DNA from: Paenibacillus sp. BIC5C1
Lineage (GTDB): Bacteria; Bacillota; Bacilli; Paenibacillales; Paenibacillaceae
Assembly: GCF_032399705.1 (NCBI RefSeq)
Contig: NZ_CP135922.1
Location: 5,394,001-5,458,000 of the forward strand
Reading direction: 5' to 3'
DNA: 64,000 nucleotides
Position numbers and translations under genes: made by a program. The notes below the pieces were generated by a model. The model was not told the origin of the DNA and ran no database searches. It worked only from the letters and a program-made list of their open reading frames with translations. Positions 1-64,000 of this stretch are shown here, piece by piece; the first letter of the stretch is position 1, and the number at the start of each line of letters is the position of its first letter.

Positions 1-408
1 CACATTATCTTCAATAACAACGGGAAATGCATACATTTGCCCTGTTGCACGCAACTCTGCATCGACGGGATGTCCGGTCGTAGATATCGTAACATTAGGG
101 GCGAATAAGACTCCATTGCCAATCGTAACCGTTGTGTCATCCACGATTGTAAGATTGAAATTTACATAGACATTATCACCAATAAACGTGTTAGAGCCAT
201 AGGCAAAGTGAATGGGTGGTTCAATCCAGCAATTTATGCCCAAGCTTCCAAAAAGTTGCTTAGCCAATGCTTCACGTTTGGCCACCTCGGACGGTCTCGT
301 TTGGTTAAAGTCGTATACCAGTTCTTTTCCCTTAAGCCGTTCCTCCGGCAAGCCTTCTCCCATGTCTGTAAACAACAATCCATTTTTTATATTTTCACGC
401 TGTGTCAT
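1..408 (-). CDS. Maltose/galactoside O-acetyltransferase family protein, C-terminus outside window
   Basis: The first 136 residues of a cytoplasmic acetyl-CoA-dependent sugar O-acetyltransferase of the Maa/LacA/NodL group are present; the rest lies beyond base 1. The N-terminal helical maltose-acetyltransferase cap (around residues 5-55, with a YDFNQTRPSE stretch) is followed by left-handed beta-helix hexapeptide repeats such as FIGDNVYVNFNLTIVDD and VTIGNGVLFAPNVTI. The catalytic-loop region TTGHPVDAELR is visible and contains the histidine expected in this family. The ATG at 408 has an AGAAAGGA ribosome binding site. These enzymes usually acetylate non-metabolised sugars; the true substrate cannot be told. 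It runs in the same direction as the GNAT gene behind it, 64 nt away. Confidence 0.88.
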   Translation of the reverse strand, partial: MTQRENIKNGLLFTDMGEGLPEERLKGKELVYDFNQTRPSEVAKREALAKQLFGSLGINCWIEPPIHFAYGSNTFIGDNVYVNFNLTIVDDTTVTIGNGVLFAPNVTISTTGHPVDAELRATGQMYAFPVVIEDNV

Positions 409-472
409 TTTTTCACGTTCCTTTCTACATATTTGTATTTTTCAAATGGAACTTCAAAAGTTGATTTACATA

Positions 473-916
473 TTAGTCAAACTTAATAGCCTTATCAAAG
501 CAGTATGAATCTTTATCATAACCATTATGCTCATAAAAAGCATGGGCTTCAGCTCGCTTGAATCCGCTGCATAAAATAATACTAGATATTCCGAATTCTT
601 TAGCATAATTTTCAGTGTGTCTTAATAGTTTGGTACCGACCCCACGATGCTGAAATTCCTTTTTAACGGCCAGAGCTTGTATATGTAAATAACCAATCGG
701 AACCCCTATGGATAATGCCTGAACTATAGTTACAAAACCAACCACATCATTTTCAAATAATGCAACAAATGTTTTGTAATCCCCGGCCGCATTCATTTTT
801 TCTGTAGTAGCTCGAAAATTTTCCTCATTAACAGTGCGAATCTCAAGCACATCGTTCCATAAAAAAACAACTTCAGTATAATCATTCGCTGCAATTTCTC
901 GTATCTTAATTTCCAT
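473..916 (-). CDS. GNAT family N-acetyltransferase
   Basis: A 147-residue single-domain GNAT acetyltransferase, the usual length for the family. The acetyl-CoA pyrophosphate-binding motif A is visible as QHRGVGTKLL at about residues 89-98, after the beta4 strand YLHIQALAVKKEF, and the C-terminal beta6/alpha4 segment AHAFYEHNGY is typical. The ATG at 916 follows a GGGAG site. The N-terminal beta-alpha unit (IREIAANDYTEVVFLWND) is intact, so the gene looks functional. Substrate unknown; small amines, antibiotics or protein N-termini are all possible for this fold. It follows a broken DinB gene on the same strand. Confidence 0.85.
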   Translation of the reverse strand: MEIKIREIAANDYTEVVFLWNDVLEIRTVNEENFRATTEKMNAAGDYKTFVALFENDVVGFVTIVQALSIGVPIGYLHIQALAVKKEFQHRGVGTKLLRHTENYAKEFGISSIILCSGFKRAEAHAFYEHNGYDKDSYCFDKAIKFD

Positions 917-981
917 GCCTATTCTCCCTTAATAGAAATGTTCATTAGAGCATTCGATAATTGATGAAGCAATCCTGCCCG

Positions 982-1218
982 TTAGAGCCTCGCGAACGTG
1001 ATGTAATCGATTCGGACAGGCTCTGCCGATTCGATCCGAAGTGCCCGATTGATCTGTCCCCGGTGATATTGCCCATGTAAGAGAACCTGCAACAGGATGT
1101 CCGGAAGGGAACCCCGTTTTGATTCGCGTAGTCGATCATTTCGTCCAACTTAGATTCCTCAAGCCCTTCGATATAGACGTGATATTGCTCAGCGTTGTCT
1201 TCGAACATCTTCCGGATC
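982..1218 (-). pseudogene. DinB-family protein remnant, 5'-truncated and frameshifted
   Basis: The C-terminal part of a DinB-family (four-helix, metal-binding) protein is recognisable but broken. One frame reads FEDNAEQYHVYIEGLEESK and then YANQNGVPF; the next frame continues DILLQVLLHGQYHRGQIN and ends in TFARL followed by TAA at 982. HGQYHRGQI is the family's signature, carrying its histidine ligands. Between the two halves about four or five residues expected in relatives (GVPFRTSxxDIL) are missing and the frame shifts, consistent with a small deletion. The N-terminal half of the protein is absent: homology begins directly after the stop codon of the upstream kinase-like gene, which suggests a deletion or recombination junction there. 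Translating the original frame only gives a nonsense tail of about 35 residues. Confidence 0.72.
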
Positions 1219-1839
1219 TTAACGTAAATCCGTAAGGACTTGTCTCGCATAAGCATCCCAGTCTGCTTCATCTGTGTTAATCTCTAAAGTTGGAATCAAT
1301 GATTGTTTCGTAGCCATTCGAAGATTTTCTTGATTATCTAAAAACGTTTCACATACTTGGGGAGTAGTAGAATTTCCCATCACATATGACTTCCAAGCTT
1401 CACCGCGACTTTCAATATACCTTGGCTCAACTGCATCCGGGGTCAAGGTTAAGAGTACACAATGTGCATTCATCATGAATAGACGTTTCTCAAGCAACTC
1501 AATCTCAGGAGAGGCTTTAAATGCGGCTCTATGATTTACATGAAACCTCTCTAAAAGAAAAAATATACCTTTGGATGGTTTGGAATGACCCAGAGAGTTA
1601 ATCCAATCGTATTGTTGTTCAAGATAATCAACATGTCGACTTAGAAGTGAAATATGTTCATCCTTATCCATGGATCTTAAAACACCTTGGTATGAATGCA
1701 ATACTTGTGAATAGTGTTCACTTACTGCAACTATAGTTTTTTCACTATTCGGTGTTTGACTATGTAATCTCTTTATAGCAGAAAATAATGATGTTTTTCC
1801 TACAGTAGACATCCCTTCGATAACTACACCCCGAATCAT
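1219..1839 (-). CDS. P-loop nucleoside/nucleotide kinase-like protein
   Basis: 206-residue protein with an N-terminal Walker A (GMSTVGKTS, residues 9-17) in a VVIEG...GKTSL context, typical of thymidylate-kinase and deoxynucleoside-kinase-like P-loop proteins. A LLERFHVNHR segment near the middle resembles the DRF/ERF-type substrate motif of deoxynucleoside kinases, and SRGEAWKSYV may supply lid arginines. It is therefore likely a cytosolic ATP-dependent phosphotransferase; the substrate is not evident, and it may be one of the phage- or resistance-type kinases. The ATG at 1839 has a strong AGGAGGAGTAGG site. The end (EADWDAYARQVLTDLR) looks natural even though the decayed DinB remnant is fused immediately behind its stop codon. 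Confidence 0.6.
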   Translation of the reverse strand: MIRGVVIEGMSTVGKTSLFSAIKRLHSQTPNSEKTIVAVSEHYSQVLHSYQGVLRSMDKDEHISLLSRHVDYLEQQYDWINSLGHSKPSKGIFFLLERFHVNHRAAFKASPEIELLEKRLFMMNAHCVLLTLTPDAVEPRYIESRGEAWKSYVMGNSTTPQVCETFLDNQENLRMATKQSLIPTLEINTDEADWDAYARQVLTDLR

Positions 1840-1895
1840 CTTCCTACTCCTCCTAAGCTTCGTAGTATTCTGCCCTTTAGTATACTTAGTGCCGT

Positions 1896-1917
1896 GAACT
1901 AACCTGCCCGTTAGTTC
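1896..1917. repeat. Short palindromic repeat, copy 1
   Basis: Perfect inverted repeat GAACTAAC-CTGCCC-GTTAGTTC in the gap between two minus-strand genes. A near-identical copy is at 2383-2402 and a fragment CCTGCCCGTTAGA lies at 975-987. It may be a small dispersed intergenic hairpin element or a stem-loop at transcript ends; there is no T-run, so a classic terminator is unlikely. Confidence 0.6.
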
Positions 1918-1930
1918 AATGATTTATTAG

Positions 1931-2284
1931 TTACATCATTCGGAATTGAATCATCATTATAACGATAAGAGAAGAAATGCAGCTTAGTATTGCAATCAGA
2001 ATATGAAGACAACTGAATGAAATTTTTTCTATAAAAATTCTTTCTTTTCTTTGAATGAAACACGAGTAAATTAACACAGTGATCACAATGGGCAGATAAT
2101 GATATAGATCCGGTCCATCCTTACTGGGTAATACTTTATTAATATAGCCACTTATTGTTTCATCAATGATCATAAATGTATATATAACTCCGATTAACGC
2201 TGAAATAAAAAACTGAAATGCTAACTGAACTAGATTTTTCTTTATAAACAAGGGACCAATTTTTCGGTATAGATCATTGACCAT
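1931..2284 (-). CDS. Small membrane protein, unknown function
   Basis: 117 residues with three predicted membrane segments: about 20-40 (LAFQFFISALIGVIYTFMII), 62-78 (YLPIVITVLIYSCFI) and 92-113 (CLHILIAILSCISSLIVIMMI). A basic segment (QRKERIFIEK) lies between the second and third. The ATG at 2284 is preceded by AGGAGG at a long distance of 13 nt. Not recognised as a member of any family. It lies between two copies of the short palindromic repeat, in an AT-rich stretch of small orphan genes that looks like accessory DNA. Confidence 0.6.
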   Translation of the reverse strand: MVNDLYRKIGPLFIKKNLVQLAFQFFISALIGVIYTFMIIDETISGYINKVLPSKDGPDLYHYLPIVITVLIYSCFIQRKERIFIEKISFSCLHILIAILSCISSLIVIMMIQFRMM

Positions 2285-2382
2285 TATGTATTTGTTGCCT
2301 CCTCACTTTTTGAATAACACTCCTCCTATATTTTACCACATAGATCGTTCTATTGATTTCGTGCAGCGATACCTCAAATTAA

Positions 2383-2402
2383 AACTAACCTGCCCGTTAG
2401 TT
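2383..2402. repeat. Short palindromic repeat, copy 2
   Basis: AACTAAC-CTGCCC-GTTAGTT, the same hairpin as at 1896-1917, here touching the stop codon of the lipoprotein gene that ends at 2402. Its position right at a gene's 3' end suggests a role in transcript ends or spread of a small repeat. Confidence 0.6.
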
Positions 2403-2914
2403 CAATAAGACAGAGGAGCAGTATCGTCCGGGTCTGAACCAGCTGCTCCCCATACTTCCCCATCAACGTTATAACCGCCACCGCTCCATTGAAGCAAGTA
2501 GCCTCCAGTACGCATGCCTTGTGAGAAACCTTGATTAATATTTATCCAATCCGAAGATTCCCCGGCAGCAATCGTTATAGCGAAATACACTTTACTAGTT
2601 TCTAAATGTGTTAAACTAACATTGACTTCGTGTCTACTATTGTTCTTCATTAGAAGTTTTATATGTACAAATTCCGGATTTATTGAAAAGGGTTGCTGTA
2701 CCGTTGCGCCCCCAGAAGCAATATAGTGCGAGGGTTTATCCTCTTCTTCACTTAAAGAATTAGTAAGAATTGGACTTGTTGACTTGCTTGATAATACACC
2801 AGACTTTGGAGTAGAGGTATTCTCTTGAGTTGAACTTGTTGAATCACAGGCAGTTAAGGTCGCTGTTGTTAAAGATAATAATAAAACAGCAAAAAAAAGC
2901 CCCTTTTTTTTCAC
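2402..2914 (-). CDS. Putative lipoprotein, unknown function
   Basis: 170-residue exported protein. The signal peptide is MKKKGLFFAVLLLSLTTATL with a lipobox LTAC (cysteine at 23), so it is probably anchored to the outer face of the membrane. A Ser/Thr-rich linker (about 25-60) precedes a small globular region of about 100 residues rich in aromatic and glycine residues (LLQWSGGGYNVDG). The N-terminal GTG at 2914 follows GAGGGAT. No family recognised. The globular part, with NNSRHEVNVSLTHL followed by IAAGESSDW, has the feel of a beta-sandwich, but that is inference only. Confidence 0.7.
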   Translation of the reverse strand: MKKKGLFFAVLLLSLTTATLTACDSTSSTQENTSTPKSGVLSSKSTSPILTNSLSEEEDKPSHYIASGGATVQQPFSINPEFVHIKLLMKNNSRHEVNVSLTHLETSKVYFAITIAAGESSDWININQGFSQGMRTGGYLLQWSGGGYNVDGEVWGAAGSDPDDTAPLSY

Positions 2915-3086
2915 AACTTTATCCCTCGTATTCTTTTATTAGTTATTCTAGAACCTATAAGACGTTCCTCGTTATTAATAACGCTATCAAATCAATGAGA
3001 GTTACATCTGTAATTCACAAAATGGCACTGAGTTAACCTGTTAGTATATTTTATTGTTCAGTTTAGATTTTGCTGAACCTTTCACT

Positions 3087-3404
3087 TCATAAGGATAAAT
3101 GATCATCCTCTACTTCTCCAGATAAGTTAAATATCATTTGATACATTGCAGCATATACTTCTTTATAGTGTACTCTAAGTGTAATTACTACATGATTATA
3201 GCCATCATCTGGCCAATTAGTAATACGAAGTGATACACTATCCACGAACAACTCTATTTTATTTGGATCATATTCGGGGAATTCTTTTTTAAAATCATCA
3301 TTACATTCTTTCTTATAATTATTAAAGTAGTTCCAAAATCCTGAGTAACTCCGATCTTCTAAATTATACTCTTCAACAAAATCTTTTATTTCTTGAACAT
3401 TCAT
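3087..3404 (-). CDS. Hypothetical cytoplasmic protein
   Basis: 105-residue acidic protein (MNVQEIKDFVEEY...) with no signal peptide, membrane segment or known motif. A GTG at 3419 is in frame, but the ATG at 3404 is preferred because GTGGGGGC sits 8-9 nt upstream as a ribosome binding site and would overlap the GTG start. The central part (IELFVDSVSLRITNWPDD followed by HVVITLRV) suggests a beta-sheet. It resembles small immunity-type or YxiG-like proteins only in size and charge; no assignment is made. Confidence 0.55.
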   Translation of the reverse strand: MNVQEIKDFVEEYNLEDRSYSGFWNYFNNYKKECNDDFKKEFPEYDPNKIELFVDSVSLRITNWPDDGYNHVVITLRVHYKEVYAAMYQMIFNLSGEVEDDHLSL

Positions 3405-3448
3405 ATTAATAGCCCCCACTCTTATTCGACGTAAGAATTCAACTAAGA

Positions 3449-3883
3449 TTATTTAACAAGAATTTCAATTGGATTCATTGTTAATGAGATATCACCATCA
3501 ATATTTACAAGAAGATTTTGTTTCCCTTTTTTTGTTACTATAAATTCATCTTCAACCTCAACGAGTTGACCTGACTTAAACTCAGTTAAGTATGCCATAT
3601 CCTTATAATTACGCTCCTCGTTACTACCCGAAAAGTAAAAACGAATGATTGGTTTTCCATGGAAAACTTCAACGGGTTGAATACCCGTATATTTAAGAGT
3701 CCCTTTTACTTTTATTGCTTCACCAGTAACTATATTAGTTGGGGTTGTTACTTCGAGAACAAAATCAGATGCTACTACACTTTGAGTCACAATTTCTTCA
3801 TTTTTTTCTGTTAATGAACACCCAGCAAATATCATCGGTACCACTAATACCAACATTAAGATCCAACTACTCTTTTTTGTCAC
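3449..3883 (-). CDS. Putative lipoprotein with beta-sandwich-like domain
   Basis: 144 residues. The signal peptide ends with lipobox IFAGC (cysteine at 21), so surface lipid anchoring is expected. The mature part (residues 35-144) reads like an Ig-type beta-sandwich with alternating strands (VLEVTTPTNIVTGEAIKVKG, then QLVEVEDEFIVTKKGKQNLL). This resembles BsuPI-type extracellular domains in general organisation, but no diagnostic motif is visible. GTG start at 3883 with a GAGAGGTGA site. It neighbours another orphan lipoprotein gene on the same strand. Confidence 0.68.
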   Translation of the reverse strand: MTKKSSWILMLVLVVPMIFAGCSLTEKNEEIVTQSVVASDFVLEVTTPTNIVTGEAIKVKGTLKYTGIQPVEVFHGKPIIRFYFSGSNEERNYKDMAYLTEFKSGQLVEVEDEFIVTKKGKQNLLVNIDGDISLTMNPIEILVK

Positions 3884-4052
3884 ATCATATCACCTCTCTC
3901 ATACTACAACGGATTTATATAGAATTTGTTGCTTAATTTCAAGAATACAAGTCATTCCGCTTTCGTAGTCTACTTAAAGTCAAATAAAATAGGCTTCCAT
4001 GTAAGCTGGCAGCCTTAATTACTTTCCTTTTCCGTTAGTTTGAATTACTGAA

Positions 4053-4619
4053 TCATCTCATTGATTTTGCTAACGCGATCATTTCCTCTTTAGTTAATTC
4101 TCCGCTGTCCATTTCAATGAAAGTATCATTTTGTACCCATCGTAGGTATCCGCCTGGTATATGGTTAGCCCATGGTTCAAATCGCCCCTCTATTCCATTT
4201 ATGTTCATTTTCTCTCCATGTTCATTAAATTTAAAATCCTCGATTATAGTTCGTGTTGTACTTGATCGGTTACGGACATCGACGTTAGTGACAACTCGGT
4301 TTACTTTATATCCAATCGCCTTATGTTCTTCAATTCCAAACAAATATGTCTGTCCTGATTCATCAAAAAAATGAAGTCTAACTTTTGAAACGGATGGACT
4401 ACTAACAAACGGGTATGGCTCCTTAATTTCTAATTTATAGTTTTCAACCAAGTAAGACGGCGTAAAGAGTTTGAAATCCGCAACAGTTTGCAGCTTGTCC
4501 AAATCCACATTTGAAAAAGCTTGCGTAGGTTTAGCAGATGTGATGAGTAAGTCATTGTTGATTCCAACAGCAAGCGTAAGGACAAAAATTAATGAAACAA
4601 TCTGTTTAAGCAAGGACAT
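4053..4619 (-). CDS. Secreted/membrane-anchored DUF4367-like protein
   Basis: 188 residues from the ATG at 4619 (a TTG at 4628 is in frame, but GGAGGG then falls inside the coding sequence). The N-terminus LLKQIVSLIFVLTLAVGI is a signal peptide or anchor. The C-terminal half ends in NDTFIEMDSGELTKEEMIALAKS, the pattern of DUF4367 domains (a strand carrying W/Y, then a (T/S)KEE helix), often found in proteins linked to anti-sigma or outer-surface sensing. FTPSYLVENYKLEI resembles the 'P-x-x-LP-x-G-Y' start of the domain. The role is unknown. Isolated on the minus strand between orphan genes. Confidence 0.6.
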   Translation of the reverse strand: MSLLKQIVSLIFVLTLAVGINNDLLITSAKPTQAFSNVDLDKLQTVADFKLFTPSYLVENYKLEIKEPYPFVSSPSVSKVRLHFFDESGQTYLFGIEEHKAIGYKVNRVVTNVDVRNRSSTTRTIIEDFKFNEHGEKMNINGIEGRFEPWANHIPGGYLRWVQNDTFIEMDSGELTKEEMIALAKSMR

Positions 4620-4677
4620 TCCCTCCAAATTTTATGAATCACGTATTTATTTCTAAAAAAACCTACTACTTATTTCA

Positions 4678-4911
4678 TTAGTCTCCCATTACTTCATAAT
4701 CATTCGGAATTAATTCATACAAGGCACGAACATCACAACCGACGGTATCGGCGATCGATATGGCAATTTTGAGTGGCATCACTCTTTTGTTTTCAATAAA
4801 GTCATAAACTCGTTCCGGTTTAAAAAGCAATTCCTTTGCCAGCCATTCCGCTGACTTTCCGGTTTCCTTCAATCGTTCATTCAGTAAGCAACGTCCTAGT
4901 TCAAATTTCAA
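4678..4911 (-). CDS. Cro/C1-type HTH transcriptional regulator
   Basis: 77-residue DNA-binding protein that consists essentially of one XRE helix-turn-helix: RLKETGKSAEWLAKEL is helix 1-2, FKPERVYDFIENKRVM the recognition part, and LKIAISIADTVGCDVRALYELI the closing helices. The start is TTG at 4911, with GGAGG 10 nt upstream. No effector domain is present, so it is probably a simple repressor or antirepressor of nearby genes. A Cro-like role for a lost mobile element is possible given the accessory character of this stretch. Confidence 0.8.
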   Translation of the reverse strand: MKFELGRCLLNERLKETGKSAEWLAKELLFKPERVYDFIENKRVMPLKIAISIADTVGCDVRALYELIPNDYEVMGD

Positions 4912-5175
4912 GAAACGATGACCTCCTTCATAAGATCACATTTAACCTTAAGCGTAGTCCATTAACAGCATTTCTATACAAAACCAAAAACTAACACAAA
5001 CTCCCAGTCGTAATGTTTTTAGTAGGTCAAGTGGATTTAGATAAGAGGAAAGGTATAGATCAAGGACTTCATTTTACAGTATATTTTTTCGATATATTAT
5101 GTACAGACTTTTATTTTAAATTTTAACTATTGAAGTTATGGGAGCTGTAAATTGATGTGTTGAGGGGGAAATGTA

Positions 5176-6936
5176 GTGAAGACAAAGATTGTATCCATAC
5201 TAAAAATGAGATCTTTGAGAACAAAGTTAGTCACTCTATGTTTGGCTATACTAATTGTGCCCACGATCGTGATAGGGTTCACTTCGTATACGGTTTCGAA
5301 AAATGAAATGAATGAATCAGGCAAGGCAGCACTTGAAAATAGTGTGAATATGGTTATTGGCATGATTAGCCTCCTCAATGAGCAAGTAGAGAGCGGAGAT
5401 TTAACATTGGAACAAGCACAGGAAAAACTCCGCGCCGAACTGCTCGGTGAAAAAAATGCAGATAATAAGCGGCCTGTAAAAAGTGAATATACTGTAGGGA
5501 AAACAGGATATCCATGGGCAGTTGATAAGGTTGCTCATTCCGTGATGAATCCTTCAAATGAAGGTCAGGATTTGACAGATGTCGTGACGGAAGATGGCGT
5601 GTATTTGGGAAAAGAGCTTGTTAAGGTTGGGTCAGCCGGAGGGGGATTTGTCACCTACAAGTGGGCTCTACCCGATACTGGTGAAATAGAAACCAAAGTT
5701 TCATATGTTGAAATGGATCCACATTGGGGCTGGATCGTCGGTTCTGGTGCATATTTAAGTGAGTTCAACAGCGGTGCAACCCAAGTACTCTATCTTGTAA
5801 TAATGGTTACGGCAGTTGCAGTAGTTCTCGGATCAGTTATCGTCAGCATTGTCTCAGGGCGTCTAACGAAGCCTATCCTTAAGATCGCAAAGCGACTGAA
5901 GTCAGTTGCGGACGGTGATCTGACCGTTGAAGAAGTCAAAATTAAGTCCAAAGATGAAATAGGTGAGCTGTCTAAAGACTTTAATGAAATGATTAAAAAC
6001 ATGAGATATCTTATTAGACAAGTCGATCTTTCCACAAAGCAGGTAGCTTCATCCTCCAAAGAATTGAACCTTGGAGCAGAGCACACCAGTCAAGCAACTG
6101 AGAATATCACCATTTCGATCCAAGAATCCGCAGTCGGCGCACAAGAGCAACAAATGATGCTTCAAAGAACAACCAACTCACTCGAGGAAATATCAATTGG
6201 TATCCAGCGAATAGCGGAAAGTTCATCAACTATTGCTGATTCTTCTGTTGATGCGATGGAATTGGCGAATATAGGTAGTACTGCCATAGAGCACACGACG
6301 AAGCAAATGAACCTGATTAACCATTCCGTTAATGAAACCGATGTAGTAATGAGGATGCTTGATGAACGCAGCCAGCAGATCGGTACGATGCTACATGCCA
6401 TTACGGATATCGCAAACCAGACTAACCTTCTGGCTTTAAATGCTTCGATTGAGGCTGCCCGTGCAGGAGAAGAAGGCCGCGGTTTCTCCGTAGTTGCTGC
6501 TGAAGTAAGAAAACTTGCTGAACAATCGAATCAGTCATCCGGGCAGATTTCCACGTTGATTCATGATATGCGTACAGATATAGAGCAATCTCTCAAAACG
6601 TTGGAACGAGTTAAACAGGACGTCGACTCCGGTATACAGATTGCTAGTGAGACAGAACAACAGTTCAACAAAATTGTGGGGTCCACAAACTTTATTGCGC
6701 AACAAACGGAAGAACTCGCCAGTGTTACACAGCAGATAACTGCAAGTGTCCAGGAAATAACAGCGGGTCAAGAGCAAGTCTCCAATCTTGCGCTTCAAGC
6801 TGCAGACCATTCACAAAATATAGCTGCATCTTCAGAAGAACAACTGGCTTCAATGGAGCAAATTACGAGCCTAGCCACAACCTTGTCGGATATGTCACAG
6901 CAGTTAGAGCGTTTGACAATCCAATTTAAGTATTAA
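5176..6936 (+). CDS. Methyl-accepting chemotaxis protein with Cache sensor
   Basis: 586-residue transmembrane chemoreceptor. TM1 spans about 18-38. An extracellular single Cache (sCache_2-type) domain follows at about 45-200, including [19 protein letters not shown] and [13 protein letters not shown], which are characteristic of that family. TM2 is about 202-227, HAMP about 228-281 and the cytoplasmic signalling coiled coil runs to the end; the kinase-control tip with [18 protein letters not shown] and EVRKLAEQS lies at about 412-458. It signals to CheA/CheW; the ligand is unknown. The start is GTG at 5176 with a GAGGGGG site. Nothing else of chemotaxis is nearby. A weak sigma-D-like -10 (TTCGATAT, 5088-5095) is present without a convincing -35. 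Confidence 0.95.
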
Positions 6937-7005
6937 TCACTAAAAATTTGCGACTGCACTTGCAGTTATAGACTAACCTAAGTTAATTGAACAAAGGCAG
7001 CCGAT

Positions 7006-7034
7006 CACGTTGTCGGCTGCCTCCTTGTTTTTAT
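7006..7034 (+). terminator. Rho-independent terminator of the chemoreceptor gene
   Basis: GGCAGCCGA pairs with TCGGCTGCC around a short loop and is followed by CTTGTTTTT, 70 bp downstream of the MCP stop codon. Confidence 0.85.
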
Positions 7035-7146
7035 TGAGTTATCGTATCACGTTAGTTTAAAGAAGCATCGTTAATCCACACTTTATTTCCTCTCTACATC
7101 AAACATCGATTTCTGTTCTGATACTATAAAATGATATCTACATAAT

Positions 7147-8418
7147 CTAAATCAGTTCCTGCTTCCGCTTCAAATACCCGTACAACACTATTCCAGATGC
7201 CGCACAGATCACAGCGCATAGGCCGATGAATCCGTACCCTGCTTGAAGTCCGCGTAGTAACCCCAACTGAGTCGTTGGACCGTACATATTCTTCACACCT
7301 TCAATGACCCAGCCAATCACATAGTTACCAATGACACTTCCGACCCCCATGAGGGTGACCGTCAACGTAATCGCGGTGTCACTGCCGTTCGGATACCTGC
7401 GTGCGATAAATGCCATCACCGTTGGATAGATCATCGCAATACCCGCACCGGATACCGCAAAGAAGAATGCAAGACTCTCTCCTCCTGTAAGCGCCACAAA
7501 CGTACACACCGCCGAGAAAGCCGAGAACAGAATGAGCGACAACACAAATCCGATTCGGTCCGTTAGTGGACCCAGCAGCAGACGACCTAACGAGAAAGCA
7601 AGGAAGAACGCAGAGAGCAGCCCAGATGCTTTGACCGTGTCCCACGTATAGGCTTTCTCCAGGAAGTTAACGAGCCAACCCCCAACCGCCAGCTCCGATA
7701 CCACGCCAAAAGAAAGAATGAGCACCATCAGCCAGATGGCTGGATCACGTGTTAACGTCTTGAGCGAGGTCCGATCTTCATGAGGAAGATCATCCCCCGG
7801 AAATTTGCTGCGCAGTGCCGCAATGATCGGCAGCAAACAGAGTGACAGCATCACGAGATACATGCCGCGCCAGTCCAGTACGTGTCCGAACACGCTTAAC
7901 GACATCACCCCTGTCGCCAATAAAGGCGCCACCGTTGAACTCAGCCCATAGAAGAAATGGGACAGGTTCATCATCGTACCTGTGTTTTTCACAAAGATCC
8001 GCGCTCCCAGAATTGCCAAGGCAATCTCCAGCATGCCGTTTCCGATATACATGAAGAAGTATGATGAAGCAAAAAGTGGATATGTATGAGATACGTAAAT
8101 GAACACACCCGAGAGAATCATCGATGCAAATGAAATGATGCTAACCGCCTTAATGCCCCATTTGCGTACCAGGATGGCGGTGAATGAGCAGGCGATCAAG
8201 TAACCCAGCGCATTCAGGGACAACAGCGTCCCGAGCTGTTTCTCATCCAGATTGAAGTCGAATTGAATACGCGGGATGGCTGGTCCCTTAATATTTTCCG
8301 ATATGCCGAATACGATAAATCCCAGAAAGATCGTGGCCAGTTGCATGGCGTATAGTTTGTTGAACTTTTTCTTGGTTCCTTCTGTACCTGCTTGCTGATT
8401 CAAATTAAGTTCCTCCAT
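7147..8418 (-). CDS. MFS transporter, sugar-type
   Basis: 423-residue major facilitator with 12 predicted membrane helices. The first-half loop 2-3 motif appears as VRKWGIKAV (weak A motif) and the second-half equivalent as GPLTDRIGF after LGRLLLG. The N-terminal 25 residues are cytoplasmic and polar. It starts 24 nt after the stop codon of the ROK regulator gene and is surely cotranscribed with it, so it probably carries the sugar or sugar derivative to which that regulator responds. No good Shine-Dalgarno precedes the ATG at 8418; instead a perfect 12-bp palindrome (TATGGCGCCATA, 8420-8431) touches the start, which could mean translational coupling or control. The substrate is not deducible. 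Confidence 0.88.
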   Translation of the reverse strand: MEELNLNQQAGTEGTKKKFNKLYAMQLATIFLGFIVFGISENIKGPAIPRIQFDFNLDEKQLGTLLSLNALGYLIACSFTAILVRKWGIKAVSIISFASMILSGVFIYVSHTYPLFASSYFFMYIGNGMLEIALAILGARIFVKNTGTMMNLSHFFYGLSSTVAPLLATGVMSLSVFGHVLDWRGMYLVMLSLCLLPIIAALRSKFPGDDLPHEDRTSLKTLTRDPAIWLMVLILSFGVVSELAVGGWLVNFLEKAYTWDTVKASGLLSAFFLAFSLGRLLLGPLTDRIGFVLSLILFSAFSAVCTFVALTGGESLAFFFAVSGAGIAMIYPTVMAFIARRYPNGSDTAITLTVTLMGVGSVIGNYVIGWVIEGVKNMYGPTTQLGLLRGLQAGYGFIGLCAVICAASGIVLYGYLKRKQELI

Positions 8419-8442
8419 TATGGCGCCATAAAATGTGGTTGA

Positions 8443-9477
8443 CTACCATTGTTTCTCGATCAGTTGGATGCGGTAAGTCAGGCTCTCCAACGTAACAGCG
8501 ACCACTCCAGTAAGGTATTCTCGTCGTGTGTCTCGCTGAATGATCAGTTTGGGCATATGCTCCTGTGGGATCATGTCCCGACAACCTTGAGTCAGGCCAT
8601 CCAGCATGGACGGGTCCATCGTATCCCCTGTAACCACAATCGTAGCCGGGTTGATGATTGCGATAATGGATACCAGCGTCTGTACCACCAGTTCCTGCAA
8701 TCCTTCCGTCGTTTTCAACATTCGCAGTTGTTCTTCCCGTGACACGCCAAATGGCAGAAAAGATACCTCTCCACCAAATTGCGTATTCCCTGTGAGCGGA
8801 CGACCATCAATGATAAAGCCTGCACCCGGAAAATGATTCTCCGGAAAAGTCACTACCGCAAAGTTCTTCTCTTCCTCAAATTGCTGCTGATTGTACAGTC
8901 CGTAGACCGTCAGGTTCATGTCATTGCCAATGACTACTTCCACATCATCATACTGTTCCTTGAGCCTTGGCCCTAACGGTTGACCCGCCAGATCCGGTAC
9001 GTCGCATATGCCAATCACACCGTTGTGTGCCACCCCTGGTATACCAATGCCAATGGCCTGCACATTGTGATGCGTTTCGATCAGTCTCGCAATCAAATCC
9101 TCTACCACAGTCACATTGATCTCATCCAAAATAAGAGTCTCTTCGTCCGTCATTTCCCCGTTCAGATTGGCATGGGTATGTGTGATCGAGTGAATGCCGC
9201 CCTCTGTTCGAATGATCAGGCAAAGAACGCTCGCGTAGTCCGCATTAAACTGATATCGACTGGCTGGTCTTCCCCCACTAGATTCATCCGGGCCCAAATC
9301 AATAATTTCACCAGTTTGGAGCAATTCGTTCAGGATCGTGCCGCATGTTGCAACACTGAGTTTGGTCAGGTTCGCAATGGAAGCCTTCGTGCCTACGTCC
9401 ATTGATCGAAGCGTATTCTTCACAAGTTCAACGTTGATCCGCTTCACCTGTTGGGTGTTGTGTGATGTAGGTAACAT
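8443..9477 (-). CDS. ROK-family transcriptional regulator (NagC/XylR type)
   Basis: 344 residues. A winged HTH is found at about 10-75 (NVELVKNTLRSMDVGTKASI, then GEIIDLG and the wing GGRPASRY). The ROK fold follows, with GIGIPGVAHNGVIG as the family's phosphate-type loop and NDMNLTVYGLY in place of the kinase N-D region. The zinc motif (CxCGxxGCxE) of ROK kinases and NagC is absent, so it should bind an effector without metal and without sugar kinase activity. It is the first gene of a two-gene unit with the MFS transporter. The start at 9477 has AAAGGAGG. The usual role is repression of sugar genes relieved by a sugar ligand; the sugar is unknown. Confidence 0.9.
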   Translation of the reverse strand: MLPTSHNTQQVKRINVELVKNTLRSMDVGTKASIANLTKLSVATCGTILNELLQTGEIIDLGPDESSGGRPASRYQFNADYASVLCLIIRTEGGIHSITHTHANLNGEMTDEETLILDEINVTVVEDLIARLIETHHNVQAIGIGIPGVAHNGVIGICDVPDLAGQPLGPRLKEQYDDVEVVIGNDMNLTVYGLYNQQQFEEEKNFAVVTFPENHFPGAGFIIDGRPLTGNTQFGGEVSFLPFGVSREEQLRMLKTTEGLQELVVQTLVSIIAIINPATIVVTGDTMDPSMLDGLTQGCRDMIPQEHMPKLIIQRDTRREYLTGVVAVTLESLTYRIQLIEKQW

Positions 9478-9672
9478 GGTTTGTATGCCTCCTTTCGTTC
9501 ATTTCGAACCATTCAATGAATGTTTTTAAAAGTGTTTTAATAATTGAAGTGTAGGGGGATTTGGGAGGAAAGTCAATGCTTAATTGGGAGCAATAATCGT
9601 TTGGATGGAAAGGCAAAAAGACAGTTCAAGATCATCTTATATGATCCTGCGCTGCCTTTGGTTAAGGTGTTT

Positions 9673-9942
9673 TTATGTAGACTGGCTCATCCGATTCGCT
9701 AAGATGCTCTTCTCCAGTCGGACTTTAAATAGCTTTCGGTTCAAATCCTGTTCCATGGAATGAAGGTGATATGCTGCTTGTTTCACGGTATCCATCTCTA
9801 GCACACCTGCCTGCTTCGCAATGATGTCCATGGCGTCCAAGATTAGTTTGTTGCATGTGATGAGTTGATCAACGTAATCGTCTTCCTGTATTACGAGTTG
9901 TGCGTACTGCAAAGCGAGGTCTTCGCTGTTGGTACTTGTCAT
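9673..9942 (-). CDS. Hypothetical alpha-helical protein
   Basis: 89 residues from the ATG at 9942, chosen because GGGGTGGTGAC lies just before it and because an in-frame upstream start would extend into the shared regulatory region. The protein is predicted all-helical (EDLALQYAQLVIQEDDYVDQ; AAYHLHSMEQDLNRKLFKV), without membrane segments. Not recognised. It is divergent from a small XRE regulator and shares with it an intergenic region bearing two inverted 18-bp sites, so the regulator probably controls it. Such pairs are sometimes phage- or sporulation-associated, but nothing here proves that. Confidence 0.6.
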   Translation of the reverse strand: MTSTNSEDLALQYAQLVIQEDDYVDQLITCNKLILDAMDIIAKQAGVLEMDTVKQAAYHLHSMEQDLNRKLFKVRLEKSILANRMSQST

Positions 9943-9960
9943 GTCACCACCCCTAAAATT

Positions 9961-10015
9961 GGTACGCATAAGAGTACCAGGTATACAAAAAGTATATGGT
10001 ACGCTCATGCGTAAC
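9961..10015. promoter_or_regulatory. Paired inverted 18-bp operator-like sites
   Basis: GGTACGCATAAGAGTACC at 9961-9978 recurs in inverted orientation at 9998-10015 as GTTACGCATGAGCGTACC (reading the minus strand), with 15 of 18 bases the same. The two copies flank a 19-bp AT-rich centre. They lie between the divergent start codons at 9942 and 10051, a natural place for autoregulation by the XRE protein. Confidence 0.55.
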
Positions 10016-10050
10016 GTCAAGACCATATGGAAATTTTAGGAGTGATACTC

Positions 10051-10266
10051 ATGGCTAAGAAAGTCGTCGTCAACATTCATAAACTCACGGAAAAACATAA
10101 TATCTCTTTGCGTGAACTAGCACGATTGTCTGATATCCGACACGCTGCGTTGAGTGAGTTGCAGTCTGGGAAACGAGAGAATATCAATTTTACTCATATT
10201 GAGCGGATTGCCGAGGCGTTGGATATAGATGATATAAGAGAGATTATTGAGATTCATGAGGATTAG
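10051..10266 (+). CDS. Small XRE-family regulator
   Basis: 71 residues, start ATG 10051 with TTTAGGAGTG upstream; the longer in-frame ATG at 10027 lacks a site. The whole protein is one helix-turn-helix: LTEKHNISLRELARLSDI, RHAALSELQSGKRENI, and FTHIERIAEALDIDDIREII. The sequence RHAALSELQSGK is typical of the compact YozG-like XRE group found in Firmicutes. Predicted to bind the inverted pair of sites just upstream and control both itself and the divergent hypothetical gene. Confidence 0.85.
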   Translation: MAKKVVVNIHKLTEKHNISLRELARLSDIRHAALSELQSGKRENINFTHIERIAEALDIDDIREIIEIHED

Positions 10267-10350
10267 TTTCTTTACCTTGATGAAATAATCACCAACCATT
10301 TTCTTGTCAAATGACTTTTCACACATAGCTGCCAATTACATGTACGACAA

Positions 10351-10378
10351 AAAGGAGCTGCCACTAGGTAGCTCCTTT
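10351..10378. terminator. Bidirectional terminator
   Basis: AAAGGAGCT-GCC...GG-AGCTCCTTT hairpin with A-run on one side and T-run on the other. It separates the plus-strand XRE gene from the minus-strand surface protein gene that ends at 10451. Confidence 0.75.
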
Positions 10379-12439
10379 ACTATCGTTATACAGACGATAC
10401 TATGAATGAGTATCTCAATTAATAATTTTGGATTGATTACTTTCCTTGATTTAATCGATAAAATGTACATTTTGCAGGAACCTTTTCAGTATAACCGCTG
10501 CCTGCGCCCTCGTTACATTCTCCGTCGGGGCAAAGCGTCCGTCCTCCATCCCTTTCATTATGCCGTCTTCCCATACCCGGACTACTGGAACCTGCGCCCA
10601 GGAAGAAATGGAGTCTCGATCCGTGAAAGTTTCCAGATGGCCTCCCTCTTGCCCATCACTACCGTTTCCATGGCTGGTGAAGGTTAAAGCGCCAGCCATC
10701 AAAACAGCCATTTGCTCGCGAGTAATTGGATCGTTAGGCGCAAAACGGCCGGAACCGATGCCGCTAACCAGCCCGCTAGCCACTGCCGAATTTACTGCAG
10801 ATGCATACCATGCGGATGCAGGGACATCCGTAAAACGATCACTGCCCTCGCTCCCCTTCACGGATAGCCCTAGTGCACGAACGAGCAAGGCTGAGAATTC
10901 CGCTCGTGTAACGGTTCCCTCTGCATCAAAACGGTCAGCAGCCACGCCGTTCACCAGCAGTTTGGACGCCAGATGCTCTATATCCACTTTCGCCCAATGT
11001 CCACTTAAATCGGCGAAGGTTCGGGCTTGCACATTTACGACTGTGTATAAGCTGTTATGTGGCACGTTCAGAATCGCTTCATTAGTGCCGTCTGGACCGG
11101 TTTCCATCTTTGCTGGAACAAACACGACGGTTCCGTTCTCCGGGATATACTGAACGGCAACCAGGTTATGATTTGTGTTCTCTCGGTCCAACTTAATGGT
11201 ACGAATCGTGTACGATCCGCCATAGTCGTGCACCTCCAACATTTGCCCGTTTGCTTCGACCATCACCTTGTAGTCAATAACGTCAGCGAAAACAGAAAAA
11301 CCTTTGGAAACGCCGATCCGATTGATCTCTTCCCGAATTTGCTCACCGGCCAACTCCTGTATGATGTTCACGGTCAAATTCGATATTTCCGCATCGAGAC
11401 GCTCCGCCAAGCGGATCAGATTGATTGCGCTTAACCGTAATTGGTAGCTAGAATCGTTCAACCTCACCTCTATAATTGTATTAGGATTAGCTTTGACCAT
11501 ATCCGCGATCCAGTCAGCTTGAAGCTGTGCCTGTACTACTTGCTCCCGATTGCCGATTGTAATGCTGACAAACGGTTTCATCGTATCTTTCAAGAGTTCC
11601 AGCACTTGCTTCCTCGTCCGTTCAGGGAGGATGATTTTCTCGATCATCGTGCCGTCCGAACGTTTGACTTGTTTGATGTCGGATGGATCGATAACAATTG
11701 TAATCCCACCATTCGGAGCTAACTTCACAGTTGTCCCAGATGTGCCTGATCGATCGTCGTTACCCGATGATGGGACCGGTCGATTGCCGTTATCCGACGA
11801 AGACGGAGTTAAGATCCCAGTTACAGTGATCGTTTTCACTGCTTCATTGCCTGCTTTGTCGAGGGCATAAACCGTATAGTCGCCGTTGGTAGTAATAGTG
11901 AATTGAGGTACGGCCAAAATATCGTTTCCTTTCGTTCCGCCGACAAAATCAACTTCACTAAGACTTCCAGGCAGCCAACGGAGCTGCGTCATGGCATTTC
12001 CCGCAGCCACCCCATACACGCTTGCCATCACACTTATCGTTTTACGTTCCAATCCGTTCGGTACAACCGTCAGGGCAACCTCGGGCGGGATCGACGCGAT
12101 ACGAATTCCGCTCACGTCCGGTGCTGCGTAAGTTAGCGTAGCTGAGTGCCCGCTAGAGGTGCGAACGATACTTGCACCGTTTGGGAGCTCCAATGCTGCA
12201 GCAACTTCAATTCCGTCAACATCCGCCAACCCCCCAGGAACTTCGAATTCGAAAGTAAGTTTTGTCACTGCCTCGCCGCGTGCTCCCATATATGAGGCAT
12301 ATACCGTCTGAGTGACGGAATTATCTCCAACCCTGATCGGAACGACCGGTGTCCCTATTACGGTTACTTCATATCCGTAAAATACTGTAAAGCGAAGCGT
12401 ATCTCTCGTTCCGTACAAATCATTGACCGGTGCGGTTAG

Positions 12440-14345
12440 CACCACTCCCACCCAAGCGGCTTCAAACACCGCCATAGCGTCATTCAAACTGACAGTTGCT
12501 TCATCCAAACGAGTCTGAGATTGATTTTCCGCATCGTCGGCAATAGCCTGCGCTGCATCTATCGCGGTCTGCAGGGTAGCGCGATCTCCTGCCGAAGTTT
12601 GCCCTACATCCGTTCCTTCGGGATGATCTGCCAATGCCTGCTGCGCTGCCTTAATCGCCGAGTCCAGTGCAGTCGGAATGCCCGCTTGTATCACAGCGGC
12701 ATTAAAGACTTGAACCGCTGAATCTAACTCGTTAACCGCGGTATTCAGTTGATCCTGTGTGTAATTGCCCCCGTTATCGAGAATCTGCTGCGCAACATCC
12801 AGTGCAGTTTCCAGCGCGGTGCGCGTTCCTGCCGAAGTCTGCCCTACATCCGTTCCTTCGGGATGATCTGCCAATGCCTGCTGCGCTGCCTTAATCGCCG
12901 AGTCCAGTGCAGTCGGAATACCCGCTTGTATCACAGCAGCATTAAAAACTTGAACCGCTGTATCTAACTCGTTAACCGCGATATCCAGTTGATCCTGTGT
13001 GTAATTGCCCGTGTTAACAAAAATCTGCTGCGCTACATCCAGTGCAGTTTCCAGGGCAGCGCGCTCTCCTGCTGAAGTCTGCCCTACATCCGTTCCTTCG
13101 GGATGATCTGCCAATGCCTGCTGCGCTGCCGTAATCGCCGAGTCCAGTGCAGTCGGAATACCAGCTTTTATCACAGCAGTATTAAAAACTTGAACCGCTG
13201 TATCTAACTCGTTAACCACAGTATCTAGTTGAGTCTGCGTGTAATTGCCCGCGTTAAGGAGAATCTGCTGTGCCGCATCTAGCACAGTTTCCAGTGCGGT
13301 GCGCGTTCCTGCCGAAGTCTGCCCTACATCCGTTCCTTCGGGATGATCTGCTAACGCCTGCTGCGCAACCGTGATCGCCGCGCCAAGCGCCGTCGGAACA
13401 CCCGCTTGTATCACAGCGGCATTAAAAACTTGGACCGCTGTATTTAACTCGTTAACCGCGGTATCCAGTTGACCCTGCGTGTAATCGCCCGCGTTATCGA
13501 GAATCTGCTGCGCCGCATCCAGTGCAGTTTCCAGCGCGGTGCGCGTTCCTGCCGAAGTTTGCCCTACATCTGTTCCCTGAGGATGATCCGTCAACGCCTG
13601 CTGCGCCGCCGTGATCGCCGAGTCCAGTCCAGTCGGAATACCCGCTTGTATCACAGCAGCATTGAAGACTTGAACCGCTGCATTTAACTCGTTAACCGCG
13701 GTATCCAGTTGATCCTGTGTGTAATTGCCCGCGTTATCAAGGATCTGCTGCGCTGCATCGGTTGCGGATTGCAGTGCAGTGCGAGCTCCTGCCGAAGTTT
13801 GCCCTACATCTGTTCCCTGAGGATGATCCGTCAACGCCTGCTGCGCCGCCGTGATCGCCGAGTCCAGTCCAGTCGGAATACCCGCTTGTATCACAGCAGC
13901 ATTGAAGACTTGAACCGCTGCATTTAACTTGATAACCACGGTATCCAGTTGATCCTGTGTGTAATTGCCCGCGTTATCAAGGATCTGCTGCGCTGCATCG
14001 GTTGCGGATTGCAGTGCAGTGCGAGCTCCTGCCGAAGTCTGCCCTACATTCGTTCCTTGCGGATGATCCATCAATGCTTGCTGCGCCGCCGCAATCGCCG
14101 CCCGCAACGCTGCGGGATTGCCAGCCTGAACAATTTGAGCATTGAATGCCTCAATTGAAGAGATCAGAGGAGTTGCAGCGCTAGCTAGGTCGGAGGCGAT
14201 GGTGGCATTCCCGATTCCGTCGATAAAAAGCATGGCTGCGTCATAGGCTGACAATAAGTCGTTGTAGGCATTGGCCGAAACTTGTCCTACGCCGGTGCCA
14301 ACCAGTTTACTTTTCAACAACGACTTGGCGCTAGAGAGCGCTTGA
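12440..14345 (-). repeat. Tandem 240-bp (80-residue) coding repeats, about 8 copies
   Basis: Units of exactly 80 residues with the pattern ALDSAIxAAQQALxDHPxGT, DVGQTSAGxRTALETA, NYTQDQLDTAVNEL and VFNAAVIQAGIPT. Seven copies are close and one (nearest the N-terminus, about 14110-14345) is diverged. Two neighbouring copies (about 13552-13690 and 13792-13930) are essentially identical at DNA level, a sign of recent duplication or gene conversion. The helix pattern resembles FIVAR/GA three-helix modules used as extended stalks in surface adhesins. Confidence 0.85.
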
Positions 14346-14636
14346 AATAACGCCGTTCCGTCCACAAACGTATGTCCGTTGCTTGACGCATAAGCGGCTA
14401 CAGGAGAATTCTCAATACCAAATATTTTCAGATTGCTCGGATTACTCGCAAATACACCTGAACCAAAAGTTGTTGCATCGCCTAACACAGTTATACTAGT
14501 CAAGCTGTTATTATAGAATGAACTACTGGCGACATTCGTTACGCTGGCTGGGATGACAAGTTTCGTAATGTGATTGGTGTCGAAAGCCCCGCCATTAATC
14601 GTCTTCAAATTTTCCGATAATTTAATTGATGTTAAA

Positions 14637-14643
14637 TTATTCA
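14637..14643. repeat. Target-site duplication, left copy
   Basis: TTATTCA next to the left end of the IS element; the same seven bases flank the right end at 16146-16152. Confidence 0.9.
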
Positions 14644-16145
14644 CTCAACTTTCGCACCTAGAATATTGAGTCAACCCCTTGTGGGCGTAAGAGAATTTAA
14701 ACATTACTGTTTCTCTTGACAAAAAAAACACCTTGCTTGTTTAGTATCATGGAAGTGCGACCAACCATGAACAAGAAAGGTGTGTAACCCTATGTTACAA
14801 CAACATTCCCTGTCTGACCAGTCTCGTTTTTCTAAACTTTTTGCTTCACTTCACATCGGGAAAGCTTTGCGGCATGCAGGGATTTCCAAATCGTTTGGTC
14901 TTTCGAGTTTAGCTATTTTTCGAATCGTGTTCTCCTTGGTTTTTGAAGGGAAGAACTGGTTTCGCCTGTTGGAGAGTAACCGCGGAGCCGATCTGCCAGG
15001 TAAAGATGTCATCTATCGATTCTTGAATCAATCTTCCTTTGCTTGGCGGCGATTTTTGCAGACATTAAGTCTCCAGATCGTACGCTATTTTGAAACGCTC
15101 ATTTCCTCCAAACGCGTACGTGTATTTATTGTGGATGATTCGGTGCTCAGCCGAAACCGGAGTAAAAAAGCAGAACTGCTGGCACGTGTGTTTGACCATT
15201 CTGCAGGCAGGTACATCAAAGGCTACACGATGCTCACACTCGGCTGGTCGGACGGTTTTAGCTTTGCACCGCTCGATTTTGTCATGCTGTCTTCCGCCAA
15301 ACTGGCCAATCGTTTTTGCGAAATGGCCTCCCATCTCTCGAAACGCAGCCATGGATACAAACGCCGAATAGAGTCTTTTTCTCGGAAGCCCGATGCCGTT
15401 GTGGGCTTGTTAGATCGGGCGTTAAAAGCCAGCTTCACGGCGGATTATGTTTTGATGGACAGCTGGTTTACGCAGGTTCCATTACTTCGCGAGCTCACAG
15501 CCAGAGGTCTGCCGGTGATTGGAATGATTAAAGAAATGAAGCAACGGTATCTCGTACAGGGACAGCGTATGACGCTAGGTGCTGTGTTTCAAAGCCTGCC
15601 TAAATCGAGTTCAAAAGACATCAAAGGCTCCGTGGTCGTACATACGTCGTGCGGTCTGCCCGTGAAGCTTGTTTTTGTGCGCAATCGGAATAAAAGACGG
15701 GAATGGCTTACCATTTTAAGTACAGACGTCACGCTGGATGCGGCAGAAATTGTACGAATTTACGGCATGCGTTGGAGTATTGAGACCTTTTTTAAAGTGA
15801 CCAAAAGCTATTTAAAACTAGGAACCGAATTTCAGGGCCGTTCCTTCGACCAACTGATTAGCCACACGACGGTTGTATTCAGCCGTTATTTAGCGATGGA
15901 ATACGAACGACGCGAAACCAATGATGACCGAACCCTGGGAGGACTCTTTTTCCTCTTTGCCGATGAGGTTCGGGATCTGGACTTTCAAACCGCGCTTCAG
16001 CAGCTGATGCGTTTATTTCTCGACATGTCTCAAGCGAAAACGAAAACGAACAAAATGGACGTTTTTTGTCAACTACAAGAATGGATCTCCGGTTTACCCA
16101 GCTATATCAAGGGTTTGTTTGGAGATTTAAGCTGCGAAAGTTGAG
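14644..16145 (+). mobile_element. Complete IS4-family insertion sequence, 1502 bp
   Basis: Bounded by terminal inverted repeats: left CTCAACTTTCGCACCT and right (reverse complement) CTCAACTTTCGCAGCT, 15 of 16 matching. It is flanked by a 7-bp direct duplication TTATTCA. It carries a single intact transposase with the IS4-family YREK signature. A 7-bp duplication and the transposase type fit the ISPepr1-like part of the IS4 family, which is an inference. The element lies opposite in orientation to the surface-protein gene it interrupts. A TTGACA at 14716-14721 followed by a weak -10 may drive the transposase. Confidence 0.93.
14792..16144 (+). CDS. IS4-family transposase, intact
   Basis: 450-residue DDE transposase that cuts and joins the ends of the surrounding element. 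Catalytic regions visible: first aspartate in VFIVDDSVLSRNRSKK (about residue 115), second in DYVLMDSWFT (about 220), and the C-terminal glutamate in the exact Y-x2-R-x3-E-x6-K signature YGMRWSIETFFKVTK (about 324-338). The ATG at 14792 is favoured over the in-frame GTG at 14780 because GAAAGG precedes it. The stop codon TGA (16142-16144) lies inside the right terminal inverted repeat, so the coding region fills the element. No frameshift or stop is present, which suggests recent arrival. Confidence 0.95.
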   Translation: MLQQHSLSDQSRFSKLFASLHIGKALRHAGISKSFGLSSLAIFRIVFSLVFEGKNWFRLLESNRGADLPGKDVIYRFLNQSSFAWRRFLQTLSLQIVRYFETLISSKRVRVFIVDDSVLSRNRSKKAELLARVFDHSAGRYIKGYTMLTLGWSDGFSFAPLDFVMLSSAKLANRFCEMASHLSKRSHGYKRRIESFSRKPDAVVGLLDRALKASFTADYVLMDSWFTQVPLLRELTARGLPVIGMIKEMKQRYLVQGQRMTLGAVFQSLPKSSSKDIKGSVVVHTSCGLPVKLVFVRNRNKRREWLTILSTDVTLDAAEIVRIYGMRWSIETFFKVTKSYLKLGTEFQGRSFDQLISHTTVVFSRYLAMEYERRETNDDRTLGGLFFLFADEVRDLDFQTALQQLMRLFLDMSQAKTKTNKMDVFCQLQEWISGLPSYIKGLFGDLSCES

Positions 16146-16585
16146 TTATTCATATAAAAAGAATAATTGCCGATCATCGTCACACTATCCGGAAAAACGA
16201 CTGTTGTAAGCGGATTGTTCTCAAATGCGCTGGAGCCGATCGTTAACAAACCGTCTGGAAGTTCTATGGAAGTGAGGCTGGTATAACGGAAGCCATACGT
16301 TTGAATGACCTTCACAGTGTCCGGAATCACGACGCTCGTAATTCTAGGTTTGCCTGTATTATACGTATCAAATGCTGCTCTCCCAATTTCAGTTACCGAA
16401 GTTCCCTCATACTCATCGGGAATAACTACATTCAGATCCGTACCCTTGTAGTCCGTAACCGTTGCGCCATTGGGGCCGATTGTAAAAGTAAAATCGTTCT
16501 CAGCTGCATGGACAGGCAGAATCTGTGAGAATGAAGTCCCAAACGTAAATATTACAATTAATAGACATATGGCTGTTTTTTTCAT
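16127..16585 (-). pseudogene. Surface protein N-terminal part (signal peptide plus LRR), cut by IS
   Basis: The start of the same giant protein: signal peptide MKKTAICLLIVIFTFGTSFS...VHA (cleavage near residue 28), then BspA-type LRR_5 units such as TSVTEIGRAAFDT, YTSLTSIELPDGL and TIGSSAFENNPL. The native sequence ends at FYMNN (TSD at 16146-16152); the last five residues, STFAA, and the stop codon are read from the IS end. Start at 16585 has AAAGGAG. What can be made now is only a 152-residue secreted LRR fragment without a wall anchor. BspA-type LRRs commonly mediate binding to host or matrix proteins. Confidence 0.9.
16146..16152. repeat. Target-site duplication, right copy
   Basis: TTATTCA directly after the right inverted repeat, identical to 14637-14643. 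Confidence 0.9.
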
Positions 16586-17120
16586 GGATTTTCTCCTTTG
16601 TTATAACGCTTAAAGTGAGATGATAAAGAGTAGAAAAATTTCGGATGAGCGGGATAGGGCTAGGCTTGCAAGTGGATGGCAACTACATTTGATTATTAAG
16701 AAGGCTAATAAAAGAATAATGAAAAAATTAGCATATTTCTCTAACGCCTGAGGAGTCGAATCGATCGTAGGGCGGTGGGCTATATCGATAAGGCATAATC
16801 CACCGTTTATCATTTGCTTCACTATTGGTTTGCCTTCAGCAAGTGAAGAGTGGTCAGATTGAAATTTTGGCGCAGATCATGCTGCTTGTACTGGCTCATT
16901 TCCATGGGGAACGAGCTGCATTAAGTTGGACATTGCTTTGCGGGCGCAAAACAGACAACTCTTTAGCGTCACGGAAACGATTGGTGCAAGGCACAATGAG
17001 TCAGGATGCGAAACATTGGAAAACCTAACCTTTTTATTGTCATGGACCGTTGCGGAATGCGTCACGGTGGAATGCTGATGAAGACTCTGAGATCTTTCAC
17101 GATTTCACATGCCAATTGGG
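16586..17120. other. No intact gene; promoter side of the surface protein and decayed DNA
   Basis: About 530 bp with only short frames on both strands. The AT-rich half next to 16586 must hold the promoter of the disrupted surface gene, but no clear -35/-10 pair was found. The right part (from about 16850) has a coding feel (LAQIMLLVLAHF) but no recognisable protein; it may belong to the transposase relic that follows. Confidence 0.5.
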
Positions 17121-17338
17121 AACGCCACAGTGCCGTTCCAAGCGCGTCATCGTGTTGTCTTCTTTCGTGATTTTGAGGGAATTGAAATTCGTGTGATGAC
17201 CGATTAATCTTTCGTACAACCGAAACTATCTTCTATGGTCAGTTGTTCTCTGCACTTATCGTCTTTGTGCTGCTCAAATGGCTGTTTGATGCTTTTAGAC
17301 GAGTTGCCGGTCGAATGGAAGATTCGTATAAATCTTAG
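17121..17338 (+). pseudogene. Relic of a second IS4-like transposase
   Basis: Two pieces in different frames. The first reads ATVPFQARHRVVFFRDFEG then IEIRVMTD and a stop at 17205-17207, like the strand just before the catalytic glutamate helix of IS4-type transposases ('RVVRxxDxEGxEIxxxT'). The second (17219-17338) reads IFYGQLFSALIVFVLLKWL followed by a stop, like their C-terminal end. The segment with the glutamate, about 40 residues, is missing between them. It differs from the intact IS transposase next door. Confidence 0.5.
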
Positions 17339-17482
17339 GTTGAATCTCCATTACGGATCACCTCCGGTCACAAATTCTGGTTAATCAACAGGCCTGCTAA
17401 CATCTAAGACTTAGCCTCCATCAATAACCATATTCCTTTTTACCTCACTTATTATATACGATTTGTTAAACACAGGACATAA

Positions 17483-17668
17483 GTCTCTTATGTTTACTTG
17501 AGTACACCTAAATTCTTGTTGCATAACTATTTGATCCTTGTATTAACTAGGACCATTGCTTCATTATTTTATGGATTAATAATCTACTCATATGTGGACC
17601 ACAGAATGAAGTTCCATCATAGAAGAATTGGAGCTAAAATAATTTTCATTCTCTTAGTGGGGGAGTAA
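17483..17668 (+). CDS. Membrane-segment fragment, unknown
   Basis: A short open frame of about 60 codons after a stop codon, with one hydrophobic helix (LILVLTRTIASLFYGLIIY) followed by a basic tail (HHRRIGAK) and a second short hydrophobic run. No convincing start codon or ribosome binding site is present (a TTG at 17498 is possible), so it is probably the 3' end of a lost membrane protein gene. It stops at 17668 directly in front of, and in the same frame as, the C39-like fragment. Confidence 0.35.
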   Translation, partial: VSYVYLSTPKFLLHNYLILVLTRTIASLFYGLIIYSYVDHRMKFHHRRIGAKIIFILLVGE

Positions 17669-18073
17669 CTAATATCGATTGATCCAAGTACTTGGGAAAC
17701 GGGATATAACAGCATTGATAAATTTTATGTCTCTGGAGTTACCAATCAGAAACAATGGACCTATGCATCAGGACAGTATACTGGTTGCTCACCTACCGCA
17801 GCCTCAAACATTGCAATGTGGTTTGCAAAAAGTTATCCTTCTTTAAATCCTACAAATAACCAAAGAGACATAGTTATGTCTTTAAGAAAAGAGATGGGAA
17901 CTACACAGACCAGTTCGGGTGAGGGTCTAACTGACTTTTATTATATCGACGATGGACTGCAATCCTACTTCAGAAAAAATGGAAGACCTAACGCTGAAGT
18001 ACAAAATGGACTCTTGCCTGATTACGACATTTGGAAAATGAGAATTAAATATAAAGGAGATCAAGAAAGATGA
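17669..18073 (+). pseudogene. C39-like cysteine peptidase family fragment
   Basis: The open frame starts right after a stop codon at 17666-17668 and encodes WETGYNSIDKFYVSGV, then QYTGCSPTAASNIAMWFA. G-C-x-P-T-A-A is the active-site cysteine motif of Peptidase_C39_2/papain-like proteins. The usual downstream histidine region is not evident, the protein is only about 134 residues, and the first ATG (17816) lies after the cysteine. GGGGGAG at 17659-17665 is placed as a ribosome binding site for an ATA/ATT codon, so the original start may have been mutated or lost. Its TGA overlaps the ATG of the next gene (18070), so the two were once translated together. Confidence 0.5.
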
Positions 18074-18408
18074 GAAAAAAACGAATATTAATAGGCATTT
18101 GTACGGTAGTTGGCTTATTACTACTCAGTGAAATTATCCTTTGGTCTTCGGGAAGAGTTGGATTAATAAACACAGCGAACAGGTTTATCTCTGGCGCTCC
18201 TAATGTTGAAATACAAGGGAAGAGATTATCTTATCAAGGAACTATTCAAACTAGTCTTTCCAATCTAGACGAGTATACATCAAGTGATGAAGGTGAACCT
18301 CTGTATAAAGCCAAGGGTACACCACCAAATCCACCATGGATATATGTAAAAAAGGATTTGAATACTTTTTTCCGTTATAAAATTCCACATGTACCTTGGC
18401 GAATATAA
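18070..18408 (+). CDS. Single-pass membrane/exported protein, unknown
   Basis: 112 residues, one N-terminal membrane segment (ILIGICTVVGLLLLSEIILW, about 5-24) and a polar external part with a proline-rich stretch (KGTPPNPPWIYVKKD). The start ATG at 18070 overlaps the previous stop codon and has AAAGGAGATC upstream, so it is translationally coupled to the C39-like gene. No family recognised. Pairing with a C39-like protein suggests a role in envelope protein or peptide processing, which is a guess. Terminator follows at 18463. Confidence 0.55.
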   Translation: MRKKRILIGICTVVGLLLLSEIILWSSGRVGLINTANRFISGAPNVEIQGKRLSYQGTIQTSLSNLDEYTSSDEGEPLYKAKGTPPNPPWIYVKKDLNTFFRYKIPHVPWRI

Positions 18409-18462
18409 TCTAGATAGGAACTAAACATATTTCCCCTCTCACATTAATGATTTTATAAGATA

Positions 18463-18492
18463 AATAAAGAGCGCCGCTTGGCGCACTTTATT
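18463..18492 (+). terminator. Rho-independent terminator
   Basis: AATAAAG-a-GCGCC loop GGCGC-a-CTTTATT hairpin with T-rich ends, after the small membrane protein gene. Confidence 0.75.
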
Positions 18493-18525
18493 TGTAAATT
18501 CTATAATCCTCTATACTAATCCCCA

Positions 18526-18554
18526 TTGACACCCCCTCCAAAAAAGTCTATCCT
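18526..18554 (+). promoter_or_regulatory. Sigma-A promoter of the TetR gene
   Basis: TTGACA (18526-18531), 17-bp spacer, TATCCT (18549-18554). The start codon is 40 bp further on. Confidence 0.6.
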
Positions 18555-18594
18555 AATAACGAACCAACCATTCACTATTAAGGAGTCGTTCCCG

Positions 18595-19206
18595 ATGGTG
18601 CAAGCCAAGAAAGACGAAGTCAGGAAAGAGATTGAATATGCGGCGCTCAAAGTCTTTTTTGAAAAAGGCTATGCGGATGCCAAGATGAGCGATATCGCGG
18701 ATGAGATCAATATTTCCGTGGGCAATATCTATACTTATTTTAAGAATAAAAAAGAACTCTTCTACGCCGTCGTGCCACCGGATCTGGTGGATTATCTGAA
18801 GAATGTGTTGGTGGATACGATTCACTTTGATAATCAAACCCTGTTCGAGGAAGCAGATAGCGAGCGAAAGTCGGCGCTGTTGCAGGAACAGGTGGATGTA
18901 TTGCGTAAATATCGGAATCAGATCGTCATTATCTTCGAAAAGAATAAAGGTACGATTTACACCAACGCCAAGAACGAACTTGTCGAGCTAATGATTGAAA
19001 CCAAGAAGGCCTATCTGAAGAATCAATATAAACGGTATGAGATTGGCACCGAGGAGAACTTGATCTTGCTGAACATTCTCGCGCATAATGTGATCGACAT
19101 GAACCTTGATCTATTAAAGCGAGATATGAGTGAGGACAGCCGGAAGCAAATATTTGAAGCGTTGTATGTATACAGACTGTACGGTATGAAGAGCCTCAAC
19201 GAATAA
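18595..19206 (+). CDS. TetR/AcrR-family transcriptional regulator
   Basis: 203 residues from the ATG at 18595 (AAGGAG nine nt upstream). The TetR HTH is clear at about 10-58: EIEYAALKVFFEKGY, MSDIADEINISVGNIYTYF and NKKELFYAVV. The C-terminal 140 residues form the ligand-binding helical domain and match no family strongly. It is followed by an amidohydrolase gene on the same strand, and a 25-bp palindrome between them (19316-19340) is the likely operator. The ligand is presumably a substrate or product of the amidohydrolase. Confidence 0.9.
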   Translation: MVQAKKDEVRKEIEYAALKVFFEKGYADAKMSDIADEINISVGNIYTYFKNKKELFYAVVPPDLVDYLKNVLVDTIHFDNQTLFEEADSERKSALLQEQVDVLRKYRNQIVIIFEKNKGTIYTNAKNELVELMIETKKAYLKNQYKRYEIGTEENLILLNILAHNVIDMNLDLLKRDMSEDSRKQIFEALYVYRLYGMKSLNE

Positions 19207-19315
19207 CGCTCCATCTCATCACTTATCTAGGTAGCCAAAGCGTGCAGATCATATCAACTCCAATTGGTTTGCACGCGAAAAAACTTAATCATAGATCAGC
19301 CTATTTTTTTGACCT

Positions 19316-19340
19316 AAAAATGAATTAATTATTCATTTTT
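19316..19340. promoter_or_regulatory. Palindromic operator, probably for the TetR protein
   Basis: Perfect inverted repeat of AAAAATGAAT and ATTCATTTTT around TAATT. It sits between TTGACC (19309-19314) and the amidohydrolase start at 19403, over the promoter spacer, a typical TetR repression site. Confidence 0.6.
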
Positions 19341-19402
19341 GAAAAAGGATCATCGTTACCCTAACCACTCACCTCACCCACATTCTAAGGAGGAACCACC
19401 AT

Positions 19403-20725
19403 ATGAACACCGCTTACGCATTGAAAAACGTCAATCTGATCCACGGCGACTCAAGCCGCAATCTGCAAAAAAACATGACGATTCTCGTCAATGAACAAGG
19501 TCTTATTCAGGACATCGGCCGAGATCATGAACTCAATATCCCAAGTCACTACACAACAATCGACCTCTCAGGAAAATACGTAATGCCAGGACTGATCAAC
19601 GCCCACGTGCACCTCTTTGCAGATGGTAAACCATTCAGTCTTTCGGTCAGTGAAGGTTTGTTGCAGTTTGCCTATGATCGGATATTGAACACCAAATTTG
19701 GTAGAAACGTTTTGAAAAAACGCATGAAACGCAACGCGCTGACCGCACTCCATGCGGGTGTAACAACGATGCGCAGTGTGGGAGAATTCTTTTACACGGA
19801 CGTCCAGCTGCGGGATGAGATTAACAACGGTGAAGTTGTCGGCCCTAATCTGCTTGTCTCCGGGTTCTTCCTAAGTGTCACGGGCGGACATGGTGCCCCA
19901 TTCCTCGCTCTGGTAGGCGATTCCCCGTGGGAAGCACGGAAAAATGTACGACTGAATGTGAAACACGGCGTGGATCTGATCAAAATCTGTGTGACGGGTG
20001 GCGTGACGGATGCGAAAATGGTTGGCGAAGCTGGACGTTTACAGATGACGGTGGAGGAAGTTGCGGCGATCTGCGATGAAGCGCATAAGATTGGCCTGCG
20101 GGTGGCAGCGCATGTGGAAAGCACGGAAGGCGTAAGAGTTGCGTTACAAGGTGGCGTCGATACGATTGAGCACGGTTCGGAGATGGATGACGAAATCATT
20201 CGTTTATACAAAAATAATCCCAATGCCCTGAATGGCTACACCGCACTCATCCCCACCCTGCAAGCCGCCTATCCATCCGCTTCACTGGATACCAGCGTAA
20301 CGAAGGTAAGTGCAACGGTAAAAGAGAATTCCAGACTGGTCTATGATTCCATGCTCAAGGGCGTCAAGCAAGCAATCGAAAACGACATCACCATTGGGAT
20401 CGGCACCGACGCCGCCATGCCTTACGTGACTCACTATGATATGTGGAGAGAGATGGACCACTACATGAGACAGGCCAACCTGAACAACAAGCAGGTCATT
20501 GACATGGTGACTCGAACTAATGCGAAGATCCTCGGTGTTGACGATGTTACAGGGACGGTGGATATCGGGAAACATGCTGATCTGATTGTCATGGAGCAAA
20601 ATCCGCTGGAACATATTGATGCCTTGTCGGATATCTCTATGGTCATGGTCAAAGGAAATCTAATTCAAACACCATCTGTCACCAAAATCAAAGAAGTCGA
20701 CGATGTTCTAAACTCAGTTTGGTGA
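19403..20725 (+). CDS. Metal-dependent amidohydrolase, imidazolonepropionase/prolidase-like
   Basis: 440-residue cytosolic hydrolase of the amidohydrolase superfamily (TIM barrel with flanking beta-sandwich). Metal ligands visible in order: HVHLF (HxH after PGLINA), the bridging lysine in LIKICVTGG, histidines in AAHVES and DTIEHGS, and the aspartate in GIGTDAA. The C-terminal GKHADLIVMEQNP is typical. This subtype covers Xaa-Pro dipeptidases, carboxypeptidases and lactonase/organophosphate-type enzymes, so the substrate is open. Excellent TAAGGAGG site. It follows a TetR gene and operator, suggesting induction by its substrate. Its end overlaps by 12 bp with the convergent HicB-like gene. 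Confidence 0.9.
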   Translation: MNTAYALKNVNLIHGDSSRNLQKNMTILVNEQGLIQDIGRDHELNIPSHYTTIDLSGKYVMPGLINAHVHLFADGKPFSLSVSEGLLQFAYDRILNTKFGRNVLKKRMKRNALTALHAGVTTMRSVGEFFYTDVQLRDEINNGEVVGPNLLVSGFFLSVTGGHGAPFLALVGDSPWEARKNVRLNVKHGVDLIKICVTGGVTDAKMVGEAGRLQMTVEEVAAICDEAHKIGLRVAAHVESTEGVRVALQGGVDTIEHGSEMDDEIIRLYKNNPNALNGYTALIPTLQAAYPSASLDTSVTKVSATVKENSRLVYDSMLKGVKQAIENDITIGIGTDAAMPYVTHYDMWREMDHYMRQANLNNKQVIDMVTRTNAKILGVDDVTGTVDIGKHADLIVMEQNPLEHIDALSDISMVMVKGNLIQTPSVTKIKEVDDVLNSVW

Positions 20726-21052
20726 ATTCAGGAGTGAAATCACGCTTGGTATATTGGTCAATTGCTTTTCCATTATATGCGGGAGTACCCTTGGGGCCAT
20801 CTCCAAATGGATACTCACTTCAATTAAATAAGCTTTGTCATTTGATTCAACTACCTGAGGCATTGTCTGAGGAGGCGGAAGTTTTTCCACGGGTACTTCA
20901 TCTATAAATAAAGCAAGTGCTTCTTTGGCCATCATCAATGCCTCTTCTATGGAATCCCCCCAGGTAAGGCAACCCGGCAGATCGGGGAACGAAACATTAA
21001 TTCCGTCGTCAGCAAAATTAAAAATCGCATAGTATTGGTAGGTTCGAATCAT
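20714..21052 (-). CDS. Orphan HicB-like antitoxin-fold protein
   Basis: 112 residues. The N-terminal 50 match the HicB fold: YYAIFNFADDGINVSFPDLPGC, then SIEEALMMAKEALALFID, a partial RNase H-like domain. HicB antitoxins normally end in a ribbon-helix-helix or HTH, but here the C-terminus is a short polar tail without one. No HicA toxin was found in the 170 bp upstream nor downstream, where the amidohydrolase converges and overlaps. The start has AAAGGAGATG. It could be a solo HicB with a different role, or the remainder of a decayed toxin-antitoxin pair. Confidence 0.8.
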   Translation of the reverse strand: MIRTYQYYAIFNFADDGINVSFPDLPGCLTWGDSIEEALMMAKEALALFIDEVPVEKLPPPQTMPQVVESNDKAYLIEVSIHLEMAPRVLPHIMEKQLTNIPSVISLLNSPN

Positions 21053-21220
21053 ATGAGGACATCTCCTTTATTTTGTTTGTGGGACCTGCGCACTTGAACC
21101 CCATCCGTATACGTGCAGACGTTCCTTTCATCACTGGATTATTATCATAACGTACAAGTTCAGGTAAAGCACCGCTTTTTCTATCAGTTACCGCTTGGTT
21201 CCCCCATCTAAACATACAGC

Positions 21221-21258
21221 AAAAAGTCTTTCAGATCATATCCGAAAGACTTGTTTTT
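21221..21258 (-). terminator. Terminator of the guanidine/allophanate operon
   Basis: AAGTCTTTC and GAAAGACTT pair around an 11-nt loop, with a T-run on the minus strand, 33 bp after the allophanate hydrolase stop codon. Confidence 0.8.
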
Positions 21259-21290
21259 GACACCTTATTTATTTATATCGCTAATCCCAC

Positions 21291-23033
21291 TCAAGATATA
21301 ACCCTTGTCTCAATCCACTCTCTCCATCCGCCCGAGTCACTGATCTTCTCGGCACCTTCCGCAACGTAGGCCTCACAGACAAATCCGCTCACACTTCTGC
21401 CATCGATTAGCTCGACTTGACCGATGCCAAGCGGGGCGGGGATCGACGCGGTGAAGGCTCCAAACGAGGCGCGCGGCATATCCCACAGCTCGACTTCAAT
21501 GGATGTGCCGCCTGTTACTGTGCGCACAAGACCAGGCTTGGCTGGCGTGGTGGGCAGTGCATACATCTCATACACAGGCGCCGTCAGCGACTCTTCCCGG
21601 AATACGGCACCGAGTCCAGTCATCTGGGGTTCCAGTGGCATTCCGCGCAGGTGAAGTCCGCACACGGCAACCGTAATGACATCTTCCTGCTGAAGCAGAA
21701 GTTCAGATGCCACGATGATATTCGCTTCTTCTTCCGGCCGGGCAAACAGCGTTATACCAAAAGGAAGCCCTTCCTCTGCCCAGCCTGCGGGAATCGCCAC
21801 GGCACTCAGATCAAGCAGATTGCAATGGTTGGTGTACAGTCCCATCTTGCTGTTCGTTTCGATCGGATTCGCAATCACCTGCTCGCGGGTCCAGGTTCCC
21901 CCGCATGTCGGCAGAATCAGCACGGCATCCTCCAGCAAAGTCGCCGTGTGCCGCCGAATCTCTGCCAATCGATGCTGAGCCTTGAACAAGGCTGAAGCGG
22001 TAAAGGCTTCTTTTTTCCCAGACTCCAGTACCGTCTTCGTAACCGGAAAGACCGCTTCCCCATGTGCCTCCACATATTCATCCAGATCAGACCAGCGCTC
22101 CGCAACCAAAGGACCTTCGTACAGAAGCGCTGCCGCTTCCTGTAGCATGGCAATATCGATCTCTTTCACAGCTACACCGGATGCTAGAATGGCTTCTTTC
22201 TTCCGGTTCCATGCCTCTTCATACGCTATAGCATAAGGGCCATAGAATTCGAGTGCATTGGACGGCAGCAAAAAGGTACGCGGCATCTCCCCTCGACTCA
22301 ACGGGCGATGCACAGAATACGGATCTTGCACATCCACACCCCGCACCACCTCGTCCACGCACTGTGTATCGGCCAGTTCATGAGCGAATACGGTGACGCA
22401 ATCGATGCTGCGACAAGCGGGAATAACTCCAGCCGAAGGCCATGCACCCACCGCCGGCTTATATCCAACAAGATTATTCAGCGCTGCTGGCACACGTCCT
22501 GATCCGGCGGTATCCGTTCCGAGAGCAAACGCCGCCTGACCAGACGCTACCGCTATGGCCGATCCCGAACTGGAGCCTCCGCTGATCAGCTCGGGACGAA
22601 GCGCATTATGTGTATCGCCATACGGACTTCTTGTGCCTACAAGTCCGGTGGCGAACTGATCCAGATTGCATTTCCCCACCGGAATGGCACCTGCAGCAAT
22701 AAGTCTTTCTACCACGGTCGCATGGCGATCCGGGACATAAGCGTAGTCTGGACAAGCCGCCGTAACCGTCCAAGCGGCTACCTCAATATTGTCTTTGATG
22801 GCAAACGGAATGCCCCAAAGCGGGCAATCCTCCGGTTTCATCAGCGCAAGTCGATCCAGGAACGGCTGAATCCGTTCAAGGGTCGGCGGCAGAATCCAGA
22901 TGTTACGATCCCGGGCATGCTCTGCCCGCTGGATAATAGCCTCGATCACATCCTGTGGGGTGAAGTGGCGATGGCGATAAGCTTTTTGCAAGTTAGGTAC
23001 GGTGAATTGCCCTGGTACAGATGATTGGTTCAT
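21291..23033 (-). CDS. atzF: Allophanate hydrolase
   Basis: 580-residue cytosolic amidase that splits allophanate into two ammonia and two CO2. Amidase-signature residues are visible: lysine in PFAIKDNIEVAA (about 78), the serine pair in ISGGSSSGSAIAVASG and TDTAGSGRVPAAL. The C-terminal 130 residues (from about GLHLRGMPLEPQMTGLGA) form the extra allophanate-hydrolase domain, which fits the AtzF length of about 600. Start ATG 23033 overlaps the carboxylase stop codon as ATGA, so translation is coupled. It is the last gene of the riboswitch-controlled operon and completes nitrogen release. Confidence 0.95.
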   Translation of the reverse strand: MNQSSVPGQFTVPNLQKAYRHRHFTPQDVIEAIIQRAEHARDRNIWILPPTLERIQPFLDRLALMKPEDCPLWGIPFAIKDNIEVAAWTVTAACPDYAYVPDRHATVVERLIAAGAIPVGKCNLDQFATGLVGTRSPYGDTHNALRPELISGGSSSGSAIAVASGQAAFALGTDTAGSGRVPAALNNLVGYKPAVGAWPSAGVIPACRSIDCVTVFAHELADTQCVDEVVRGVDVQDPYSVHRPLSRGEMPRTFLLPSNALEFYGPYAIAYEEAWNRKKEAILASGVAVKEIDIAMLQEAAALLYEGPLVAERWSDLDEYVEAHGEAVFPVTKTVLESGKKEAFTASALFKAQHRLAEIRRHTATLLEDAVLILPTCGGTWTREQVIANPIETNSKMGLYTNHCNLLDLSAVAIPAGWAEEGLPFGITLFARPEEEANIIVASELLLQQEDVITVAVCGLHLRGMPLEPQMTGLGAVFREESLTAPVYEMYALPTTPAKPGLVRTVTGGTSIEVELWDMPRASFGAFTASIPAPLGIGQVELIDGRSVSGFVCEAYVAEGAEKISDSGGWREWIETRVIS

Positions 23034-26000
23034 GACGCATTCACCTCTTCTACAGGATATATAGCTGCAATGCAGTCCCCGGCACGAACCTGGTCCCCTG
23101 ATGAGACATAGATGGAAGCGACAATTCCGTCATAAGGTGCCTTTTGCGGGAACTCCATTTTCATACTTTCTTCTATTATAATGTCTTCGCCTTGGAGTAC
23201 CTTCTGACCCACTTCCACAAGCACCTTCCATACACTGCCGGACATCGAACTGTTCACTTCCAGACTTCCTTCGGGCAAAGCCTCTTGCTCCGCCGCACTC
23301 GCACCTTCCGGTTCGGACACATGTTCTGCGATGCCAAGCTCCTTCCAGTACTCCCGCTCCTGCTGGAATGCAGCCTGCTGTGAATCCCGGAAACGTGCGG
23401 AAGGCTCCTGAATCTCTTCCAGCCAGCTGAGATATTCACCCAGATTGAACGTTGTCTCTTCCACGTCAACCACCATCTGCCCGCGCGGGAAGTCCTCTCT
23501 CATCTGCAACAGCTCCTCCTTGGATACCGGATAGAACTGAATCTGATCGAAGAAACGCAGCAACCACGGTTTGCCCTGCTGGAAGTTGGTTGTCTCTCTG
23601 AATTTGTTCCACATCTGGATCGTACGACCGACAAATTGATATCCACCCGGCCCCTCCATGCCATAAATGCACAGGTACGCGCCGCCAATGCCAACCGCAT
23701 TCTCCGGTGTCCATGTGCGTGCAGGATTATATTTGGTCGTCACCAGACGATGACGCGGATCAAGCGGTACAGCTACTGGCGCTCCGAGATATACGTCACC
23801 CAGTCCCATCACCAGATAGGATGCGTTAAATACCACTTCAGCGACTTCTTCCAGCGAGCCGAATCCGTTCATGCGACGAATGAATTCCAGATTACTGGGG
23901 CACCAAGGCGCATCCGGGCGTACATTTTGCTGGTAACGTTCAATCGCCAGTTGGGTGGCCGGATCATCCCAGGACAGCGGCAGCTTCACAATCCGGGATG
24001 GCACTTCAATTGAATCCAGCGACGGCAATTGCAGATCCAGTTCCATAATGATCGCTGCGGCTTCCTTCACCGTCATTCGGGTGCTGTCCAGATGAATCTG
24101 CAAGGAGCGAATGCCCGGTGTCATCTCGATGAACGGTATCAGTCCACTGTCACGCACCGTTTGCATTAAAACATAGACCTGGAAGCGATACAGAAGATCC
24201 AGTTCCCGATCTCCATATTCAATCAGAATATTCTCGTCACCAGAGCAACGAATACCGATCTTGAACCGACGTCCCTGCTCCTCATAAGCGAGAATTGGCA
24301 TATAGGCGTCAGAAGAAATATCCAACAGTTTCGGCAAAGAAAGACGTTCGCCCCCCTCGATCAATGCATCGAGATAGGTATGCTGTGCATCCCGGAGCTG
24401 CTCGGCTTCCTCCACTGTGATCAGCCTAAACTTTATTTTGTCGCCCGGAGACAGCTGTCCGACTTTCCAGAATTCCGCCGACGCCGTTGTCACCGGACAT
24501 ACGAATCCTCCCAGACTCGGTCCATCCGGCCCCAAAAGAATTGGCATATCTCCGGTCAGATCAAGTGCCCCAACCGCATAGGCATTATCATGAATGTTGG
24601 ATGGATGAAGCCCGGCGTCTCCGCCATCTTCTCTTGCCCACAGCGGCTTAGGGCCAATCAAACGCACGCCTGTACGTGAGCTGTTAAAATGAACTTCCCA
24701 CTCCGTCTCCGTCAACTGCTCCAAATATTCCTGTAAAAGATATTCCTGCGTGCAGTGAGGCCCCGGAATAACACCAATCATCCAGTTATGGGTTAATTCC
24801 GGTTGTTGATGAAGAGAGAGCGGCTGCAAAACAGTTTTCTGTTGCTGGCCTTGCTGCACTTGTTGCTGCATTCCCTCTGGCTTAGACTGCTGCACTTGCT
24901 CTTGCTCCTGATTCCGCTGCTGACTTTGCTGTTGCTCCTGCTGCCGCTCTGGATGAACTCGCAATACCGCTCCCGTTCGCAGTGCACTGCCCGTATGCCC
25001 GCCGAACTCCCCCAGAGTAAAGGTTGACGCACTGCCCAGCGTCAGCGGCATATCCAGTCCCCCAGAGACAAGCAGGTAACCCCGCATGCCGACCACAGCT
25101 TCACCCAGAACTAAAGTAGAACCCTGAGCCGCAAGTGTGGGTGTGTAGAGCGGAATCGGTGTTCCATCCAGCGTTGCAGACATATCCGCACCTGTCAGGC
25201 AGAATGTCATTTCATCACGGAAGCGGTACGAGCCTCCGCGCAAAGTCATTTCCAGCCCCGCCGCACCTTCATCATTACCTAGCAGACGATTGCCGATTCG
25301 AAACGCAAGCGAATCCATCGGACCCGAAGGCGGTACGCCGATATCCCAATATCCTTTACGGCCCGGATAATCCTGCACCGTAGTCTGAATCCCGCCGTCC
25401 AGCACTTCAATGGCATGCTCTGCCGGACTGAATCCAGCGAGCATGTTCGTATATACCAACCCTTCCCGAAAAGGCTCCGTATCCAGAAACGCCTGAATGT
25501 AAGTCTGGTTGGTGGTTATGCCATATACTCGCAATGCAGCGAGTGCTTCAATCATGCTCTCAATGGCGGCCTGTCTGGATTCGGCATGCACGATTACCTT
25601 GGCCAGCATTGGATCATACAGGGTTGTCACTTGTACACCACTGCGAATCCACGTTTCCACCCGAACATGTTCGGGCCACACGACAGCATCGATCCGGCCA
25701 TCACTCGGGCGAAAATCATGCAAACAATCCTCCGCATACAGTCGCACCTGCAAACTGTGGCCTTGCGGCTGATGAACCAGAGCCGCCAGATTTTCCATCT
25801 CTCCGGCTGCTTCCCGAACCATCCATTCAACCAGATCAATGCCCAGCACCTCTTCCGTTACCCCATGCTCAACCTGTAGCCGGGTGTTTACCTCCAGGAA
25901 ATAAAACTGTGTTGTCTCCGGGTCATACAGGAATTCGACCGTACCCGCACTGCGATATCCTGCTGTCGCAGCAAGCCTTCTGGCACTTTCATGCATGGCG

Positions 26001-26755
26001 CTTCGCGTTGCTTCCGGCAGGTTCGGTGCCGGGGTCTCTTCAATAATCTTCTGATTCCGACGTTGTACGGAACAATCCCGTTCACCCAGTGCCACCGCTT
26101 CTCCAAAAGAATTACCGAAGACTTGCACCTCGACATGTCTTGCTCTTGCGATATACTTTTCCAGAAACACGCCGCCATCGTTAAAATTCGCAACGGCCAG
26201 TCGGGTTACCGAATCGTATGCCTCTTGCAACGCTTGTTCATCCGTGCAGATGCGCATCCCGATCCCGCCGCCACCGGCGGTGCTCTTGAGCATAACGGGA
26301 TAACCAATCGCAGCAGCCTGTTCCATCGCCACCTCCAGCGATGGCACCAGCCCCGTACCCGGAAGTAACGGCACAGACGCCTGTTCCGCAATGGAACGCG
26401 CCGTATGTTTCAGGCCAAACAGTTCAATATGCTCCGAAGTTGGTCCAATAAACGTAATTCCCTGCTCTCCGCACGCTCTCGCAAAGGTCGCATTCTCACT
26501 TAGAAATCCGTACCCCGGATGAATTGCATCAGCACCAGCCACCAAGGCCATGTTCAGGATAAGTTCGGCATTCACATAACTCTCCTTCGCCGGGCCATCA
26601 CCGATCAGGATGGATTCATCTGCCAGTTCAACATGCAGACTATCGCGATCTGCTTGGGTGTAGACGGCCACAGAAGCAATGCCCATCTGATGCAACGTAC
26701 GAATGATTCTGACGGCAATCGCTCCGCGATTGGCTATGAGCACTTTTTTAAACAT
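23030..26755 (-). CDS. Biotin-dependent urea/guanidine carboxylase
   Basis: 1241-residue multidomain enzyme that carboxylates its amide substrate using ATP, bicarbonate and biotin. Order: biotin carboxylase (about 1-450, with [15 protein letters not shown] and [15 protein letters not shown]), KipA-like AHS2 domain (from [19 protein letters not shown], about 470-790), KipI-like AHS1 domain (about 810-1020), and biotinyl domain with EESMKMEF near 1200. Context (ykkC guanidine riboswitch, two DUF1989 genes) points to guanidine rather than urea as substrate, giving carboxyguanidine; sequence alone does not separate the two. Odd feature: a glutamine-rich insert of about 45 residues (DNA 24825-24955) splits the AHS2 domain. 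The start overlaps the previous gene by 8 bp. Confidence 0.93.
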
Positions 26756-27422
26756 GAGAATCGCTCCCTTCTGCTTCCCAGATCAGCACCTGAGCAGGTG
26801 TCGGATTGTATGCATTGCATGGATTGTTAAGCTGTGGACAGTTGCTGATCAACACCGTGACAGGAGCTAGAGCCACCAGTTCTACATACCGCCCTGGTCC
26901 CGATACGCCATCTGCAAATGTGAGCTTGCCTTCGGGTGTAACCGGCACATTCATGAAGAAATTGACGTTGGGAGCCAGATCCCGTTTGGAGAACTCCGGG
27001 CGACTGGACAGCATCAGCATGAACGTATCCCGGCAGTTATGCATCGGCAGCGCATCATGGGAGTACCGAACGGTATTGCTCTGTGCCGAGCAAGCTCCAC
27101 CAATCGTATCGTGTCTGCCACAGGTATCCGCGGTAATCTTAAGCAGTTCCCGACCCGACTCCGCAACCAGCACTGATCCGGTCGTCAGATACAGGTTCTG
27201 CTGTCCAGTAATCGTTTGAATAGCACTATAGTGATCCCCAGGATCTTCCGTAGCATAAAAGAGTGTATCCACCGCCTGATTCCCTTCCAGATCGACAATG
27301 CGGAGTACCTGGCCTGCGGCCAGATCATGAATCCACCCATCCCCTGCCGGGATGATGTGGTCGTAGATCGCTGTGGCGGGTTCCCGTGTGCTCGTGGTCG
27401 CTACAAATGTTGATGTGCTCAT
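26748..27422 (-). CDS. DUF1989 protein, carboxyguanidine deiminase subunit (urea carboxylase-associated)
   Basis: 224-residue member of the DUF1989/urea-carboxylase-associated family. In guanidine-degrading operons two such paralogues form the CgdAB carboxyguanidine deiminase, which converts carboxyguanidine to allophanate and ammonia. Visible family features: [41 protein letters not shown] (cysteine and histidine ligands), a HNCRDTFM motif and [12 protein letters not shown]. The start at 27422 is 1 nt from the previous gene's stop codon. Which subunit (A or B) it is cannot be decided here. Confidence 0.9.
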
Positions 27423-27423
27423 A

Positions 27424-28137
27424 TTAATTGGCCCCTTTCAGTAATGATTGTGCTTGCCAGGTATTTTCAAATGCTCTCCGACTCTCCTCACAATGAACAA
27501 GGCAGCGATCATCTTCCTTCACAGGCTCGGCATCACTGAACGTCAGCTCAATAACTGAATCTGGATAACGCCCTTCCGGGTCCAGCGGATTCGGTGTATT
27601 GGATACGACGAGAAGAAGTTCCATTTCCGTGCGAAGCGTTATCGAAGTACCTGCAGTCGGTTGCGATTCGTATCGCATCGTGCCATCCAGCTCACAGACC
27701 ACTTTGGAAAAAAAGTTAACCGGCGTACAGAGATCACGAGGCGTCAGCCGATGTCGATACATCTCTACCACCAGATTCTCATATCCGCTACGGTACCAGT
27801 CATTTCGCTCCTGCTGATAGGTCGTGACTCCATATTTGTGATCCGTACTTCGACGTGTTGTGTATCCCGACAACGTATCATGCCAACCCGTCGTGTCATC
27901 GATAATGGATGCAAGGACACGGCCCTGATCACTCATCAACACATGACCGGATGTCAGATATGCGGTGTGTTGCGCTTTGAGTGAATCCGGCATGTTGTAA
28001 CGTTCGGAAGGATCGGAAGCCTGAAACAGAAGTGTTGTCAGGTTAGCGCGATCCCCCGCTGCTGTCATTCGAATGTTCTTGCCCCGGCTAATGTAACTTG
28101 ACCACTTGCCACCTGCTTGGATGCGAATTGAAGTCAT
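27424..28137 (-). CDS. DUF1989 protein, second carboxyguanidine deiminase subunit
   Basis: 237 residues from the ATG at 28137, which has AGGAGGT at good distance; a longer open frame upstream runs through the riboswitch and is not coding. Family pattern: [51 protein letters not shown] (in place of the partner's CGRHDTIGG) and VNFFSKV. The differing metal/active-site segment suggests the two subunits are not equivalent and must form a heteromer. It is the first gene behind the guanidine riboswitch. Confidence 0.9.
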
Positions 28138-28170
28138 ATCAGTACCTCCTGTGTAGTAGAAAAAAATATA

Positions 28171-28226
28171 AAAAAGCCCGGGAGAAATACCAAAAATGAA
28201 TTTGGTACATTCTCCCGGGCTTTTTT
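28171..28226 (-). terminator. Riboswitch-controlled intrinsic terminator
   Basis: AAGCCCGGGAGA and TCTCCCGGGCTT form a long stem with T-run on the minus strand. The upstream arm is shared with the 3' end of the ykkC aptamer, so guanidine binding should prevent terminator folding. Confidence 0.9.
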
Positions 28227-28322
28227 CCCGCCGTGTACATGGATGTGAGCCAGATCGGCTACTTCCATGCGTTTTCTCTCGGACCAGGCAACAGTGTGAG
28301 CCACCGTTCGGAACCCTAGAAA
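28205..28322 (-). promoter_or_regulatory. Guanidine-I (ykkC) riboswitch aptamer
   Basis: On the minus strand the conserved ykkC blocks occur in order: TCTAGGGTTCCG (28309-28320), GGTCCGAGAGAAA (about 28270-28282) and ACACGGCGGG followed by AAAAGCCCGGGAGA (28211-28236). These are the signature core of the guanidine-I class. The last block overlaps the terminator stem, giving ligand-dependent antitermination ahead of the deiminase-carboxylase-hydrolase operon. Confidence 0.95.
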
Positions 28323-28326
28323 ACAT

Positions 28327-28364
28327 TTTGTATTCGGTTGCTTTTCATGTTAACAATCCTAACA
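28327..28364 (-). promoter_or_regulatory. Operon promoter with overlapping GlnR/TnrA box
   Basis: Minus strand: TTGTTA (28351-28356), 18-bp spacer, TACAAA (28327-28332), placing the start at the first bases of the aptamer. A perfect TGTNAN7TNACA box (TGTTAACAATCCTAACA, 28348-28364) covers the -35, so nitrogen status should act on the operon in addition to guanidine. Confidence 0.65.
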
Positions 28365-28476
28365 CATAACAAAAACAGTGACAACAATAATTTTATTTTA
28401 ATTATTTTCTTCAATATAGCGATCGGATTCATGTTATATTTCCAGGCGTTTTCACCTCTTTTTACGAAAAAAAAGC

Positions 28477-28521
28477 TTGTGATTTCCAAAAAATCTTGGT
28501 TAAATGTGAGGTGTCATGACA
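28477..28521 (+). promoter_or_regulatory. Permease promoter with GlnR/TnrA box at the start site
   Basis: TTGTGA (28477-28482), 17-bp spacer, TTAAAT (28500-28505). TGTGAGGTGTCATGACA at 28505-28521 matches TGTNAN7TNACA perfectly and lies right behind the -10, a position for repression under nitrogen excess. Confidence 0.6.
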
Positions 28522-28569
28522 AACACCAATGCAAAAAATCGATACATTCCGAAATCAGGGGGAGATTCT

Positions 28570-29895
28570 ATGTCAGATAAACTAACTTTAAAAAGAGACT
28601 TATCGTTGTCTCACGTCGTGACCATGGGTCTGTCCTGGATGTCACCCATGATCTTTTTCACCAGTTTCGGTGTGTTGCATGAAGGTTCCAGAGGCATGCT
28701 TCTCGCAGCTTACTTGCTTGCATTTATAGCCATCTTGTTCACCGCGCTCAGTTATGGTCAGATGGCCAAGGCGTTCCCCGTGTCGGGATCAGCGTATACC
28801 TATGTAACCAAATCCATGAACCCATTTATCGGCTTCCTTGTCGGGTGGGCCATCCTGTTAGATTATCTCTTCTCCTGTATTATCGCCGTGCTCATGTTCG
28901 GTATTAATCTTCACGCACAATTCACCTCGATACCTTCCTTTGTCTGGATTCTGTTATGTACCCTTGTGGTCATGATCATTAATATTATCGGGATCAAAAC
29001 ATCAGCCAATGTCAGCAAAATCTTCGTAATCATGCAGATCCTGTTCATTGCAGGTTTTTGCTCCTTACTTGTATACAGAGCATTTCAGAGCGGGATCACC
29101 GCAGGCTGGAATCCGCTTAATACTCAAGATGGTGTCCCCATTTCCACGATTCTTGCCGGAGCTTCGCTAGTATGCTTCTCGTTCCTTGGTTTTGATTCCA
29201 TTACGACCATGACCGAAGAAACGAAGAACCCAAGGAAAACCATCCCTCGGGCCATCATAATCATCGTTTTATTGGCAGGACTAATGTATTTCGTCACAGC
29301 TTTCCTGATTCAGCAGATGTACCCTTCATTCACGTTTAATCATGTCGATTCCGCAGGTTTTGAACTCATGCAATCGATCGGTGGTCCCTTACTTGCCTCG
29401 ATCTTCACCTTTGTCATTATATTCTCTGTACTATCTCAGGGTATGTCCTCCATGACGACCGTAACACGTCTTATGTTCGTGATGGGAAAAACGTCCTTGT
29501 TGCCACGAGCATTCGCATCACTCCATCCTACACTTCGAACTCCAGTGTTCAACATTGTTCTCATGAGTGTCATCTCGTTATCGGCTATGTTTATCAGCCT
29601 GGAGACAGCGATCATGTTTGTTAGTTTTGGTGCATTAACCGCATTTCTGTTCGTCAATCTATCCGTTATATTCCACTATATTATTCGTGAAAAACAGCGT
29701 TCTCCCCGTGATATGTTCGTACGTTTCCTATGTCCGCTACTCGGTGCCGGATTTGTATTTTATCTTATCACGCTACTCGATGTTTCCTCGTTGATGCTTG
29801 GCTCCGGATGGCTCGTAGCTGGACTCATATACTACCTTGTTAAACGTTTGAAGCCCGCAACCATAAGCATATCCAAAGTGGATGAAGCCTTGTAA
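28570..29895 (+). CDS. APC-superfamily amino acid/amine permease
   Basis: 441-residue transporter with 12 predicted membrane helices of the APC fold. The start region FFTSFGVLHEGSRGMLLAAYLLAF and the helix with FSFLGFDSITTMTEETKNPRKTIP (residues about 213-240) are diagnostic for amino acid/polyamine permeases, closest in feel to putrescine/amine importers. ATG 28570 is chosen because GGGGGAG precedes it; an in-frame upstream start has none. Divergent from the guanidine operon and sharing nitrogen-type control, it may import guanidine or a guanidino or amine compound. That substrate is inference from context. Confidence 0.9.
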   Translation: MSDKLTLKRDLSLSHVVTMGLSWMSPMIFFTSFGVLHEGSRGMLLAAYLLAFIAILFTALSYGQMAKAFPVSGSAYTYVTKSMNPFIGFLVGWAILLDYLFSCIIAVLMFGINLHAQFTSIPSFVWILLCTLVVMIINIIGIKTSANVSKIFVIMQILFIAGFCSLLVYRAFQSGITAGWNPLNTQDGVPISTILAGASLVCFSFLGFDSITTMTEETKNPRKTIPRAIIIIVLLAGLMYFVTAFLIQQMYPSFTFNHVDSAGFELMQSIGGPLLASIFTFVIIFSVLSQGMSSMTTVTRLMFVMGKTSLLPRAFASLHPTLRTPVFNIVLMSVISLSAMFISLETAIMFVSFGALTAFLFVNLSVIFHYIIREKQRSPRDMFVRFLCPLLGAGFVFYLITLLDVSSLMLGSGWLVAGLIYYLVKRLKPATISISKVDEAL

Positions 29896-30071
29896 ACAAA
29901 GGTGATTTTGTTCAATGGTACTTTGATTGTTCAGTTGTTCGTTTGACATGTTAGTTAGTGAGGGCACACGAGATTTGGCGGTAGTGCTTAACCCACTGAC
30001 GGATTGTTAGAACACAGCATGTAGAGCCAACAGATAGAGTAATAGAATAGCGCGTAACGGGAGGGATTGCT

Positions 30072-30701
30072 GTGACGTTGGAACGAATCAAACAAGCTTC
30101 CCTGATGTTATTTTCCATCCACGGCTTTGACGGCACTTCGATGCAAACCATTGCACAACAAGTCGGTATACAGAAGCCTTCTATTTACACGTATTTCACA
30201 AGTAAAGATGCGTTGTATCTCGAATTACTGCATGATTCACTTACACAGGAGTTGGACTTCGCCCGTCAGTTAACGAAAATTCGTTCTGACGTAGCTTTCA
30301 AAGAAGTGCTCTTTCAATTCTTGTCCAGCTTCATTGATCGTTACGAGAGCGAACCGAGTGTTTCTTATATGCTCAAAACATTCCTTTATCCTCCGCAGCA
30401 CCTGCAAGCTCCAATTCAGGACTTGCGTAATCATTATATCGATGAATTGGAGCAGATTTTGTTCACTGTGTTCAGTAAGGAGCCGGCGGATCAGGAATTC
30501 TACATATCCCTTGCTAACTCTGGACAATATCAGGTTGCTGTTCCCTTGCAAAGAACGAAACCTTATCCAGCTGCGGAAAGCTCCTTCGCCTTTTTCATGG
30601 TGCATCTGCAAGGGTTGTGGGTTGAGTTGCTACGCAGCGGTGCGGAGCGTGCCTACGTCAGATTGCAGAGAACATGGCCTCTGGTTAGTGCTTCAGTATA
30701 A
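30072..30701 (+). CDS. TetR-family transcriptional regulator
   Basis: 209 residues. HTH at about 6-50: IKQASLMLFSIHGFDGTSMQ, TIAQQVGIQKPSIYTYFTSK, DALYLELLHDS. The ligand domain is about 140 residues with an unusual FLYPPQHLQAPIQDLRNHYI segment. GTG start with GGAGGG upstream. Located 177 bp behind the permease gene in the same direction; it may control the permease or an efflux system outside the set. A strong terminator follows, so it ends the unit. Confidence 0.88.
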   Translation: MTLERIKQASLMLFSIHGFDGTSMQTIAQQVGIQKPSIYTYFTSKDALYLELLHDSLTQELDFARQLTKIRSDVAFKEVLFQFLSSFIDRYESEPSVSYMLKTFLYPPQHLQAPIQDLRNHYIDELEQILFTVFSKEPADQEFYISLANSGQYQVAVPLQRTKPYPAAESSFAFFMVHLQGLWVELLRSGAERAYVRLQRTWPLVSASV

Positions 30702-30743
30702 TCAGTAGCTCAACATAGAAGAACTCTAGCTAAAAATCATAAG

Positions 30744-30788
30744 AAAAAAGGCATTCCCTGTCATACGGAAGACAGGGAATGCCCTTTT
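30744..30788 (+). terminator. Strong terminator after the TetR gene
   Basis: GGCATTCCCTGTC and GACAGGGAATGCC form a perfect 13-bp stem with an 8-nt loop, flanked by A- and T-runs, so it may work in both directions. Confidence 0.85.
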
Positions 30789-30989
30789 GGGGTTTGCTCT
30801 GTGGCTTTGCTCGATGCCTTTTCTCTATCGCTTTGTTCTGGAATTCGCTTCATTCTAACGAATTGAGGATACGCTAATTCCTTCTTTTTTGTACAATTCC
30901 GAATTGTAACGAATCACAGAGACGTTATCTCGACAATTATGGGCCGTTTTTTTTTCTACTTATATACGGTTAATTCTCTTCTTCATATC

Positions 30990-33900
30990 TTACACATGCA
31001 ACGCCAACAACAACTTATAGATCATTGCCGCGGCTTCCGCACGGGTCGTCATATTTCCTGCACGAACCGTATTGTCCGTATATCCGTTCACAATTTTGGC
31101 TTGAACGGCTGTATTGAGTGCTTCTTGTGCCCAAGCCGGCGTTTGCGTCGCATCAGTGAAGCTTGGTTTTACAGTATCTCCACTCGTTCCCGATTGTGCA
31201 TCTGCACTTAACTTCAATGCATTCGCCATCATCACAGCCATCTCGGCACGAGTGATCGTCTGATTAGGCTTGAACGTGTTGTCTCCATAGCCCTTCACGA
31301 TTCCGGCTTGCACAGCTGCGGCAATATCGCTCTTCGCCCAGTCTGGCAGACTGCCTTGGTCTGCGAACGTCGAATCCGACTGCACGGACTTCAAAGCCAA
31401 TGCCTTACTGATCAACGTAACAAACTCTGCCCGTGTAATCTTCTTGGATGGTTGGAATGTACCATCTGTGTAACCCTGGATAACGTCCATGCCAATCAAA
31501 CGATCTGCATAGTCGGATGCCCAGTGTCCGTTCAGATCGGACAGATTAGCAGCTGTGTAACTGGACACAACAAAGGTACCCAGATGATTCACATTAGCTG
31601 ATATTGTTCCTGCTGCATTCGTCTTGCCACCAATGAATACCCAGCTCTGACGGGCTTCATTATAATAGTAAATCGCTGGCTGTGTTCCTTGTGGCAGCTT
31701 GGAAGCATCATATTGCAGACTCAATGCTGCCTGATCGTTCAATGTCCGTCCTCCACTGCGAGTAATCTGGACCGCTTGCCCCAGTACATTCAGCGAAGCT
31801 GCATTCTGCAATTGGTCCTGGGATACTACGGACAGTTGCAAAGTATCTTTTTCCCCAATGGCTCCAGCCGGAGCGTTGAATTGCACGATATCTTTCAGAC
31901 CCGTTTGTACTGGCTGATTCGCTTCGACATCTACCTCCACTTCAGTAGTTGAATCTGATCCCGTATCCGGGTTGGTTGGTGTGGTTGGCACGGTAGGCGT
32001 TGTTGGCACGCTTGGTGTGCCTCCACCGGAATTCCCTCCAGCGTTGCCTCCATTACCTCCACTTGAACCCCCACTTCCATTGCCCGAACGGGCTTGTACA
32101 GTAACCGTACGTGTGACTTCCTGTGCAGCATTGCCGGCAATATCTTTCACGTTATAACGAATGGTGTAGAGCCCCGCCACTTGTGTGTTCACTGTGCCAT
32201 CAATCTGCACGGAACCACGGATACCTACATTATCGGTAGCCTGTGCCCCAGGCTCGTTATACATATCTCCCACGGTTAATGTCATCTGGCTGCTGCCTTG
32301 CAGGGTGATGACGGGAATCTCGCGGTCTATTTTAATGACCAGAGGTAAAGTATACGTTTGTTCCAAATCGTCTGTTGCTCGGAATAAAAGGTTGTGCTCT
32401 CCCGGCTCCGTTTCCTCCAGAGGAGTATTCTCCGTATATGGTTCGTACGTCTGCCCTCCATCACGGGATAACTCAATAGTCGCCGAAGTGGCTGGCGCGT
32501 AAACTGCGCTGGTTACGCTAACCGTTACGGACTGGTTTGTCCATGTATCCGTATGATACGGCTGGCCGTCAGCGGTGGTCATGTTGTCTTTTAACACCAA
32601 TACCTGATTATTTGTTCCTTCCACAATGACTGTGAACGTTCTGGTATCCGTTTCGCTGCCACGTTGTACCGTTGCTGTCAATTCCAGTCGCTCATTATTT
32701 TCAGGCTGTGTAAGAAGCTTACCCTGTGCATCCATCAATTCCGGGTTGGAGCTGGACCAGCTAATCGTGGCTCCATGTTTTCCTTCAACAGGAAGGGTAA
32801 GGTCGGAAGTGACCGCGTTGAGATCACCCAGATCAATCGCTTGAAGCGTATCCGTTACCGCCTGTGCATCACTGTAAGGTGTAGCACTCACGAAGATCGG
32901 ATTGGAGTAGAACCACAGATCGCGATAGTTCTGATCATTGATCTCGTTGAACCGAGTCTCTGCATCCGCTGTTGTGATCTTCGGATCAAGTTGCGGTTCA
33001 CCATCTACGGTCTCACCAGCAACATTCATGCCCAGATTTGTACCGCGCAGGCGATAATATTTATCCTGATCTGTAGCTTTGATCTTGTACGTGATGACAT
33101 TGTAACCTTCCGCATCGGTTGTCCAATCGTTGGACGTGAAGGTTGCCAGCACTTCGGTAGAGTCGTTAGTATCTTTGGAGTATGCGGCTGTGCCCTTCTC
33201 GGCCTTGCCCGTCACATCTCCCGCGATGAGATCGACATGATCGACCACCGGTACTTGTCCAGCAGACGTGCCACTGTTGATTGGTTTTTCATAGTTGTTG
33301 CTCGTGGTTGGACTCTTGAAACGGATTTTCAGTTCCACTTCGTCACCTTGGGTCACACCCAGGTCACCGCCCATTTCAGCCTGAGTACCCGCGCCGGAAG
33401 CCGTGAAGTCCAGTGCGTTGATCAGATCACCGAATACGGAAAATGATTTCCCCGAACGCAGTCCTTCCAGCACGGCTTGCATACCTGTACCATCAACCCA
33501 CGAATAGGTCTTCGCATATTCGCCCGGAAAATAACCGCTGGAATTCGTGCCAATCGTCTTAAAATGGTAATCCGAATTGCCATAGTTCCAGAAGTGACGC
33601 CCTTCTCCCAGCAATGCATCCCACAGACCGCCCACTTTGGCGACCATGTAATCCACACCGCCGTATGTACGGTATTTGTATCCATCATCTGCGGTCGGAT
33701 TGGCTACGTTGTAGCTCGTGTTATACCCACCGCGATCCGGTTCCATCTGGTTGCCAAGCATACCTTCGATACCAAAAACAACTTGTGGAGCCAGATCGTT
33801 GAACTCACGGAAGTCCGCGATGGTATATTTGTATTTGCCCCGTGAAGGGTGATTGATCATTGCATAACTCGTCGTTGGATACTTGGTTGCCAGCCAATTG

Positions 33901-34532
33901 ATAGCAGCCAGTGCATCCTGATGAGTTGTATAGGCACGTCCCCCCGTCAGATCCCAATTCGCTACATCAGCCGCATCGAAAAGATTTGCGTCCCGATTGG
34001 TAAAACGATACTCAAATTCGTTTGCAGCTTCCAGCGCTTCGGTCGAATTCGGCTCATCTGTGAGAATCCCTACACCAACGTGTTCATGTGTCGGCATGTC
34101 CCATTCGAAACCGGAGAAGATCGTTTTGCCTGCGTATTTGCCTGCTTCCTGAAGGGCCTTGATCTGTGGCACCTGATATTCGTTCATCCCTTTGGACATC
34201 GGAATCGATCCGCCTGGAATGTCTACTCCGTTGTGATCCCGCTTGGATAACCGCAAATGATCCGTAAGCGCAATCCAGTCCAGACCATACTTCGTCAGTC
34301 CCGCTTCGAGTACATTTTCCAGCGAATTCTGCGCATCATCGGACTCAAACGTATGTACGTGCAAATCTCCCGTTTGCCATGAACCTGTTGTCGAGCTGTT
34401 GGTTGGTGTGTTATCTCCTGCATCCGCATAGGTTACCGCAGCAGGAAAAGCTCCCATGACAAGGCCTGTAGCCAGTGGTATAAGCGTAAGCATAGCGAGC
34501 ATTTTCTTTCCTTTATTGTTGAACAAAATCAT
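30990..34532 (-). CDS. SLH-anchored exported PHP-domain (CehA-like) protein
   Basis: About 1180 residues. The ATG at 34532 is chosen because it starts a proper signal peptide (KMLAMLTLIPLATGLVMG, ending ADA) after GGTGGTGGG; a longer frame would put 35 residues in front. The N-terminal third is a PHP/CehA-type metal-dependent phosphoesterase-like domain with GDLHVHTFESDD (HxH), ALTDHL, FEWDMPTHEHVG, MINHPSRGKY and YGNSDYHF. Then come two or three Ig-like domains (GATISWSSSNPELMDAQGKL, a DUF5011-type TVGDMYNEPGAQATDNVG), a Gly/Ser/Pro/Thr linker and three C-terminal SLH domains (about 30993-31560). It should work as a wall-bound hydrolase; substrate unknown. Confidence 0.9.
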   Translation of the reverse strand: MILFNNKGKKMLAMLTLIPLATGLVMGAFPAAVTYADAGDNTPTNSSTTGSWQTGDLHVHTFESDDAQNSLENVLEAGLTKYGLDWIALTDHLRLSKRDHNGVDIPGGSIPMSKGMNEYQVPQIKALQEAGKYAGKTIFSGFEWDMPTHEHVGVGILTDEPNSTEALEAANEFEYRFTNRDANLFDAADVANWDLTGGRAYTTHQDALAAINWLATKYPTTSYAMINHPSRGKYKYTIADFREFNDLAPQVVFGIEGMLGNQMEPDRGGYNTSYNVANPTADDGYKYRTYGGVDYMVAKVGGLWDALLGEGRHFWNYGNSDYHFKTIGTNSSGYFPGEYAKTYSWVDGTGMQAVLEGLRSGKSFSVFGDLINALDFTASGAGTQAEMGGDLGVTQGDEVELKIRFKSPTTSNNYEKPINSGTSAGQVPVVDHVDLIAGDVTGKAEKGTAAYSKDTNDSTEVLATFTSNDWTTDAEGYNVITYKIKATDQDKYYRLRGTNLGMNVAGETVDGEPQLDPKITTADAETRFNEINDQNYRDLWFYSNPIFVSATPYSDAQAVTDTLQAIDLGDLNAVTSDLTLPVEGKHGATISWSSSNPELMDAQGKLLTQPENNERLELTATVQRGSETDTRTFTVIVEGTNNQVLVLKDNMTTADGQPYHTDTWTNQSVTVSVTSAVYAPATSATIELSRDGGQTYEPYTENTPLEETEPGEHNLLFRATDDLEQTYTLPLVIKIDREIPVITLQGSSQMTLTVGDMYNEPGAQATDNVGIRGSVQIDGTVNTQVAGLYTIRYNVKDIAGNAAQEVTRTVTVQARSGNGSGGSSGGNGGNAGGNSGGGTPSVPTTPTVPTTPTNPDTGSDSTTEVEVDVEANQPVQTGLKDIVQFNAPAGAIGEKDTLQLSVVSQDQLQNAASLNVLGQAVQITRSGGRTLNDQAALSLQYDASKLPQGTQPAIYYYNEARQSWVFIGGKTNAAGTISANVNHLGTFVVSSYTAANLSDLNGHWASDYADRLIGMDVIQGYTDGTFQPSKKITRAEFVTLISKALALKSVQSDSTFADQGSLPDWAKSDIAAAVQAGIVKGYGDNTFKPNQTITRAEMAVMMANALKLSADAQSGTSGDTVKPSFTDATQTPAWAQEALNTAVQAKIVNGYTDNTVRAGNMTTRAEAAAMIYKLLLALHV

Positions 34533-34566
34533 CCCACCACCGTTCTGAGTTGTTGTGTCGGGAGTA

Positions 34567-34595
34567 AATATAAGAAACTTTGAGGACTGGGTCAA
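34567..34595 (-). promoter_or_regulatory. Sigma-A promoter of the SLH/PHP gene
   Basis: Minus strand TTGACC (34590-34595), 17-bp spacer, TATATT (34567-34572), about 35 bp before the ATG. Confidence 0.65.
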
Positions 34596-35370
34596 CGCAA
34601 TGAAAGCGCCTATTAAAAATTTGACATATTCCTGCATTACTTTACATTTCGTTAACGATTTCTTTTGCTGTGTCTATGAAGATCATGCTCTATCATTCTC
34701 CATATTGAGGTGCTGAAATGTACTAGAGAAAGGTTGCAAGAGGGTGGAGAAAAATTCGAATTTTGTTCACCATTCAGGAAAGTTCCACCACAGCTAGTGG
34801 AGCATTAGGAAGAGAATTAGCATAACAAGGGTGATGAAGAGGTATATATGAAGGACTTTGTAAATATTTGAGGACGGAGCATCTGCCGAATATAGAAAAA
34901 AGAACCCCCGAATGCACAGGCGCAACGCGCCCTTAATCCGCAGGTACTCTGGATTTGACTGGGTTTTGATTTAGCTTTTACATGTTTACTTTTGTGAAGA
35001 GGAAGTTAACGGGTTGTGAAATGTGGGGCAAAATTGATCCTACCTAAATTCATGGATAACATCAATTCAAATAAAAATTTCATTCTATGTACTCCTTTTT
35101 TACATGGCCACCCAAATAAATTAGGACGACTTTTTTTATATTCTTGCTTCGTAACGCTTAGGTTTTCTCTATTTTTGACATGCCCTCCCCTTAAATCAAT
35201 TTCTAGTGAAACTGGTAGCTTGCCTACCCCTCCAAAATATTGTAAACCTAAAGCGATGCAGACTGATAATATCAGAAATATAGAATTCCAACAAATGGAT
35301 GTTGGTATATAAAAAAACTTCCTCGATTTCTAACGCTGCATGCAAGACATGTTTTCCACTACAAAAACAG
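34596..35370. other. Intergenic region without recognisable gene
   Basis: About 775 bp between the SLH/PHP gene promoter and the pst terminator. Only short unsupported frames occur on both strands; no RNA gene, repeat or mobile-element end was recognised. It may hold decayed sequence or an unrecognised small RNA. Confidence 0.5.
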
Positions 35371-35404
35371 AAAAAAGCCTTCCAGATAACTATCTGAAAG
35401 ACTT
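35371..35404 (-). terminator. Terminator of the pst operon
   Basis: Minus strand: AGTCTTTCAGATA and TATCTGGAAGGCT form an imperfect stem followed by TTTTTT, 20 bp after the pstB stop codon. Confidence 0.75.
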
Positions 35405-35424
35405 CACCTCTTGCCGATCTACAA

Positions 35425-36180
35425 TTAACCAAATCGACCACTGATATAGTCCTGCGTACGCGAATCGACGGGCTCGGCGAACATGTCTTGGGTAGCGGAG
35501 TATTCCACGACCTCCCCATTCAGGAAAAACACCGTCTGCTGAGAAACCCGAGCTGCTTGCTGCATATTGTGTGTGACCATCACGATGGTATAACGTTCCT
35601 TCAACTCATGGGCCAACTCTTCGATCTTGAAGGTTGAGACGGGATCAAGCGAAGCCGTAGCCTCATCCATCAGCAGAATGTCTGGTTCCACTGCCAGTGC
35701 ACGTGCGATGCAGAGGCGCTGCTGTTGTCCTCCGGATAAACTTAACGCGGAACGCTTCTGGTTATCCTTTACTTCATCCCACAGGACAGCAGAACGCAGG
35801 CTCTGTTCCACGATTTCATCCAGCTTCTTTTTGCCATGAATGCCATGTTGTCGTGGGCCGAAGGCCACATTATCGTAGATGGATTTCGGAAAGGGATTCG
35901 GCTGCTGAAAAACCATGCCGATCTTCTTGCGAATGGTTTCCACATGCACCTCGCCGCTGTAGATATCCGTCCCACCTACGGCCACTTTCCCTTCGATGCG
36001 TGTTCCGGGTATACGGTCATTCATGCGGTTGAGGGTTCGCAGCAGCGTCGATTTGCCACAGCCGGACGGTCCGATAAAAGCGGTAATGGCCCGTTCCGGA
36101 ATTTCAATGGAGACATCCTTAAGTGCCTGAAACTGACCGTAATATAAATTCAATTTGTTGATCTCAATGATTGGGTGCAC
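35425..36180 (-). CDS. pstB: Phosphate ABC transporter ATP-binding protein
   Basis: 252 residues from the GTG at 36180 (GGGAGGAAC upstream; the longer frame upstream is ignored as it runs into the pstA gap). Walker [13 protein letters not shown]-loop, ABC signature [15 protein letters not shown], Walker [15 protein letters not shown] and the switch histidine in VMVTHNMQQ are all intact. NRMNDRIPG and the [25 protein letters not shown] segment are specific to PstB. It powers high-affinity phosphate import with PstSCA. Last gene of the operon; no phoU follows. Confidence 0.98.
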
Positions 36181-36233
36181 AATAGTTCCTCCCGGTGTTG
36201 AAATTGATCTGGTTACTGGATCAGCCTGACACA

Positions 36234-37142
36234 TCAAGCTTGATTTTTGCGTGCATTCAGCCAAATTGGCACACGGAACAGAATATTAATGAGCAAAGCC
36301 ACAAAGATCAACACAGCCGTTGTCTTTTGCGCAATTTCCTCGGCATCCGGCACAATTGCTTCGGATTGAATGTACCACAGATGCACAGCAAGGGTTCCTC
36401 CCGGTGATAGCAAATTGAAGTCCCACATTTCCCCGGATGTAGACACCCCTGCGGTCAGAATAATGACGGCACTCTCACCGAATGCCCGACCTGCCGTGAG
36501 GCAAATGCCTGTCATGATCCCGTTTACAGCCACCGGCAGCAATACATTACGGATCGTCTGCAAATGGGTGGAGCCAAGTGCAAAGGACGCATTACGAAGT
36601 TCAACTGGAACCGCCCGGACCGATTCCTCGGTTACCCTGGTCAGCACAGGCAAATTCAGAAAGGCAAGGCTGACAGCGGCGCCCAGAATCGTAAGACCTA
36701 TCTCGAAGAACTCCACAAACAGGGCAATACCAAACAATCCAAAGATGATGGATGGAACAGATGATAGTCCCTCCACGCAAATCCGCACGATCTCCATGAG
36801 TTTGTTGTTTGGGGCAAATTCCGCCAGGTAAATCCCGGCCGCCATACCGATGGGAATGGAGATCAGAAGGGATAGAATCAGCACATAGAACGAGTTGAAC
36901 AGCGCCGGCCCAATCCCTCCTCCTTCTTCAATCTCGCTTGGAACACCATATAGAAAGTCCCAGCTTAGCAAAGGCAACCCTTTTTCCAAAAGAAGAAATA
37001 ACAGTCCAACAATGAATAAAATGACGACAATCCCTACACCCCATACCATGCCCGTAAAAATCCGGTCCATCAGCGTGGATGTACCTCTGCGTTTGCCAAA
37101 CGAATAAGAAGGGACCGTGTTCGCCTGTTTCTTCAAACTCAT
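36234..37142 (-). CDS. pstA: Phosphate ABC transporter permease
   Basis: 302-residue inner-membrane permease with six predicted helices. The EAA-type loop FASFAL-like segment appears as [23 protein letters not shown], followed by [15 protein letters not shown], characteristic of PstA. The N-terminal 25 residues are cytoplasmic. Start ATG 37142 overlaps the pstC stop codon (ATGA), showing coupled translation. Pairs with PstC to form the phosphate channel. Confidence 0.97.
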
Positions 37143-38107
37143 GAGTAGCGTCCCCCTTTCTTCTGAAGCATTCTTACGGCTACAATCATCAGGATGGAAA
37201 TGGCAAGCAGGATAAAGCCCATCATGTAAAGTCCGTGATTCCAGGTGGAATCGAATTCGACACTTGAGATTTGCATAACGATATTACTTGTCAGCACGGC
37301 TGTTGGCGTGAACAGACTGTTCGCGAGCTGCGCCGTATTGCCGATGACCATCACCACCGCCATCGTCTCTCCAATGGCACGAGTCATCCCGAGAATGACG
37401 GCGTACATGATTCCGCCTCTTGCAGCAGGCAAGACCACACGAGTTATGGTTTGAAATCGGTTCGTACCCAGTGCGTACGCTGCATCCCGGTATTTGTTCG
37501 GTACAGCAGATATGGCATCATCACTGATCCGGCTAATGGTAGGCAGCACCATAATCGTCAGAACGATGGACGCTGCGAGCAAACCATCCGCCAGATCATG
37601 TCCACTGATATCCCTAAGCCAGGGGATGAGAATCGTCAGTCCCAAGAAACCGTATACCACAGAAGGAATACCCACCAACAGATCCAATACGGGTCGCAGA
37701 ATATGGCGAAGCCATTTTGGCGTCATTTCGGCCAGAAACACAGCAATGATGACGGAGATTGGAATGGCAAACAGCATCGTGAGCCCCGTCAGTGCCAGCG
37801 TTCCCAGAATAAAGGTCAGTGCGCCGTAATGCTCATTTTCCGGGTCCCAGTTGGTAGAGAAAAAGAATTCGCTGAGCGAAACATCCGCAAAGGTCAGAAC
37901 GCCCGTACGAAGCATAAGAACCAGAATGCATAACAGAACCAGACAAACGAACAATGTACTGCCAATACAGATCATGCGAAACAGTTTATTGGACCATCTT
38001 AAACGCGCCTTACGGTCAAAACGGGTTCCCGATCCGGGAGCCTTGCCAATGCTTGGACCAAGCTCACTCGGAGCAGGGCTGTTCGTGGATGGATTTAAAT
38101 CGATCAT
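37139..38107 (-). CDS. pstC: Phosphate ABC transporter permease
   Basis: 322-residue permease. A long cytoplasmic N-terminus (about 45 residues) is followed by six membrane helices; the ISVIIAVFLAEMTPKWLRHI and ALGTNRFQTITRVVLPAARGG (EAA loop) segments and RAIGETMAVVMVIGN are typical of PstC. Start with AGGAAGAG. Separated from pstS by 107 bp that contain a stem-loop, the usual arrangement for making more binding protein than permease. Confidence 0.97.
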   Translation of the reverse strand: MIDLNPSTNSPAPSELGPSIGKAPGSGTRFDRKARLRWSNKLFRMICIGSTLFVCLVLLCILVLMLRTGVLTFADVSLSEFFFSTNWDPENEHYGALTFILGTLALTGLTMLFAIPISVIIAVFLAEMTPKWLRHILRPVLDLLVGIPSVVYGFLGLTILIPWLRDISGHDLADGLLAASIVLTIMVLPTISRISDDAISAVPNKYRDAAYALGTNRFQTITRVVLPAARGGIMYAVILGMTRAIGETMAVVMVIGNTAQLANSLFTPTAVLTSNIVMQISSVEFDSTWNHGLYMMGFILLAISILMIVAVRMLQKKGGRYS

Positions 38108-38133
38108 GAAGGGCTCTTCCTTTCACATAGAGA

Positions 38134-38166
38134 AGCCAGCTTGGCGACCGTGCGCAGAAGCTGGCT
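38134..38166 (-). promoter_or_regulatory. Intercistronic stem-loop between pstS and pstC
   Basis: AGCCAGCTT and AAGCTGGCT are a perfect 9-bp inverted repeat with a 15-nt loop and no T-run. It is probably an mRNA-stabilising or partial-termination element that lowers pstCAB relative to pstS. Confidence 0.5.
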
Positions 38167-38214
38167 ATCCCTTTCCTTATGAAATGCGAGAATGATGAAC
38201 GTTCGCAGCTTTCG

Positions 38215-39078
38215 TTATTTAACGGCAGCAAGCGGAATGAATTTCAGTTTTTTCAGGGAACCGTTCTGGAACTTGCTGCTTTGGATATACTCGATGAACG
38301 CTTTCGTTGCTCCCGTAGGTTGACCTTTGGTCATGTAATATCCAATACCCCATACTTTGTATGTTTTGTTCAGGACGTTTTTCTCTGTTGGTGCTACGCC
38401 ATTGATGGATACAGCCTTCATTTTGCTAGTTACATACGGAAGGTCAATATAACCGATTGCATTTGGTGTTGTTTCAATCGTTGTTTTCATATCACCGCTG
38501 GAGCCAACCTCTTTGTAGTTGTCCCCTTTGCTCATGAAGTCCTTGCCATCCAGTGCTTTTTGTTGGAAGTTAACCCGTGTACCGGAACCAAATTTACGGT
38601 TAACTACAACGATGTTGGCATCCGATCCGCCGACTTCCTTCCAGTTTGTCACTTTGCCGGAGAAGATGTCCTGCAGTTGTTTTGTTGTCAGATTGCTTAC
38701 ACCCACATTGGTATTAACGACAGCCGTGAACACTGTTACAGCTACCGGATTGGCTACCAAGCCATCAAATTTCTTGAAGCCAGGTACATCTTTGGATGCA
38801 TCCCAGTCTACAGCCCCAATGTCCGCGATCCCTTTACGAACGGATTGGGGACCTGTGATGGAACCTGCTGCGGAAGCCGAGATTTTAACTTTTGGATTAT
38901 CCTTTTTGAATTCGCTGGCTGCCTGAAGTGTCAGCGGAAGTAATGCGGAGGAACCGTTAATGACGATTTTACCTTTCTCTGTGCTCTTGGCAGCTGATGC
39001 TGTCGTTGCGCCACCCAGTCCACCAATCAGAGATACAGCCATAAGCATTGCTGTGAAGGGTTTGATCCATTTTTTCAT
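38215..39078 (-). CDS. pstS: Phosphate-binding protein
   Basis: 287 residues. Signal peptide MKKWIKPFTAMLMAVSLIGG...ASA with a normal AxA-type cleavage site and no lipobox cysteine, which is unusual because Gram-positive PstS are generally lipoproteins; it may be released or held by the permease. The phosphate-binding fold is clear: IVINGSSALLPLTLQAASEF, ASAAGSITGPQSVRKG, ADIGAVDWD, RKFGSGTRVNFQQKALDG and TPNAIGYIDL. It is translated downstream of the stalk/propeller gene with which it probably shares the Pho-box promoter. Confidence 0.95.
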   Translation of the reverse strand: MKKWIKPFTAMLMAVSLIGGLGGATTASAAKSTEKGKIVINGSSALLPLTLQAASEFKKDNPKVKISASAAGSITGPQSVRKGIADIGAVDWDASKDVPGFKKFDGLVANPVAVTVFTAVVNTNVGVSNLTTKQLQDIFSGKVTNWKEVGGSDANIVVVNRKFGSGTRVNFQQKALDGKDFMSKGDNYKEVGSSGDMKTTIETTPNAIGYIDLPYVTSKMKAVSINGVAPTEKNVLNKTYKVWGIGYYMTKGQPTGATKAFIEYIQSSKFQNGSLKKLKFIPLAAVK

Positions 39079-39133
39079 GTTAATTAAACTCCTCTCGAAT
39101 TAAAAAGCTTGTGATCATATTTGATATAAAACA

Positions 39134-40534
39134 TTACTTCGTAACGGCTCTCCAGCTTCCGCCAGCTTGTACCAGTACTCGGCCGTTCTCAACCACAGAG
39201 ATCTGTGATCCGGCAACCGCGATGGATGATACATCGGAAGATACGGTATACAACTTGGTTTGTTTTCCAGTTACCGGGTCGATCGAAAGGATCACGCTGT
39301 TGTTGTCATCCTGGGCTGCCAGTACATACAAGATTCCACCTGACAGAATAGCTTGTTCTACATCGTACTCGGTGTACACCGGCGTAGACTTTTGGGATGA
39401 ATCCACAGACAGCAACGATGCTTTACCGTCTTCGGAAGGTACACTCACGTAGTAGGCCTTTTGTCCGTCAGCAGACCATACAAATACCTTGTCGTCGGTT
39501 GATGTTGTAAGCTTCACAGCCTCCGGTTTTGAATCTCCTGTGTTATACGAAAATATTTGCTGTTGATTGGATGAGAAATCAATGGAGACATTGTCTTCAT
39601 CCACATTGGTTGTATCCGAAGTTACGGTACCAAGTGTTGTTACGGTATAGATGAATTTCTTGCCGTCAGCAGAAACATTCAGGTTTTCCTTATAATCCAC
39701 CTTGTCTTCGACCACTTTCGTAATCGCGCCATCCGCCAGATTCAGCTTGGCAATCACAGACCCTTTATCTCCTTGCAGGAAGTAGATTGCACTCCCGTCA
39801 GCAGACCAAACCAACTCAGGCTTGATGCTGTTGTCACTCGTGATCAGTTTGGAAGCCTTGGTCTTCAGATCAATAACATAAACGGCTCCTTCGGCATTCG
39901 TATAAGCCGCTTGATCACCACTTGGCGAAATAACGAGATCCGATCCACCGTCTGTCGTTAGCAACAACTCATATTTGCCGCTTGTTGTATTCACGAGATA
40001 ATCGTTTCTGCCATTGTTGTCGCTCTTGGAAACAATCAGCTTATCCGCTCCGGCAAAACGAGGATTCTCGACTTCATCGATCAAGGATACCGTACTGATC
40101 TCAAGCAGTCCGTTTCGCTTGACAATCGTACCGCCAACGCCCGACACCAGTGGACGAAGAGCGATGTAACTTGTACCACCGATGATGGTAACCGGTTGAT
40201 TCAGATTCACTTTGACGTCATCTACCACAATTTGTTTGCTATTGTTTTGGAGCGTCACGCTGTGATCATTCAGCTTGATCACCGTCGTTCCGCTATGTAC
40301 TTCGGCTTGTGCGCCGATGGCTTTGATCACATCACGAAGTGACACAAGTGTCTCCCCATTTTTAACGATGGAACGAACGATGACGCTGTTACCGTTTATT
40401 GTAAGCGTGGAATTTTGCACCTGAGCTGCATTAGCCGCAGGTTTCACTGCAGGAGCAGCCGATACTGCACTAACCACAGAAGTACCTAACACTGTTGCTA
40501 CCATGGACACCACTAACACTTTTTTCATTGACAT
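39134..40534 (-). CDS. Exported stalk-domain/TolB-like propeller protein
   Basis: 466 residues. Signal peptide (MKKVLVVSMVATVLGTSVVSAVSA), then a copper amine oxidase N-terminal 'stalk' domain at about 40-150 (GETLVSLRDVIKAIGAQAEV, GTSYIALRPLVSGVGG), then a TolB/WD40-type beta-propeller of about six blades (SPSGDQAAYTNAEGAVYVID; PELVWSADGSAIYFLQ; VWSADGQKAYYVS). No wall anchor or lipobox, so it is probably secreted. It directly precedes pstSCAB on the same strand, and its own promoter bears a Pho box, so it is induced by phosphate starvation. Function unknown; a role in phosphate capture or envelope sensing is a guess. ATG 40534 with GGGTGAC. Confidence 0.85.
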   Translation of the reverse strand: MSMKKVLVVSMVATVLGTSVVSAVSAAPAVKPAANAAQVQNSTLTINGNSVIVRSIVKNGETLVSLRDVIKAIGAQAEVHSGTTVIKLNDHSVTLQNNSKQIVVDDVKVNLNQPVTIIGGTSYIALRPLVSGVGGTIVKRNGLLEISTVSLIDEVENPRFAGADKLIVSKSDNNGRNDYLVNTTSGKYELLLTTDGGSDLVISPSGDQAAYTNAEGAVYVIDLKTKASKLITSDNSIKPELVWSADGSAIYFLQGDKGSVIAKLNLADGAITKVVEDKVDYKENLNVSADGKKFIYTVTTLGTVTSDTTNVDEDNVSIDFSSNQQQIFSYNTGDSKPEAVKLTTSTDDKVFVWSADGQKAYYVSVPSEDGKASLLSVDSSQKSTPVYTEYDVEQAILSGGILYVLAAQDDNNSVILSIDPVTGKQTKLYTVSSDVSSIAVAGSQISVVENGRVLVQAGGSWRAVTK

Positions 40535-40688
40535 TGGCTCTTGTCACCCTTCTCTATTCCATTTAATTTGCCTTGTTTTGTCATGCCCTGCTGTCTGGTA
40601 TTCTGCATGTATCGTCTTTATGAGAGCTTGTCCGGCTCATCCCCCCAAACTTCCACGTTCATAGTAAAAATGACCTATCACGATTGTA

Positions 40689-40742
40689 ATTATAGGAGAG
40701 ATTTGTAAACGGGAAATCCTGGAATTGTTAACGAATTGTCAA
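40689..40742 (-). promoter_or_regulatory. PhoP box and -10 upstream of the phosphate operon
   Basis: On the minus strand, repeats TTGACA, TTAACA, AGGATT and TTTACA begin at 40742, 40731, 40720 and 40709, spaced exactly 11 bp as in PhoP-dependent promoters. Three of the four match TT(A/T/C)ACA-type repeats (one as TTGACA). TATAAT follows at 40689-40694. No second box was seen directly before pstS. Confidence 0.75.
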
Positions 40743-40756
40743 TGTTTTCATAAATA

Positions 40757-40799
40757 CAAAAAAAGAGTCGATGGAATATGATCCATGACTCGTTTTTTG
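40757..40799 (-). terminator. Terminator between response regulator and phosphate operon
   Basis: GAGTC...GACTC hairpin with an inner GGA/TCC pair, flanked by A-run and T-run, 43 bp beyond the response-regulator stop codon; it may act both ways. Confidence 0.75.
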
Positions 40800-40841
40800 T
40801 GAGTTAAAATTGCGGCTCCAGTATCCGAACATGTCGATTCT

Positions 40842-41969
40842 TCAGACCTCAATCTGTTCATATAACTGTCTCGTGAGAAAGGAGGGTTGAATGTTAAGCT
40901 CAGTCAATCTTTCTTTGAGATTGCGATAGATCCGCAGCACATGGTCGTGTTTACCCATGTACAAGTACGCCTGCATGGCACGACGATAGGCTTCTTCTTC
41001 ATATGGCGATTGACTGATTGCACGTTCTGCTGCCTCTGCTGCTTTTCTGCCGTTACGTGAATCCAGATATTTCTCGGAAAGTTTCAGCTTAAGTTCCAGT
41101 GAAATTTGCTCCAGCTTATGACTTAGCTCCACTATCCATGGGTAATCCTCCTGAGGTAACAGTTCGTCCAGATACAAATGTAAGGTTTGCTCGATTAGAG
41201 ATATCGGCATATCTTCTTGCTCCATCCTGAACGAAATGTCCAGAAAATCATATACGTCTGCTCTGATTCGTTCCTTATCCAGGATATAGTGCTCACTTTT
41301 ATATCTCAACAAATGTTCAATACCAACGTTCCGCAAATTTTTTCGCAACAGGCTCACACAGGTGTGCAAATAAATTTTGGCTTTCTCATAAGGTTCATCC
41401 GGCCATAACTTTTCGATAATACGATCCCGGTGAACTGCACTTGTGGCAGGGTTATTCAGCAGCAAATACGCAAAAAGCTCCTTCTCTTTGGCTGTTCGCC
41501 ACATCATCGTCTTTCCATTTGTGATTGCAACACGGAATGTTCCAAGCAATTGGACAAACAACTTGTCCGTATTATCAGTCTTGACGACAACGTGATCCGT
41601 GGGTCTGTTCTTCTCCTTTGTCAATCGCTCAATGGTCCGTGACAAGCGCTCCATCTCGATGGGTTTGAGCAGGTAATCCAGCGCTTCATGCTCGAAAGCG
41701 GCCACAGCATACTGATCATAGGCAGTCGTGAACACGATCATGGCGTCCGGTTCCACTTCGTGTATGTTCGCTGCCAACTCCAATCCGCTCATTCCTGGCA
41801 TCTCAATATCCAGAAACCAGATATCCGGGTGAATGTTCCGAAGTGCCACAAGCGCATCAAAGCCATTAGCCGCACGCCCTGCGACGTGTACTTTACCTGT
41901 TCGAGTAAGGAACATTTCCAGCATATTCAAAGCATGCGGCTCGTCATCCACCAAATACGCTTGCATCAC
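40842..41969 (-). CDS. Response regulator with REC, winged HTH and BTAD domains
   Basis: 375 residues. Receiver domain 1-120 with acidic pocket (VDDEP), phospho-aspartate in DIWFLDIEMPGMSG (about 54), threonine (FTTAYD) and lysine (LLKPIEM). A SARP/OmpR-type winged HTH follows at about 145-220 (AKEKELFAYLLLNNP, HRDRIIEKLWPDEPYEKAK). A bacterial transcriptional activation (BTAD) TPR-like domain ends the protein (YPWIVELSHKLEQISLELK, AISQSPYEEEAYRRAMQAYL). SARP architecture fused to a receiver is typical of Paenibacillus-type regulators that sit next to 7TMR-DISM kinases. It starts 23 nt behind the kinase gene, its clear partner. Confidence 0.93.
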   Translation of the reverse strand: MMQAYLVDDEPHALNMLEMFLTRTGKVHVAGRAANGFDALVALRNIHPDIWFLDIEMPGMSGLELAANIHEVEPDAMIVFTTAYDQYAVAAFEHEALDYLLKPIEMERLSRTIERLTKEKNRPTDHVVVKTDNTDKLFVQLLGTFRVAITNGKTMMWRTAKEKELFAYLLLNNPATSAVHRDRIIEKLWPDEPYEKAKIYLHTCVSLLRKNLRNVGIEHLLRYKSEHYILDKERIRADVYDFLDISFRMEQEDMPISLIEQTLHLYLDELLPQEDYPWIVELSHKLEQISLELKLKLSEKYLDSRNGRKAAEAAERAISQSPYEEEAYRRAMQAYLYMGKHDHVLRIYRNLKERLTELNIQPSFLTRQLYEQIEV

Positions 41970-41992
41970 TACAGGTTCCCCCTTTGCTTCAT

Positions 41993-44900
41993 TTATTGGT
42001 ATGGGAATTCAATCGTTATCTTCGTCCCGTGACCTTGTTCACTCTGGATCACAGGTGCTTGTCCGTTCATGTGTTTCAGTCGCCTCTGTACATTTTGCAA
42101 GCCAATTCCCTGTTCGGCATGGCCTCTTTCCAGAATACTTGCGACCTGCTCAGGAGACATGCCGATCCCATCATCCTCAACCACCACTTGAACCCGATTT
42201 TCACATTTTCGGATGAATAACCGCACCGTTCCTCCATCAATCTTTTTCGACACCCCATGCCGGATAGCATTCTCCACCAGCGGTTCGATGAGGAGTGGCA
42301 TCACTTTACAGGAATTCAGTGATCTGTCCACATCCAACTCAACCTGAAGACGTGAACCGAAGCGCTCCTGCTCAATCTCCACATAGGCCTGAATCAACTC
42401 CATCTCCTTGCTGAGCGGAATCAACTCCTCCGAGTTATCCAGATGAAAAAGAATTCGCAAATAACGACTGAAGCTGCCTAACAGCTCTCCCGCTCTGGGC
42501 CCGTCTGTGAAACATAACGACATAATCGTTCCCAAGGCATTATACAGAAAATGCGGTTTGATCTGTGAACGAAGAAACGCCATTTCGTTGTTCGCAGCTT
42601 CCTTCACCAGTCGTTTCATACCGAGCAAGGTATGTACTCGGACCAGAATCTCTCCCGCATCCAGCGGACGTGTAATAAAATCGTTGCCTCCTGCCTTAAT
42701 GCATGCCTCAATATCCGCTGGTGTACTGCGCATGTTGATAAACAGAACCGGCAGCTCCACCTGGCTGAATTCCAGCCGAATCTGTTTACACACCTTATAA
42801 CCTGTAACCGCAGGCAGCATTGCATCCACGATGACGAGATCAGGCAGCTTACCGCTTGCAAGTAATGATTGCACCTCTATGTCGGAGTCCGCAAAGCTAA
42901 CCTGAAAACCTTCTGTAGAAAGTAATGTATTCAAGTGCTCCATGTCCACAAGATCGGTTGTTGCAATTAATATGGCTGCTGAAGCGTTGCTAGATGGCAA
43001 TTCCGATAAATCCTCTACGTACGTTTCCTGAGATACTGCAGTCTCAGTAACGCTCTCCATGCCAGCATTTTCTGCGGATGGAAGCTCGATCTGAATTGAT
43101 TCTGTTGCATCGTTGACCGTAAGCCGCCCCCCCATAATGCCGACAAGCTCTGCTGAAACAGACAAGCCTGCTGAACCGTTCTGCATACTCTGTAAATCAG
43201 CGCGGTCTTCTCTCCCCAATCGGGTAAACTGTTCCGTGTATGCCTCGAAACGAAGTATAATCCGCACTCGCTCTTGATGCCGCTCGCACTCGAATACCAG
43301 CTCCCTGTGACTATGCTGACCAATCATATGATAAACAAGGTTGTACAGCACTTGCAGCAGACGGCTCTCATCTGCCATAACATAGCGGGCCTCAAGCTCC
43401 AGCCTGCGTACCATAACGATTCCTTTTCCCGTAGCCAGAAACCCGAGCACCTCAGTGACCAAAGAAAGGCAGGATACCAGATCAACAGTGCCCACCGCAA
43501 TCTTCATATTGCCGTCTCTAAATCGCGACATATCGATCAGATCATTCACAAGATTGGACATCCGGTATGATGTATTGCGTATGAGTTGAAGCTTACTTCG
43601 AATTTCGGTCTCATTCGTGCGTCTCAACGACGTTCCTAGAAGAGAACGGGATAAATGAATGATGCTGTGAAGCGGAGAGTTCAGTTCATGCGATGTCAGC
43701 AGCAAAAACTCATCCTTTACCTTGTCCGATAATTGAAGCTGTTGCGTAAGCCGCTGCATTGCATCATAAGCTCCGACATATTGATAGATCAGGAGCACGG
43801 CGAAGACACTCAAAATTACTAATGTTGTACAATTAAGTAGAATCTGACTCACCGGATACCACGTTACGAGGATGCCAAGAACGTAATTTACAAGCATAAG
43901 CCAGATACATGTGATGAGAAGTTGTAACTGGGAACGACTCTTGCTCTCATATTTCTTCAGAACATAGTGATGCAGAATGACAGCAAAGGCTACAGCATAA
44001 GACAACAGGTTAACGATATACATGCCTTCCTGAATGGAGGAATACACTCGAAATGGAGATATCATGATCAGGGCGACGTATAGAGCAAGCAGAACACTTG
44101 GCAGCTGCAGCCATCTTCTGATCGTTTGCCCCAGCCCAGGGGCCAGTTTCCATGTAATCATGCTAACAATGACGGATACACCATATACCGCTGCATATTT
44201 CATTTTAAAGGCGAACTCAAAGGGAATTCCCGGCGCAAGCTGTAATAACAGACGCTCCCCATTCGTCACCACAATGACGGCAAAACCCAAGAAAAATAGC
44301 GCGTAAAGCAACTGAATGCGATCACGATGCAGACGAAGATAGAGATAGAAAAACAGCAAACCAAAGATGACTACAATCCCCATGATGAACAGCTCCAGTC
44401 CAGACTGAATCATCGTTCTTCTTTCAATCTGACTGGCATACCCCAGTTCAATCGAGTTGTAGATGCCACCGCTGCGAAAATCAAAATTAGCTACCTGTAA
44501 CACAATTTCGAGCTCTGCTTGTTTCGTATGAAAATAAATCGTATATGGCTCATTGCGTGGTATATAGGATGCCGCAGACGTGCTCGGAAGCCCTGATCGG
44601 CTCATCTGCTGCCCATCCAGATACATCGCATCCGCGAATCGAACATATCGTTTGGCAATTGCCAGCTGCTCCCCCTGAGGCAAATTCCGCACAATCAGGC
44701 GATAGGTCCCATATCCCTTCCCGCTCATTGGATAGCCTTGATTAATCACATCCTCATCCCAGTTCCCAGGCACTTGCATCATGATGGGCTTGATACGCGT
44801 TAGATGGATCTGCTGTGGTGAGAGCAGCTGCTCAGGATAGAATTCCCATTCTCCATCCAGTGGAATAATGGTATGGCTTGTCCATGAGAAGTCTGCCAAC

Positions 44901-45028
44901 TCCAGAGTCCCCTGCTTGGCAACAGGCGCCCCTCGTCCACCCCCGATCTGCAACACAACCACGAGTGCGAGCAGCATTGTCATTAATCCAACCCCTAACA
45001 AAAACCGATCCTTTCTGATGACAGTCAT
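41993..45028 (-). CDS. 7TMR-DISM hybrid sensor histidine kinase with two kinase modules
   Basis: About 1011 residues from the ATG at 45028. Order: signal/TM, extracellular 7TMR-DISM-type sensor (about 40-190), seven membrane helices (about 200-400), HisKA dimerisation with LLLTSHELNSPLHSIIHLS (H-box), a degenerate ATPase domain lacking clear N and G boxes (only SAGLSVSAELVGIMGGRL), receiver domain (PDLVIVDAMLPAVTGYKV phospho-aspartate), and a second LytS/YesM-type kinase part (SQIKPHFLYNALGTIMSLC; N-box PLVENAIRHG; GIGLQNVQRRLKHM). The first ATPase looks unable to bind ATP, so the C-terminal module should supply the phosphoryl group. Partner is the BTAD response regulator. Confidence 0.92.
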   Translation of the reverse strand: MTVIRKDRFLLGVGLMTMLLALVVVLQIGGGRGAPVAKQGTLELADFSWTSHTIIPLDGEWEFYPEQLLSPQQIHLTRIKPIMMQVPGNWDEDVINQGYPMSGKGYGTYRLIVRNLPQGEQLAIAKRYVRFADAMYLDGQQMSRSGLPSTSAASYIPRNEPYTIYFHTKQAELEIVLQVANFDFRSGGIYNSIELGYASQIERRTMIQSGLELFIMGIVVIFGLLFFYLYLRLHRDRIQLLYALFFLGFAVIVVTNGERLLLQLAPGIPFEFAFKMKYAAVYGVSVIVSMITWKLAPGLGQTIRRWLQLPSVLLALYVALIMISPFRVYSSIQEGMYIVNLLSYAVAFAVILHHYVLKKYESKSRSQLQLLITCIWLMLVNYVLGILVTWYPVSQILLNCTTLVILSVFAVLLIYQYVGAYDAMQRLTQQLQLSDKVKDEFLLLTSHELNSPLHSIIHLSRSLLGTSLRRTNETEIRSKLQLIRNTSYRMSNLVNDLIDMSRFRDGNMKIAVGTVDLVSCLSLVTEVLGFLATGKGIVMVRRLELEARYVMADESRLLQVLYNLVYHMIGQHSHRELVFECERHQERVRIILRFEAYTEQFTRLGREDRADLQSMQNGSAGLSVSAELVGIMGGRLTVNDATESIQIELPSAENAGMESVTETAVSQETYVEDLSELPSSNASAAILIATTDLVDMEHLNTLLSTEGFQVSFADSDIEVQSLLASGKLPDLVIVDAMLPAVTGYKVCKQIRLEFSQVELPVLFINMRSTPADIEACIKAGGNDFITRPLDAGEILVRVHTLLGMKRLVKEAANNEMAFLRSQIKPHFLYNALGTIMSLCFTDGPRAGELLGSFSRYLRILFHLDNSEELIPLSKEMELIQAYVEIEQERFGSRLQVELDVDRSLNSCKVMPLLIEPLVENAIRHGVSKKIDGGTVRLFIRKCENRVQVVVEDDGIGMSPEQVASILERGHAEQGIGLQNVQRRLKHMNGQAPVIQSEQGHGTKITIEFPYQ

Positions 45029-45126
45029 CTCTCCTTCTTCCGTAGCAGCTACCACTCAATATAGCGTTATTTTCGCACTCACGCTTGACCCTGTCCATCC
45101 TTTTCCCAGGCTACGATATAACGATG

Positions 45127-45150
45127 AAAAAAAGGCATCCGCAGATGCCT
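45127..45150 (-). terminator. Terminator after the cohesin/SLH gene
   Basis: AGGCATC and GATGCCT stem with a T-run on the minus strand. A second stem (TGATGCTGCT/AGCAGCATCA, 45164-45208) lies closer to the gene's stop codon. Confidence 0.7.
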
Positions 45151-45219
45151 CTGGAGTTCATCTGATGCTGCTCGTCCCTAGCGCAGGATAGGAACAAAGC
45201 AGCATCAGCAATAAACATT

Positions 45220-47592
45220 CTAATTTTGGGATGCAGCCTGGATTGCGCCGTGAGCCCAATGACCAACAGATACATCCTTCCACATGGATGTACTGGACAG
45301 ATCAGGTTCGATATGAACCAGACGATTCAGCAATGTAACGGCCTCTGCTCGTGTCACAGCATCGTTTGGACGGAATGCCCCATCTTGCGACACACTCATG
45401 ATGCCTGCTGCCAATACACGCTGAACTGCTTCGCGTGCCCAGTGCTGTGTAAGATCAGCAGCTTCGTTTGGCACAGCCGTTGTTTCTGCAGTTGCTTCCT
45501 GAGTTTTCAAAATCCGTTCAATAATGACAGCCATCTCGGCTCGTGTAATGGAACGCCCTGGCATGAAATCCCCGGCAGCATCGCCACGCATGTAACCTGC
45601 TGCAGTAGCCTTTGTAATCGCTTCGCGTGCCCATTCCGCAACCGGCATATCCCGATATGATCTATTGTGCGCAGCCTCGTCGCTGCCAGACGGCAGTATT
45701 CGAGATAATAAGGCAGCCATTTCAGCACGCTGAACCGCTTGATTCGGTCTGAACGTGCCGTCCGCAAATCCTTGAATGTAGGCTGATGACTGGCCCCCAT
45801 TCATCAAAATAATGGAAAATGTGCTGAACTTGGTGACTTCAAACTCAATTCCTGGTTGATCTGTTCCATTAAACTTAACGATTTTACCCTTAACGAGTTC
45901 CTTTGTCCCATCGCTATGTTCGATAAATACTTGCAGCTTGTCCAGTTCCTTCTGCGTCAGGTTCTTATCTCTGACCGGAAGCACAACCATCACTGGACGA
46001 CTGCTTATATTCGTCTCAATCGTCATTGGACGTCCTACCAAGCGGAAGTCGGCAGGATCTGTTGATGCTTTGATGATTAATGGATCTTTCTGGATACGCT
46101 GTTCCACCGCTTCACGCCCTGCGGCATCCTTAATCGGAACAAGGTGGAAGAATATATCGGAGCCCAGTCCCTTTAAAGAATTCGCCGGAAGTTGAAGGGA
46201 AGCGTTATCCGTTTCAATATACAGATTCATCTTCTCATCTGCCATCAGTGAAGTAGACTTGGCTGGCAGCTTCACATTCAGTTCGGATACCTCGTCCTTC
46301 TCATCCGGAATCATGATCCGGGCAATATTCGAACCGGCCTTCTTCAAGCTCTCAATCGCACGAGAAGTCTGCTCGGCTGTCAGATTCACCACATCCTTTT
46401 TACGTCCATCTGCCCCTGTTGTTCTTTCGATGATCGTTGTAGAAACAACTACATTTGCATTCCGTTCATTGGTCACATTTAGCGTAATCTTCTCGGAAGT
46501 GCTTGCAGACGGTGAGGTTGGCGTCGAACCACCGGATGAACTTCCTGAACCGGACGAACCCGGATTGGATGGTGTTGTTGGCGTTGTTGGCGTTGTTGGT
46601 GTTGTTGGCTCACCAACGACCGTGATATCGCCTGATATTGCCTGTTTATGCATTTCAATTCCATCGGTATCCGTCACCGTGAAGTGTTCTAGTAGCGTCT
46701 CGTTGACGAACTCCACCGGATACTCGCCTGCAACAGCATTGGAGGAAATCGTGAATTCAATTTTGAACAACGTCTGGTAGGTCTCGAACGCCGGGATAGG
46801 ACTCAGTCCTCCATTTTCATCACTCCAGCCCACGATAAGCGATCCTGTCTCATTATTCGCATGATGTCGTATTCCCGGACTGCCTGTAACATCAGTCACC
46901 TGTAAGGCTGCCGGGTTGAACTTCAGACGTACCCCGTAAGAGCCAATCGGTTGAGAAAGCGCCACCGTGTCGACAGTTAGCGTTACCTTGTCACCTGCTT
47001 TTCCTTCTTCTGATCCAATGTAGACAACAACACTCCCCACCGGTTTCACATCGGCCAGCACAGTAACTTGCCCATTTTCCCCAGTCACCTGAAACGGATC
47101 AAATTCCTCTACCAGTGCGCCCGCATGAAGAGCTACTGAACTTTGACCGATAGCCGCACTCTCCTTAATTTTAAAATGAAGGGAATACAGCGCCGTGGAT
47201 TCCTGAATGAAATTTTGCGTCGTCATTATCACTGATATATATCCTGGAGCAGACGTATCTTCAGTTAGGCTGACTCCCTGATAATTCTCATAAGCTTGGC
47301 GGTTTACAACCTTGTCCCCTTCAACGAGTTCAAGCACAGCCGAATCATAGGCAAAGGACAATTCAGAGTGATAAAAAGAAAATTCTGAGCCTTTTGAATC
47401 ATAGGATACAGGCACTTCGACGATGTCTCCTGGTTTACCAGATACTTCTCCGATATGAATTACAGGATCTACACTGGCATGTGCTTGAGGAAGCCACGAA
47501 AAGCTCATGGAAACCAAGAGCAGCACAGCCAGAAGCGCCTTCATGAATCGTTTGGATTTTACAGAAATGAAATGTCCCTTATTGTTTGGCAA
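45220..47592 (-). CDS. SLH-anchored protein with two cohesin-like domains
   Basis: About 790 residues. TTG at 47592 is preferred (GGGAG 8 nt upstream); a GTG at 47601 overlaps the site. Signal peptide FMKALLAVLLLVSMSFS...AHA. Cohesin-like domain 1 at about 35-180 (VIHIGEVSGKPGDIVEVPVS; ELSFAYDSAVLEL) and domain 2 at about 185-330 (VYIGSEEGKAGDKVTLTV; VRLKFNPAALQV). Both show the G-K-x-G-D start and (S/K)F-x-(Y/N)-x2-(A/V)LE/Q core of type I/II cohesins. A TTPTTPTTP/GSGS linker leads to a pre-SLH domain and three SLH domains with (T/R)RAE motifs. It would display dockerin partners on the cell wall; the gene just upstream encodes a dockerin. Confidence 0.88.
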   Translation of the reverse strand: MPNNKGHFISVKSKRFMKALLAVLLLVSMSFSWLPQAHASVDPVIHIGEVSGKPGDIVEVPVSYDSKGSEFSFYHSELSFAYDSAVLELVEGDKVVNRQAYENYQGVSLTEDTSAPGYISVIMTTQNFIQESTALYSLHFKIKESAAIGQSSVALHAGALVEEFDPFQVTGENGQVTVLADVKPVGSVVVYIGSEEGKAGDKVTLTVDTVALSQPIGSYGVRLKFNPAALQVTDVTGSPGIRHHANNETGSLIVGWSDENGGLSPIPAFETYQTLFKIEFTISSNAVAGEYPVEFVNETLLEHFTVTDTDGIEMHKQAISGDITVVGEPTTPTTPTTPTTPSNPGSSGSGSSSGGSTPTSPSASTSEKITLNVTNERNANVVVSTTIIERTTGADGRKKDVVNLTAEQTSRAIESLKKAGSNIARIMIPDEKDEVSELNVKLPAKSTSLMADEKMNLYIETDNASLQLPANSLKGLGSDIFFHLVPIKDAAGREAVEQRIQKDPLIIKASTDPADFRLVGRPMTIETNISSRPVMVVLPVRDKNLTQKELDKLQVFIEHSDGTKELVKGKIVKFNGTDQPGIEFEVTKFSTFSIILMNGGQSSAYIQGFADGTFRPNQAVQRAEMAALLSRILPSGSDEAAHNRSYRDMPVAEWAREAITKATAAGYMRGDAAGDFMPGRSITRAEMAVIIERILKTQEATAETTAVPNEAADLTQHWAREAVQRVLAAGIMSVSQDGAFRPNDAVTRAEAVTLLNRLVHIEPDLSSTSMWKDVSVGHWAHGAIQAASQN

Positions 47593-47607
47593 GATAGTCA
47601 CTCCCTT

Positions 47608-49107
47608 CTAATTATATGAATTAATCCCCAAGTAAACGCCCATAATCAGGGCTGAATCTTCGGCATCCAGTACACCATCATCATTCATGTCCAACGCTTC
47701 AATCTGACTCGGTGTTAACGTGATTAAACCTTTGATATATTTATTCACCAATAAGGCATCGGCAGGTGTAATCACACCGTCTCCATTCGCATCCCCTTTA
47801 ATACGCAGCATGATCGTTACCTCCACGCTATCCGAAAACACAGCTCCATTCTTGGCCTGCCAGCCGAACGTTGTCTTGATCCCTGTAAAAGCCGAAGAAG
47901 GAACGAAGGCCAATGTGTTCAACTCTGCGACAGGAACCACCTGATTCTTCACAACGTCTGTACCATTCAGTTGTAATTTACCGCTGTCAGGCAGGGAGGC
48001 GATGCGAATATCCGTCATAGACCGGTTCTCTGGGTCGGCATAGTTACTGGTAAAATCCGTAGATGTAAAGGATACCGGGAGCCCCTGTTTTACCGTTTTG
48101 TTAAACGTGCCTACAACAGGTTTGGGGGTGATATCCAGCGTTAGTCCCAAGATACGGGCAGAGCTGCCATCTGCACTGAATACAACGATTCGGTCTCTCG
48201 CCGTATCAGCCATATACAATTCGCCTTCCGGTCCGAAGACAATCTGATTAGTGAGGTCAATCGGATATGTCTCGTTTCCACTCGCCCACGTACTCAGGAC
48301 AGGACGTTCAGGAGATACAAAGCCCTCGTAGCCACTCTGCATGATCTGGTTCTCGCTCACAACGTATACACGTTTGTTTACTGGATCCAGTGTCAAGTCT
48401 CCGAGTTTATCTGTTGAATTCAGTATACTTGTTACGGGGTAAAGCATCGCTCCCTGCCCATTGGTATACCATACCTGATCTCCAGTTCCCTGGGTTGCGC
48501 CAGAGTATTCTGAGAATGCGCCACTCAAACCTCCCCATCCTTCGTGTCCCAAAGCGAAGTTGGCCAATGTGCCATATCTCGCTGGAGCATTATTCATTTC
48601 TCTATACACGTTGAAGAAAACGTACAGTCTTTCATAATCGCCCTGCTTATATCGAATTAAGTTTCGAATGTAAGGCTGCTTATCCTCATCTGGATGCGGA
48701 TACAACGAAAATTTACGCATAACGTCTATAGGCTGTCCGTTCACAGTACCATCCTGATTAAAAATATGTACTTTTGCGGCTGCTCCGGATTCAGCAGCGT
48801 AGATCAGCCCATCGTTCCCCATCGTAACCGCCGTCACCTGGTTGACCTCTATCGTCGATAGTACCTTGCCTTCCGGTGTAGACCGAATAACCCGATTGTT
48901 TCCAGTGTCTGCAATCAGCAACTCTGTTTCACCATTAGCCGTCTTATAGAACTCGATATCTGTAGGTCTGTTTAATGAAACGGGCTCTGTTGCAGCCAGA
49001 GCCGATGAAGCTGGAAAACCCACGCTTGTGAGTAATGTAATGACAAGAGCAAGCATACTCCATCGTGTTCTTTTGACTCTCGCACCCTTTTTAGTGTGTA
49101 AACTCAA
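47608..49107 (-). CDS. Exported beta-propeller protein with C-terminal dockerin
   Basis: 499 residues. TTG start at 49107 with AAGGAGGAGACC. Signal peptide ...ITLLTSVGFPASSALA. NHL/SMP-30-like six-bladed propeller at about 45-320 (TDIEFYKTANGETELLIADTG, LIYAAESG, EGELYMADTARDRIVVF), then an Ig-like domain with LPVSFTSTDFTSNYADPENR. The last 63 residues are a complete dockerin: DANGDGVITPADALLVNKYI and DMNDDGVLDAEDSALIMGVYL, the two Ca-binding F-hand loops with D-x-N-x-D-G pattern. The downstream gene, 15 bp away, encodes two cohesin-like domains on an SLH anchor. Confidence 0.9.
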   Translation of the reverse strand: MSLHTKKGARVKRTRWSMLALVITLLTSVGFPASSALAATEPVSLNRPTDIEFYKTANGETELLIADTGNNRVIRSTPEGKVLSTIEVNQVTAVTMGNDGLIYAAESGAAAKVHIFNQDGTVNGQPIDVMRKFSLYPHPDEDKQPYIRNLIRYKQGDYERLYVFFNVYREMNNAPARYGTLANFALGHEGWGGLSGAFSEYSGATQGTGDQVWYTNGQGAMLYPVTSILNSTDKLGDLTLDPVNKRVYVVSENQIMQSGYEGFVSPERPVLSTWASGNETYPIDLTNQIVFGPEGELYMADTARDRIVVFSADGSSARILGLTLDITPKPVVGTFNKTVKQGLPVSFTSTDFTSNYADPENRSMTDIRIASLPDSGKLQLNGTDVVKNQVVPVAELNTLAFVPSSAFTGIKTTFGWQAKNGAVFSDSVEVTIMLRIKGDANGDGVITPADALLVNKYIKGLITLTPSQIEALDMNDDGVLDAEDSALIMGVYLGINSYN

Positions 49108-49145
49108 ATGGTCTCCTCCTTAGGTTTCTGATAACGTTCTGTACC

Positions 49146-49188
49146 AATATAGCAAGCAGTTCTTAACAATCACTGAACACCTAAGAAC
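49146..49188 (-). promoter_or_regulatory. Candidate promoter and inverted repeat before the dockerin gene
   Basis: GTTCTTA and TAAGAAC (49159-49165 and 49182-49188) form a 7-bp inverted repeat with a 16-bp spacer. TATATT lies just downstream on the minus strand (49146-49151). The repeat would overlap the -35 region, so it may be an operator. No clear -35 was found. Confidence 0.35.
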
Positions 49189-49221
49189 CAACAGAGTAGG
49201 GTGCAAAAGACCTTTTTCCTC

Positions 49222-49260
49222 AAAAAAAACGAAGGAATTAACGGATACACCCGTTAATCC
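49222..49260 (-). terminator. Terminator of the aldo/keto reductase gene
   Basis: GGATTAACGG and CCGTTAATTCC stem with an eight-T run on the minus strand, about 60 bp after the stop codon. Confidence 0.85.
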
Positions 49261-49319
49261 CTATCGCAATTGTTTCATTCATATAAAATTAGATATGCCA
49301 ATGCAACGGATCCTTCGTT

Positions 49320-50189
49320 CTACCGAATAAAAAGTTTCATCAATGTATTAAAAATCGGATTCACAATATAACCTGTCGGATGGATAGAATACCTCTTACC
49401 CGAGTTCAGACGGCTGATCTTCTCCATTTCCTCAGCGGACAGCTCAAAATCAAAGATTTCACTATTCTCTCTGATCCGCTTTGGATTGGATGATTTGGGA
49501 ATCAGAATAACACCTCGTTCCAGATGCCAACGCAAAATCACTTGAGCCACCGTCTTATGGTGATGATCAGCGATTTCCTTCAATATGGGATGCTGCAATA
49601 ACACTTTATTCCCCTGTCCCAACGGACCCCATGCCTCATGTAAAATCTGATGTTTGTCCATATAGGCTCGTAGTTCGTTCTGAGGAAATTCCGGGTGCGT
49701 CTCGATCTGGTTGATCATCGGCAAGATTTTCGCGTGCTTCCTTAATTCTTCCAGATGCTGAATCTCAAAGTTCGCGACCCCAATGACTTTGATCCTGCCT
49801 TCCTCGTATAATTCCTCCATGGCTTTCCACGATTCGATATACTTTGGCGAGGCAAAATGGATTAAATACATGTCGAGGTAGTCGACCCCCAGCTTGTTTA
49901 TCGTTTTCTGGAAAGCTTTTTTGGTCGCTTCATAACCATGATCCGTATTCCAGACTTTCGACGTGATGAAAAATTGCTCGCGCGGAATCTGACTATGCCG
50001 GATCTCTGCTCCCAGCGCTTTCTCATTTCCATAGATTCTGGCAGTATCAAAATGCCGGTACCCGACTTGAATGGCCTCACGAGTCGCTGTTGTAAATTCT
50101 GCTTCTTTCGTTATTTTGTAAACCCCAAAACCCAGTTGGGGAATGGGAACCCCGTTATTGGCTTCAATCACTTTGGTATGCAAATTCAT
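49320..50189 (-). CDS. Aldo/keto reductase
   Basis: 289 residues from the ATG at 50189 (GAGAGGAG upstream). NADPH-dependent (beta/alpha)8 reductase with the family tetrad: aspartate in GYRHFDTARIYGNEKALG (D and Y), lysine in FFITSKVWN and histidine in DYLDMYLIHFASP. The C-terminal IPKSSNPKRIRENSEIFDFEL is the usual coenzyme-phosphate binding motif. Looks like a methylglyoxal/diketo-acid-type AKR. It is the second gene of a pair with an Rrf2-type regulator; both have AT-rich boxes in front. Confidence 0.93.
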   Translation of the reverse strand: MNLHTKVIEANNGVPIPQLGFGVYKITKEAEFTTATREAIQVGYRHFDTARIYGNEKALGAEIRHSQIPREQFFITSKVWNTDHGYEATKKAFQKTINKLGVDYLDMYLIHFASPKYIESWKAMEELYEEGRIKVIGVANFEIQHLEELRKHAKILPMINQIETHPEFPQNELRAYMDKHQILHEAWGPLGQGNKVLLQHPILKEIADHHHKTVAQVILRWHLERGVILIPKSSNPKRIRENSEIFDFELSAEEMEKISRLNSGKRYSIHPTGYIVNPIFNTLMKLFIR

Positions 50190-50221
50190 TTTAACTACTC
50201 CTCTCAAAACGGAATATACTT

Positions 50222-50236
50222 GATATATATTATATC
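50222..50236. promoter_or_regulatory. AT-rich palindromic site before the reductase gene
   Basis: GATATATATTATATC, nearly self-complementary; a related sequence (AAATATACTATATATC, 50715-50730) lies in front of the Rrf2 regulator gene. The two could be binding sites of that regulator. Many AT-rich regions look alike, so this is weak. Confidence 0.35.
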
Positions 50237-50258
50237 TAGTTAAAGCCAAAAAAAGAGG

Positions 50259-50699
50259 TTAACCCTTTTTTTCTTCATGAAGCAGATCGGTTAACCGTAT
50301 GTCTTTTAAATAATTCTGCATGGCGATCTCCGCACCTTCAAGATGATGAATGACCTTTTGTTTCACGTCATCCACGTCCTGTCCCTGGAGTGTTACATCG
50401 GTATGAATTTTAAACAAGTCTTTGCCAGGTTCAACCGCCAGGAATACGTCCAACATCGTGATTTCCGATAACGGCTGAGCAAGCAATATGCCGCCTTTCG
50501 CCCCTTCTTTGGCCATTGTCAGTTTGGCGTTATTCAGGTTGCGAATGACTTTTACCGTCGTAGGAACCGGAATATTTAGCTGCTCCGATATCACTTTGGT
50601 CGATAGATAGTTAAGACAGTTCTTCTCGGTGTACGTGTGAACGTAGAGCAGAATGGAGATTCCCTGTGATAAGGCTGTAGAGTATGCCATTGCATTCAT
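50259..50699 (-). CDS. Rrf2-family transcriptional regulator
   Basis: 146 residues. Rrf2 winged HTH (STALSQGISILLYVHTY, YLSTKVISEQLNIPVPTTVK, NAKLTMAKEGAKGGILLAQP) followed by a dimerisation helix. It lacks the three-cysteine cluster ligand motif of IscR/NsrR between helix 5 and 6, so it probably does not carry an Fe-S cluster (YwnA/YwgB-like or CymR-like subtypes also lack it). It stands 69 bp before the aldo/keto reductase and presumably regulates it, for example in response to electrophiles; that is inferred. Confidence 0.9.
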   Translation of the reverse strand: MNAMAYSTALSQGISILLYVHTYTEKNCLNYLSTKVISEQLNIPVPTTVKVIRNLNNAKLTMAKEGAKGGILLAQPLSEITMLDVFLAVEPGKDLFKIHTDVTLQGQDVDDVKQKVIHHLEGAEIAMQNYLKDIRLTDLLHEEKKG

Positions 50700-51021
50700 C
50701 CTAACTTTTTTTCTAAATATACTATATATCTTTTATGTTTAGTTAGCAACTACAACACAATCTCCAAAGCAAGGTCAAGATACATTCGGTTGACTGTTCC
50801 CTTCCAGTGTAATACAATGCCAATTTTAAATGTATATCATGTTCATCTGCACATCATCCTGAACTTAAGAAAGGAGCTGATGGGATGGTTCGAATCGATG
50901 CATCCGGCTCTGGGCAGAGCCCTCTTTCCATATTTGCCTGGAGCCTTTTCTAACAGCATTGAAGGTAAGAGCTTTGCCCCTCTATATATCCATTACGTTA
51001 TATAGATAGGAGCAAAATCAG
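50700..51021. other. Regulatory gap, no convincing gene
   Basis: About 320 bp between divergent Rrf2 and CD3324-type genes. It contains the AT-rich site at 50715-50730 and a small GGCTCT/AGAGCC hairpin near 50910. A TTG-started frame of 71 codons on the plus strand lacks a ribosome binding site and homology. Confidence 0.5.
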
Positions 51022-51297
51022 ATGAAATACAAAAATGCAGACTATGTACTACCACCAGAACTGGTGCAGCGCATTCAACAATATATTCAGGGAACCTATT
51101 TGTATATCCCGGTCCAGGAAGAATATAAGAAACCATGGGGAGCATGTTCCGGTTCGAGAGCCATGTTGCAAAAACGCAATAAGGCGATTGCTGAGGCTCA
51201 TCATTCCGGAATTTCTGTTCGTCTTCTGGCACAGCAGTACTACCTGACAGAGCGCAGTATTCGCCGTATCCTTCTCCAGCATAAACACGGACAATAA
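51022..51297 (+). CDS. CD3324-family HTH protein
   Basis: 91 residues with an N-terminal signature KYKNADYVLPPELVQRIQQY and QGTYLYIPVQE of the CD3324 family. The C-terminal half is a Mor/HTH-like helix-turn-helix (NKAIAEAHHSGISVRLLAQ, YLTERSIRRIL). Start with TAGGAGC. Proteins of this type occur often as single small genes in Firmicutes and are of unknown function; they are thought to be DNA-binding. It is followed by an MBL-fold gene in the same direction, 90 bp away. Confidence 0.8.
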   Translation: MKYKNADYVLPPELVQRIQQYIQGTYLYIPVQEEYKKPWGACSGSRAMLQKRNKAIAEAHHSGISVRLLAQQYYLTERSIRRILLQHKHGQ

Positions 51298-51387
51298 TAA
51301 TGTTGTATCATGTATGTCCTTGCTCGTTGTTAAGAGCATACGGTAATCTGTTCCTGAAGGATTCAAATCAGGAGGTGCCTTTACTTC

Positions 51388-52131
51388 ATGAGTTTTTACG
51401 TTACACCACTAAGTATCGAATTTGAATACAACGGGATACCACAGGTTATTTCACCTGCCCTGATTGGTGATCAACGGCATGCCTTTCTGGTAGATTGCGG
51501 TTACGCCGGCTTCATTCCACATATTGAAAAAGCATTGAATAGACATGAGTTGTCGTTGTCCAATCTAACTGGCCTCATCATTACCCATCATGATCTGGAT
51601 CATGTAGGCTCTCTCGCAGAGATCAAGCGAACCCATCCCGATATCCGGATTATCGCGCATGAACAGGAAGCTCCATATATTGATGGCACGAGAACCTCAT
51701 TGCGGCTGGAGCAAGCGCTAGCGACACTTAGCCTTTTGCCTGAAAAAGCACAGCCCGCAGCGAAGGAATTCATCTGTACGTTGGAAATGATTGAACCAAG
51801 TCCGGTTGATCAGACGGTTCATGATCATGAACTACTGCCATGGTGTGAAGGTATGGAGATTATACACACACCTGGTCATACACCAGGGCACATTTCCATT
51901 TCCCTTCCCTCAAGTCGTACCCTGATAGCTGGTGATGCTGTGGTCATTGAGAACAATGGGGAGCTCGGAATCGCCAATCCCCAGCATACACTGGACATGA
52001 AGGAAGCGGTTCGCTCTGTACAACGCTTGCTTGGATATGAGATCGATAAGCTCATTTGCTACCATGGGGGGCATTATCAAGGGGATGTTCGACGTGCGCT
52101 TCAGCGACTACTTCAATCCTATGCCCCGTGA
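51388..52131 (+). CDS. MBL-fold metallo-hydrolase
   Basis: 247 residues with the dinuclear zinc motif THHDLDHVGS (HxHxDH, here H-H-D-x-D-H) at about 68-77, GHTPGHISISLP, LIAGDAVV and CYHGGHYQGD as the remaining ligand histidines and aspartate. A glyoxalase-II/thiol hydrolase-like or quorum-quenching-lactonase-like use is possible; the fold alone does not decide. ATG 51388 with AGGAGGT. A terminator follows at once, so it forms a short unit. Confidence 0.9.
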   Translation: MSFYVTPLSIEFEYNGIPQVISPALIGDQRHAFLVDCGYAGFIPHIEKALNRHELSLSNLTGLIITHHDLDHVGSLAEIKRTHPDIRIIAHEQEAPYIDGTRTSLRLEQALATLSLLPEKAQPAAKEFICTLEMIEPSPVDQTVHDHELLPWCEGMEIIHTPGHTPGHISISLPSSRTLIAGDAVVIENNGELGIANPQHTLDMKEAVRSVQRLLGYEIDKLICYHGGHYQGDVRRALQRLLQSYAP

Positions 52132-52139
52132 AACACCAA

Positions 52140-52170
52140 TGGCCCATACCTGATGTATGGGCCATTTTTT
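52140..52170 (+). terminator. Terminator after the MBL-fold gene
   Basis: GGCCCATAC and GTATGGGCC stem with TTTTTT, 10 bp behind the stop codon. Confidence 0.85.
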
Positions 52171-52224
52171 ATGATCGTTATTGCTGTCATACGGACGCAT
52201 GAACTTTGCTGAACTTTACTGAGT

Positions 52225-53103
52225 TTACTCTACCCTCGACTTCATCGCTGCATATTTACTGGGGGTGATACCTACAGCAGCCTTGAAAGACCGACTGAAC
52301 AGATGAATACTCGAAAAGCCAACCTCCTCGGCAATCCGGGTTAAATTATGTGTTCCTTCAATAATTCTTTTCTGGGACTGCTCTATTCTGATATGTGTCA
52401 CATATTTGTGAAGGGTAATCCCCAGCTTGCTTTTGAACAAATGCGATAAATGGTTCGTCGATACACCAACATGTCTGCTGATGGCAGTATTATTTAATTG
52501 AGGGTCGGCGTAGCATTCATGAATATAACGAATCGACTTTTCAATGAATGCCCACCCCTTGGTCATATTCCCCTCTTGGTCGTGATCTTCGGATTGATTT
52601 TTGAAAAAGAGATGTAGCATCTCCAAACATATGGATTTCGTAATTAACGAAGATCCTCCCCGCTGCTCCTGAAACTCCTTATGCATAAGCGCAAATCTCT
52701 TTTTCCATTCGATTCGATCGGCTAGCTGCAAATGAGAGATTGGGCGTATGGAAGCCAGCTTCATTTCCCTATCTTCCAGATCGGGTCTTTCACTATGCGC
52801 TGCACTCGTATTCTTCAATAAACTGCGCTCTTCCTCATAATACAGATCAAAATGAAAAATATACTGAATCAATGGCTGCTGGGAGGTGGACCGAATGATA
52901 TGAGACATGAATGGATGCATCAGCACAATATCGCCTTCTTTGACCTGGTATTTCACACCACTCAAGAAGAACTCCGCTTCCCCTTGTTCGATGTATGTAT
53001 ACACATGATCGTGGTCTATCCATTCCCCTGCCAAAGAAAATGATTCCGTCACTCTTGCCGCTCTTACGAATGGCGAAATGCTATTCATCCATGGCTCATA
53101 CAC
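52225..53103 (-). CDS. AraC-family regulator with cupin domain
   Basis: 292 residues from the GTG at 53103, with GGGAGG 7 nt upstream (a longer frame gives 9 more residues over that site). N-terminal AraC-type cupin binding pocket (DHDHVYTYIEQGEAEFFLSG, KEGDIVLMHPFMSHII), then two HTH motifs at the end: NNTAISRHVGVSTNHLSHLF and LTRIAEEVGFSSIHLFSRSF, finishing in GITPSKYAAMK. It is transcribed behind the isomerase and dehydrogenase genes and is likely their local activator responding to a sugar or polyol. Confidence 0.92.
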   Translation of the reverse strand: MYEPWMNSISPFVRAARVTESFSLAGEWIDHDHVYTYIEQGEAEFFLSGVKYQVKEGDIVLMHPFMSHIIRSTSQQPLIQYIFHFDLYYEEERSLLKNTSAAHSERPDLEDREMKLASIRPISHLQLADRIEWKKRFALMHKEFQEQRGGSSLITKSICLEMLHLFFKNQSEDHDQEGNMTKGWAFIEKSIRYIHECYADPQLNNTAISRHVGVSTNHLSHLFKSKLGITLHKYVTHIRIEQSQKRIIEGTHNLTRIAEEVGFSSIHLFSRSFKAAVGITPSKYAAMKSRVE

Positions 53104-53138
53104 ATGTATTCCTCCCAACTGCCTTCTCACTGATCCGG

Positions 53139-53966
53139 TTATATTGTCGCAAACACTTTATCGAAGCCTGCTTTGGACTTGGCAAACAATTCACTTGAAT
53201 CGACGGTTGGCGTTGGTGCCAGCACCTCTTGAGATACGACGCCATTGTATCCAATCGCCTTCAGGTTCTTCAAGAACCCCTGCAAATCGATTACTCCCTC
53301 GCCAGGGTATAAACGCTCATGATCCAGCAATTCTTCAATGGGCAGATCATAAGCATCATTGATATGAACATGGACAATCTGTTCCTTCTTAAGATCCAAC
53401 ACCTCTTCGATCTTTAATCCATTCGTATGCCAATGATAGGAATCCACCAATAAACCAACATTCGGAGCATGAATTGTTTCGATCCAGTCAAGCGTATCCT
53501 CCACACTCCAAATAAATGGATTCTTCCATTGAGTGCGCAGATGATGGCAACCCACAAACTCCAGGCCCAGTCGAATGCCATAGGCGTCCAGAATATCTGC
53601 ACACAATCTCAATCGTTTGGTAGCTGCCGCCATAAATGATGCTGCTGGCTGATCTGTGGAAGGTAAAATATAGGTGCAACAGCTGTAACAGTTCAATGCA
53701 GCAGAGGCTTCTGCCATTTGAACCAGCGATTGAAGTCCATCACGAAACTGTTCATCTGTGGTTCTCCAGTCTACGGTCAGATCGGATGAACCGATGATCA
53801 CCTGATTGCTCTCCAACAGATGTATAGCCTTTTCCTTGCCAACCTCTTCAATCAATGAGAGCGGATTCAAATCTACAGACTGAAATCCGTATGTTGCAGC
53901 GTTTGTAATATATTGTTCATTGGACTCGATGTTCCCTAAGCCTGCTCTTGTTAACCCTCTAATCAT
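53139..53966 (-). CDS. Sugar phosphate isomerase/epimerase family (TIM barrel)
   Basis: 275-residue xylose-isomerase-like TIM barrel (AP endonuclease 2 family). Metal ligands seen: glutamate in RLGLEFVGCHH, aspartate/histidine in GLLVDSYHWHTNG, HVHINDAYDL and glutamate in VVSQEVLAPTP. These enzymes isomerise or epimerise sugars, inosose or hydroxypyruvate-type compounds. Start ATG with AGGAGGAG. The 12-bp gap to the dehydrogenase gene in front and the AraC gene behind make a three-gene catabolic unit. Confidence 0.9.
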   Translation of the reverse strand: MIRGLTRAGLGNIESNEQYITNAATYGFQSVDLNPLSLIEEVGKEKAIHLLESNQVIIGSSDLTVDWRTTDEQFRDGLQSLVQMAEASAALNCYSCCTYILPSTDQPAASFMAAATKRLRLCADILDAYGIRLGLEFVGCHHLRTQWKNPFIWSVEDTLDWIETIHAPNVGLLVDSYHWHTNGLKIEEVLDLKKEQIVHVHINDAYDLPIEELLDHERLYPGEGVIDLQGFLKNLKAIGYNGVVSQEVLAPTPTVDSSELFAKSKAGFDKVFATI

Positions 53967-53978
53967 CCCAATCTCCTC

Positions 53979-54986
53979 CTAGGACCAGTCAAACAGTACA
54001 CCGTTATACTGGTCTTTATTCAATCTCAGTCCCTCGTATGCTTCTTGTGCTTGATCCGGCTTCATCACATGACTGATCAATGGTTCGATATGCAGCTTGT
54101 TCTTTAACATCAGTTCAAATACAATGTTCGAATTTCTCACCAGAGAATGCTTAACGAATTCGTTCGGCTCAACCGGGAAGCGCCATTCATGTGCCCCCTT
54201 AAACGTAATGCAGCCTCGTCCATACAGGTGGCAGTAATTCAATATATCAGTGACATCCGTGTTATATTCGCCTCGTGGACTGCCGAGGAAAATAATCTCT
54301 CCCAGCTTCCCGATCCACTCCAGACTTTGAACACCTACACTGGGTACACCCGTCGCCTCAATATGAGTGGATACACCTGCTCCATTCGTTATGGCATGTA
54401 TCTTTTCTTTTACTTTATCTTCTCCGCCATGAAGCGTATAGTCAACCCCACATGTCTGGGCAGTTCGAATTCGTTCCGGTGACAGGTCCACGCCAATCAC
54501 AGTTGCACCTTGAAGGCGTGCCAATTGAGCAGCCAAATTCCCTACAAGTCCAAGCCCCGTCACCCCCACAACGTCCCCAAGTTCAATATTGGATACACGA
54601 ACTGAGGTGAATGCCACGGTTACCATACGGGTGAAGGGAACCCACTTCAAATCCAAGTGCTCAGGTACCTTGATGAAAACATGATCTGTGGATACCACTT
54701 GATATTCAGCATGTTGACCATAATGAAACACAGCGTCCCCGGGCTGAACATGGCGTACACCCTGTCCCACCTCGATCACTTCACTTACACTTGCATACCC
54801 CGGACATACGGGAAGCTTGGCCCACTCTTCTTTTCCCGATAACATGGCCAGCTCCGTCCCCGGACTGATGAGGGAATAGATTAATTTAACCAATACTTCC
54901 TTCTCCCCTAGGGCTGGCAAAATAAAATCCTCTTCTACCGTTTCCACTTGCAGCGGACGAGCAAACATGATCTTTCTATTCTTCAT
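53979..54986 (-). CDS. Zinc-type alcohol/polyol dehydrogenase-like protein (MDR superfamily)
   Basis: 335 residues from the ATG at 54986 with AAAGGAG 8 nt upstream (an in-frame GTG at 54995 would lie in the site). N-terminal GroES-like fold and a Rossmann NAD(P) domain with GVTGLGLVGNLAAQLARLQG. The usual catalytic zinc residues (Cys at 37-45, GHE motif) are not evident: ISPGTELAMLSG replaces them, so it may be a zinc-free or atypical MDR enzyme of the kind found in bi-domain-oxidoreductase-like sugar pathways. Promoter and operator were not resolved; it is the first gene of the unit. Confidence 0.85.
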   Translation of the reverse strand: MKNRKIMFARPLQVETVEEDFILPALGEKEVLVKLIYSLISPGTELAMLSGKEEWAKLPVCPGYASVSEVIEVGQGVRHVQPGDAVFHYGQHAEYQVVSTDHVFIKVPEHLDLKWVPFTRMVTVAFTSVRVSNIELGDVVGVTGLGLVGNLAAQLARLQGATVIGVDLSPERIRTAQTCGVDYTLHGGEDKVKEKIHAITNGAGVSTHIEATGVPSVGVQSLEWIGKLGEIIFLGSPRGEYNTDVTDILNYCHLYGRGCITFKGAHEWRFPVEPNEFVKHSLVRNSNIVFELMLKNKLHIEPLISHVMKPDQAQEAYEGLRLNKDQYNGVLFDWS

Positions 54987-55118
54987 CACCTTCACTCCTT
55001 TCTTATCTTTTTAACTACAATATAAGACTTTTCATTCGCATTGTCTTTGATTGCAAAACCGATTTTTTATCTAAAACAACGATTTGATAACCTTTGCAAG
55101 CGAATCAAGCATAAATGT

Positions 55119-55153
55119 AAAAAGACTCACGAGATCCAATGATCTGTGAGTCT
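55119..55153 (-). terminator. Terminator of the GH85 gene
   Basis: AGACTCAC-a-GATC and GATC-tc-GTGAGTCT with TTTTT on the minus strand, about 160 bp after the stop codon. Confidence 0.75.
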
Positions 55154-55311
55154 CATAATCAATTATATTCAGTCGTAATCTGATGCAATGCGGTACATTC
55201 ATTAGATGACTGGCTACTTCAGGGATAGCCAGCCGTCATTGAAACCGGATTGGCCGCATGGTTCCTTTTTTGCTAATTTCACAGCTACACTTGTCACTTC
55301 TTAACCGCCAA

Positions 55312-57970
55312 CTACGGCTGCAACCCATGAACCTCAAATTCATAGATTCGGGCTGCGGTATCACCGCCCTGCGTAGGTTTCAGCACATTCAGCTTCACAT
55401 AACGAGCCTTGACCAGCGCAATTGCATCCGAGGTTTCGGCTGCGGCGTTCCCCTGTACATGAACTACATCTGACCAATTCACGCCATCAGCACTGACCTG
55501 GATCGAATAGTCGCTTGTATTAAAACCAGACCATTCCCCACCGCTCTCCGCATGTTTGATGACAAAACCGCTGATCTGATGTTCTTTGCCAAGATCAACT
55601 TGCAGCCAATGCGGCTGGTTACCCAGTGCGCACCACTTGCTGTTGTCCGTCATCTTGCCGTCAATTGCCTTTCCCGCACCTTCAGCAGGTCCACAGGCAT
55701 GGTCGGCAGTGGCCGTTTTGCCAAGTGCGACATTTTTGATCCCGGAAGCACCCTTGCTTACGGTGATCAAAGCTTGCTTCGTTACGGTATCCTGCCCCGA
55801 ACTGTTGGTAGCTGTAAGCGTCACATTGTACGTGCCTTCCTTGTCATACGTTACCACTGGATTTTGCTCCGTGCTGACAGCCGGACTGCCATTCTCAAAA
55901 GTCCAAGACCAGCCTTCCGTCACCTCGGAAGAGAGATCAGTGAAATGCACTTGCTGGCCAGGTGTGATAAGTGTTGCATCGGCCTTGAATCCTGCTTCCG
56001 GCTTCGGATACGCTGGCCACTGGATGGTCACGCTTGCAGCTTGGCCTCGCTCATATTTTGCATTCACTGCCACGACTTTCAGTATAGTTGCCTGTTCCGC
56101 GTTGATTCTCTTCATCTCAGGCACATAGAAGACGTTATTGGTGGTCGCACCCACCCAAGTCTCTTTGCCGTCGGGCAGAACACGGTAAATCTCATACTGC
56201 TGAACTTCCTCATCCAGTGCTTTCCACTGCAATCTGGCATCACCGTATATACCCCCGCGGAAATCGGATTGGATGACATTCAATTCTTGAACTGCTTCAA
56301 GTTGCTTCACTGGATTAGAATTGTTCCGAATGGATATCTGACCAATATGGATGTCATAATCCGATATGATTTCCTTGCTGTCAAAATGCAGAGACAATGC
56401 CACAATCCGCTTTCCTTTGTAAGGCGTCAGATTCAAGATGTCCGTCGTCCACCCCGATGCCTTTTTGTCTTTTACATCCAGAAAGACGAACTGGTCAGGA
56501 CGGTCTGCAAAAGCCAGGCCAACCTTCATGCTCGGCTTGTTCTGCGTTTTGTACGTGATCGACAGCTTGGTAGCTGGCTCAATCTTCAGATCGGTTTGAT
56601 ACAGCTTCAGATGGGTGGCATTCGCCGAACTTAGCGTACCCGATACCTTGAGGGAACTGCCCCCATAGTAGGCATCCGACCAATCCAGGGACGGCGTAAG
56701 TGCGTTACCTTTACTCTCTGTCAGCCAGCGCCATGTCGGAAGTACGTCCTGCAAACTGCGATTATTCCATCCAGTCTCCCGCACCTGCGTGCCATCCCAC
56801 ATAGAATTTCTCGCCACTGCCCGTGTTGAAGTTGGTCGTGAATGGCAGTTGGTCCACCGGCGATGATTCAACCACATTGTTCGCAATCCCTTTCCAGGCC
56901 TGGCTTGTCGCCGTATTTGCCGGGTTGCCGTTCTGCCCTACCCAGAATTTATTTTCACGATCAAAGAAATCGGTCATGCTGTCCGCGCTGTTGTACGACC
57001 AATCCGGTCGATAAATGCCGAGGGAAGTTACAGCCGGTTTCCCCTCAGGAAACAGCAAATTCCATTTCAGACTGGTATCGTATCCTTTTGCTTCCACATC
57101 AATACCTGCGAACAGTTCAAATGGCGATCTGCCCAGGCTTTTGGCTTTGGCCGCAGAACTGCCAAGATCATTCCACCAGAAATTCAGGAACATGCTGTCC
57201 GATACCTTGTTCCCGTTATCCTGAAGGAACATCGCATTCCGGTCCGTCAGCGCATTTTGCCATGAAATATTGCCTTCCTTCGTCATGGAATCATACCAGA
57301 TGATCTCCATACCCGCGGGCTTATGATCTTGAAGATAACGGAGGAATGTCTTCATTAACTGTGCGTCAGTGGCTGTTCCACCTTCAGTCTCCTGGTTGAT
57401 AAACCAACCGTCAAAACCGTAATACTCTGCCACCTCTATCAGTTTATCCGCAGCCGGGAAGGAGCCGTCGCTGTTCTGCTGAAGCATTTGCTTCACCCAC
57501 TCATATTTTCCACCGTATACGGATGGCGGGAAGAACACTGTGCCCATGATTGGCACTCCGTTCCGGTGTGCCGCATCAATCGTGTCAGCGCTTGGCGGCA
57601 CAATAATACCTTCACCCGCCGAGCCACCCCAATATACGAGCTTGTCGACATACTGCCAGTAAGAGAACGTATTTGCAGAAAATGTATCCGATCCCTGTGA
57701 TGGAACGCCGCTGGTTCCCTGGTTCAGTGCAGACAAGGCCATCACTTTGGGATCTTTCGTTGCGTTCGGGTTAACTGCCTCTCCTGTGAATCGGCTTTGG
57801 AGTGGAATAGTGCTCCGGTTGAAGGCCGCATCCGGGTCGGAAGCTGGATTCCAGTTAAGCAATTGTTCAGGCAGCCAATAGGATGAATAAGGTTGCTTCG
57901 CCAAGGCCGCTGAGGAAAGAACAGCGCATACCAATACTACAAATATGAGACTCGCACCAAGTTTTTTCAT
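55312..57970 (-). pseudogene. GH85 endo-beta-N-acetylglucosaminidase, split by an apparent 1-nt frameshift
   Basis: A secreted enzyme that cuts the chitobiose core of N-glycans. Start ATG 57970 with GGAGGG; signal peptide LGASLIFVVLVCAVLSSAALA. The GH85 domain reads SSYWLPEQLLNWNPASDPDA, KLVYWGGSAGEGIIVPPSAD, and YYGFDGWFINQETEGG (the N-x-E catalytic pair). At 56796-56798 an extra C in a CCC run (GGG on the coding strand) shifts the frame: the first part ends with 402 residues at 56762, and homology continues in the next frame from DGTQVRETGWNNRS to 55312. The second part has GH85 C-terminal beta-domains, a PKD domain (WSWTFENGSPAV) and an F5/8-type C (discoidin) domain. Either a real lesion or a sequencing error. 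Confidence 0.88.
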
Positions 57971-58010
57971 GCCATACCCTCCAATCCATTTTTGGCAATC
58001 CAATCAGGGT

Positions 58011-58049
58011 AAAAAAAGAAACGCCCGTCAAACCAGGACAGACGTTTCC
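58011..58049 (-). terminator. Terminator between binding-protein gene and GH85 gene
   Basis: GAAACGtCtGTC and GACgGgCGTTTC stem with seven T on the minus strand, 22 bp behind the stop codon of the binding-protein gene; some readthrough into GH85 is possible. Confidence 0.75.
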
Positions 58050-58070
58050 ATGTCTACTTTATAATTCAGG

Positions 58071-59570
58071 TTATTTTTGATTTGCAGCTTTCCATTCGTC
58101 GTACTGCTTTTGCGCTTCCGCAATCACTTTATCCAGACCTGCCGCTTTCAACTTCTCGATCGCTTTCGGCAGATGCTCATCCGGGTCAACAGCTCCCGTC
58201 ATGATGGATGGGTAGAATTCCTTCACGATGGCGGAGATGGAAGCCACTTCCGTCTTCACCGGATCAGGATTGAAGTTGAAGCCAAAGCTCGGGGCAACTT
58301 TCGCGGAATTGTTGAATTCCTTGAACGCTTCCCACTTATCGGCTGGATCTTCCTTGTGCATGTAGGTCAAGAACAGGTTACCCAGAGCAAAACCGGGCAT
58401 CTGGAATCCGTCCTTCATCGCTGGCAGATCCTCTATGACATTATCCGAAATCTTGTTGTAATGTGTTCCTTCAATACCGTAGTTGATCAGGTTACGCAGA
58501 TATGGATCGGTATTGAGCAAGTTCAGGAACATCATAGCCCGTTCCGGGTTCTTGGAGTTCGCCGAAATTGCATGCATAGCGCCTGTTGCTGAGCCAGTGA
58601 AAATAACCGGATCCTGCATCGGTGTAGTCACGATATCATAGCCCGCACTTCTGGACCATCCCAGTTCGGCGTACGGCTGTGTCTGTTCACGGTCAACAAA
58701 CCATTTGCCTGTTTTGATGTTGTCGATGCCTTCCAGTGTCGCTACATCCTTGCGCAGATAACCAGCCTGATAGTATTTACGGATGGTTTTCAATGAGCTT
58801 TTCAGCTCTTCAGATTCCAACACATTAACGTATTTACCGGTGTCTCCATTCATGTTGATACCAACCGGGAATTCGTCACCGAGCAGGAAGTCGAACGCCA
58901 GATAAGGCTTAAAGCCCTTCGGAACAGCCAGCGGAGTAATGTCTGCTGGTTCATTGTCCTTGATTTGCTGCAGGTAAGGCTCCAGATCTTCTAATGTACG
59001 AATCTTGCTGATGTCCATGTTGTATTTATCAACGTACTGCTTGTTGAACCGCCATACCCATTGCGAAGCCAACTCTTTATTAACTGGCACGGCATAGTTT
59101 TGGCCATCAATCTGCGATCCTGTGAGGAATCGTGGATCAAGCTGCTCTTTAATGCCCTGACCATACTTATCCAACAGATCATTGATTGGCAGGAAGGCTC
59201 CTCTGGTGGCATTTGGCAGATAGTCATAAGCCCAGGAAGAGGTGAAAGCGATATCATAATTTTCGCCCGAAGCGGTAATGACTGGCATACGTTTGGAATA
59301 ATCACCCCAGTCAATCATCGTGATGTCGACGGTTGTATTTATTTTCTCCATTAAGTATTTGTTCATTTCTTCCTGTACCATTGGCAGATCGCGCTGTGGA
59401 CCACCAATCAGATATACTTTGAGCTTCACTGTGTCCTTATCGCCGGATTCTCCCCCGGATGCCGCATTTCCGCTTGTATCATTGGTATTACTGCCACTGC
59501 AGCCTGCTAGAACAGTAGAAAAAGCAAGCAGTAAAGTAACCATGAGCAGAGCGATTTTTCTTGTCTTCAT
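58071..59570 (-). CDS. Oligosaccharide ABC transporter substrate-binding lipoprotein
   Basis: 499 residues from the ATG at 59570 (GGGGGAT site). Lipobox LAGC (cysteine at 23). Large LipO/YtcQ-type extracellular solute-binding protein with YLIGGPQRDLPMVQEEMNKYL, a SSWAYDYLPNATRGAFLPIN segment and a C-terminal KLKAAGLDKVIAEAQKQYDEW tail. This type feeds LplB/YtcP-like permeases. With the GH85 enzyme just downstream, imported substrates are likely glycan fragments released from N-glycans, which is an inference from gene order. Confidence 0.93.
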   Translation of the reverse strand: MKTRKIALLMVTLLLAFSTVLAGCSGSNTNDTSGNAASGGESGDKDTVKLKVYLIGGPQRDLPMVQEEMNKYLMEKINTTVDITMIDWGDYSKRMPVITASGENYDIAFTSSWAYDYLPNATRGAFLPINDLLDKYGQGIKEQLDPRFLTGSQIDGQNYAVPVNKELASQWVWRFNKQYVDKYNMDISKIRTLEDLEPYLQQIKDNEPADITPLAVPKGFKPYLAFDFLLGDEFPVGINMNGDTGKYVNVLESEELKSSLKTIRKYYQAGYLRKDVATLEGIDNIKTGKWFVDREQTQPYAELGWSRSAGYDIVTTPMQDPVIFTGSATGAMHAISANSKNPERAMMFLNLLNTDPYLRNLINYGIEGTHYNKISDNVIEDLPAMKDGFQMPGFALGNLFLTYMHKEDPADKWEAFKEFNNSAKVAPSFGFNFNPDPVKTEVASISAIVKEFYPSIMTGAVDPDEHLPKAIEKLKAAGLDKVIAEAQKQYDEWKAANQK

Positions 59571-59628
59571 GTGTATCCCCCTTATCAATGTTATTGTTAC
59601 TGCCCTTTGAGGGCAGGCACAACCAGAC

Positions 59629-60585
59629 TTATTCTTTGACCGAACCGATGGTCAGGCCTTGTATAAAATACTTTTGGAAAAACGGATACGCCAGCGCAAC
59701 CGGCAGTGTAGCCAAGACAACCATTGCCATGCGGACGGTCTCCGTTGGCAGTGTCGAGGCAATGTCATAGGACACGACCCGGCTGCTGTTTTGCACAACA
59801 AAATCCATATTGTTCTGTATTCGAATCAGCAATGTCTGGAGTGGAATCAAATTCGCATTGTCGATATAGAGCAGCGCATTGAACCAGTCATTCCAGAATC
59901 CTAACGTACTGAACAATCCAATAGTCGCAATGCCCGGTAACGAAATCGGCAGTACGATGCGCGTATAGATACCGAATTCAGTAGCTCCGTCGATTTTGGC
60001 CGATTCAATAACCGCATCCGGCACAGTGGTCGTGAAAAATGTACGCATAACGATAATGTAAAAAGCGTTCATGATTGACGGCAGGATCAGCGCCCAGATT
60101 GAATCCCGCAAGTGCAGCACCTGCGTAACCACTATGTAACTGGGAACGAGACCGCCGGAAAATAGCATGGTGAAGAAGGCCAAAAAGCTGAAAAACCGAC
60201 GCTGAGCAAAATTTTTGCGCGAGATGGCGTACGCATACGTCGTGACCAAATACAGTGTGAGCGCGGTTCCAACAACCGTCACCGTTAAGGTAACCCCAAA
60301 CGATTGGGCCATCTGCTGCCCGGATTCCATAAGGAATCGGTAGGCATCCAGCGTCCAGACTTCAGGGAATAACTTAAATCCATTGATCGCCAGCGTCTTC
60401 TCATCGGTAAATGAGATGATAACGATGAACAGAAACGGAAAGATACAAGATAAGGCAAAAAGACCGATAGCTATATTAAAAATCACATTGGATAAAGGCG
60501 AAATGGCATTCAAATCTTTCGATTTCTGTCTGGTCCTCTTCGCATGGGCAGATGCCCGCTTTACCGGTTCGCTTAAATTACTCAT
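59629..60585 (-). CDS. Carbohydrate ABC transporter permease (YtcP/LplC type)
   Basis: 318 residues from the ATG at 60585 with GGGGGTG. Six membrane helices; MRTFFTTTVPDAVIESAKIDGATEFGIYTRIVLPISLPGIAT contains the EAA loop (AKIDGA...PI). The C-terminal PFFQKYFIQGLTIGSVKE is the LplC/YtcP hallmark. The N-terminal about 35 residues are basic and cytoplasmic. Cotranscribed with the other permease and the binding protein. No ATPase gene is in the window; this transporter type uses a shared MsmX-like ATPase. Confidence 0.95.
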   Translation of the reverse strand: MSNLSEPVKRASAHAKRTRQKSKDLNAISPLSNVIFNIAIGLFALSCIFPFLFIVIISFTDEKTLAINGFKLFPEVWTLDAYRFLMESGQQMAQSFGVTLTVTVVGTALTLYLVTTYAYAISRKNFAQRRFFSFLAFFTMLFSGGLVPSYIVVTQVLHLRDSIWALILPSIMNAFYIIVMRTFFTTTVPDAVIESAKIDGATEFGIYTRIVLPISLPGIATIGLFSTLGFWNDWFNALLYIDNANLIPLQTLLIRIQNNMDFVVQNSSRVVSYDIASTLPTETVRMAMVVLATLPVALAYPFFQKYFIQGLTIGSVKE

Positions 60586-60609
60586 GGACAGCACCCCCTT
60601 GCCGCAAGC

Positions 60610-61539
60610 CTAGAATACGGCATAATCCTTTTCAATTTTACGCACAGCATAGTTTGCCAGCAGGACAAGAATCAAACCGACAACCGATTGATACAATCCT
60701 GTAGCTGTACTCATTCCTGTATCACCCATAATGGTCAAGCCGCGGTATACAAACGTGTCGATGACATTGGTGACCGGATACAGCGCACCAGAATCCCGCG
60801 GAACCTGATAGAATAGTCCAAAGTCGGAACGGAAGATCCCGCCGATCGCCAGAATGGTGAGGATGATCATCAGTGGGCGGAGCAGTGGCAGCGTAATGTA
60901 CCGGATCTGTTTCCACTTCGTGGCGCCGTCGATCATCGCTGCCTCATAATAAGAACGGTCGATACCTGCGATTGCCGCCAGATAAACTACACTGCCATAA
61001 CCTGCACCTTTCCACAGGCCGAGCAGAATGAGAAAATACGGCCAATACCCTGTCTCACTGTACCAACTAACCGGATCTCCACCAAAATAGGTAATGATCT
61101 GGTTGAACACACCCTTTTCTACACTCAGAAACGAGAAGACGAAATAACTGATAATAACCCATGACAGGAAATAAGGCATAAACATTGCGGTCTGGTAGAT
61201 CTTCGCCAGCCGTTTGTTCAGCAGTTCGTTCATGATGATCGCAAGCGTCACCGCGAGCACCAACCCGAGAAAGATCAGACCCAGGTTATACAGAATGGTA
61301 TTACGTGTGATGATATAGGCGTCACTGGTGGAGAACAGAAACTCAAAGTTTTTGAACCCGACCCATTCGCTTTTTAGAACGCTTTCAAGAAATCCGCCCG
61401 GATGAATCCGGAAGTCCTTAAAAGCAATAATCGTTCCGAACATTGGCAAATAGGCAAAAATGATAAACCAAGCTGCTCCCGGCAGTACCAGCAGAAGAAA
61501 CGCCTTGTTCTTCATCAGACTTTTGAAGATGCCCTGCAC
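60610..61539 (-). CDS. Carbohydrate ABC transporter permease (LplB type)
   Basis: 309 residues, GTG start at 61539 with AGGAGGG. Six membrane helices, with the opening LLVLPGAAWFIIFAYLPMFG, FKDFRIHPG and an EAA loop in YYEAAMIDGATKWKQIRYITLP. C-terminal MGDTGMSTATGLYQSVVGL and VRKIEKDYAVF are typical of the LplB group. Gap to the next permease gene is 24 bp, so cotranscription is certain. First gene of the transporter unit downstream of a putative cre site. Confidence 0.95.
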   Translation of the reverse strand: MQGIFKSLMKNKAFLLLVLPGAAWFIIFAYLPMFGTIIAFKDFRIHPGGFLESVLKSEWVGFKNFEFLFSTSDAYIITRNTILYNLGLIFLGLVLAVTLAIIMNELLNKRLAKIYQTAMFMPYFLSWVIISYFVFSFLSVEKGVFNQIITYFGGDPVSWYSETGYWPYFLILLGLWKGAGYGSVVYLAAIAGIDRSYYEAAMIDGATKWKQIRYITLPLLRPLMIILTILAIGGIFRSDFGLFYQVPRDSGALYPVTNVIDTFVYRGLTIMGDTGMSTATGLYQSVVGLILVLLANYAVRKIEKDYAVF

Positions 61540-61666
61540 GGCTGTCCCTCCTTATAATCTCGTTCATTATCGCTTTAGCTGCATCCAGTATTAATCCCCT
61601 ATAATCAACACTGGACCTAAGCTCTTTTGTTGCTTTGGATTTCCTCGTTCACTCCTACCTCCATTA

Positions 61667-61680
61667 TGCAAGCGCTACCA
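61667..61680. promoter_or_regulatory. Putative catabolite-responsive element (cre)
   Basis: TGCAAGCGCTACCA matches the CcpA consensus TGWAANCGNTNWCA except at positions 3 and 12. It is 128 bp before the LplB-type permease gene, in line with carbon catabolite control of the glycan transporter. Confidence 0.4.
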
Positions 61681-61747
61681 ATTTTGAGATAGTTGAAAAA
61701 ACCAATAATTTGATGGATTAATTAAAGATCGTGCATTCATTGCATTA

Positions 61748-61779
61748 CAAAAAAGACACCCCCACATGGGGAGTGTCTC
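61748..61779 (-). terminator. Terminator of the two-component genes
   Basis: GAGACACtCCCC and GGGGtGTCT stem with TTTTTT on the minus strand, 22 bp after the regulator stop codon, separating it from the transporter unit. Confidence 0.8.
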
Positions 61780-61800
61780 CATTCAGCCGGAGCCCCCGGC

Positions 61801-63360
61801 TTATTTTTTCATGTAGATCGACCGCAGCTCCGTAGGAGAAACGCCAGCATATTTCTTAAACTGTCTGTAAAAATAAGTGGAGTCCCAATAACCCACCTCG
61901 CCCGCTATTTCTGCCGTCTTTTTGTCCGAATATAACAGCAAATGAGTGGCACGCTCGATCCGGTACTGGTTCACATAATCAGAAAACGTGGTACCGACCT
62001 CTTGCTGGAACAATTGGCCGAGGTAGTTCGGATGAAGCTCCATCCTCTGGCTGAGCGTCTTAAGTGAAAGCTCATCTTGATAGTGATTTTTCACCACCTC
62101 CAGCACAGACATGATATGCGGGCTGTACGTTTTCTCGGCGGTATGATATGTATCCAGCGTGTGATGAACAACTTTTCTGACCAATTGTTTCAGTTTGCTG
62201 AGCGTATGAATTCTGGACAGGGGCCCGAAGATGTCTCCGTAGTCAGGCGTTTTCTCCAGTTCCTTGGCGGCCAGCATAAGCTGGATGGCAGAATTGAAGA
62301 ACAGTGTTCTCGCGAGACAAAGTTCCTTACCCTCAACACTGAAGAATTCGTCGATGAACCGGTCCACCTCTGTACCTTCCCCATCCCGCAGCAGCTTGTG
62401 GAATTGCTCCATCGCTGGCCCTGGCTTCTCTTGATGCTGATTGGTAGGTTCTTCGTTCTCCACTTGCATGATAAAGGTATTACAATCCATAAACAAATGA
62501 TTCTGAAGCCACAGCTTGACAGACTTACAGCTCTTCGGAAAACCCAGATAGGTCGACTCGGATTGACCGATGATCCCCCATACACGTGCACCTGTGTCCT
62601 CAGCAACCGCTTGCTTCATCTTGTTAAGTGCCTGGAGCTGCCATTCATCACTACTTTCCGTACCTGATGAAATGAACAGCAGCATGATGTCTCCCTCCTG
62701 ATCGGGGAAACAGATGATACCGCAGCCATCCGGGAGGTCTTTGTTCCCGATCTGCTCACACTTCTCAGCAATTCCAGGCAGATACATCTGGGAATCCTCC
62801 CCTTTATCCTCCCCTACAATTCGCAAAGAAGCCGCACAATATGTGGACTTATTCATGGGAATCTCAAGCAGCTGCGCACGCTCACGGAATTCTTTGGCGT
62901 CAATGGTCTCGTTCGCCCACCGCTGCAAAATATTGTTGCGCAGAATCCTCCAGCTCTGATCCATCTGAATCTGGCGCATCTCTTCGTGCTCCCAATCCTG
63001 CTGCATATGCTTGATGGTCGCTTCCAGTTCATCCATATTGACTGGCTTGAGGAGGTAGTTCTCGACTCCAAGCGAGATGCCTTCCCGCACATATTTGAAT
63101 TCTTCGTAACCGCTCAAAATAATGAATTTAGTATATGGATTGCGCGCTTTAGTCTCCCGGATCAATTCAAGTCCGGTCATTTGCGGCATCATGATATCCG
63201 TAATAATCAGATCGACAGGAACCTCGTCCATCATTGCTAGCGCTTCCAACCCATTGCAAGCCGTTCCGGCAATTTGCATATTATTCTGATCCCAATCAAT
63301 GATGGCTTGCATTCCTTTCACAATAAGCGGCTCATCATCGACCAACATTACACTTCTCAT
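61801..63360 (-). CDS. YesN-type response regulator with AraC HTH
   Basis: 519 residues. Receiver domain 1-120: MLVDDEPLI, phospho-aspartate in LIITDIMMPQMTG (54), KPVNMDELEA lysine. A middle region of about 270 residues has no known domain, as in other YesN proteins. Two HTH motifs close the protein: LSLKTLSQRMELHPNYLGQLF and KTAEIAGEVGYWDSTYFYRQF, ending GVSPTELRS. The start overlaps the kinase stop codon. It should activate the ABC transporter and glycosidase genes downstream upon extracellular glycan sensing by the partner kinase. Confidence 0.95.
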   Translation of the reverse strand: MRSVMLVDDEPLIVKGMQAIIDWDQNNMQIAGTACNGLEALAMMDEVPVDLIITDIMMPQMTGLELIRETKARNPYTKFIILSGYEEFKYVREGISLGVENYLLKPVNMDELEATIKHMQQDWEHEEMRQIQMDQSWRILRNNILQRWANETIDAKEFRERAQLLEIPMNKSTYCAASLRIVGEDKGEDSQMYLPGIAEKCEQIGNKDLPDGCGIICFPDQEGDIMLLFISSGTESSDEWQLQALNKMKQAVAEDTGARVWGIIGQSESTYLGFPKSCKSVKLWLQNHLFMDCNTFIMQVENEEPTNQHQEKPGPAMEQFHKLLRDGEGTEVDRFIDEFFSVEGKELCLARTLFFNSAIQLMLAAKELEKTPDYGDIFGPLSRIHTLSKLKQLVRKVVHHTLDTYHTAEKTYSPHIMSVLEVVKNHYQDELSLKTLSQRMELHPNYLGQLFQQEVGTTFSDYVNQYRIERATHLLLYSDKKTAEIAGEVGYWDSTYFYRQFKKYAGVSPTELRSIYMKK

Positions 63361-64000
63361 CCCGTTTCCTCCCTTGTAACTGGAATGCTGATGGTCACCT
63401 CACATCCTTCGCCCTCCACACTGTTCAGGTGCAGACCATAATCACTGCCATAATTCAGACGTATGCGGTCGTGCACGTTCTTAAGACCCAAAGATCGGTC
63501 AGATGTCTCAGCAGCTTCATCGCCCTTATGCAACCCATGTTGCAGTTCAAGCAATCTCTCCGCGGAAATCCCCTTTCCGTTATCCTTCACACGGATGTGA
63601 ATCACGCCGGTCTCTTCTTCGGCTGTGATGGAGATCCGGTTATCCTCATCATTTGTACGAAAACCATGCACAATGTAATTCTCAATAATCGGCTGGACCA
63701 GCAACTTGACGACCATGCTTCCCGCCGCTGCATTCTCGATATGCGTCTCCACCTGCAGCTTGTCCTCATACCGATATTGGACCAAAGCCAGGTACATGCC
63801 GCACAGCTCTATTTCCTCTGCCAAGGTTACATGGGTCTGCTTTTTGATCAAATGACGGAACATCGTGGCGAGAATATAAATCATCTGCCCTACATCCCTG
63901 GCTCCCAAACTGATGGCTTTCATGCGGATGCTTTCCAGCGTATTGTACAAAAAATGGGGATTGATCTGGGCTTGCAAAGCGACAAGCTGCGCGTTCTTTT
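63357..64000 (-). CDS. YesM-type sensor histidine kinase, N-terminus outside window
   Basis: The C-terminal 214 residues of a membrane sensor kinase, cut by the right edge. Visible: QAQINPHFLYNTLESIRMKA (His_kinase/LytS-type H-box, phospho-histidine in PHFLYN), LVQPIIENYIVHGF (N-box), VKDNGKGIS (G1) and SLGLKNVHDRIRLNYG (G2). Extracellular sensor and membrane helices should lie beyond 64000. The ATGA overlap with the response regulator gene shows they work together. Confidence 0.95.
   Translation of the reverse strand, partial: KNAQLVALQAQINPHFLYNTLESIRMKAISLGARDVGQMIYILATMFRHLIKKQTHVTLAEEIELCGMYLALVQYRYEDKLQVETHIENAAAGSMVVKLLVQPIIENYIVHGFRTNDEDNRISITAEEETGVIHIRVKDNGKGISAERLLELQHGLHKGDEAAETSDRSLGLKNVHDRIRLNYGSDYGLHLNSVEGEGCEVTISIPVTREETG

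Follow-up and report, generated by a model that had tools for sequence, protein, structure and literature searches.

The dockerin and cohesin gene pair

The window analyzed here is a 64,000-nucleotide stretch of DNA, bases 5394001-5458000 of the 7.08-Mb, single-contig genome of Paenibacillus sp. BIC5C1. It contains two neighboring genes, D and C, whose open reading frames lie on the minus strand at the coordinates given in the first-pass annotation (Table 1). The likely start of C is TTG 47592, which is preceded by AAGGGAG and lies 15 bp past the stop codon of D, the gap named in that annotation. A purine-rich, ribosome-binding-like stretch stands ahead of each gene and, judged by eye, each product begins with a signal peptide. 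Two of the terminator-like sites of the region flank the pair (9 found versus 3.6 expected from shuffles). A protein 99% identical to D is encoded on a contig titled Paenibacillus taichungensis NC1.

Table 1 Features of the D-C locus and its neighboring regulatory genes, in window positions.
Feature	Positions	Strand	Basis or remark
Terminator-like site upstream of D	49233..49262	-	
Gene D, secreted propeller/cadherin-like/dockerin protein	47608..49107	-	499 aa, TTG start
D signal peptide, residues 1-39	48991..49107	-	translation by eye, alignment of 12 orthologues
D six-bladed NHL-type β-propeller, residues 40-326	48130..48990	-	predicted fold
D hypervariable blades 3-4, residues 122-235	48403..48744	-	identity 40%; blade numbers from predicted strands
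D cadherin-like region, residues 327-434	47806..48129	-	weak, below Pfam cut-off
D dockerin, two calcium-loop motifs, residues 436-494	47626..47802	-	PF00404 match
Gene C, cohesin-cohesin-linker-SLH anchor	45220..47592	-	TTG start; in-frame GTG 47601 in ORF list
Cohesin 1 of C	47059..47460	-	Pfam, PDB sequence matches, Foldseek
Cohesin 2 of C	46618..47025	-	profile search; separate cohesin clade
Thr/Pro and Gly/Ser linker of C	46498..46605	-	sequence
Spacer region of C	45772..46497	-	no Pfam family over cut-off
Three SLH repeats of C	45340..45780 (45715-45780, 45529-45639, 45340-45456)	-	PF00395
Terminator-like site between C and kinase	45131..45152	-	
Hybrid sensor kinase	41993..45055	-	HisKA, REC, His_kinase, HATPase; 7TMR-DISM below its cut-off
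BTAD response regulator beside kinase	40842..41969	-	BTAD profile

Domain architecture of the two proteins

The C-terminal module of D is a type I dockerin, consisting of two calcium-loop/helix repeats. It matches Dockerin_1 (PF00404) over residues 437-488 with 44.7 bits (cut-off 22.9), and both loops can be read in the translation (DANGDGVITPAD and DMNDDGVLDAED), so that the complete dockerin claimed for this end of the protein is borne out. Twenty PDB sequences match it at E ≤ 0.01, most of them named as dockerins or cellulosomal proteins. The propeller of D was annotated as NHL/SMP-30-like; the predicted fold is indeed a six-bladed one of NHL type, but the Pfam scores for NHL (18.4 bits, cut-off 20.0) and SGL, the SMP-30/gluconolactonase family (15.7 bits, cut-off 26.3), both fall short, and the assignment rests on the predicted fold. 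PF01436 is carried by four relatives (P0014, P0018, P0019 and P0023). The cadherin-like region reaches 13.9 bits for PF17803 (cut-off 25.1) and was modeled at a pLDDT of about 46-75 per block.

The layout proposed for C, two cohesins followed by a Thr/Pro linker and three SLH domains, is matched by the profiles and by the sequence itself. PF00963 scores 70.3 bits (cut-off 24.1) over two stretches and PF00395 91.5 bits over three, which places cohesins and SLH repeats in one chain, as in SLH-anchoring scaffoldins. For cohesin 1, Foldseek also finds the cohesin fold, with an E-value of 1.8e-12 to CaCohA2 (6kgc_A) and a TM-score of 0.81 normalized by target. All 50 matches listed for a fused dockerin-cohesin 1 model are cohesin or scaffoldin structures by title. 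The cohesins are probably of type I, going largely by their nearest relatives. Residues 365-600 of C have a mean identity of 90% across 11 orthologues. The genome holds one PF04230 gene, an observation with an indirect bearing on the putative wall location of C.

A single pair in the genome and its recurrence in relatives

The first-pass annotation had called for profile searches with PF00963 and PF00404 and for a genome-wide search for further dockerin proteins. Both profiles score over their cut-offs here; in the whole genome PF00963 finds the C reading frame only, with two matches (E ≤ 0.001), and PF00404 finds none besides D even at E ≤ 10. SLH repeats, for comparison, give 102 matches. 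With one dockerin and one cohesin reading frame, the genome encodes a self-contained pair within the reach of these profiles, and the view of D and C as an anchor with its own client is further upheld by the recurrence and joint exchange described below. A conventional cellulosome was rejected, as glycosidase domains are absent from the sole dockerin protein found. The first-pass annotation described surroundings without a cellulase or classical scaffoldin; a gene whose product ends in a GH85 domain is located about 6 kb from the pair, so the neighborhood does contain a glycosidase-related gene.

Among 75 genomes of the genus, 39 have a cohesin match and 41 a dockerin match. Of their 66 dockerin reading frames, 44 directly precede a neighboring cohesin reading frame, 6 also encode a cohesin themselves and 16 lie apart, the last group including the third gene of a D-C-D arrangement in genome G017, which lies downstream of the cohesin gene at 4 kb; 14 of the 64 cohesin reading frames are unpaired. 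Chance adjacency was rejected, as under a 3-kb rule the dockerin gene comes first in 44 cases and the cohesin gene in 0. Across the family, dockerin matches occur in at least 213 of 394 genomes and cohesin matches in at least 254 of 394.

The pairs differ in their clients. Class A, the pair described here, comprises 12 loci. The class B client (L100, L070) combines DUF6242 repeats, which are presumably propeller-like, with an X2 domain, an InlB-type repeat and a dockerin. In class C (L064, L080) a short client carries its dockerin mid-chain and faces a single cohesin, and locus L088 has NHL repeats in six stretches together with four cohesins. Propeller-like clients are thus recurrent among the pairs; by Pfam there is no propeller in the clients of class C, L089 or L163. 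In a quick cohesin tree, classes A and B have their first cohesins in one clade and their second cohesins, together with class C, in another (SH-aLRT 99 each), which points to one ancestral two-cohesin anchor.

Variable blades and joint exchange of dockerin and cohesins

Conservation within D is highest in the dockerin, which has a mean identity of 89% and a median dN/dS of 0.07 across 11 class A orthologues. All of them keep its calcium-loop positions except for a single site, where three have T in place of N. The two cohesins average 70 and 72% identity. Blades 3-4 of the propeller have a mean pairwise identity of 40% and a median dN/dS of 0.33, with 24 of 55 pairs saturated; only five positions are invariant in 12 orthologues. 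At 70% identity these blades fall into 10 types among 24 non-redundant D proteins (7 of 31 were dropped as near copies, and P0020-P0023 were left out). Locus L101, a near copy of L063, is excluded from the identity figures and from the Mantel correlations below.

L078 and L104 are 100% identical at the nucleotide level in blades 1-4, but their identity drops to 86% over the cadherin-like region and to 85% over cohesin 1. L083 and L091 are alike in the client and in blocks C335-C372 and unlike in the dockerin and both cohesins between; their SLH part is 83% identical, and towards the dockerin identity declines in steps (92, 80, 80, 70 and 43%), a gradual transition. Conversely, L098 and L071 have the dockerin and cohesins in common but not the client. 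Identity rises within the 20-codon block where the dockerin begins, from 73 to 100% for L098/L071 and from 67 to 92% for L083/L104. In Mantel tests, dockerin distance correlates with cohesin 1 (r 0.75) and cohesin 2 (r 0.74), and with the rest of D at r 0.04-0.23 (0.04 for the cadherin-like region); removing L091 lowers the two cohesin values to 0.51 and 0.55.

As read from these alignments, sequence exchange treats the dockerin and both cohesins as a cassette, and the dockerin has travelled with the cohesins, not with its own protein, whatever the cause. Dockerin and cohesins adjoin on the DNA, so linkage alone can yield joint exchange and is a simpler cause. The signal peptide of C, which lies between them, correlates with the dockerin too (r 0.62), in keeping with plain linkage; for the SLH part r is 0.45.

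Linkage to a sensor kinase and BTAD regulator

The hybrid kinase and BTAD regulator noted as following immediately are a conserved neighbor, found downstream of the pair in 11 of 12 class A loci (the exception is L082 in G036, rechecked as L173). A terminator-like site stands between C and the kinase, so the two regulatory genes may be transcribed separately from D and C. A further 20 loci were chosen by hand, not at random: 19 because a dockerin match adjoins a cohesin match, and L173 to recheck the class A exception. In 14 of the 19, D is directly preceded by a related regulator and a kinase that can be aligned along its length, and in five (L158, L159, L161, L163, L172) the kinase pair is missing; class C pairs are outside this count. 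A Pfam scan of three of the 14 linked kinases gave the same architecture. In L156 the regulator lacks a BTAD match at E 0.01, yet is 35% identical to the regulator in the window over 294 residues, which makes the BTAD counts low estimates. BTAD matches three times in this genome, and neither of the other two loci has a relative of D or C beside it.

Of 14 further BTAD loci, 11 had a kinase passing the length filter; L117, a near copy of the window, was dropped from the kinase tree. A single origin of all 21 dockerin-linked kinases was rejected (AU p 2e-50), whereas with L170 set aside one origin of the other 20 is not rejected (p 0.09). Under that model, and with long branches in play, there were at least two origins or transfers of the linkage. 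The kinase/BTAD neighborhood proves more important than the first-pass annotation implied.

Proposed mechanism and alternatives

The analysis shows the domains, the predicted folds of the propeller and cohesin 1, the gene order, one pair of this kind in the genome, its recurrence, cassette-like exchange and regulator linkage; we infer docking, surface display, ligand binding and regulation. In the reading that we favor, and consider reasonably probable, D and C form one operon, D is docked on the SLH-anchored C, the variable propeller binds an outside ligand and the kinase pair regulates the system. The two proteins would be made from the two-gene operon and secreted separately, with the SLH repeats holding C to the wall. 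The dockerin of D, in a calcium-dependent manner, would then dock on a cohesin of C and thereby place one or two propeller proteins on the surface. Docking of D onto C is likely. The fused single-chain model of the dockerin with cohesin 1, which comes without an interface score, has a pTM of 0.58, with pLDDT mostly >90 in the cohesin and about 46-84 in the dockerin; an altered alignment put the cohesins less well in register and was discarded. The variable blades 3-4 most likely bind the outside ligand, in adhesion or recognition rather than catalysis, and the timing of D and C production is probably governed by the neighboring kinase and BTAD regulator.

Three other readings deserve consideration. 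C may be a general surface anchor with a different partner on each of its cohesins; D would then be just the partner encoded in the operon, and others would come from elsewhere in the genome or from neighboring cells. The separate clades of first and second cohesins mean that specificity may differ between them. Two class A genomes (G016, G037) encode additional dockerins that resemble this type, on other contigs and with an RHS repeat match, and the order D-C-D occurs at two loci (L160, L171). In the present genome, however, no dockerin besides that of D is found even at E ≤ 10, and we regard this reading as unlikely. It is slightly harder still to credit that the cohesin- and dockerin-like domains are vestigial or mediate contacts of another kind, with D a free secreted protein and with gene order and joint exchange reflecting operon inheritance and linkage. 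DNA linkage could account for the joint exchange, but this reading sits poorly with a dockerin that is the best-kept part of D while the client varies, with calcium-loop positions that are nearly invariant and with identity that jumps just where the dockerin begins. That D is a surface-displayed lactonase or SMP-30-like enzyme, a reaction suggested in the first-pass annotation, strikes us as highly improbable: the SGL score lies below its cut-off and blades 3-4 are variable, which leaves the lactonase reading unsupported. Adhesion or recognition would fit the propeller better.

To the proposed docked, ligand-binding pair we add a wider and decidedly more tentative suggestion, namely that Paenibacillaceae may possess a modular surface-recognition system made of a kinase/regulator pair, a propeller with swappable blades and an SLH anchor with a matched dockerin-cohesin set, in which the kinase pair controls, and perhaps reads, binding. 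As recognition and docking modules would recombine separately, a lineage could change its target or its mount alone. The most interesting aspects of the locus are the regulator linkage and the fact that the putative recognition blades are exchanged separately from the docking cassette. If our favored reading is true, soil bacteria commonly use cohesin-dockerin docking to mount individual proteins without a glycosidase domain on their walls, and cellulose degraders are not its main users. The pairs L083/L091 and L098/L071 are natural experiments on dockerin-cohesin specificity, the small pairs could provide separate plug-and-socket sets for surface display, and the hypervariable blades make the recognition target of the propeller a testable question.

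Comparison with known systems

Cohesin-dockerin docking is already known, as are SLH-anchored cohesins in Paenibacillus; the one-client, non-glycosidase, regulator-linked form looks new. Searches of the open-licence literature, which carry little weight regarding subscription papers, returned no paper joining dockerin with NHL repeat, none joining BTAD, histidine kinase, Paenibacillus and S-layer, none on dockerin and cohesin with a two-component system, S-layer and propeller, and none on non-cellulosomal dockerin and cohesin in Bacillota. A 2009 study by Peer et al. reportedly described cohesin and dockerin modules outside cellulosomes, and PDB entry 2xdh from Archaeoglobus fulgidus, among our Foldseek matches, is titled a non-cellulosomal cohesin. 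The likeness to such modules is their use outside cellulose degradation; the pair described here differs in being a defined operon of anchor and client that has orthologues, evidence of exchange and a link to regulators.

XydS/R of Clostridium cellulolyticum is similar in that a two-component system bears on a dockerin gene cluster; its clients are hemicellulases (PMC3572039). In a complex of P. curdlanolyticus, the S1 protein has neither cohesin nor dockerin (PMC6823336). The SLH-anchoring scaffoldins of Acetivibrio-type cellulosomes (PMC11557425) resemble C in joining cohesins and SLH repeats in one chain and in taking up a client-borne dockerin, whereas here the client is devoid of a glycosidase domain, no primary scaffoldin was found and the genome has one dockerin reading frame. 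The survey in that paper required a multi-cohesin gene together with a dockerin-glycosidase gene, and a genome like this one would therefore fall outside it. For Paenibacillus guangzhouensis the same paper gives 35 cohesin proteins, including 28 adaptors, which carry both modules in one chain and in many instances a GH, and five SLH anchors (PMC11557425). Both systems belong to a Paenibacillus with SLH-anchoring cohesin proteins, but where P. guangzhouensis has a large set, the pair described here consists of one dockerin protein and one cohesin protein.

Dockerin ORFs outside the cohesin pairs

Lone dockerin ORFs, that is, dockerin matches without an adjoining cohesin ORF, were found in G037 and G016, two genomes of the genus set that also carry class A pairs (orthologs of the propeller-dockerin protein D and the SLH-anchored two-cohesin protein C of the window). 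Both ORFs have an RHS repeat match, and their dockerin sequences closely resemble that of class A. They are possible extra clients in these two genomes. At L113 the dockerin gene looks broken, since the ORF next to the cohesin locus carries only half a dockerin match.

A subtilase of ~1,320 aa with a dockerin at its C-terminal end is encoded at L110 (G048). Lone dockerin ORFs with frame lengths of 1322-1339 occur in seven further genus genomes and resemble this subtilase, a likeness by length only. In six of these eight genomes the profile search of the genus genomes gave no cohesin match.

Features in the window and in related loci
Feature	Location	Strand	Basis or remark
Lone dockerin ORF with RHS repeat match	L107 (G037) 4018-5238		class A-like dockerin
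Lone dockerin ORF with RHS repeat match	L108 (G016) 4333-5043		class A-like dockerin
Cohesin locus	L113 (G005) 5145-5738		
Large SLH surface protein with FIVAR and LRR	window 10451-14644	-	domain scan
Large SLH surface protein with Ig-like	window 30990-34637	-	domain scan
GH85-domain ORF	window 55312-56886	-	Pfam domains: GH85 endohexosaminidase C-terminal, PKD, F5/8 type C
Second ORF, other frame, overlapping GH85 ORF	window 56762-58003	-	ORF list

Gene neighborhoods and other surface proteins

Besides C, the window encodes two more large SLH surface proteins. It also holds two overlapping ORFs, of which the domain scan covers the one with the GH85 domain; they may represent a single, frameshift-split gene.

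The one-cohesin pair L064 (class C, a short client with its dockerin mid-chain) is preceded by an amidohydrolase gene and followed by genes for a MacB-type transporter and an OmpR-type regulator. To judge by ORF lengths, many class C loci have these neighbors too.

Hybrid sensor kinase/BTAD regulator pairs of the family found beside D and C also lie near other ORFs with a BLAST match to protein C (L183, L188 and L190), which suggests that this family is linked more widely to SLH surface proteins, the match itself probably arising via the SLH repeats.
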